IMG/VR virus record: IMGVR_UViG_3300017755_000052
Location: 1 to 30,662 of that record
DNA from: a virus
Reading direction: 5' to 3' (one strand)
DNA length: 30,662 bases
The notes under the pieces: generated by a model
What the model was told of the DNA's origin: nothing
Databases searched by the model: none
What the model saw: only the letters and a program-made list of their open reading frames with translations
In this document: positions 1-30,662 of the stretch, in pieces
Layout: each line of letters starts with the position of its first letter
Position numbering within the stretch: the stretch's first letter is position 1
Program-made: the position numbers and the translations under genes

Positions 1-78
1 AAAATTGTAGAAACAGAAGACGAAACAGATCTTGCAGGAGAATTAGCTTGTGCAGGTGATAATTGTGAAATAACATGA
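1..78 (+). CDS. C-terminal end of an unidentified protein (5' partial)
   Basis: An open frame runs from the first base of the window to a TGA at 76-78, giving the last 25 residues of a protein whose start lies outside. The visible end is acidic (ETEDETDLAGE) and finishes with a closely spaced cysteine pair (CAGDNC). Its stop overlaps the ATG of the next gene in an ATGA arrangement, which is typical of translationally coupled phage genes and is the main reason to believe the frame is real. It runs convergent to the structural operon. Too little is visible to assign a family or function. Confidence 0.5.
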   Translation, partial: KIVETEDETDLAGELACAGDNCEIT

Positions 79-236
79 GAAAGTTAGCAATAATTGGAGG
101 TCTTAGCTTAATGACAGCTGGGACTTCGTACATGATGTGGCATCCACATGCACCACAGTTTGATTTAAATCCCAATACATTAGCTATAGCTACTGGAGGA
201 TTTTTTGTAGCTGTAGGAATTACTTATAAATTTTAA
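75..236 (+). CDS. Small two-helix membrane protein, 53 aa
   Basis: This short gene starts at an ATG overlapping the previous stop (ATGA, 75-78) and ends at TAA 234-236. The product starts with a basic MRK and has two hydrophobic segments, about residues 4-21 (LAIIGGLSLMTAGTSYMM) and 36-50 (LAIATGGFFVAVGIT). A short loop containing HPHAPQFD separates them, and the protein ends in YKF. It is therefore probably an inner-membrane hairpin. Size and topology would suit a class II holin or another small phage membrane protein, but no motif proves that and no endolysin is visible beside it. No Shine-Dalgarno sequence precedes it, as elsewhere in the window. Confidence 0.6.
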   Translation: MRKLAIIGGLSLMTAGTSYMMWHPHAPQFDLNPNTLAIATGGFFVAVGITYKF

Positions 237-247
237 AATAAAATGAT

Positions 248-295
248 ATGTGCGGACTTTGTCTAGGCGGTATTTGTGAATACTGTAACAGCTAA
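248..295 (+). CDS. Possible 15-residue four-cysteine micropeptide
   Basis: Twelve bases after the 53-residue gene a very short frame encodes MCGLCLGGICEYCNS, ending in TAA at 293-295. Cysteines at 2, 5, 10 and 13 make a CxxC-x4-CxxC pattern, the spacing used for binding a single metal ion or forming two disulfides. It is the last frame before the terminator. There is no clear ribosome site, and a second ATG at 243-245 opens a different frame that stops after seven codons. At this length the frame could easily be chance; the regular cysteine spacing and its place in a short operon are the only support. Confidence 0.22.
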   Translation: MCGLCLGGICEYCNS

Positions 296-300
296 AATAT

Positions 301-334
301 AAAAAGGGGAGGTCATTACGACTTCCCCTTTTTT
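301..334. terminator. Bidirectional rho-independent terminator between convergent units
   Basis: A 13-pair stem is formed by 301-313 (AAAAAGGGGAGGT) and 321-333 (ACTTCCCCTTTTT), with one G-U pair and a 7-base loop. On the plus strand the stem runs straight into a T tract (329-334). On the minus strand it is followed by TTTTTATATTTT. It lies exactly between the plus-strand small genes and the 3' end of the structural operon, so it can stop transcription from both sides. A weaker imperfect hairpin around 344-370 (TGGG/CCCA core) lies between it and the stop codon of the giant gene. Confidence 0.85.
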
Positions 335-377
335 GGTTACAGGAACTTTGGGTATGGTGCCCAGTTTCTTTTGTTCC

Positions 378-3300
378 TTACTTTAGTTTTATTCCTTTTT
401 TAAGTTTAATCCCACCTTTGAGTTTAACACCACTCTTAAGTTTAAAGCTACTGTTGGGTTTTTCTTCTTCTTGCTCATCTTTTATTTGCCACTTAGGCCA
501 ACCTAAAAACATTGCAACAGATTCCCAAGCTTCGTTGTCATCAGCAGTTGCATCTTTTAAATTTTCTATTTTTCTATACATTCTATCTAAAGGAACATTT
601 GTTGTTGCTGATATTACCTTAGCCATAGATTCGTAAGCTGGATTAGCAGGATTATAAGGACCCATGTTAAATACTTTTTCTCTAGCTTTCTTGCTATTGA
701 AAGGATAACCAGCTTGTTCAATACCACTTAATTTTCTTTTAATAGCAGGAGAAAAGTTTAATAACTGCTTATAAGCATCTGAATATTCTGGTCTTGACTT
801 TTTAGTTCTATCATATATATCTATTCCTAAGTTTTTAATAACCTGAACACTAACACCAGCCATACCTAAACCTCTCAAGCTAGAGTCTAACATACCGTTA
901 GCTGTTTTAACTAATTTCTTTTCTTGTTTTTTAGTAAGATCTTCGTTATCACCAGCTAGTAAAGAAAAAGTACCTTGCTGTAAAGTGTTAAAAATCATAT
1001 TTTGTAAAAAACCATAATATGCTACTCTACCAATTCTAATTCTATTGCTTTCAGCTAAGGTTTTACCTGGCATAGCTCTTTTATTAACCATGTCTTGAAC
1101 ATCTCTTTTTTGCATTCTAGCATACTGCATTGGAGTATTTACATATTGCAATATGACTCTACCAATATCACTAGATTGTTGTTGAGATATTTTACTAGGA
1201 TCAGAAGATTGCTGTGACATTTCAGAACTAGCTCTCCACTCTTTTAGTGCTTGAGCTTCTGCTTCTTTTAATGTGTATTTTCTAGGATCTGTTGGTGAGT
1301 CTACAATTCCATTTTTCATTAAATCATTAATTCTATTCCTATAAAACAAAGCGCCTCCAGAAGCTATAGCAAAACTATCAGCATACTTTGTTGGTGCATA
1401 ACCTTTTTCTAGCATATAGTTTAATACTGCTTTAGCTTTGTTTTTAGATGTTTTAGCAGCATTAGCTATTTCAGATTCAGATATATTCAATTTAAGTCCA
1501 TTACGTCTATCTACTAAGTAGTCAGAATTAATTAATTTAGAATAATCTTTCCAATATTGAGGCTGATTAGCAAAAGCTTTACCTGCTTTAAGTGGATTAT
1601 TAAAACTTTGATTTAGGAAATTAGCTGCTGATATAGTTTGAAGTAAAGCAGATCTAGTGTTTGCAAACATTGTAACTGCAGTTGATTGATTTATGTAATT
1701 CAACACATTATTAGTTAGCTTATTACCTCCGGGAGTTCTATTACTTCCATTTTTCATCCTGGATAAACTATTTTCTAAAGCCTCTCTGTATTTAGCGCCA
1801 TAAGCGGCTTCTAATTTATTTAAGTTATCTGGAGAAAATATAGCATTTTTATTGGTTTCAAACTCTTGTAAATATTTAGCTCTCTTTGTTGTTTGAAGTA
1901 AATCCATTAAATCAGTGGTTATAGTTCCTACAGCCCAATCTCTGCCTGGTTCTGAGTAACCGTCTCCTTTAGTAACTTCTAATATTTGATCTGCAAATGC
2001 TTGAAGTTTTGGATTACTTTCAATAACTTTATTTAGTTCTGCAAAATCAGTTTTAGAAAGTCCGGGTATTTCCTTACCAGTTTGACCCCACAGATAAGCT
2101 CTTACAGCTTGCTCGTTAGTAAAACCGCTTTCAGTCTTTAGTTTTAAATCTTTTGGAACTTGCAATTGTTCTTTTAAAGCTTTAAAATCAGCAAATAAAT
2201 TAACTCTATCTTGTGATAAATTCTCTGTAGCTCTATTGTAAGGATCTAATAAGTTTTTTTGATAAAAAGCCATATGAGCTTCACCCTCTTTACCTTTACC
2301 TAAAGTAGTATATAGTAGTCCAGTAAAATCTTCAGCAGATGAAGGTATAAAAAATCTTTGTCTTTTTTTAGTTGCACCTACTAATTTAGCCTTAACATCT
2401 GAATAAACTTTTTCACGACCAATACCAGAAGATTCTTCTAAGTTTTTATTAAATTCTTCAGATAAATTAAGAGAAGCTTTAGGTTTTTTAACTAATTGAG
2501 CAGTACCATTTAAATCATAAGCATTAAAAGCTGCTTTAGCGGCGTCAATATTACCAATAGCGTCATCAAAAAATGATATCTCATTAAAGCCTTCAGAATA
2601 CTTTTCCACCATCCAATCAGCCTTTGCCTGTCCACTAGAATTGCCTAGTCCAACTACATTTTCTTCTTTAAAATTAGCTCCTTTAGATTTGAGCCACTTA
2701 AACAAAGGTCTTTGAGACTTTGGAGATCTAGCTGTTAAAACATAAACGTTATCACCGCCTCTTTTGTTTATCATCTTTTTAGCCGCTTCCAGAAGTGGAC
2801 CAGGTTTTCCATCAACTACTCTATCAAAGTCTTCAAAATTCATTTCCCAACCTTGATCTTTTAATTTCTCGCCACTTTTAGCAAACTCAGCAGCGTTTAA
2901 AACTTTTATTTTTCCTTCTTTAATTAACTTTTTAGTTCCACTTGTTGGTTGTCCTTTTTTGTTTAACTTAACTTTAACACCATTAGACGCATAAACTTTA
3001 CTGTTTGAATATAATAAAACATCGTCAGCATCAAGAACTCTTAGTTTTGGTAAAGCTTTATCTAAATCAATAACTTTTATAGGTTTTGGTTTTACTTTAT
3101 CTAAAGGTATTCTACTATTAGAGTTAGCTTTATCTATTATTCCTAAAGGCTTTATAGTGCCTTTAACATCTAAAGTTTTTCCTTTGTCTTTACCTAGAAC
3201 TTCACTAACTTCCGTAACGTTTTCTGGCCTAGTTGTTAAACCAGCTTCATTAATAACCTCAAGATTGTTTGTAACAACTTCATTAGTTTCTTTTATATTA

Positions 3301-6300
3301 TTTAATATTCGTTTAACTTCAACGCCGCTACTACTCAGTTCATTATCAGGTATTTTATTTATAGATTGTTTAGCTATTTCTATTCCTTTTTCATTAATTA
3401 TCATATCAGCAACTGTAGATGCTTGATAATCTCCTGACAAAATTATTGTATTAGCAGCTTCGTTTTTGCTTACAAAAGTATTTATATCTTTATTTTTAGA
3501 AAACTGAAACCCTCCTCCTTTTGCATCTTTTAACTTTTGATTTTGCTTAGTAGTCAACGCTTGAGAAAAATCTGAAACGTGGTTTTTTATTTCTATTTCA
3601 AGTTTTTCAGGATTATTTTTATATTTTGCTAATATTCTTAAAAATCCCATGTTGGCATTAGATAATTCTTTCATATGCTCATTATGGAACTTTGTTCCAG
3701 TAGGATTGTCTATAGCGGGAGCTTCTCTTAAAGAAAGATATTCCATAGGAACTAATCCTTTTAATATGCTTTCTTGAGAATTAGTTTGCATTTGTAAAAA
3801 AGTAAAAATGTTTTCTATAGTTTCTTTAGTAGGGTTTTCTAAATAGTTTTTAGCTAAATTGTTATATAACAAGCTAATTGCTTTTCTATTAGCTGTCATA
3901 GTTCTTTCATAAGCGTCAGGCAACATTTTGCCATTTGCATCAACAAGTTTTGGATTACTTAATAATTGTCTACCTCTCGATGTTAAATACTGCTTATATG
4001 CTAACTTATCTGATGTTTCCCAATTAGGAAATTCTTCTTTAGCTTCTGCTAATGCTTTTGACCAACTCTTTTTTAATCCTGATTCATTGTAATTTGGTTG
4101 CCAAACATCATACATCCAGTCCTCAACCTCTAATGATGTCTTTTCATTACCAAACACATCGTTAAATTCTTTAACTGGCATATAGTTAGGATCTACAAAA
4201 TCTTTTAAATTTTTATCAAACTTTTGATATTTTTCAGGAGTAAAACTACCTTTTATTTTACCTTTGCCTAATGTTATTTCTAAATAATTTCTAAAATCTG
4301 GAGGTAAAGAACTTAAAGATGGAAATAAAGATAATATTTTTTTATTACTTTTAATAAATCTAGGTGCATAATCTTCATATGTTAAATTAACAGATCTATT
4401 ACCTAAAGCCTTGTAATCTAATTTCCCCTTTTTAAAGCCAAATATTTTTTCTACTTCAGGGAAATTATCTTTAAAAAACTTAATTTCTTTTTCAGCTTTT
4501 TCTTGAGCTGCTTTTTCTATTTTTGAATCTGCTTTTTCTATAACCCTAATATCTTCTTTAGCTTTGTTCCACCAATCTAGTATTTTATTTGCATCTCTAA
4601 AATCAACTATTAAACCTATTTTTAAATCTGTGTCTTTTAAACCATATTTCTTTGCTAGCTTTTTTCTATCTACTTTTTTTCCTAAATTTTCAAAATAAGT
4701 AAGCTCTTCCATGAAACCTTCAAGAGATTTTGAAGGTAAAGCATCTGATTTACCAGATTTTAAATCTTCTATTTGATTAGCTGTTAATTCTTTTACTCTT
4801 CTTATTTCATAGTTAGTTATGGCTTTGCCTTGTTGGTGTATAAGAGATTTTATTCTTTGATCAATTTTACCGTTATCTTTTAAAGTTTCAAAAACACCAT
4901 CTTTTATACCAAAATATTCTAAAAATTTAGCTTCGTCAAAAGGTAGTTTAGTTTGCTCAACATTACCTTGCTTGTTGTTAATTCTACCTTTTTGCTCATA
5001 AAAAGCATTTAATAAATTTGGTTGAATACCAGTAGAAGTTCCTCTAATTTTTTCACTAGCACCTTTATCAGTTATGTTTTTAGGTAAATTATCATATAAA
5101 GCTCTAGCATTTTCACTAATAAATTTTTGAGAAAGTTCAACTTCTTTACCTGACAACCTAGTAGATGTTTTACCTTTAAAACTACCATTCTCATTGTTTA
5201 CTTTCTTTTCACCAACCCCAAACTCTGCAGCAATGTTAGACTTGTCTAAAGTAGTTTTATAACTTTCAATACCTTCTTCAGCAAGGTCTAATTCTATAAT
5301 TGCATTTTCTAGTTCTTCAGAAGATTTTTCAACATTTTTATATAACCTAGTTGGAACTATTTCTCCTTTATTATCTATTAGACCAGCTTCTACATCTCCT
5401 AATATTCCACTCTGCTTGAGACTTGAAGAAGTGGGTTCTGTTAAATTAGCCATAGCTATTTCACCTGCTTCACCACCTAATCTATCCGATACAAACTCCA
5501 ACTTACCTTCAGAGTTTTTCACCATTATTTTTCCTCCTTTTTCAAAAGCGTTAACCAGCTGGCTACTAAAACCTCTAGGCTGGTTTATATACTTACCAAA
5601 ACTACCTCCACCTTCTGAAGGATCCCATCTACCAGTGTATTCATATAGTTGTTTATCTAAATAATCCATAATACCTTCATAAGATACTTCTCCGTATTTT
5701 TCTTTGAGAACTCCAGTACTTCCAAAGCTTCTTCTTTCGTAGTTATTTATTAAGTCATACTTTTTAGCTTGATTATTCATGTATAGATTAAATCTATCTT
5801 CGTCTGTAACTAATTCTTTTAAGCTTTTTCCTGGATTATCTATTGCTCTTTCAAAAATTCCTTTTTCAATCTTTTCATTTTCAGCTACAATTTCATCAGT
5901 AGTTTTTCTTGATAAATCAAAAGAACCTATAGCTTTCTTAGCTTCGTTAAACTTGTACCCTTCTCTTGCAGTTTCAGCTTCAGCATTACCCTCTTCTGTT
6001 AACCTTTCTCTTATATTAATTTTTTCTAATTCGTCACCTACTTTATTTAAGTTCCCATAAATACCGGATACTAAATTATTAACACTTTGGTTTTTATTAC
6101 TACGCTGAACTATATTAGCTATTTGTCTTACAAGCTGATTTACATTTGTAGGTACATTGTTTTTTATACCTAGTTCTATACCAATACCTCTAAATTCTAA
6201 TGATATTTCTTTTAATAGTGTATTAGCTACATCTGGGCTACTATAAAAAACTTTAGGATTAGAAAGATATTCACCAACAAAAGATAAATATTCATTTGCC

Positions 6301-9300
6301 ATTTCTCCAGTTGTTGACTGTTCAGATAAATTTATATTATATTTTTCTTTAATTGCATCATACAATTCTTTACCTCCTGTCTCGCCAAAGCTAGTGTTTT
6401 TAAATATCTCATCTATTTTAGTAATGAAGTTTCTTTTAGCCATAGGATTAGCCTTGTAGTAGGCTTCAGTAGCCACATGCCCAAATTCATGAACTCTAAC
6501 ACCAGGATTCCACCTACTGAGATCAAATGCCATTACATTAGTCTCTGGATCATATTGTGCTTTAGCTTTTTGATTCTCTTTAGAAAAGTTATTATTTCTA
6601 AATTGCTCGCCACTACCAAACTTTACTTCAACACCCTCAAAAGATGGATCAATTAATTGTATTGCTTTAGTCCAGTTATCAGTATACTTTTCTTTAAAGT
6701 TAGTTTGAAACTGTTCAAATTCTGAATTATATTTTTCTGGATTTGTTTCTTTTAGTTTTATATTAGGAGGTGTTAATTCTTTTATATGCATTTCTGCATT
6801 AATTAAGTTGTCAACATTAAATTTATCTACAGCATATTGATCATATTTTGCTTTTTCTGCTTCATTTAGTTCATCGTATTTCTTTTCTTTACTAGAAGGC
6901 TGTTCTATTATTCTCCCGTCTGAATCAACTTTTTGTATCCCTTGCTCTTTGCCTGTTATTACATCCATTTTATACTGTAACTTGTCAGAAACTCTTTGTT
7001 TCATTCCAGTAGTCATTAAGTCTGTTTTTTTCAAGTGCATTCCTCCAAAAAACCCAAAAGTCATAGCATTAACTATATATCTTTGCTCTTCCTCATCCCA
7101 ACCATCTTCGCTATTGTATAATTCTTTAAACTTGTTACCAAAACTAGCAGCATCACCAGTCATGAAAGCTTCAAAACTAGGCTCTGCTACACCAGCTACT
7201 TCAGAAGCCAGTGTCATTACAGCACCATTTTTTATTACAGCATTAAACATAGGCTGCATATATGTAAAATTCTTTTTAAAAGGAATAAAGTTTTTAGTAA
7301 GCTCTCCAAAAGTATAAAAACTAGTTCCTCCTAAAGGCTTCATATCTAATATAGTCTGCATCTTAGCTTCTTCTACTATAGATCCAATAAAAAGTCTACC
7401 TAATGGCGATAATGTTTTAACCCATTTAGCGTAGCCAAAAGCGTTTAATACACCACCACCCATTGCTAGCGCAGGCAGTTTAGGTATAAATGTTCCTATA
7501 CCACCGGAGGCTTGCTCTAAAACATTTTGTTTAATATTTTCTTTTTGAATACCTGTAAGCTTTATACTACCACCATCTGCTAAGCTTTCTAGTTCTGTAG
7601 CACTAGCCTTTATAGCTGAATTAATGTTATCAATATTAGCTCTAGCACCACCTCTTTGTCCTTCTACAAAATACTCTGCATCATCTGGGTTTGAGTCAAA
7701 TACAATCATATTGTATGTCTCTTTAACAGTGCTCTTAAGTAAGTTTTCCCAAAATCCAGGTTTAACTATAGACCCAACATCTACATTTCCAGCGTATAAG
7801 TTCCTATAGGTTTGAGCCAAAGTTTCTATTTCATTAGCTTCTTCATTGTACATCTTAATTGCGTCAACATCTTTATCGCTAGCCATACCAGACATCTCAT
7901 CAAAAAAGCCTGAAAAGTCTTCAGAATCAATACCTAATCTTCTTAAATCAAATAAAGATATTTTTAAATCACCATTTTTATCAGGTTTTAAACCAGCTTG
8001 TTTTAACTTAGGCCAAGCCATGCTTGATCCATACTTCACACTCCAACTCTTAGGATCACCATTAAATTTTAACGTTATATTAGAGTAATTGCCTTTTTTG
8101 CTAAATTCTTGTAGATTTTTTAGTTGATTATTGAACAAAACGCCTATAGCTTCTCTTTGAGATATTTTAGGGTTACTTTCTAAAACCCTAGTTAAAGCAG
8201 GTTCTAAATTATTAGTTGCATTTTGAGACTTTTGCTTTAGATCATCAACAGTACCTTGAGACATACCGTATCTATTAAAAAACTGGCCTACTAACTCAGA
8301 GTTTGTAGTTACTGTTTTTATTTCTTTATATTTCGCAGCTCCAGGTTCCCCAGGTATAGATCCTACATTAATTATTTCAGTGCTAGTCTCTGTTCCTGCG
8401 TCTTTAATTTGACTAAGCTTTGCATCGTATTGCCTTTGAACGTCGTCCCTTTCTCTTTTTAGTATTTTAGCTTGATTAGATCTTCTTTCATCATTAAACT
8501 CTTTAGATTCTTCTTTATTTTCATTCTCTTCAATCTTATTGTTATAATAATTAAGCTGCTTAGTTAATTCTATTTCTTCAAAATTTAGTTTTTGAATTTC
8601 TTTTTGCTTTGGTGTTAAACTAGCATCAAAAGAGTTGATAACAAATTCTTCAAAATCAGGATCTAAATCAACTGAGTTAGACTCTAAAATGTTTTTCATT
8701 TTATAATCTTGCTCTACTTTGTATTTATTAGATTCTCTTAGTTTTTCATATAAAAAATTAAAAGAACTAGGATATATTGCTAAATTACTTTCTTTTTGAA
8801 GCTTATTAAATAAACTTTCTTTTATTCTATCGTGATCCTTATCGCTTATAGTAAAAGATTCGGCGCCTAAACCTTTCTCATAACCCACGCCATACATATA
8901 TGGGTTGTTGAATGCTTCTCTTTGTAATATATCTAAGTCAGTTATTAAATTAACTACTTCTTTTTTATTTGCTGGTTTAGCATTTTGATAATTTTCGGTT
9001 TTAAAAGTATCTTTAGAGTAAGTTCCATCTTGATAAACTCCAGCTTTTATAACTTCACCTAATCTTATATTATCAAAAACACCACCACTTGATATTTTTC
9101 CTATTTTATTTTTTATAAAAGAACTATCATCGTCTTTTTCAGGGTTATCATTTATAAAATTAATAAAATTATCATAAGCTGTTTTACTTTTTTCTAAAGC
9201 ATCTTCCTCTGGAGTCAAATCATCAGATAGTAGATCGTTGTAGGCCCCACTTTTTTTACTATTATATATAGTGCCTAACTCTATTATTTTATTGTTTCCA

Positions 9301-9749
9301 GAACTAATATTTGTTGCTTTAATTTCGTCACTACCAGGTGTTGCTTGTTCAAAAGTAAAACCAGGATATAGTTCTCTTAAATCAGACACTATCTCTTGTT
9401 CTTCTTTTAATTGAAATTCTTCAAAAGATATTTTTGCTTCAACTTCTTTAATAGGTTTTATTTCATAAACATCTTTATGTATTTTCAAATAATCTTCTAA
9501 AGTTTCATTTTCTTTTAATTTCCCATTTATTTCTTCAGCTGTATATGTTTTTCCTTTGTATTTATATTTAGATTTAGCAGGAGGATCAGTGTCATTTCCA
9601 ACTTCAATTACTTCAGTTTCTTCAACCTCTTCAGTATCGTTGTCAATATCGGCTTCAGCATCTGGTTCGTATTCTTTCATTTTTAAAATGAAGTCATCTT
9701 CTGATAATCCTTGATCTATTAAATCTTTAGCATAATCTTCTCTTGTCAT
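378..9749 (-). CDS. Giant (3123 aa) polyvalent internal virion / ejection protein with HExGH metallopeptidase motif and HAD-like domain
   Basis: This is the last gene of the structural operon and takes up nearly a third of the window. It starts 2 bases after the previous stop. By position it corresponds to the T7 gp16 slot, a protein carried in the head and injected into the cell; that is an inference from order and size. What can be seen, in order: an acidic N-terminus (residues 1-60); a Lys/Glu-rich helical part to about 500; a glycine-rich hydrophobic stretch at about 745-870, which could be membrane-active; HEFGH at 1087-1091, the zinc-binding motif of metallopeptidases, with NEYLSFVGEYL (E1153, E1160) as candidate third ligand; a patch around W1375 (GRWDPSEGGGSFGKYIN) that recalls sigma-factor region 2; a HAD-like phosphatase fold with D2240/D2242 (VLDADDVLL), T2339 (VLTARS) and D2395/D2396 (FFDDAIGN); a long helical C-terminal part containing QYVNTPMQYARMQKR; and a basic hexad-repeat tail. 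This architecture matches what are called polyvalent proteins of phages. No transglycosylase motif (as in T7 gp16) and no RNA polymerase motif was recognised. Confidence 0.9.
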   Translation of the reverse strand: MTREDYAKDLIDQGLSEDDFILKMKEYEPDAEADIDNDTEEVEETEVIEVGNDTDPPAKSKYKYKGKTYTAEEINGKLKENETLEDYLKIHKDVYEIKPIKEVEAKISFEEFQLKEEQEIVSDLRELYPGFTFEQATPGSDEIKATNISSGNNKIIELGTIYNSKKSGAYNDLLSDDLTPEEDALEKSKTAYDNFINFINDNPEKDDDSSFIKNKIGKISSGGVFDNIRLGEVIKAGVYQDGTYSKDTFKTENYQNAKPANKKEVVNLITDLDILQREAFNNPYMYGVGYEKGLGAESFTISDKDHDRIKESLFNKLQKESNLAIYPSSFNFLYEKLRESNKYKVEQDYKMKNILESNSVDLDPDFEEFVINSFDASLTPKQKEIQKLNFEEIELTKQLNYYNNKIEENENKEESKEFNDERRSNQAKILKRERDDVQRQYDAKLSQIKDAGTETSTEIINVGSIPGEPGAAKYKEIKTVTTNSELVGQFFNRYGMSQGTVDDLKQKSQNATNNLEPALTRVLESNPKISQREAIGVLFNNQLKNLQEFSKKGNYSNITLKFNGDPKSWSVKYGSSMAWPKLKQAGLKPDKNGDLKISLFDLRRLGIDSEDFSGFFDEMSGMASDKDVDAIKMYNEEANEIETLAQTYRNLYAGNVDVGSIVKPGFWENLLKSTVKETYNMIVFDSNPDDAEYFVEGQRGGARANIDNINSAIKASATELESLADGGSIKLTGIQKENIKQNVLEQASGGIGTFIPKLPALAMGGGVLNAFGYAKWVKTLSPLGRLFIGSIVEEAKMQTILDMKPLGGTSFYTFGELTKNFIPFKKNFTYMQPMFNAVIKNGAVMTLASEVAGVAEPSFEAFMTGDAASFGNKFKELYNSEDGWDEEEQRYIVNAMTFGFFGGMHLKKTDLMTTGMKQRVSDKLQYKMDVITGKEQGIQKVDSDGRIIEQPSSKEKKYDELNEAEKAKYDQYAVDKFNVDNLINAEMHIKELTPPNIKLKETNPEKYNSEFEQFQTNFKEKYTDNWTKAIQLIDPSFEGVEVKFGSGEQFRNNNFSKENQKAKAQYDPETNVMAFDLSRWNPGVRVHEFGHVATEAYYKANPMAKRNFITKIDEIFKNTSFGETGGKELYDAIKEKYNINLSEQSTTGEMANEYLSFVGEYLSNPKVFYSSPDVANTLLKEISLEFRGIGIELGIKNNVPTNVNQLVRQIANIVQRSNKNQSVNNLVSGIYGNLNKVGDELEKINIRERLTEEGNAEAETAREGYKFNEAKKAIGSFDLSRKTTDEIVAENEKIEKGIFERAIDNPGKSLKELVTDEDRFNLYMNNQAKKYDLINNYERRSFGSTGVLKEKYGEVSYEGIMDYLDKQLYEYTGRWDPSEGGGSFGKYINQPRGFSSQLVNAFEKGGKIMVKNSEGKLEFVSDRLGGEAGEIAMANLTEPTSSSLKQSGILGDVEAGLIDNKGEIVPTRLYKNVEKSSEELENAIIELDLAEEGIESYKTTLDKSNIAAEFGVGEKKVNNENGSFKGKTSTRLSGKEVELSQKFISENARALYDNLPKNITDKGASEKIRGTSTGIQPNLLNAFYEQKGRINNKQGNVEQTKLPFDEAKFLEYFGIKDGVFETLKDNGKIDQRIKSLIHQQGKAITNYEIRRVKELTANQIEDLKSGKSDALPSKSLEGFMEELTYFENLGKKVDRKKLAKKYGLKDTDLKIGLIVDFRDANKILDWWNKAKEDIRVIEKADSKIEKAAQEKAEKEIKFFKDNFPEVEKIFGFKKGKLDYKALGNRSVNLTYEDYAPRFIKSNKKILSLFPSLSSLPPDFRNYLEITLGKGKIKGSFTPEKYQKFDKNLKDFVDPNYMPVKEFNDVFGNEKTSLEVEDWMYDVWQPNYNESGLKKSWSKALAEAKEEFPNWETSDKLAYKQYLTSRGRQLLSNPKLVDANGKMLPDAYERTMTANRKAISLLYNNLAKNYLENPTKETIENIFTFLQMQTNSQESILKGLVPMEYLSLREAPAIDNPTGTKFHNEHMKELSNANMGFLRILAKYKNNPEKLEIEIKNHVSDFSQALTTKQNQKLKDAKGGGFQFSKNKDINTFVSKNEAANTIILSGDYQASTVADMIINEKGIEIAKQSINKIPDNELSSSGVEVKRILNNIKETNEVVTNNLEVINEAGLTTRPENVTEVSEVLGKDKGKTLDVKGTIKPLGIIDKANSNSRIPLDKVKPKPIKVIDLDKALPKLRVLDADDVLLYSNSKVYASNGVKVKLNKKGQPTSGTKKLIKEGKIKVLNAAEFAKSGEKLKDQGWEMNFEDFDRVVDGKPGPLLEAAKKMINKRGGDNVYVLTARSPKSQRPLFKWLKSKGANFKEENVVGLGNSSGQAKADWMVEKYSEGFNEISFFDDAIGNIDAAKAAFNAYDLNGTAQLVKKPKASLNLSEEFNKNLEESSGIGREKVYSDVKAKLVGATKKRQRFFIPSSAEDFTGLLYTTLGKGKEGEAHMAFYQKNLLDPYNRATENLSQDRVNLFADFKALKEQLQVPKDLKLKTESGFTNEQAVRAYLWGQTGKEIPGLSKTDFAELNKVIESNPKLQAFADQILEVTKGDGYSEPGRDWAVGTITTDLMDLLQTTKRAKYLQEFETNKNAIFSPDNLNKLEAAYGAKYREALENSLSRMKNGSNRTPGGNKLTNNVLNYINQSTAVTMFANTRSALLQTISAANFLNQSFNNPLKAGKAFANQPQYWKDYSKLINSDYLVDRRNGLKLNISESEIANAAKTSKNKAKAVLNYMLEKGYAPTKYADSFAIASGGALFYRNRINDLMKNGIVDSPTDPRKYTLKEAEAQALKEWRASSEMSQQSSDPSKISQQQSSDIGRVILQYVNTPMQYARMQKRDVQDMVNKRAMPGKTLAESNRIRIGRVAYYGFLQNMIFNTLQQGTFSLLAGDNEDLTKKQEKKLVKTANGMLDSSLRGLGMAGVSVQVIKNLGIDIYDRTKKSRPEYSDAYKQLLNFSPAIKRKLSGIEQAGYPFNSKKAREKVFNMGPYNPANPAYESMAKVISATTNVPLDRMYRKIENLKDATADDNEAWESVAMFLGWPKWQIKDEQEEEKPNSSFKLKSGVKLKGGIKLKKGIKLK
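381..446 (-). repeat. C-terminal hexapeptide repeat of the giant protein
   Basis: The last 22 residues (3102-3123) consist of nearly four copies of a six-residue unit: FKLKSG, VKLKGG, IKLKKG, then a final IKLK. Hydrophobic and lysine residues alternate, giving a strongly basic tail that could form a beta strand. The DNA copies have diverged at synonymous positions, so the repeat is maintained at protein level and does not look like a fresh DNA expansion. The scaffold-like protein of this phage also ends in a basic tail (SSKLKFKSKK). Binding to DNA or to the capsid wall is a guess. Confidence 0.8.
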
Positions 9750-9751
9750 AC

Positions 9752-11629
9752 TTACGTTGTTTGAGATCTGTAAAAGTTTCTTAATTCATCTTCAGTGGAT
9801 TCTGGTAAAACTACTTCAACTACATCGATATCTTTTAGCCCTGTTTTCTTTAAGTTAGCTTTTTTAATGTTTTCATACTCTTTAGATTTTGATAAAGCAT
9901 TTAAAATGTCCATTTCAAAAGCGTCATAGCCATTGAGAAAGTCTTTAGCTTCCCAACCACCTACGCCTTTAACGTAGAATGCATCAAGTACTTTAGCATC
10001 TAATGGTACATTTTTATCACCATGTAGTTGTATTGCAAGTTCTTCAGCTATTGTGTCTCCTTGGTAATATAATTTATTATTTGCATCTGGTGAAGAGCTC
10101 ATAGAATTTAATAATGCAGCAAGTGTAGAAGGTTTCTTACTTAATTCTGTCCAATGGGTTTTTATATCTTCTAAATCAATTTTTCTATTTCCTTCAGGTT
10201 TACCTAAAGCGGTATTTATTGCTTTAAGTTTAACTTTTTGATTAGCTTCTTGTTGTGTTTTGTCGTCGCCGTCGCCTCTTGGATATAAAGTTATACCATC
10301 TTCTAGCGCTACGATTCGCGCTGCAGATTGTATTTTAGTTAATTTTTCCTCTTTTAATTGAGTTTCAGTTACGCCATAATTACTAATTGAAGTTTCACTT
10401 CCATAAGCTAATTTCATTGACTCTAGCATCAACATTTTAGCTCTTTCATTTTGTTCTGGTGTTCCTTTATATATTCGCATTTCTGGATCACCATTCGGCC
10501 CACCCATCATTTGCCAGTTGTTTTGAGCATAGTTATAACCTGGTATGGAGCCTTGAGTACTATTTAAACCGCCTCCATCTATCCACAACGCGACCTCTTT
10601 CTTCATTACTTCATTTGCTTTATCAAAAGATTTTATAGTTTGCCTTTTAGTAACTGAAGAAGTTCCATTTTTTTCATTTTCGCTACTATATTTAGAAACA
10701 CCATTGTAATGTGATTTAATTCTAGAATTCCAAACAGCTTTTAACATGTCATCGAATGGTTTTGCTTTAGTGACTCCCATTAAAGAACCACCTTGACCTA
10801 GAAGTTTATTATATCTCTTGTAGGATACATTTACACTTTTACCATTTTCATCAGTATATCTAAGCATTGATGTACCGTCAGGAGACTGCCCAGGCATTAA
10901 AGTTGTGAATCTATTTTGATTAGTTGAAAAAAGTATATCTCTTTCCATAGCAGCTCTTACATCAAAGTCAGGTTGGCCGTCAAACAGCAACGTGCCTTGA
11001 ATACCTGCTTTGTTAGGTATAATTGATCCATCAAATTTAAATGCTGTTTTTGAAGCTATTGACTCATTGTTTACTAGTGATGTTATTACAGGAATCTCTT
11101 CAGTCATTTGCTTTATTTGATTAACTATAAAGTCTCTTTCAGGTGATCCTTTTTCGTGTTTACCTAATTCATTAACAAGAAACGTTAAATCAGTTTTCAT
11201 TGATAATTCAATACCTCCTTCTCCAACTATTTGTCTAGCTGCAGCAGCTATTTGATCTTGTGTCATATTAGCATACTCAGGTCTACCACCTAAATAATTA
11301 TCACTCTGAGGATCTAAGCTGTATTGTATAGCATTTCCACCAACATCTCTTAATGTAATCTCGTCATTTTGAATAGTTTGGTTATTAACATCTACAATTG
11401 AAGGAACTTGATTTGCTTTTGATTCTAACTCTGCATTTTCTTTTAGAATTATTCTTTTAGCTTCATCTTCTTTTAAATCTTTTTTAATTCTTTCCTGCTC
11501 TTCTTTTAGTTTTCTTGCTCTATTGGCTTCTACGTCTTTAATTATTTTAGAATTTATGTCTTCAATAGCTTCAGGTATCATACCTAAAGTTTTATCTAAT
11601 ACTAATCCTGGTTGTCTATAAGTTCCCAT
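9752..11629 (-). CDS. Putative internal virion protein, 625 aa (gp15 position)
   Basis: No family motif was recognised. The N-terminal ~90 residues are strongly charged and probably coiled-coil (EANRARKLKEEQERIKKDLK and following). The rest is a mixed globular sequence, and the protein ends in an acidic stretch before ESTEDELRNFYRSQTT. It sits with 1 base of spacing behind the gp14-like gene and 2 bases before the giant gene, so the three are probably translationally coupled and made in related amounts. In T7-type podoviruses this slot holds the second ejected core protein, and that is the most likely role here. The call rests on order and size only. A tail or neck role is possible. Confidence 0.7.
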   Translation of the reverse strand: MGTYRQPGLVLDKTLGMIPEAIEDINSKIIKDVEANRARKLKEEQERIKKDLKEDEAKRIILKENAELESKANQVPSIVDVNNQTIQNDEITLRDVGGNAIQYSLDPQSDNYLGGRPEYANMTQDQIAAAARQIVGEGGIELSMKTDLTFLVNELGKHEKGSPERDFIVNQIKQMTEEIPVITSLVNNESIASKTAFKFDGSIIPNKAGIQGTLLFDGQPDFDVRAAMERDILFSTNQNRFTTLMPGQSPDGTSMLRYTDENGKSVNVSYKRYNKLLGQGGSLMGVTKAKPFDDMLKAVWNSRIKSHYNGVSKYSSENEKNGTSSVTKRQTIKSFDKANEVMKKEVALWIDGGGLNSTQGSIPGYNYAQNNWQMMGGPNGDPEMRIYKGTPEQNERAKMLMLESMKLAYGSETSISNYGVTETQLKEEKLTKIQSAARIVALEDGITLYPRGDGDDKTQQEANQKVKLKAINTALGKPEGNRKIDLEDIKTHWTELSKKPSTLAALLNSMSSSPDANNKLYYQGDTIAEELAIQLHGDKNVPLDAKVLDAFYVKGVGGWEAKDFLNGYDAFEMDILNALSKSKEYENIKKANLKKTGLKDIDVVEVVLPESTEDELRNFYRSQTT

Positions 11630-11630
11630 A

Positions 11631-12680
11631 TTATTTTATTCTTTTAAAGTCAACATCTACTTTAGAGTAATCAACCATGTCATATCCATCATCGCCAACT
11701 AAAACAGCTTCTTTAGGCACTTCGTTAGACATTACACCCTGATAAGTACCTTCTTTATTTATATAGTCAAATTCATATATATTTAATCCAGATTTTGATT
11801 TACCAATTTTACTTATATTTTTCTTTAATCTTATATCACTACCAGTAAACTGCGGTCCACTAAAGAATTGCGATGTAAAACCACCACTAGAACCAAATCC
11901 ACCACCTGCGCTACCACTTGAGCCGCCACCGCCTAGTTTACCAAATTGTCCACCTGCAACACCTAACAAACCAGTTGCTGCCCCAGTGAAAGAAGACATA
12001 GCGTCATTTCTATATTGTTGTTCTTGTGCTCTGCTATTATCATATAAACCTTGCATTCTGTCTAATTCTGTATTGTCTCTAGTTTCTTGAGCATTAAACA
12101 TCATTGCTTTTCCTTTACCCAGTTGCCCTTGAACTCTAGCATTTTCTGCTGATTGCATTGATTCAACTCTACTTTTTTCAGCAGCTATCTGCTGTTGTAA
12201 TACTTGTTCACCTTGAGCTCTTAATTTTTGATTTTGAGTTTCTTGCTGCTCTATACTTGCTGAAATACCTTGTTTACTTTTTGCTGCCGCCTGAGCTAAA
12301 GCGGTTGCCCCACCAGCGCCCATTCCGCCAGATCTTAAAGTATCTAAAGTGTTTGCTAGAGCTTGATCAGTTTGCTGTGCTTCAAATTCAGCTGCTTGAG
12401 TAGCAACTTTTAAATTAGCATACGGGTTGCTAAACTCACCAGAATTATCTTCAAATTGAAAAGCAGATGATCCTGAATATGGATTTTCTATAGGTTGTCT
12501 TTCAAAATTGTTTAAATTATCTAAAAGAGCGGTGCTGTCGTTAGCTGTATCATTTGCTTTTTTATTAGCTATAACTCCATTAACAACATTTATTCCTACA
12601 CTTAATAGTCCTAAGGCCACACCTATTCCTTTTTTTTCTCCTTTATTTCTCCTTAGTTTATTGCTTATTAAATGCCCCAT
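11631..12680 (-). CDS. gp14-like internal virion protein fused to an S74 self-cleaving chaperone domain
   Basis: The first ~40 residues are basic then hydrophobic (GIGVALGLLSVGINVVNGVIA, about 18-38). A long Ala/Gln-rich helical part follows (about 85-230, with AQAAAKSKQGISASIEQQ and AEKSRVESMQSAENARVQG). A Gly/Ser linker covers about 231-279. This resembles T7 gp14-type ejection proteins in size, composition and place (just before the gp15 and gp16 slots). From residue 280 the sequence becomes a short peptidase S74 / intramolecular chaperone domain with SDIRLKKNI at 281-289, then NIYEFDY, GVMSNEV and GYDMVDYSKV. S281 and K286 have the spacing of the Ser-Lys dyad of the endosialidase chaperone, which cleaves in front of the serine. 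S74 domains normally sit on fibres and tailspikes, so an alternative is a trimeric tail-needle or fibre protein. Confidence 0.8.
   Translation of the reverse strand: MGHLISNKLRRNKGEKKGIGVALGLLSVGINVVNGVIANKKANDTANDSTALLDNLNNFERQPIENPYSGSSAFQFEDNSGEFSNPYANLKVATQAAEFEAQQTDQALANTLDTLRSGGMGAGGATALAQAAAKSKQGISASIEQQETQNQKLRAQGEQVLQQQIAAEKSRVESMQSAENARVQGQLGKGKAMMFNAQETRDNTELDRMQGLYDNSRAQEQQYRNDAMSSFTGAATGLLGVAGGQFGKLGGGGSSGSAGGGFGSSGGFTSQFFSGPQFTGSDIRLKKNISKIGKSKSGLNIYEFDYINKEGTYQGVMSNEVPKEAVLVGDDGYDMVDYSKVDVDFKRIK
11634..11843 (-). other. S74 intramolecular chaperone domain with expected self-cleavage site
   Basis: Residues 280-349 form the domain; the serine codon is at 11838-11840 and the dyad lysine at 11823-11825. 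In known S74 proteins the domain helps a trimer fold and is then cut off just before the serine. Here that would leave a 280-residue virion protein and a 69-residue fragment. The domain is on the short side for the family, but the conserved blocks are in the usual order: SDxRLK, the YEFDY block, the GVMSNEV block and the GYxxVDYSK block. Confidence 0.8.
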
Positions 12681-12718
12681 GTATTTGAATTTTTAATTAT
12701 ACTTTTCATAATTGTATT

Positions 12719-14554
12719 TTAAGATGTTTGAATAAAGTTTGAAGCTACAGAAAATATTTCTTTTTCACTTCCAATTTCAGTAATTGAATCTGTAGATATT
12801 TGAACAGTGGCAAAATACCCTTTTATACCACTCATTTTATTTCCAAATATAACTTCTCCTGGTCTAGGAGGATAGTTTGAGTCTGTTTGTTTTTGAACTA
12901 AAGCAGCCATATATTTGTTTTCTTTTCTATTAAAGCCAGCATACTCGTAGGGAGGTTGTGTAGCTAAAAGGCCTGTGTTATTAGGTGTATGAGACTCATA
13001 TCTACCTTCTAAATAGCTATAGACTACATTTGTTTTATCTTGAAAGCTGTTATAAATATTTTGATTATTTATAGTTTCCATAAAATCCTCACCTTCAACA
13101 TCACCATCAAAAGATTTTATTTCCCAACCACTATTCCCTTCATAACTAACTGTATTAAAGTTTTTACTAATCAAGGGAGATTTATTAAATATAAAAGTTA
13201 CACTAGCTGAATTATAAGGTTGTTCATACCAAAATCCTCTTCTATTAGCTGTAACATTATCATAATGCAAGTAAAGATCTTTTATATTAATAGTAAAAAG
13301 TGCGTTTTCTACACTGAATATCTTAGTTGGCTTAAAAGAAAATCTACTAGTCCAGCCATTTATACTTTCATTAAAATTTAAAGTTTGATAAGTGGAAGTA
13401 TCATTACTAGTAAATGTAGAATTCTTCTGCATAGATAGCAAGTAGTCCTTAGAATGAACATCATAACCACCGTTAGCTCTACCTCTATCAGGACTTACAA
13501 ATCTCATTATAGTTTGTACATCTAAAGTAACTTTTTTACTTAATGTTATTTGAGTTTGAGTAGGGTTTCCAGGAGCAGGACTTTCTATATCTACAATATA
13601 AGCATCAGGAACACTAGGAAAAAAAGATATTCCATCAGTGGAAAATTGAAAACCACTACCTATTTGTAGGTTTCCTGTTTCCCCTTCACCTCCTCGTATA
13701 CTGGAAGTTACAACATTTATACTAAAATAATCACCAGCAAAAGCTTTAGACCTTGTAGCTGTTACATAATAGTTTTTAAAATCATTATCAATTTTTCTTA
13801 ACTCATCTCTAAAGTAGCTAGTCATACCATAATTGCTTATTGGAGTTATGCCATCTCTAGAGAGCCTTAATACTACATTTCTATCTTTATCTGTAAAATA
13901 TTTTTGAAAACCATAAACGCCAAAAGATTCAGGGTTTTGACTTATACCAAACTCACCAAGATAAGGTACTATTTGTCCAATAACTACTCCCGGAGGTAAA
14001 GTTTGTGTACCACCTTCAGATGTATAAGTAACATCCTTATCTATTAAAGCTCTATTTACTTTATTTTCTTGAAATATTAGTAGATTAGTATCCTCTGCAT
14101 ATAATCTTTGAATTGAACCGCTTGCTGGGTCTAAGGATCTAGTTATATTCTCTCCTATTGAAAAAACGTTAGTATCATTAGCTCCTGTTCTAGAATTATA
14201 AACGCCTGAGTATATTAAACTATTAAATCTTCGCTCTTGCGCGTTGACTTCTTCATCTAAATATGCTCTAACACCAAAATCAACAGTAGCATTTCCAAAC
14301 CCACCTCTTATTCTGGATTCTTCTATATAAAAGTTACTTCTAAGTCTATTTTTAATAACATTACCTCCATATTCCCAGAAATTATCCTCAGAACCTGAAG
14401 GACCTGTTTCGTTTAAATTATTATTACCTAAACCGCTTACAGTATCACCAAATTCAACAGGTCCTGGAAATGTTCCAGAATTTATACCACTTCCAGTTTC
14501 TAACTTTTTTGTCCAAAAAGAATTAAAATATTTGATTTCTAATATTGCTCCCAT
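12719..14554 (-). CDS. Tail / virion surface protein, 611 aa
   Basis: This is a beta-rich protein with many Asn, Ser, Thr, Tyr and Gly residues and no membrane segment. Recognisable blocks are IEESRIRGGFGNATVDFGVRA (about 75-95), the stretch around RFNSLIYSGVYNSRTGANDTNVFSIG, LYAEDTNLLIFQENKVNRALIDKDVTYT, and YFTDKDRNVVLRLSRDGITPISNYG. I know these blocks from large tail proteins of uncultivated marine podoviruses and crAss-like phages, but cannot name a characterised homologue with certainty. It follows the 1595-residue tail gene by 51 bases and precedes the gp14-like gene, so a role in the distal short tail (muzzle or nozzle, possibly surface contact) fits. A stop codon in frame at 14582-14584 rules out an upstream start. 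Confidence 0.8.
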   Translation of the reverse strand: MGAILEIKYFNSFWTKKLETGSGINSGTFPGPVEFGDTVSGLGNNNLNETGPSGSEDNFWEYGGNVIKNRLRSNFYIEESRIRGGFGNATVDFGVRAYLDEEVNAQERRFNSLIYSGVYNSRTGANDTNVFSIGENITRSLDPASGSIQRLYAEDTNLLIFQENKVNRALIDKDVTYTSEGGTQTLPPGVVIGQIVPYLGEFGISQNPESFGVYGFQKYFTDKDRNVVLRLSRDGITPISNYGMTSYFRDELRKIDNDFKNYYVTATRSKAFAGDYFSINVVTSSIRGGEGETGNLQIGSGFQFSTDGISFFPSVPDAYIVDIESPAPGNPTQTQITLSKKVTLDVQTIMRFVSPDRGRANGGYDVHSKDYLLSMQKNSTFTSNDTSTYQTLNFNESINGWTSRFSFKPTKIFSVENALFTINIKDLYLHYDNVTANRRGFWYEQPYNSASVTFIFNKSPLISKNFNTVSYEGNSGWEIKSFDGDVEGEDFMETINNQNIYNSFQDKTNVVYSYLEGRYESHTPNNTGLLATQPPYEYAGFNRKENKYMAALVQKQTDSNYPPRPGEVIFGNKMSGIKGYFATVQISTDSITEIGSEKEIFSVASNFIQTS

Positions 14555-14605
14555 ATAATTATTACTTAATTTTTTATTTTTTTACTCATTAACAACATGG
14601 CGAGA

Positions 14606-17600
14606 TCAAGTAATAGTAAATTCTAAACTTGATAAGTTTTGAGAAGTAGGGTATGTATAAGTCAAGCCTTGTCCACTAGCATCTACCACACTATATATTA
14701 ACCTATAAGTAGCGGCTGGAGCTGTTGATCTTACCGTAAAATAATTTTCATTTACATAAAGAGGTATTGCTAAAGGAACGCCGTCGTTTAAGTTTCTAAT
14801 AAAACCATTAACACCTTGCCCTAATTCGCATAATAAAGCTATATCATTTATAGGATTTGTAATATCTATACAACTAACTATAGACCAAACCAACCCTTGC
14901 ACTGTTTGTATTTCAGCACCTCTAGCGTATACACCACCTACAGTTCCTGCACCAATATTCACAAAGCTGCCATTTCTATATTTTGGACTACTAGCATTTG
15001 CGGTTGCTGAAGTTCCATCATTACCCCAAAAAGTTCCACCAACCCCAGACACAATGTCTGTTATACCTGTTTTACTACCTGCGCTAACAAGTACTGGTGT
15101 TTTGTTTTCTAAAAATAAATCTTGAAAAAGAGTTGTTGTATTATTACTACCATTAGGTAGAGATGAAGAAGTTACTAGCGTTATAGAGCATGTAAAATTT
15201 CTAATACTAGAGTCTAATAAGAATACTTGAGGAGTATCTGTTAAATATATTTTATATATTGTACTAGATGGTTGAACAGCGTTTGATATTAAAAACTTAC
15301 TACTTACATCAGATCCATTTTCATCAGCAACAGTCATAGATAAGCTAATTATGTTAGATAAAGGTATAGACTGGTTTAAAGCGTTAACAGGCTTTATACT
15401 CATTATAAATGGATCTATAGCTGAAGTTGGCTCAATAGGTAGAACTGGTGTTAAACCTGCGAGCCAATATGCATCTGTTAAAGGAGTTGTAAATTCATTG
15501 AAATCAATAGATGATGTTAAAAATCTAGCTGGAATATTTTCATCACTATTATTTGCTATATCATAATTCAATCTATCTATTAAACCAGTAGTAGATGTTT
15601 CCCAGTATATATCTAATAACGATTCAAAGGCTTCAACTTCTACTACAGCTAAATTAGTCCCACCTGTAATACCGTTTGTATAGTCTTGCATTCCAATACC
15701 TAAATTTGGTTGGGAGGATGAGTAATTTGAAAAATTTAAACCTACACCAGTATTAACAGGTCTTCCATAAAAATCTGAAACTGCAGAATACGATCTTACT
15801 GGTGTTGGGGTATTCACTCCTTTATTATAGTAAATATGAGAACTTCTGAAAGGACTGTTTGACTGTACAACAGAATATGGATTATCAGGTTGTTTGTAAA
15901 CAAGAGATGTGTATACGTCTAAAAGTATTGAATCACTAGCTTCTCTAGCTGCTACATTATAAATTTCTTCCATATTTCCAATGTAAACAACTTCGTCATG
16001 TTCACCATTTAAAAGAACTTGCCCATGATAGTAGGTTTCTTCAGAAAATTTCCAATCAGCTGTTCCAGCTCCGTCAAGGTCTGCATCATACCAAAGAGTA
16101 CCAAACTGAGAAACTCTAGGAAACAACTTTTGCTTACTAGAAGAGTATTGAACTTGTGAGTTGCTTTCAGTAACTTGAGCATTGATTTTATTTACATTAT
16201 CCCCTATTATAGAATAAGTAGTTAAAGCATTAGTATTTGTTCCTATAGAATCAAACCCTTGGGTTGACGTGGCAGCTTTACCAAGTAAAGGCTCTCCATT
16301 TAACGTTACAGGCATGTATATATTATAATAATCTTGCATTTTTTGTTTAACAACAATCTTATAACTATAAAATCCTAAAATATTTTCTTCATTAACGCTT
16401 TCTATTGTAACCGTAGTCAATACAGCTCCCGATGTTAAATTGTTAATATTTACCGTATCTCCTGCTTCGTAGCCTTTGCCAGAGTAGTTAACTGATACAG
16501 CAGTAATTTCCCCACCTGATACTGGTAAAAATGTTGCTGGATCATATATTATTGGAGTTGCAACTACATCTACAGTTAGTCCAGATCCAGATGAAGATAC
16601 GTTAGTTGTAGAAACGTTTTTTGAATTAACATAAAAAGCGTTAGCATCCGAAGTAAAAGTAAAATCTTTAACACTACCACTAACAGTATAAATCCCTGGA
16701 TAACCTTCTAAATCTGTAATCTCACTAGGTATTACAGAGTTCCACAACATTTTTAAACTGTCACCAACCCAATTTACTATGTTTCCTGTATTAGATGTAA
16801 TAGGCTCGTATATGTCATCTCCGTTAAAAAATTCATTAAAAATTGTATCACCGCTGAATATAACATTATTACTTAAGTCTGTGGATAATTTAGGTGGAGC
16901 TAGTATAACGTCTGTTTGTCTTCCAAACCTATCAGATAAAACAACTCCTACTTGATACTCTCTATTCTGTTTTAAATTATGATTTGGGTACTCCACGGTG
17001 CTATTAGCACTAAATTTATCGCTAATATTTAGTTTTCTACTTACTCCAACACTATAATCTAAAGAATTTGGAGAACTATGTCTATTTAAGAAATTACCAT
17101 AAATAACTCTATTACCACTCACTTCTTGACTTAAAGCTCTTATTGGTACTTGATCAGAGACTCTAGTACTTTCTCTAGTTGGTAAAGTTTTAAAAGGTTT
17201 GTCACCATCCCATTTATAAATATAAAGATTACTGTTGTTATTTAATATAGACTGATCACTAACAGGTATGTTTTTTAATGCTAGTATGTTTGTAGAAGAA
17301 GAATCAGAGTATATTATTTCGATACTTTTTATTTTCAACTGTTCTTCTATTTGACCTACCTGTAACTGAGAATTATCAATATACGGCATATTAATAATTA
17401 AATTTACTAAACAAGTGTCATTTTCATATAAAAAATTAGTAGTATCAAAACCAACTTTACTCATATCGCTAAATGGCGAAGCTCCTTCACCTATAAATTC
17501 ATCTCCAGATTCGTTGAAAGCTGCTAATGTATCATTTATTTGATAAAAACCGCTTTGTTTTGGTTTAAAAATTGGTTGAGTAAAAGGTGATATTAAAGAA

Positions 17601-19393
17601 GTTTCGTTGTTATCATAAATAAACCTATACGCTAGTCTGCAAAACTTGTCTTCTATAGTTGCTGAGTTACCAACAAAATTTTTTTCATAATAAGGATTTG
17701 GAAAAGAAAAATTAAATTGCTTACCCATTCCTCCTGTTGTAGTTCCCGACGCGGTGTCTAAAAAAACAGGCCATGTCCACTCTAAAATTGGTTCTCCATC
17801 TGCATCAATTTTTCTAACAGTTACAGCTACATCAGTATTATCAAATCCATTTTCATTAGTATAACCCGGGGTGCTATACCCACCGTTACTAATAAGTATT
17901 TGATCAATAATATATGAACTACCATCTTCAACAAACGCAGCGTTGTTAATTCTCATACCTGGTTGTAGCATTTGAGCTAAAAACCTTCTATAATAATAAC
18001 CTGTTAAATCATTACCTATATTATACGCCATAGTGCTGTTATTAGAAATAAGTTGCACTGGGTACGCACCAATTGATTTTTGAATATCTGTTAAAGCGTA
18101 AGAAGATGGAGGATTTGGAGGATCTGCATATGGTGGGTTGCCAGTGCCACCTTGAAATGGCAAAGGTAATTGATAAATACCTTGCCCACCAGGAGCACCT
18201 TGATCGTCAAAAACTTTTTGACTAACTTGTTTAAGAATATTTGTTTGACCACTTGTTACCCTAAGTACCCTAGCGCCACCATTTAACCTGTAAGTTGGCT
18301 TTAGCCATTGCTCTTTTGGATTAACACTGCCTTCAGCTAATAGTCTTAAAACAGCTGTTCCTTGAAACGCTATTTTAACACTTGGATCAAGTTCATCTAA
18401 AATATAAAAAGGAATATTACTATAAAACTCTAAAAGGTTTACATCTCTATTTTGGTTATATCCTCCAGAAGGATTATTTTTGTTTCCAGGAGTTTGACTC
18501 CATCCAATGTCTGTTGTGTTAGGCCCATATGAATTATTACCAGTTCCACCAGTATAGGGTTGAATAGGCCAATTTCTAATTTCATTATAATAAGGATAAG
18601 TGTTTTTAAATTCTTGAAGAATAACATTGGGATTAGTATGGGTATAAGATACTAATTCAAATTTTAAACCTGGATGTAATTTTAGCGTAGGTGTCCCACT
18701 AGTTATAGTACATTTACTATTAAATTCTATTTGAGGATAATTATTTGGTAAATTAACACTACCTGGCCAGGATATTGATACTGTTGAAACGTCTACTGTA
18801 ATTTCTTCTTGATTATAAACTTCAGGAGCTTGAAAAGGATAATACTTAGCAACAGATATATTTTCTTCTATAGTATAATAAGGCTTTATGCTATTTGAGG
18901 GGTTTGCAATAGCTTTTTCTATATTTATTTTTCTTGGTTGATTTCTGTTATCTGTCCAAAATAACAAATCTTCTACAACATTTATACCAAATATTCTATG
19001 AGTTTTAGAAAAATTTAAAAAACTACCAGACACTAAAGATATAGTTTCTCCAGATGTTATATTGTAAACAATTATAGAGCAATGTGCTTTTTTTGGAGCT
19101 TTGTTACTCAACCTGTCAGTTGAAGAGTCAACATAATTAGTGTAAAAAGCAAATATTCTATTTTTTCCAGGCTCCTCTTTTACACCTATAAGTTCAACTC
19201 CTATTGCTGTTGGTGGAGTAAAAGTTCCTATAAGTTTATTTCCTAGTATATTTTCTAAAGCACCTACATCAGCACCTTCAGAAGTACTAACTGTTACATT
19301 AACCGCATCTCTATATTCTCCTGCCGGCAATATTCTTGCGTCAAGGTCTTTGTTCATCTTAGACTTTATAAAGGTATTCCTTACTTCTGCCAT
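14606..19393 (-). CDS. Large tail hub / stabilisation (muzzle-like) protein, 1595 aa
   Basis: The N-terminus carries a conserved block (NKDLDARILPAGEYRDAVNV at about 14-33, then SEGADVGALENILGN). I associate it with tail stabilisation or muzzle proteins of crAss-like and marine podoviruses, which form the beta-propeller-like lower tail. Further markers are YRFIYDNNETSLISPFTQP near residue 590 and YQVGVVLSDRFGRQTDVIL near 811-829. Around residues 920-1005 sits a Gly-rich beta module with SGKGYEAGDTVNI (G972-K-G-Y975), also found in two other proteins of this phage. The C-terminal third is Ser/Thr/Asn-rich and less conserved-looking, as in proteins exposed at a tail tip. It starts 2 bases after the previous stop and is one of only two genes here ending in TGA. 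By position it replaces T7 gp12 but is twice that size. Confidence 0.85.
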   Translation of the reverse strand: MAEVRNTFIKSKMNKDLDARILPAGEYRDAVNVTVSTSEGADVGALENILGNKLIGTFTPPTAIGVELIGVKEEPGKNRIFAFYTNYVDSSTDRLSNKAPKKAHCSIIVYNITSGETISLVSGSFLNFSKTHRIFGINVVEDLLFWTDNRNQPRKINIEKAIANPSNSIKPYYTIEENISVAKYYPFQAPEVYNQEEITVDVSTVSISWPGSVNLPNNYPQIEFNSKCTITSGTPTLKLHPGLKFELVSYTHTNPNVILQEFKNTYPYYNEIRNWPIQPYTGGTGNNSYGPNTTDIGWSQTPGNKNNPSGGYNQNRDVNLLEFYSNIPFYILDELDPSVKIAFQGTAVLRLLAEGSVNPKEQWLKPTYRLNGGARVLRVTSGQTNILKQVSQKVFDDQGAPGGQGIYQLPLPFQGGTGNPPYADPPNPPSSYALTDIQKSIGAYPVQLISNNSTMAYNIGNDLTGYYYRRFLAQMLQPGMRINNAAFVEDGSSYIIDQILISNGGYSTPGYTNENGFDNTDVAVTVRKIDADGEPILEWTWPVFLDTASGTTTGGMGKQFNFSFPNPYYEKNFVGNSATIEDKFCRLAYRFIYDNNETSLISPFTQPIFKPKQSGFYQINDTLAAFNESGDEFIGEGASPFSDMSKVGFDTTNFLYENDTCLVNLIINMPYIDNSQLQVGQIEEQLKIKSIEIIYSDSSSTNILALKNIPVSDQSILNNNSNLYIYKWDGDKPFKTLPTRESTRVSDQVPIRALSQEVSGNRVIYGNFLNRHSSPNSLDYSVGVSRKLNISDKFSANSTVEYPNHNLKQNREYQVGVVLSDRFGRQTDVILAPPKLSTDLSNNVIFSGDTIFNEFFNGDDIYEPITSNTGNIVNWVGDSLKMLWNSVIPSEITDLEGYPGIYTVSGSVKDFTFTSDANAFYVNSKNVSTTNVSSSGSGLTVDVVATPIIYDPATFLPVSGGEITAVSVNYSGKGYEAGDTVNINNLTSGAVLTTVTIESVNEENILGFYSYKIVVKQKMQDYYNIYMPVTLNGEPLLGKAATSTQGFDSIGTNTNALTTYSIIGDNVNKINAQVTESNSQVQYSSSKQKLFPRVSQFGTLWYDADLDGAGTADWKFSEETYYHGQVLLNGEHDEVVYIGNMEEIYNVAAREASDSILLDVYTSLVYKQPDNPYSVVQSNSPFRSSHIYYNKGVNTPTPVRSYSAVSDFYGRPVNTGVGLNFSNYSSSQPNLGIGMQDYTNGITGGTNLAVVEVEAFESLLDIYWETSTTGLIDRLNYDIANNSDENIPARFLTSSIDFNEFTTPLTDAYWLAGLTPVLPIEPTSAIDPFIMSIKPVNALNQSIPLSNIISLSMTVADENGSDVSSKFLISNAVQPSSTIYKIYLTDTPQVFLLDSSIRNFTCSITLVTSSSLPNGSNNTTTLFQDLFLENKTPVLVSAGSKTGITDIVSGVGGTFWGNDGTSATANASSPKYRNGSFVNIGAGTVGGVYARGAEIQTVQGLVWSIVSCIDITNPINDIALLCELGQGVNGFIRNLNDGVPLAIPLYVNENYFTVRSTAPAATYRLIYSVVDASGQGLTYTYPTSQNLSSLEFTIT

Positions 19394-19395
19394 AA

Positions 19396-20613
19396 TTAAC
19401 TTTTAATCCATTTAGATTTACCACGCATTATTTGTGTAAATTCTTCAAGCTTAACATTACTTAATCTTATTTTTGCATTTCTAAGTTTAGCCGATCTTTC
19501 TCTTTTATATCTTTGAACTACATATTCTGGAAAATTAGATCTAGTAGATATTATACTATACATTATATGCATGTATAGAGCATCCTCAGCTAGCTTAGGG
19601 ATGTGAGTATCCTCATCATATGCTAAGCCATCAGATATGTATTCTAGTATGATTAATTGATTAGCTAGATCAGAACTAAAAGCAAATACTCCTCTTCTTT
19701 CATCTATAGTAAACCAACCATTCTTTTGCGATGTCTCTGGGTTTAAACCGTATCTTTGGCCATAGGCCATTTTCCACCAAGCCCAATCATATACACCTTC
19801 GTTAGTAAAATCATTCACGCTTATTTGCCCATTTAAATCTCTTTGATTAGCACTTTTCCACCTTTGATTAGTTAAAGATTGTTGAGCTTGAGACGAGTTA
19901 CCATAAACATCTTGAATAGGTACACCAGCACTATCTTGCAATGGAACTTGTTCAGGATTGCTAGTTAGTGTTGTTGGGTATATAACGTGTTTAACACCGA
20001 GCGCATCTATCCATGATAGCTGAACATAGTTTACATAGTCTTGTGGTAGCACTAGCGAAAGACTAGGTGGTATAGTTAATTCTTGTGATTTAACGCTTCT
20101 TAAAGTATCATAACTAAACTCTTGTAAACCTCTTTTAGCATGAAATATAACGTCAGATCTTTTTACTCTAGGTATAATTTTATCAACACCTACATAAGCA
20201 ACCATAAAGTTATTTACTATGTCTTTTAGATTAACGTATTGATAACTTTTATAATTGTCCCATAATGAAGGTTTATTTAATCTAACTGTTATTGTAGCGG
20301 TCGTGGGGATAGGTGTTATCACGCCAGTATTAGGATCTGCAGTAGAGGTTAAAGTTAAAATCTGAGTTTGAACACCATCTACTATAGTTGTGGCAAGTGA
20401 TTGAGTTATGTAGTATGGGGATAAAGTTGGATATTGCTCTACGTTATCTATGAATACTTTATAATTATTATAAGACGTTGGGGTTGAAGCAGCATCCCAT
20501 ATTAAAGGTGTCATTACACTAGGCCAAGTTAAGGTATTAGTTGCTGTTCCATCTGGTGTATAGTTTTCTTCACCTGTGTAATACTGAGAAGAGTTTTGTT
20601 TTATTAGTCCCAT
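19396..20613 (-). CDS. Head-tail connector / ring protein, 405 aa
   Basis: The conserved part is residues 125-405: NLKDIVNNFMVAYVGVDKII, RVKRSDVIFHAKRGLQEFSYDTL, LPQDYVNYVQLSWID, FTIDERRGVFAFSSDL, IILEYISDGL and a basic end with RLSNVKLEEFTQIMRGKSKWIK. I associate this family with the neck of crAss-like and marine podoviruses, placed where T7 has gp11. Residues ~25-112 are different: a beta-rich stretch (YKVFIDNVEQ, ILTLTS, TATITVRL) that looks inserted into the N-terminal arm. The start codon lies 3 bases after the upstream stop in an A/T leader. Role: gating or extending the portal channel and anchoring the muzzle; inferred from position and family resemblance. Confidence 0.8.
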   Translation of the reverse strand: MGLIKQNSSQYYTGEENYTPDGTATNTLTWPSVMTPLIWDAASTPTSYNNYKVFIDNVEQYPTLSPYYITQSLATTIVDGVQTQILTLTSTADPNTGVITPIPTTATITVRLNKPSLWDNYKSYQYVNLKDIVNNFMVAYVGVDKIIPRVKRSDVIFHAKRGLQEFSYDTLRSVKSQELTIPPSLSLVLPQDYVNYVQLSWIDALGVKHVIYPTTLTSNPEQVPLQDSAGVPIQDVYGNSSQAQQSLTNQRWKSANQRDLNGQISVNDFTNEGVYDWAWWKMAYGQRYGLNPETSQKNGWFTIDERRGVFAFSSDLANQLIILEYISDGLAYDEDTHIPKLAEDALYMHIMYSIISTRSNFPEYVVQRYKRERSAKLRNAKIRLSNVKLEEFTQIMRGKSKWIKS

Positions 20614-20616
20614 TTA

Positions 20617-21699
20617 TTATCTTTTATTATTATTTTCTTCTTGAGCTAACTCTTGTGAAGCTACCTGAACTATACTTGGATCTCTAACAATAACTCCAGC
20701 ATATTTTAATATTTCTAATATAACTTCAGTTTGTTGGCTATCACTTATTTCAAAATCAACAGATCCTGCAGACGGAACAACTGGCACAAAGTTAGATGCT
20801 TGTAATGTAAAAACTGTAACGCCAGCAGAACTTCCAGCAAACGAATTGCCATCACCTAGCGCTATTTGATCACCTATATTAAATCCGGTTCCTCCACTTG
20901 TTATAGTAAAAGACTTAAGTGGTCCTTTTCCAGTACCAGGATCTATATCTACAGTAAAATCAGCAGCAGCTCCTGTGCCACCCGTTGGTGTAATGGTTAC
21001 AAAAGAATTTGTATTAGTATTTGGAATAGTAGAACTTCCACTAGCAATTGCACAGTTTACTAAACCATTTTGTACTGCAACAGTTGTGTTAAACAAGTCT
21101 TGATTTGTTTTAAGAATACCAGTAAAGGTTATTAGAGGATTTGGATCATATATGTATTGACCTAACGAACCTACTGTAAAACCCCATCTAGGGTCTTTAG
21201 GTTTTCTAATATAGTTAAATGTAACATCTGCTTTATCAGAAGCTAATTCGCTTGGAAATACAGTTAGTTTATCTTTTTGATATTTAGCAACAGGAAAATT
21301 GTTTGTTGGTTGAGTTAATGGAGATAATTTCATTTCGTTATAATCTCTATTGCTTAAAATTTCTATAGGTGGTGAATTAACACCTTTATTCCACGAAGCA
21401 GATCCAAACCTGTGTAATCCAGTTGGCTGAGTATAAACATTACCTGTTTGATCAGATGCATTTTCTGTTTCTTCAAACACTTGAAACTCTTGTAAGATGT
21501 GATCAACTCTAGATGCAAATTCAACATCTGTTTTAGGCATTCGTAAATACTGGTTATAGTCCTCAAAGAACTTTTCAAAAATCTCTAATTGAACTTGAGT
21601 GGCTATCTTATTAAATTCGTCAGGGGTTAAATATCCTCGCTGCTCTTTGTTTAATATGCTTAATACCGTTGTATATACCGTGTTTACGTTTATTGCCAT
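20617..21699 (-). CDS. Ring / adaptor protein with inserted beta module, 360 aa
   Basis: The N-terminal helical part (LSILNKEQRGYLTPDEFNKI, about 14-32, then QVQLEIFEKFFEDYNQYLR) and the C-terminal helix (SQQTEVILEILKYAGVIVRD, 321-340, followed by VQVASQELAQEENNNKR) are what I recognise as a ring or adaptor protein family below the portal in marine and crAss-like podoviruses. Between YDPNPLI (about 184-190) and VDFEISD (314-320) lies a Gly/Ser/Thr-rich insert with TGGTGAAADFTV and GTGFNIGDQIAL, a beta module shared with the muzzle protein and the 203-residue protein. It is the first gene after a strong terminator, so it must be read by read-through or from its own promoter. It ends 3 bases before the next start. 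Confidence 0.78.
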   Translation of the reverse strand: MAINVNTVYTTVLSILNKEQRGYLTPDEFNKIATQVQLEIFEKFFEDYNQYLRMPKTDVEFASRVDHILQEFQVFEETENASDQTGNVYTQPTGLHRFGSASWNKGVNSPPIEILSNRDYNEMKLSPLTQPTNNFPVAKYQKDKLTVFPSELASDKADVTFNYIRKPKDPRWGFTVGSLGQYIYDPNPLITFTGILKTNQDLFNTTVAVQNGLVNCAIASGSSTIPNTNTNSFVTITPTGGTGAAADFTVDIDPGTGKGPLKSFTITSGGTGFNIGDQIALGDGNSFAGSSAGVTVFTLQASNFVPVVPSAGSVDFEISDSQQTEVILEILKYAGVIVRDPSIVQVASQELAQEENNNKR

Positions 21700-21710
21700 T
21701 TTAATTTTTT

Positions 21711-21740
21711 TAAAAAAAAAGGGTGGCGTTAACCACCCTT
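21711..21740 (-). terminator. Rho-independent terminator after the 254-aa gene
   Basis: On the minus strand an 8-pair perfect stem AAGGGTGG / CCACCCTT (21733-21740 and 21719-21726 on the plus strand) with loop TTAACG is followed directly by a run of nine or more T residues (21711-21720). This is the most textbook terminator in the window. It separates the head genes plus the 254-residue gene from the neck, tail and ejection genes. Confidence 0.88.
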
Positions 21741-21755
21741 ACTTATAATCACTTG

Positions 21756-22520
21756 TTATTTAAGTTTTTTATCTATAGACTTGTATACTTCAAGTCCTTC
21801 ATCTGTTTTAAACCATGAAGCCATTGCTGAATAAGGGTTTTCATCAAAAGGTACTGTCATTAATTTACGACCATTACTAGCCCATTTAAAAGTCTTTTGA
21901 TCTGAATCTAAATTTATTATTTTAGCTTCAACAGCTTTTATAGCAAAATTTCTTAACTCTACATTTTCATCTTCCGATAAATTTATAAGTAAAGCTGGAT
22001 TTCTTTTTGCAAATATTAATAAATCTCTTTTTAATTCTTTAGAACTTAATTGAGAAACAGAAGAGCCTTGTTCTACTCTTAGTATTGCTTCTGCTTTATC
22101 TACGTCCATATCATACGCTATATTTAGTGCTCTTATTTCTAGCTCTAAGTAATCATATTGATCTTCCGCTTCAACCACAACATCGTGCTCTCTAAATATA
22201 AGACCGTTGTGTGGGTGTTTTTCAAGAAACTCTTGTAGGTTTCTTTTTTCTTTAGCTACACTTAAATGTCCTTTTTCAAAAACTAAATGTTTAAGTGTCA
22301 CTGAACCTTTTTGCTCATCAACAAATATACTTTTATGATTTGAAGCATATCTTAATTCTCTTTCATAACCTAACTCTGGATCAAACCAAACTAAAGGGTA
22401 TCTAGCAGAGTGTCTAGATGGCAGAGTGTATGTTAAAGGTTCACCTTTAACTAAATAATAATTTCTATTTTTATACTCCCAAGTATCTTGTTTTGGAGTC
22501 TTTTTTTCTTTTGTTTCCAT
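21756..22520 (-). CDS. Conserved hypothetical phage protein, 254 aa
   Basis: I recognise this sequence type from uncultivated marine phages but know no proven function. Telling blocks are LPSRHSARYPLVWFDPELGY (34-53), RELRYASNHKSIFVDEQKGS, then a linker, EFLEKHPHNG, and an Asp/Glu-rich helical part containing SSKELKRDLLIFAKRNPALL; it ends in a basic KKLK. There is no signal peptide, membrane segment or catalytic motif. The gene stands alone between two strong terminators and starts directly after an AATAT-repeat leader, so its expression is probably set independently of its neighbours. Context in the head region suggests a minor virion or assembly protein. The N-terminus (METKEKKTPKQDTWEYKNR) is basic and probably flexible. 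Confidence 0.75.
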   Translation of the reverse strand: METKEKKTPKQDTWEYKNRNYYLVKGEPLTYTLPSRHSARYPLVWFDPELGYERELRYASNHKSIFVDEQKGSVTLKHLVFEKGHLSVAKEKRNLQEFLEKHPHNGLIFREHDVVVEAEDQYDYLELEIRALNIAYDMDVDKAEAILRVEQGSSVSQLSSKELKRDLLIFAKRNPALLINLSEDENVELRNFAIKAVEAKIINLDSDQKTFKWASNGRKLMTVPFDENPYSAMASWFKTDEGLEVYKSIDKKLK

Positions 22521-22544
22521 AATATAATATAATATAATAATTAA
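22521..22544 (-). promoter_or_regulatory. AATAT-repeat leader in front of the 254-aa gene
   Basis: The 24 bases next to the start codon consist, on the plus strand, of three AATAT pentamers followed by AATAATTAA. Read on the coding strand this is TTAATTATT plus three ATATT units ending at the ATG. The same element with two pentamers precedes the scaffold-like gene. It holds no Shine-Dalgarno sequence. It could be a translation-enhancing leader, or a -10-like TATATT promoter producing a nearly leaderless mRNA just after a terminator. Confidence 0.5.
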
Positions 22545-22570
22545 AAAAGATCCTACCGAAGTAGGACCTT
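22541..22570 (-). terminator. Terminator with UUCG tetraloop after the 203-aa gene
   Basis: On the minus strand AAGGTCCTAC, loop TTCG, GTAGGATCTT gives ten pairs with one G-U, followed by a T run (TCTTTTTTAA). On the plus strand the arms are 22561-22570 and 22547-22556. The C(UUCG)G loop is unusually stable and common in strong terminators. It lies directly between the 203-residue and 254-residue genes. Confidence 0.87.
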
Positions 22571-22580
22571 ATTATTGTTT

Positions 22581-23192
22581 TTAACCTATAAATAGATCAG
22601 TAGCAAAAACACCATCTGGTAAAACCAAAGAAGGTTGAGAATTAGGAGATGTACAAGCTTCAACAAGAACATTGTTGATACGCTTAGTAATATCTACATA
22701 ATTATTTGCAGTTCCATTAGCTATTTCTATAGTCCAAGGTCTCGTGTGATCATTTTCTAGTTGCTGTATTTTCCAGGTTGTATAACTAGATGCATCAGGC
22801 AAAACACAAGCAAGCAAACCATTTGAAGGTAGTAATATGTAACCTTCAAAAGCTCCACCAGCTATCATGTTGTCTTCTAGTAAAAGAGTAACATCTACAT
22901 CATTAGCGCCACTATTTATTGCGTTAGCAGCAAGAATAGTAACTGTAATGGTTTGTCCAGCTGAATAATCTTGACCAGCAAGATCTACTGTAACAGTAAC
23001 AACAGATGATGGATTAGAGCTGAATGTGAATTTAGCTCCACTTCCACCACCATCACTTACAGAGTCTAGCGAACCAGAAGTTTGGCTTGCATTAACAGTT
23101 AAAGCTGTAATGTCCCAATTAGCTATTGCTGCAGCATCATTACCTACCTTATCTAGTGTTCCAAGTAAAGGTATTTTTATTGAATTTCCCAT
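22581..23192 (-). CDS. Small beta-rich head or neck protein, 203 aa
   Basis: No named family was recognised. The sequence is rich in small and beta-forming residues with few charges. Residues ~36-105 hold the Gly-rich module seen in the ring and muzzle proteins: GGGSGAKFTF (48-57), VVTVTVDLAG, then DYSAGQTITV (75-84). The C-terminal half contains GAFEGYILLPSNGLLACVLPD and WTIEIANGTANNYVDITKRINN, and the protein ends in VFATDLFIG. It lies 9 bases after the 110-residue gene, and the pair forms a small unit between the capsid terminator and the UUCG terminator. A capsid decoration or head-completion protein is plausible because it follows the capsid gene; this is not proven by the sequence. Confidence 0.72.
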   Translation of the reverse strand: MGNSIKIPLLGTLDKVGNDAAAIANWDITALTVNASQTSGSLDSVSDGGGSGAKFTFSSNPSSVVTVTVDLAGQDYSAGQTITVTILAANAINSGANDVDVTLLLEDNMIAGGAFEGYILLPSNGLLACVLPDASSYTTWKIQQLENDHTRPWTIEIANGTANNYVDITKRINNVLVEACTSPNSQPSLVLPDGVFATDLFIG

Positions 23193-23201
23193 AATTAAAA
23201 G

Positions 23202-23534
23202 TTATTTAGGTACAGCAACACCGCCAGCAGTAAAAGCAAATGGAGTCGTAGTATCTAATTTAGCCTCACTAGGCATTTTAAATTTTACCATCGCGTTTGG
23301 CGACTGTTGTATTCTTAGCACTGCAGCTTGTAACTGTGTTACATCTGCGTCTATTACGTTGCTTGAGAATTTTAGATCAACAGCCCAAACTTTTGGACCT
23401 GAATCTGAGGCTATATTGTAATAACACGTAATTGAATCAGTAGCACCTGCTTTTTGATCAACTCTATATACATCTTTTACATTAATAGCTAATTCACCGC
23501 CTGCGTTCCAGTCAATGCTTAACAAATTGTTCAT
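23202..23534 (-). CDS. Small structural-type protein of unknown function, 110 aa
   Basis: This compact mixed alpha/beta sequence has no membrane segment or known motif. Features are the N-terminal LLSIDWNAGGELAINVKDVY, a charged middle, VWAVDLKFSSNVIDADVTQL, and a loop-like C-terminus PFAFTAGGVAVPK. It begins right after the hairpin that follows the capsid gene and is coupled to the 203-residue gene. Small genes directly behind the capsid gene often encode decoration or head-completion proteins, and that is the best guess. The start is preceded by AAATAATAAAAATT with no Shine-Dalgarno sequence. Confidence 0.7.
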   Translation of the reverse strand: MNNLLSIDWNAGGELAINVKDVYRVDQKAGATDSITCYYNIASDSGPKVWAVDLKFSSNVIDADVTQLQAAVLRIQQSPNAMVKFKMPSEAKLDTTTPFAFTAGGVAVPK

Positions 23535-23552
23535 AATTTTTATTATTTAAAG

Positions 23553-23579
23553 ATTAATAAAGCAGGGATTTCTCCCTGC
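23553..23579 (-). terminator. Hairpin terminator / attenuator after the capsid gene (GAAA loop)
   Basis: On the minus strand GCAGGGA, loop GAAA, TCCCTGC makes seven perfect pairs (23573-23579 with 23562-23568 on the plus strand), followed by TTTATTAAT. The GNRA loop makes the hairpin very stable, while the T tract is broken, so partial termination is likely. A leaky terminator right after the major capsid gene recalls T-phi behind T7 gene 10, which lets the capsid mRNA exceed downstream mRNA. Confidence 0.75.
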
Positions 23580-23591
23580 ATTATATACTAA

Positions 23592-25121
23592 TTAAGCTCC
23601 TTTAAACAATACAAAATTGTTTGCAGCTTGAGTTACTAAACATCTTTCAGATAAGAAACTTACAGTCATCGCATCTAAAGTGTCAGTGTAAGCACCACCT
23701 ACTGAACCAGTAATCCAAGATTTCATTCTTCGATCTTCAGTTTCAGAAGCTCTATATCTTACGTGTAAGAATGGACGTCTAATATTAGATCCTAACATTT
23801 GATCGTATACTGTAGTTGTTCCAGCAGGAACCATTACACCATCGATTTCTTTAGATAATCCTCTAGTAGAAGCATCATTTAAGTATTTCCAATCAGTCTT
23901 ATAGAAGTCATAAGAACCTCTTCTAAAACCTGAAAATCCAAAGTTTAATGCCATGTCACCATCATTGTCAAAAAGACCATAAGAAGCAGCTTGAGTAGAA
24001 GCAAATCCACCATTAACAGCGGCAATCATATCATCAAAATCAAGAGCAGTAGCTCTAGATAAGAATAACATGTTCTCTTCAATAGCACCTTGCTTGTCTA
24101 AGTTTTTAAGGATTTCATCAAAATCACCTAAAGCACCTGAACCAGGAGCAGCAGCTCCAGCAAAACCAGAATATACATTACCTCTTTTTTCTATAGCAGC
24201 AAATAAACCTTCTGTACCTTTAACAAACTGATCATCAGAAGCAGTTGGAAAATCATATTTTACGGTAGAATTAACAATAGTGGCTGGAGTTGATCCATCC
24301 ATGTATTCACCTTCAATCATAGCCATTTCAAGATAATCTTCAAATCTTAATCTAGTTTCAGATTCAGCTTTTAAATACCATAGGTATCCAGAAGTTCCAT
24401 CTTCAGTAGCAACTTCAACCCACCCAATTTGAGCAGCATCAGAACCATTGATTTTAAAATTGTCTTTTATTATAATTGGAGAATTAGCATATTGAGTAAA
24501 AGATGGCTCAATAGAACCTTCCATACCTACAGTACCTTTTCCAAAATCAGAACCGTAAACAAATAAGTTTACATTTTTAGCTCCACCAGAAACAAGTCCA
24601 GCAGAAGCAATTGGAGTACCTCCAACAGTTCCATATATAGATAATTTAAGAACATTCTTTGTAGCGCCAATACCTTGAGCGGCATCACCAATACCTTGAA
24701 CTAAACCTTTTAATGTAACTAATCCAGTAGCATTATCAGATAAAAGAACTGTTTGACCTACTCTTACAGCACCAGTTGTTGAACCTTGATCAGCCATAAT
24801 TATTTCTACAGAAACATTAGTGTCTCCAACTACAGCATCAGTAGCTGTGGCGTTTTTATAAGAAACGTGAAGTCTATTTTGTTCAGACCAAATTACTTGA
24901 TCAGACGTCATAGGCATTTCAGCTCCTACCATTCTCAAGAAACCACCTAAAGTTCGGTTTCCGTATCTTTCTACTTCTGCTTCGTAAAGCTCAGGTAGAT
25001 ATTGTTGTGCGAAGTTCCCACCATCAGTGCTATCAAAAGATAAATAATTATCTCTCAACGCCATTCTTTTTTGTGAAGGAACTAAACTTGCGGGAAAACT
25101 CCCACCTGTTGTAAAACTCAT
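23592..25121 (-). CDS. Major capsid protein (HK97-fold type), 509 aa
   Basis: Assigned from position (directly after the scaffold-like gene and before a terminator), size, and a sequence I associate with major capsid proteins of marine podoviruses: ALRDNYLSFDSTDGGNFAQQ (21-40), NRTLGGFLRMVGAEMPMTSD (55-74), QVIWSEQNRLHVSY, and later LRFEDYLEMAMIEGEYMDG. The C-terminal part contains IRRPFLHVRYRASETEDRRM and ends in SERCLVTQAANNFVLFKGA. The low-lysine C-terminal half and balanced Gly/Ala content differ from the lysine-rich neighbours, as expected for an abundant shell protein. Length is normal for a podovirus capsid protein without a fused domain. The HK97 fold is expected from the phage type and was not read directly from motifs. 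The A-rich leader lacks a Shine-Dalgarno site. Confidence 0.88.
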   Translation of the reverse strand: MSFTTGGSFPASLVPSQKRMALRDNYLSFDSTDGGNFAQQYLPELYEAEVERYGNRTLGGFLRMVGAEMPMTSDQVIWSEQNRLHVSYKNATATDAVVGDTNVSVEIIMADQGSTTGAVRVGQTVLLSDNATGLVTLKGLVQGIGDAAQGIGATKNVLKLSIYGTVGGTPIASAGLVSGGAKNVNLFVYGSDFGKGTVGMEGSIEPSFTQYANSPIIIKDNFKINGSDAAQIGWVEVATEDGTSGYLWYLKAESETRLRFEDYLEMAMIEGEYMDGSTPATIVNSTVKYDFPTASDDQFVKGTEGLFAAIEKRGNVYSGFAGAAAPGSGALGDFDEILKNLDKQGAIEENMLFLSRATALDFDDMIAAVNGGFASTQAASYGLFDNDGDMALNFGFSGFRRGSYDFYKTDWKYLNDASTRGLSKEIDGVMVPAGTTTVYDQMLGSNIRRPFLHVRYRASETEDRRMKSWITGSVGGAYTDTLDAMTVSFLSERCLVTQAANNFVLFKGA

Positions 25122-25143
25122 GTTTTTTAATTTTTAGTTGTTG

Positions 25144-26298
25144 TTATTTTTTACTTTTAAATTTCAACTTAGAACTATCAACACCATTAACTGCTTTTAC
25201 TTTTAATCCTCCTATAAAAACATCTCCATTAGCTTGTGGCCTAGGATCTTGATTTATATTTTTAGATTTAGCCATCATATCTTTAACTGCGTCGGCTTTA
25301 CCTTGCTCGTAGAAGTGATTAGCTATTGTATCGGCATTATCAGCGGCATAAATAGCTTTGTGATAACCTACAGTATCAATAACTTCTCCCTTATCATTTA
25401 AGAACTTCTTAACGAATGTGTTTAAGTTTGACTGCTTTTCAACTACATCATTTGTATTACCAACGTTATATCTAAATTTCTTTTCACCTAAATTAAACTC
25501 AAAACCTTTGAATTCATTAGCGAATAACTCATTAGTTGAACGTTGAAAATTATTATGATGCTGCTCTGCTATTTGTTGTTCTTTGTTGTATCTATTGAAA
25601 AAATCCATAGCCTTTTGTTGTTCCTGAGTAGCGCCCGGTCTCAACTTGATCTCGTCGTAATATTTACTCTTTGTTTCTTCCAAAAAGCTTTTGGCTTTTG
25701 CAATTTCTTCTTTTAAAGCAAGTTTTTTCTTTTTTATATCTCGCTCTTCTTCCACTTCCTCATCCCAAGTAAAATTGTCTTCCATTATGAAATCAATTTC
25801 TTCTTTTTCTAAGTGTGGTTTAGTATTTTTATAGTATTCTACAAGTAATGTTTCTGGAGATACATTAGAGTAGTCTGTGTTTAATCTAACGTAGTCTTCT
25901 ACATTCCCACCAGTTTCCTCCATGAAAGAAACAAGTTTTTCAATGTTCTCTGGTAACTTCTTGCCTAATACTTTTTCATCTTTTACAGCTTCTTTTAACT
26001 CGCTGTTTATTTTTTTAGTTTCTTCTATTACTTCTACTATAGGTGAATCTATTTTTTCATCAATTTTAATAGCGTCATCTTTAACAACTTCATCTTTAAT
26101 CTCTTCTATTGCGACTGCAGTTTCTGGTTGTTTTTCTTCAGTTAAATCTTCTTTTAACTCTACTTTAGTAATTTCTTCTTTATCTTTATTTTTACCTAAA
26201 TCAACTTTTATAGTTTCTTCAACTTTTTTATTTGTTAATTTTCTTGGCTTTTTTATTTTAAGAGGTGCCTTCTCTTTATCTTGAACTGTTTCTGACAT
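25144..26298 (-). CDS. Scaffold-like head assembly protein, 384 aa
   Basis: The N-terminal third is almost only Lys, Glu, Asp, Val, Thr and Ile (KAPLKIKKPRKLTNKKVEE, then many EEIK-type repeats), predicted disordered to helical. A helical part follows around YYKNTKPHLEKEEIDFIMED and KKLALKEEIAKAKSFLEETK. Then come NEFKGFEFNLGEKKFRYNV and ANHFYEQGKADAVKDMMAKS, and the protein ends in a basic tail (GGLKVKAVNG, then SSKLKFKSKK). High charge, helical middle, basic C-terminus and a place between portal and capsid are the marks of phage scaffolding proteins, which guide shell assembly through a basic C-terminal contact and then leave. No protease domain or serine-protease triad was seen. It starts at an AATAT-repeat leader. 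Confidence 0.78.
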   Translation of the reverse strand: MSETVQDKEKAPLKIKKPRKLTNKKVEETIKVDLGKNKDKEEITKVELKEDLTEEKQPETAVAIEEIKDEVVKDDAIKIDEKIDSPIVEVIEETKKINSELKEAVKDEKVLGKKLPENIEKLVSFMEETGGNVEDYVRLNTDYSNVSPETLLVEYYKNTKPHLEKEEIDFIMEDNFTWDEEVEEERDIKKKKLALKEEIAKAKSFLEETKSKYYDEIKLRPGATQEQQKAMDFFNRYNKEQQIAEQHHNNFQRSTNELFANEFKGFEFNLGEKKFRYNVGNTNDVVEKQSNLNTFVKKFLNDKGEVIDTVGYHKAIYAADNADTIANHFYEQGKADAVKDMMAKSKNINQDPRPQANGDVFIGGLKVKAVNGVDSSKLKFKSKK

Positions 26299-26317
26299 AA
26301 TATAATATAATAATTAA
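26299..26317 (-). promoter_or_regulatory. AATAT-repeat leader in front of the scaffold-like gene
   Basis: Plus-strand sequence next to the start codon is two AATAT pentamers plus AATAATTAA, identical to the leader of the 254-residue gene except for one fewer pentamer. It lies in the 26-base gap behind the portal gene. There is no Shine-Dalgarno sequence. A shared translation or transcription start element is the simplest reading. Confidence 0.5.
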
Positions 26318-26324
26318 TAAAAAT

Positions 26325-28754
26325 TTATTCAGGCATTAATTGACCTGGGTTTTGTAAACTATTCATATCCATATTTGTTAAATCTTCTTTAGACTCAAAA
26401 TCTATGGGTAGTAAATCGTTTTTTCTTTGTGAAATCATTTCACTTTGTTGGGTTGCTTGGATTTTTGTTCTTTTATCTTTTCTATCTTCTATTTCATTTT
26501 CTTTTTGAGACATTTGACTTATATCCATTTGTTTTAACTGAATATCAAATCCATATTTCATTTGAAGAATCTCTTTATCTATCTGCCCTTGTTGTTGCAT
26601 TTCGCTTATTTCAAATTGAGATTTAGCTTGCTCTATTTGCACTGTTGTCTCTGCTAGAGCTTGCTGTTTTTGCATTTCAGCTAATGTTGCTTGTTCCGCG
26701 GCTTGAGCATTTGCTTGAGCTTGAGCTTGTATATTAGCTTGCTGTCTACTTTGGTCATCAGCTTGCTTACGCTTTCTTCTTTCTTTAAGCATTTGATTAG
26801 CAAGTTTAATATTACTAACCTCCCTAAGATCTATAGCATCTTCTAAGTTTATAGCTTGAGTTTTTAAAGCAATTTGAATATTCTGTTCTAGCATTGCTTT
26901 TTCCTCTTCATCAGGCATTAAATTTAAAAATATACCAAAATCGTGTATATTTAAATCTGACAACTCATCTAATGTTGACACATTATATCTTGATATACTA
27001 TTTTCTAAAGCTGTTCTAGTAAAAGGAAATTCTAATGAATCTGATATTCTTAATGCTATATTCTCACATGTTCTTGATGTTAAATACAACATAGCTTGAA
27101 GCAAGTGTCTAGTTGCCGTATTAGAATTAGCCGCTGCTAATTTTTGTAAACCGACTAATGCGTTTTTATCTGGAGTACCGCCGTCTCTAGCTTCGTTTAA
27201 TCCAGTTACATCTCTTATCATTTGTAGATAATATTGATAAGTTTGTATTAGTGATTGTATTTTAGCACCACCAGATCCAGTCTGTAACTCTTGTATTGGA
27301 ACTTTACCTCTATTAGGATCACCATCTTGAGTTAAACTTCTACCAACAACAGAACCTGTTTGAAAATACATATTTAAAGCTTCTGCTGGATTATAATTAG
27401 TTCCATTACCTAAATCAACCTCTGCTAAACCATCCATATCTAAGAATACACCATCTGGAACTACTCTAGACAATACTTGTTGTATCTTAAGGTGAGTTAA
27501 CTGAATCATATCAGCAAAACCAGTTATTCTATTAACTAATGAATCTATACGTCCTTTATACATTCTAGGAGCACATATATTATAATTCATTTTTACTCTA
27601 GTAGTATCTGCAGTTGGCCTAGTCATATGTTCGGCTAAGCCCCATTTCAACATCATAGGGTGACCTAGTATTTTAACTCCACTGTATAAAGTTTCTATAG
27701 TTCTAGAAACCCTTTCAAAACCATCATTTGGTGGCGGCGTAAAAGTATCAGGCTTTTCTAAAGCTTTTTCTAAACCATTAGCAGTTTGTTTAATTTTAAA
27801 AACTTGATCTGAATAAGTTTTATATTCAAAATAAACTACTTGTACTGTTTGTGAGTCGTTTCTACCACTCCAATTTCTTAAATATTCAGAATTTCCAGGA
27901 TATTTTTGAATCCTAATCATTTCTTCTTCTGTTATATTTGGAAATTGCATTTTTAAGTCAGGTAAACTAACTGACTTTACTTCACCAACGTAATAAAGAT
28001 CTTCAAAATTAGGATCTTCAGTATATGAATAAACCAAAGAAGCTGGATCTACGTAATCCACAACAACACCTTCCGCCCTGTTCCAGTTTGTTTTAACAGC
28101 GCCAATTCCTAAAATAGTTAAATCTTCACAAAACCTACGCTTAACTAGCTCAAACTTATTTCTATTTAATACGTCATTTATAACTTCTTCTTCAGCTATT
28201 TCTACTGATTGCTTATAATCTAATTGTAAATGAAGTTTAATTTCTTCTTCTGACTCTAGTTGAAGTCTTTTGTATTGTGGTGACCTTAAATCCATTCCAG
28301 TTGCTTGCTGAATTTGCTGCATTAGTTCTTGTTCTTGAACGTCTCTAAGAAGTTCTTCAGCATATTTAGTTCTTTTTTTAGTAGAAAAAGGATCAACAGC
28401 AAAAGCTTTTATTTCATAATTTCTTTGAGACATACCATTTACAACTATATCTACAAATTTAGGTATTACAGGAACTGGCTTCCAGTCTAAGTTTAAATAA
28501 GATAAATCTCCATTTATAGCTAATTCATCTTTGTATTTTTGAACATTTTGTTCACCTCTAGCGTATAATCTTAAATTATGATAATTAGTATAATTAGTAG
28601 CATTACCGCCTAGCCCACCGCCTCCGTAATTTCTAAACCACTCTCCTTCTATAGCTCTACCCACAGCAAGACCATATTCTAAAGTAGCTTTTTCTGCATC
28701 AGGTACAACTTGATCTGGAAATGAACTATTGTTATTATAAGAAATCTGATTCAT
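26325..28754 (-). CDS. Portal protein, 809 aa
   Basis: The portal forms the dodecameric ring through which TerL packs DNA. The assignment rests on the gene being 4 bases after terL, its length (about 800 residues, as in crAss-like and marine podoviruses) and recognisable blocks: WKPVPVIPKFVDIVVNGMSQ (91-110), IAEEEVINDVLNRNKFELVK, a middle part with GIGAVKTNW, VDPASLVYSYTEDPNFED, and the stem/clip helices with IRDVTGLNEARDGGTPDKN. From about residue 670 the chain becomes a Gln/Ala-rich coiled coil (QANIQAQAQANAQAAEQATL and beyond), then charged, ending in PGQLMPE. Such a C-terminal helix would be the barrel that reaches into the head. The codons of the Gln/Ala part are locally repetitive. The leader is A/T only. 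Confidence 0.87.
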   Translation of the reverse strand: MNQISYNNNSSFPDQVVPDAEKATLEYGLAVGRAIEGEWFRNYGGGGLGGNATNYTNYHNLRLYARGEQNVQKYKDELAINGDLSYLNLDWKPVPVIPKFVDIVVNGMSQRNYEIKAFAVDPFSTKKRTKYAEELLRDVQEQELMQQIQQATGMDLRSPQYKRLQLESEEEIKLHLQLDYKQSVEIAEEEVINDVLNRNKFELVKRRFCEDLTILGIGAVKTNWNRAEGVVVDYVDPASLVYSYTEDPNFEDLYYVGEVKSVSLPDLKMQFPNITEEEMIRIQKYPGNSEYLRNWSGRNDSQTVQVVYFEYKTYSDQVFKIKQTANGLEKALEKPDTFTPPPNDGFERVSRTIETLYSGVKILGHPMMLKWGLAEHMTRPTADTTRVKMNYNICAPRMYKGRIDSLVNRITGFADMIQLTHLKIQQVLSRVVPDGVFLDMDGLAEVDLGNGTNYNPAEALNMYFQTGSVVGRSLTQDGDPNRGKVPIQELQTGSGGAKIQSLIQTYQYYLQMIRDVTGLNEARDGGTPDKNALVGLQKLAAANSNTATRHLLQAMLYLTSRTCENIALRISDSLEFPFTRTALENSISRYNVSTLDELSDLNIHDFGIFLNLMPDEEEKAMLEQNIQIALKTQAINLEDAIDLREVSNIKLANQMLKERRKRKQADDQSRQQANIQAQAQANAQAAEQATLAEMQKQQALAETTVQIEQAKSQFEISEMQQQGQIDKEILQMKYGFDIQLKQMDISQMSQKENEIEDRKDKRTKIQATQQSEMISQRKNDLLPIDFESKEDLTNMDMNSLQNPGQLMPE

Positions 28755-28758
28755 TTAT

Positions 28759-30662
28759 TTATTTTATTATTTTTGAAATTACCCCATCATTTTGATATTT
28801 TTTAATACCTAATTTTATAGGTTGATATTTTTTTTCAGGATTTGGTCTATATCTGTTCTTGTTACAAGCCATTATAGCTAAACCAGAGCTTATAGAAGCA
28901 TCATGCTTAGTTCTATTGTTTATATTAAAAACAGCCCAATCTTCTAATGTCTTTTGATGGTACATATCACCTTGTCCAGTTTCTGTAAAACCTATATACT
29001 CTTCTATATAAGACTCTATTGCCGCTGCGTGAGCTTGCTTAATGTCTTCACTTGAATTAGGTATTCCACCAATTTCTTTTTCTGTTACAGATAGTTTGTT
29101 CCAAATTTTATCAGGACGATTTATTGAGAACCCTCTATAACCTCTGCGTTTAAAATAGTATAACAATCTTGGTTTGTTGTTTTCAGCTAGTATTGGCATA
29201 CCATAAAATACACAAGCCATTAAAACGTCTTCAAAGAATATTTCAGCTGTTTGTGGCCTTGATATGTATTCCAAAAAGAAATGATTAGGTGGTGCGTCTT
29301 CCATAGAAAACTTAGTTAGCCCATGTAGTGATCCATTAGATCCTTTACCGTCTACTGTTCCTGATATGTCATAACTATCACACCCAAATGCGCCTATATG
29401 TTCGTTACCAGGATATTTGCCTCCGTTTTTATTAATTATTTTATTCTGTATATTAACAGGCGGAACCCAACTAATTTTAAATCTACCATCTTTATTAGGA
29501 GAGAATATAACTCTACTATCTTTTATACCATTTTGCCACATAAAGCTACCTGTAGTAACAGCAGCTATATTATTAGAATCTAAATTATAATCTATTTGCT
29601 GATATATTTTTGTTAGATTAAATAAACTTTGCTTAGCTTCGTCCCTAAATGCATGCATTTCAGTTCTTGGAAACTGTCTATAATATTCGTTTAAACTGTC
29701 TTGGTCGTTTTTTAAACCTTCAACCTCGTTTTCCCAGTGTTCAATAACGCCTGTTGTAATTTCAAAACCGTCGACTCCTTTGACTGTATTTTCTTTTCTA
29801 ACGAAAACAGGTGATCCGTAAGAATCCATGAATCCTTCGTAGTTCCACTCCATAGGGATGAACATAGAATAGAGTCCAGAAGAAGTTTGTCCGTTTCGAT
29901 TTCTTTTTGTAACGTCTGAATTATAGTATAACTTTTTGAAGTTGTTTCCACCTTTATCTAATGCGTTTGAAGTTGAGCCCATCATACACTTGCCTACGAT
30001 TCTTGATCCTAGTCTTAGTGTTGTTTTTGTGACTCGCCAGTTGTTTAATATGTTGTCCGGTCTTTCCCATTTTCCGCTTTCGTCGTGTGCTAATAATTTT
30101 AATTTCTCACCATCGTAAGAGTTATCGCCAGTGTTTTTCCAGTCAATAGTTGTGTCAAGTCCATCTAGTTCTCTTAGTTGCTCATTACTCTCAAGCTTTC
30201 TTCTAGTAAGTTTTGAAGCCGGAACCCTATACGCCAGTTCTGTCTTAGGACGATCCATACCGTCTTGGATCGGTTTGAAGAAAAACGGATAGTTAACGGA
30301 TATTGGTACAACCTTGTCTGTGAACATTTTTTTAGCATCTGCTCCAGATTTAGATAGTATACCGAATCTGGCGTCACTTGATATCGTTGCTTGGTTAACA
30401 AGCTCTGCTGAGGACATAAATGAAAATCCAGACCTTCTGTTTTTAAGGTAGCACATCCCGTAACATCTGTTATCTGCTTTACACGCTTCCCAAAATATAA
30501 AGAATAATCTATTTGCTTCTCTGTAATCTGGTGCCCCAACGTCGATCTTTGACCATTGTAAGTACATGTAATGAGTGCCAGTAATATAAGTAGGCTTGTC
30601 CTTGTTATAGAACCAATGACCCTCATCGCGTCTTTTAAACTCTTCATCTATATATGGTTCCC
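28759..30662 (-). CDS. terL: Terminase large subunit TerL (5' partial)
   Basis: This is the ATP-driven packaging motor with a C-terminal nuclease. The frame stays open from the ATG at 30565-30567 to the right edge of the window, adding about 31 residues (EPYIDEEFKRR..., then GHWFYNKDKPTYITGTHY). That text is typical of TerL N-termini, so the ATG is internal and the gene is cut by the edge. Counting from that Met: a non-classical Walker A, YLKNRRSGFSF (40-50, K-x-R-R-x-G-x-S type); Walker B LKLLAHDE (156-163, D162/E163); coupling motif GSTSNAL (197-203). The nuclease part shows FGCDSYDISG, ILAENNKPRLLYYF and TKHDASISSGLAIM, giving the Asp/Glu/Asp metal ligands of an RNase H fold. The type resembles TerL of crAss-like and marine podoviruses. 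A+T content is lower than in neighbours. Confidence 0.92.
   Translation of the reverse strand, partial: EPYIDEEFKRRDEGHWFYNKDKPTYITGTHYMYLQWSKIDVGAPDYREANRLFFIFWEACKADNRCYGMCYLKNRRSGFSFMSSAELVNQATISSDARFGILSKSGADAKKMFTDKVVPISVNYPFFFKPIQDGMDRPKTELAYRVPASKLTRRKLESNEQLRELDGLDTTIDWKNTGDNSYDGEKLKLLAHDESGKWERPDNILNNWRVTKTTLRLGSRIVGKCMMGSTSNALDKGGNNFKKLYYNSDVTKRNRNGQTSSGLYSMFIPMEWNYEGFMDSYGSPVFVRKENTVKGVDGFEITTGVIEHWENEVEGLKNDQDSLNEYYRQFPRTEMHAFRDEAKQSLFNLTKIYQQIDYNLDSNNIAAVTTGSFMWQNGIKDSRVIFSPNKDGRFKISWVPPVNIQNKIINKNGGKYPGNEHIGAFGCDSYDISGTVDGKGSNGSLHGLTKFSMEDAPPNHFFLEYISRPQTAEIFFEDVLMACVFYGMPILAENNKPRLLYYFKRRGYRGFSINRPDKIWNKLSVTEKEIGGIPNSSEDIKQAHAAAIESYIEEYIGFTETGQGDMYHQKTLEDWAVFNINNRTKHDASISSGLAIMACNKNRYRPNPEKKYQPIKLGIKKYQNDGVISKIIK

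Follow-up and report, generated by a model that had tools for sequence, protein, structure and literature searches.

What does a phage do with a protein of 3123 residues that carries the motifs of a zinc peptidase and of a phosphatase in one chain? The window analysed here, by which we mean the whole stretch of 30,662 bases, raises this question at its first gene. The source record is viral and is listed without end repeats, and a single open reading frame at 378-9749 encodes the giant protein on the minus strand, the plus strand there being full of stops. The initial annotation had described the same frame and chain length, and both stand, with the gene now assigned to the minus strand.

Operon context and probable ejection

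Genes upstream of the giant are assigned by PHROGs to a terminase, a portal, a probable major capsid protein and several virion proteins. The operon then runs from a muzzle protein (611 aa) through proteins of 349 and 625 aa to the giant, all on the minus strand (Table 1). The order of muzzle, 349-aa protein and giant, with the giant last, is kept in at least 119 loci of relatives; the 625-aa protein is recognisable in just 8 of 225 such loci. The giant had also been placed in the gp16 slot of the operon, which holds for position only; the operon is nearer to those of crAss-like phages, through its muzzle domain, and of Pachyviridae and elemo phages than to that of T7. The portal is 50% identical to that of MW202828, a phage from the Manatee Spring metagenome, 48% to that of Maribacter phage Panino, 40% to those of Flavobacterium elemo phages and 27-32% to those of Cellulophaga and Tenacibaculum phages of the Pervagoviridae and Pachyviridae. 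Since relatives of the giant sit in contigs of metagenome-assembled genomes (MAGs), from Flavobacteriaceae or others, and in viral metagenome contigs, we infer that a Bacteroidota host is likely; the source is likely an uncultivated, marine-type, short-tailed phage of Bacteroidota type.

Two neighbouring genes showed features of their own. The 349-aa protein closes with SDIRLKKNISKIG, a segment weakly similar to Peptidase_S74 (endosialidase chaperone; E 0.0033), which is odd for an ejection protein. In addition, phrog_14478 (1474 positions) is divided between a 1595-aa protein (14606-19393, minus strand) and the 611-aa protein, so that a tail protein found elsewhere as a single chain seems to be encoded by two genes in this phage.

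Table 1. Features of the giant protein, its operon and the cap inserts of its relatives. Positions are those of the window unless a relative (L number) is named.
Feature	Position	Strand	Basis
Giant protein gene, 3123 aa	378-9749	-	Last gene of structural/ejection operon; place kept in relatives
Fast-evolving 625-aa protein, probable second ejection/cargo protein	9752-11629	-	Position
349-aa virion protein (phrog_6121), probable first ejection/cargo protein	11631-12680	-	PHROGs; position; weak Peptidase_S74-like C-terminus
611-aa protein, tail gate, crAss_MUZ_C C-terminal domain	12719-14554	-	Pfam E 7e-7, above cut-off
Zincin-like metallopeptidase core, aa 1004-1165	6255-6740	-	AF2 model; weak zincin fold matches; conservation in 56 members
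HEFGH, H1087-H1091	6477-6491	-	H, E and H are the sole invariant columns of the 56-member alignment
E1153, predicted third zinc ligand	6291-6293	-	At least 90% conserved among 56 members; invariant in another alignment
Uncharacterised region, aa 1990-2095, with E2024-H2025 and basic residue 1997	3465-3782	-	Conservation
E2024-H2025	3675-3680	-	Near-invariant Glu-His, as conserved as both recognised active sites
HAD phosphatase domain, polynucleotide-kinase 3'-phosphatase-like, aa 2234-2420	2490-3050	-	Conservation; profiles; AF2; fold matches
HAD motif I, LDADD, D2240 predicted nucleophile, D2242 predicted acid/base	3021-3035	-	Sequence; conservation
HAD motif II, LTAR, T2339	2727-2738	-	Sequence; conservation
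HAD motif III, lysine K2376	2622-2624	-	100% conserved
HAD motif IV, FFDD, D2395/D2396	2562-2573	-	Sequence; conservation
All-helical conserved C-terminal domain, aa 2430-3090, polyvalent-protein (LPD)-like	480-2462	-	Conservation; AF2; BFVD
Cap-inserted P-loop kinase (AAA_33/zeta-toxin-like)	L031:9299-10021; L088:3343-4080		Profile match
ART-PolyVal-like cap insert	L011:9503-10030		Sub-threshold match, E 0.0017
Cap insert of unknown kind	L196:10091-10663

The gene order mirrors that of PhicrAss001, in which muzzle gp44 is followed by cargo proteins gp45-gp47, and this favours reading the giant as ejected cargo; gp45, gp46, gp47, gp49 and gp50 of that phage were detected in virions by mass spectrometry (PMC10172136). 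Compared by position and not by sequence, the giant resembles gp45, gp46 and gp47 in standing right after the muzzle, in its size and in its expected ejection through the tail. In contrast to gp47, gp49 and gp50, which are RNA-polymerase-associated (PMC10172136), no RNA polymerase domain was found in the window giant. The ejected virion RNA polymerase of N4 offers a second parallel, in which about 3,500 residues include an HExxH domain and, after it, a C-terminal domain that is large and helical (PMC12633501, PMC5512222), although the window giant carries a HAD phosphatase in place of a polymerase. T7 gp16 (PMC8954989) is likewise the last and largest of three ejection-protein genes and has a large helical C-terminal part; the window giant, however, is 2.4 times larger and has peptidase and HAD domains, and the transglycosylase that the initial annotation had reported absent, in T7 gp16 an N-terminal lytic one, does not appear in Pfam or PHROGs scans either. 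Position, size and fold together make it very probable that the giant is packaged in the virion and ejected as cargo.

Predicted peptidase and phosphatase domains

Taken alone, the window giant gave nothing of note against Pfam, no curated polyvalent or peptidase profile matching it, and its sole PHROGs match was to polynucleotide kinase (E 0.065, aa 2321-2412). A phmmer match to dCTP deaminase (E 0.23) was rejected as chance. Relatives were collected with the C-terminal ~790 residues as seed, which returned 278 from IMG/VR, and two further seeds enlarged the set. The main set comprises 161 non-identical, near-complete proteins, and all counts given here are of related sequences, not of independent events.

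The peptidase signature lies where the initial annotation had put it, with HEFGH at residues 1087-1091 followed by E1153 and E1160. By composition alone, HExxH arises in 0.55% of shuffles of the window giant. That the motif is chance or vestigial, with only the HAD and C-terminal domains functioning, would fit the weak model of the zincin region and the loss of the first His in some relatives that keep the region. Conservation makes this very improbable: 74 of 75 relatives have one HEx(2-3)H each ahead of the HAD domain, where shuffling predicts 0.67, and although the N-terminal halves can otherwise barely be aligned, in an alignment of 56 diverse HExxH regions with 10-61% identity to the first the main conserved residues are H, E, H and a single further column at 90% or above, the Glu equivalent to E1153. 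The distance from HEx(2-3)H to HAD motif I in the 75-relative set is always 854-1278 residues. Among the 161 relatives, 149 have exactly one HExxH or HExxxH, none has more than one and 12 have neither. The HExxxH form occurs in three relatives (HEILGH, HEMVGH and HEITGH) and is already known for polyvalent metallopeptidases (MPTases; PMC5512222).

An AF2 model built from 11 sequences (mean pLDDT 58) places HEFGH on a helix, as the zinc-peptidase claim of the initial annotation implied, in the element order of a zincin: a helix, three strands, the HEFGH helix and a later helix bearing E1153. The MPTase core of Iyer et al. is described as a helix, three strands, an HExxH helix and a Glu helix (PMC5512222). 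Fold matches of the model were weak (Foldseek E > 1; VIA Z at most 3.8 for zincins), with the zinc peptidases anthrax lethal factor, selecase and IrrE/PprI recurring among them, and single relatives gave weak profile matches to Peptidase_M90 (3.3e-4), Peptidase_M78 (2.4e-3) and Reprolysin_3 (0.02). The domain with HEFGH is thus most likely a zincin, its fold supported rather than proven by sequence and model.

In L014, L113, L121, L208, L212, L219 and L220 the first His is replaced (EExxH or QExxH) and the sequence context kept. Because several of the 12 motif-less relatives have lost the first His and retained the region, some lineages appear to carry a dead peptidase site, and peptidase activity would be dispensable there. 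Splitting the zincins into separate types failed, as 146 of 149 chain into one set at E<=1e-6. Matches of the zincin-alignment profile to influenza HA2 and other coiled coils in the PDB were rejected as an artefact of a helical flank. Upstream of the zincin, residues 750-772 and 837-855 form hydrophobic, Gly-rich stretches that are possible membrane-insertion segments; stretches stronger than those of the window lie upstream of HExxH in 85 of 149 relatives.

The phosphatase motifs also lie at the residues first named, D2240/D2242 in LDADDV, T2339 in LTAR and D2395/D2396 in FFDD, and K2376, the motif III lysine that had gone unmentioned, is 100% conserved. Together these six residues are conserved at 96-100% over 79 proteins. 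Motif I reads DADDV in the window and DFDDT in nearly all relatives, with both catalytic aspartates retained. Motifs II and IV are 57 residues apart in nearly all members, and motifs I and II 78-79 apart, versus 98-99 in the window. In an AF2 model of residues 2199-3095 (mean pLDDT 78) the HAD core is confident, and DxD, T/S, K and DD follow in order on a Rossmann-like core, with motifs at the ends of strands 37-42, 137-141 and 192-197 of the model.

The assignment as a HAD-phosphatase-like domain not only holds but can be sharpened, since the nearest solved structures of the AF2 model by VIA are polynucleotide-kinase 3'-phosphatases. These make up all of the top five matches (Z 11.4-12.8, rmsd 2.2-2.5), namely the T4 Pnkp phosphatase (5uj0), Pnkp1 (4xrp, 4xru) and T4 Pnkp again, the best being 5uj0 (Z 12.8, rmsd 2.4 A over 127 residues); other HADs reach no more than Z 11.2, a modest margin. 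Among profiles, phrog_415 (polynucleotide kinase) matches 35 of 42 members (best 2.2e-8) and TIGR01664 (DNA 3'-phosphatase) 14 of 45 (best 5.8e-5), while DUF2608 matches 35 of 45 and the HAD profile 13 of 45; a profile of the domain found nothing meaningful in the PDB by sequence. Like the T4 polynucleotide kinase/phosphatase (PDB 1ltq, 5uj0), the domain has the DxD, T/S, K and DD motifs, and the folds superpose. With the fold class assigned by model, we suggest tentatively, at somewhat less than even confidence, that the domain is a nucleic-acid 3'-phosphatase. That both domains are real is, on the sequence and model evidence, highly probable.

Cap inserts, a third motif and the C-terminal domain

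Five relatives (L031, L041, L061, L088 and L095) have about 200 extra residues between HAD motifs I and II. In L031 and L088 this cap insert is a P-loop kinase (AAA_33, 5e-17; Zeta_toxin, 8e-14); the inserts of L041 and L061 resemble one by eye, and that of L095 is assigned from its length only. The window giant lacks the P-loop kinase and has about 20 extra residues between the two motifs. In T4 Pnkp the kinase precedes the HAD domain, whereas in these relatives it lies inside the HAD cap. Judged by sequence, the cap is an insertion site, holding a P-loop kinase in relatives and an ART-like domain in one. A module similar-looking to the cap insert of L196 is found between the HAD and C-terminal domains in L018 and L058, and this difference in placement suggests module movement.

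Between the two enzymes lies a third conserved site. E2024 is present in 159 and H2025 in 153 of 161 relatives, with a basic residue at 1997, and the Glu-His (EH) pair stands at a like distance from the HAD domain in 140 of 148, against 21 expected. Searches of Pfam and the PDB with residues 1990-2095 recognised no family; weak matches to collagenase and beta-lactamase (E 0.03-0.08) were rejected. One alignment in which the EH pair is invariant by the way it was built was left out of these counts.

The C-terminal domain has about 100 invariant positions over 42 sequences. Its BFVD fold matches include homologues from uncultured viruses (36% identity), among which one bears the name UDP-N-acetylglucosamine kinase. 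Further away come proteins named as large polyvalent protein-associated (LPD) or ART-PolyVal (E 1e-5 to 1e-7) and the structural protein of Gundel_1. Several unrelated enzyme domains in one giant chain from a late virion operon support the polyvalent class invoked at the outset; the fold matches to polyvalent proteins point the same way, with no Pfam profile match to an LPD domain in the window giant. Among the VIA matches listed, the C-terminal domain has none in the PDB; as the HAD domain fills that list, this is no evidence of a new fold.

The giant family has hundreds of members, mostly from marine viromes, without a cultured full member. Among isolate phages, a search of 50,697 records turned up no protein with the C-terminal domain of the giant, and tblastn queries from the N-terminal half and the C-terminal third of the giant gave no match; nor was virion proteomics found for any member. 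A scan of genome contigs returned 13 MAG contigs only, with no prophage in any isolate. An IMG/VR scan seeded with the N-terminal half found no relatives, which we attribute to its diverging too fast. A cultured counterpart is gp074 of Tenacibaculum phage Gundel_1 (NC_062747, Pachyviridae), which shares HEFGH (at 1337) and the C-terminal core (2104-2310, E 7e-13) but has no HAD domain; gp074 and its elemo counterparts (gp18) are annotated as 'structural protein', a label that we do not treat as proteomics. Among giants matched by position, HExxH is present in MW202828 (L002; 3859 aa, HEFGH at aa 1615 and 2500) and elemoE (HEIFH), and absent from those of Panino, phi38:1 and phi46:3.

Possible roles of the enzymes during infection

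In the scenario that we favour, and consider moderately probable as a whole, the giant is an ejected polyvalent cargo protein that the zincin cuts and whose HAD domain acts on nucleic-acid 3' ends or another phospho-ester. The giant would be packed in the head and exit by way of the portal and muzzle, either before the DNA or together with it, its helical C-terminal domain serving packaging or contact with the DNA or ejectosome. During or after ejection, the zincin would cut the giant and free the part comprising the HAD and C-terminal domains. Once in the newly infected cell, this part may remove phosphate from the 3' ends of nucleic acids, or from another phospho-ester, and would thereby protect or repair the incoming genome. 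That there is one zincin per chain, set at a stable distance ahead of the unit made up of the HAD and C-terminal domains, favours self-processing after entry. The conserved, polynucleotide kinase (PNK)-like HAD domain, joined to a kinase in some relatives, favours activity on the ends of nucleic acids in the new host.

For polyvalent proteins, self-processing, host cleavage and processing before packaging have all been proposed (Iyer et al. 2017, PMC5512222), and by analogy the peptidase could serve purely for self-processing; for the window giant, we place self-processing just short of an even chance. Cleavage of host proteins by the zincin, with the HAD domain and inserts modifying host targets, would instead make the giant the multi-enzyme injected effector that the initial annotation had envisaged at work in the host cell or envelope; its purpose would be to disarm defence or take over the host. 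Such roles are widely predicted for polyvalent proteins (PMC5512222), conflict-system zincins are among the weak structural matches, and the rapid evolution and uptake of kinase and ART-like modules seen in the N-terminal two-thirds and the HAD cap would suit effectors directed at the host. However, the strong conservation of the HAD core and of the sequence around it is unlike that of a fast-evolving effector, and one zincin per protein, stably spaced from the HAD domain, suits self-processing at least as well, so we regard an effector role as unlikely.

Head maturation or assembly, the alternative raised at the outset, would have the zincin act before packaging as an internal protease on the giant or neighbouring virion proteins, with the HAD domain a structural passenger. 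Phage P1 offers a parallel in DdrB, believed to be cleaved prior to packaging by the MPTase that it carries (PMC5512222), and the gene of the giant does lie in a late structural operon. Its position downstream of the muzzle is nevertheless that of ejected cargo, and catalytic residues conserved at ~100% would be needless in a passenger HAD, which renders this role improbable. Counting against the favoured scenario of ejection and self-cleavage, neither enzyme is universally needed: the peptidase motif is missing from 12 of the 161 relatives, in some of which the site is degenerate, and 13 lack the HAD domain, which 148 have. A FastTree phylogeny of the C-terminal domain requires no fewer than 4 changes of state for HAD and 8 for HExxH, which indicates that both are strongly retained yet dispensable modules.

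A more specific form of this scenario is end-healing delivered by the virion, in which the 3'-phosphatase would repair the ends of the incoming genome, or cleaved host or phage RNA, at entry, and the cap would dock a kinase or ART-like domain, giving a complete kinase-phosphatase in some lineages with the EH domain beside it. We consider this possible but rather doubtful. Zeta toxin, a sugar-nucleotide kinase, fits the inserted kinase just as well by score, which leaves room for a sugar-nucleotide reading beside end-healing.

The class to which the giant belongs is known, comprising polyvalent proteins and the N4 virion RNA polymerase with its HExxH and large helical C-terminus (PMC12633501). 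The giant shares with polyvalent proteins (PMC5512222) the format of a multidomain late-operon protein with a single probable zincin, of HExxH or HExxxH type, and a helical, probably LPD-like C-terminus, and its relatives share the ART-PolyVal-like and zeta-like modules. It differs in its PNK-type HAD domain, the text of PMC5512222 containing neither 'phosphatase' nor 'haloacid'. In our literature search, we did not find a description of a PNK-type HAD domain with a cap docking site, of the EH motif or of the giant family itself.

In summary, the giant is a protein of the polyvalent class, but of a large, hitherto undescribed family. Few components of tailed phages are as poorly understood as their ejected giant proteins, and this family offers conserved residues to mutate in two enzymes and a third site, while Gundel_1, as a cultured cousin, allows tests of packaging and self-cleavage. 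If the HAD domain does heal nucleic-acid ends, the virion would be delivering a repair function for the incoming genome.
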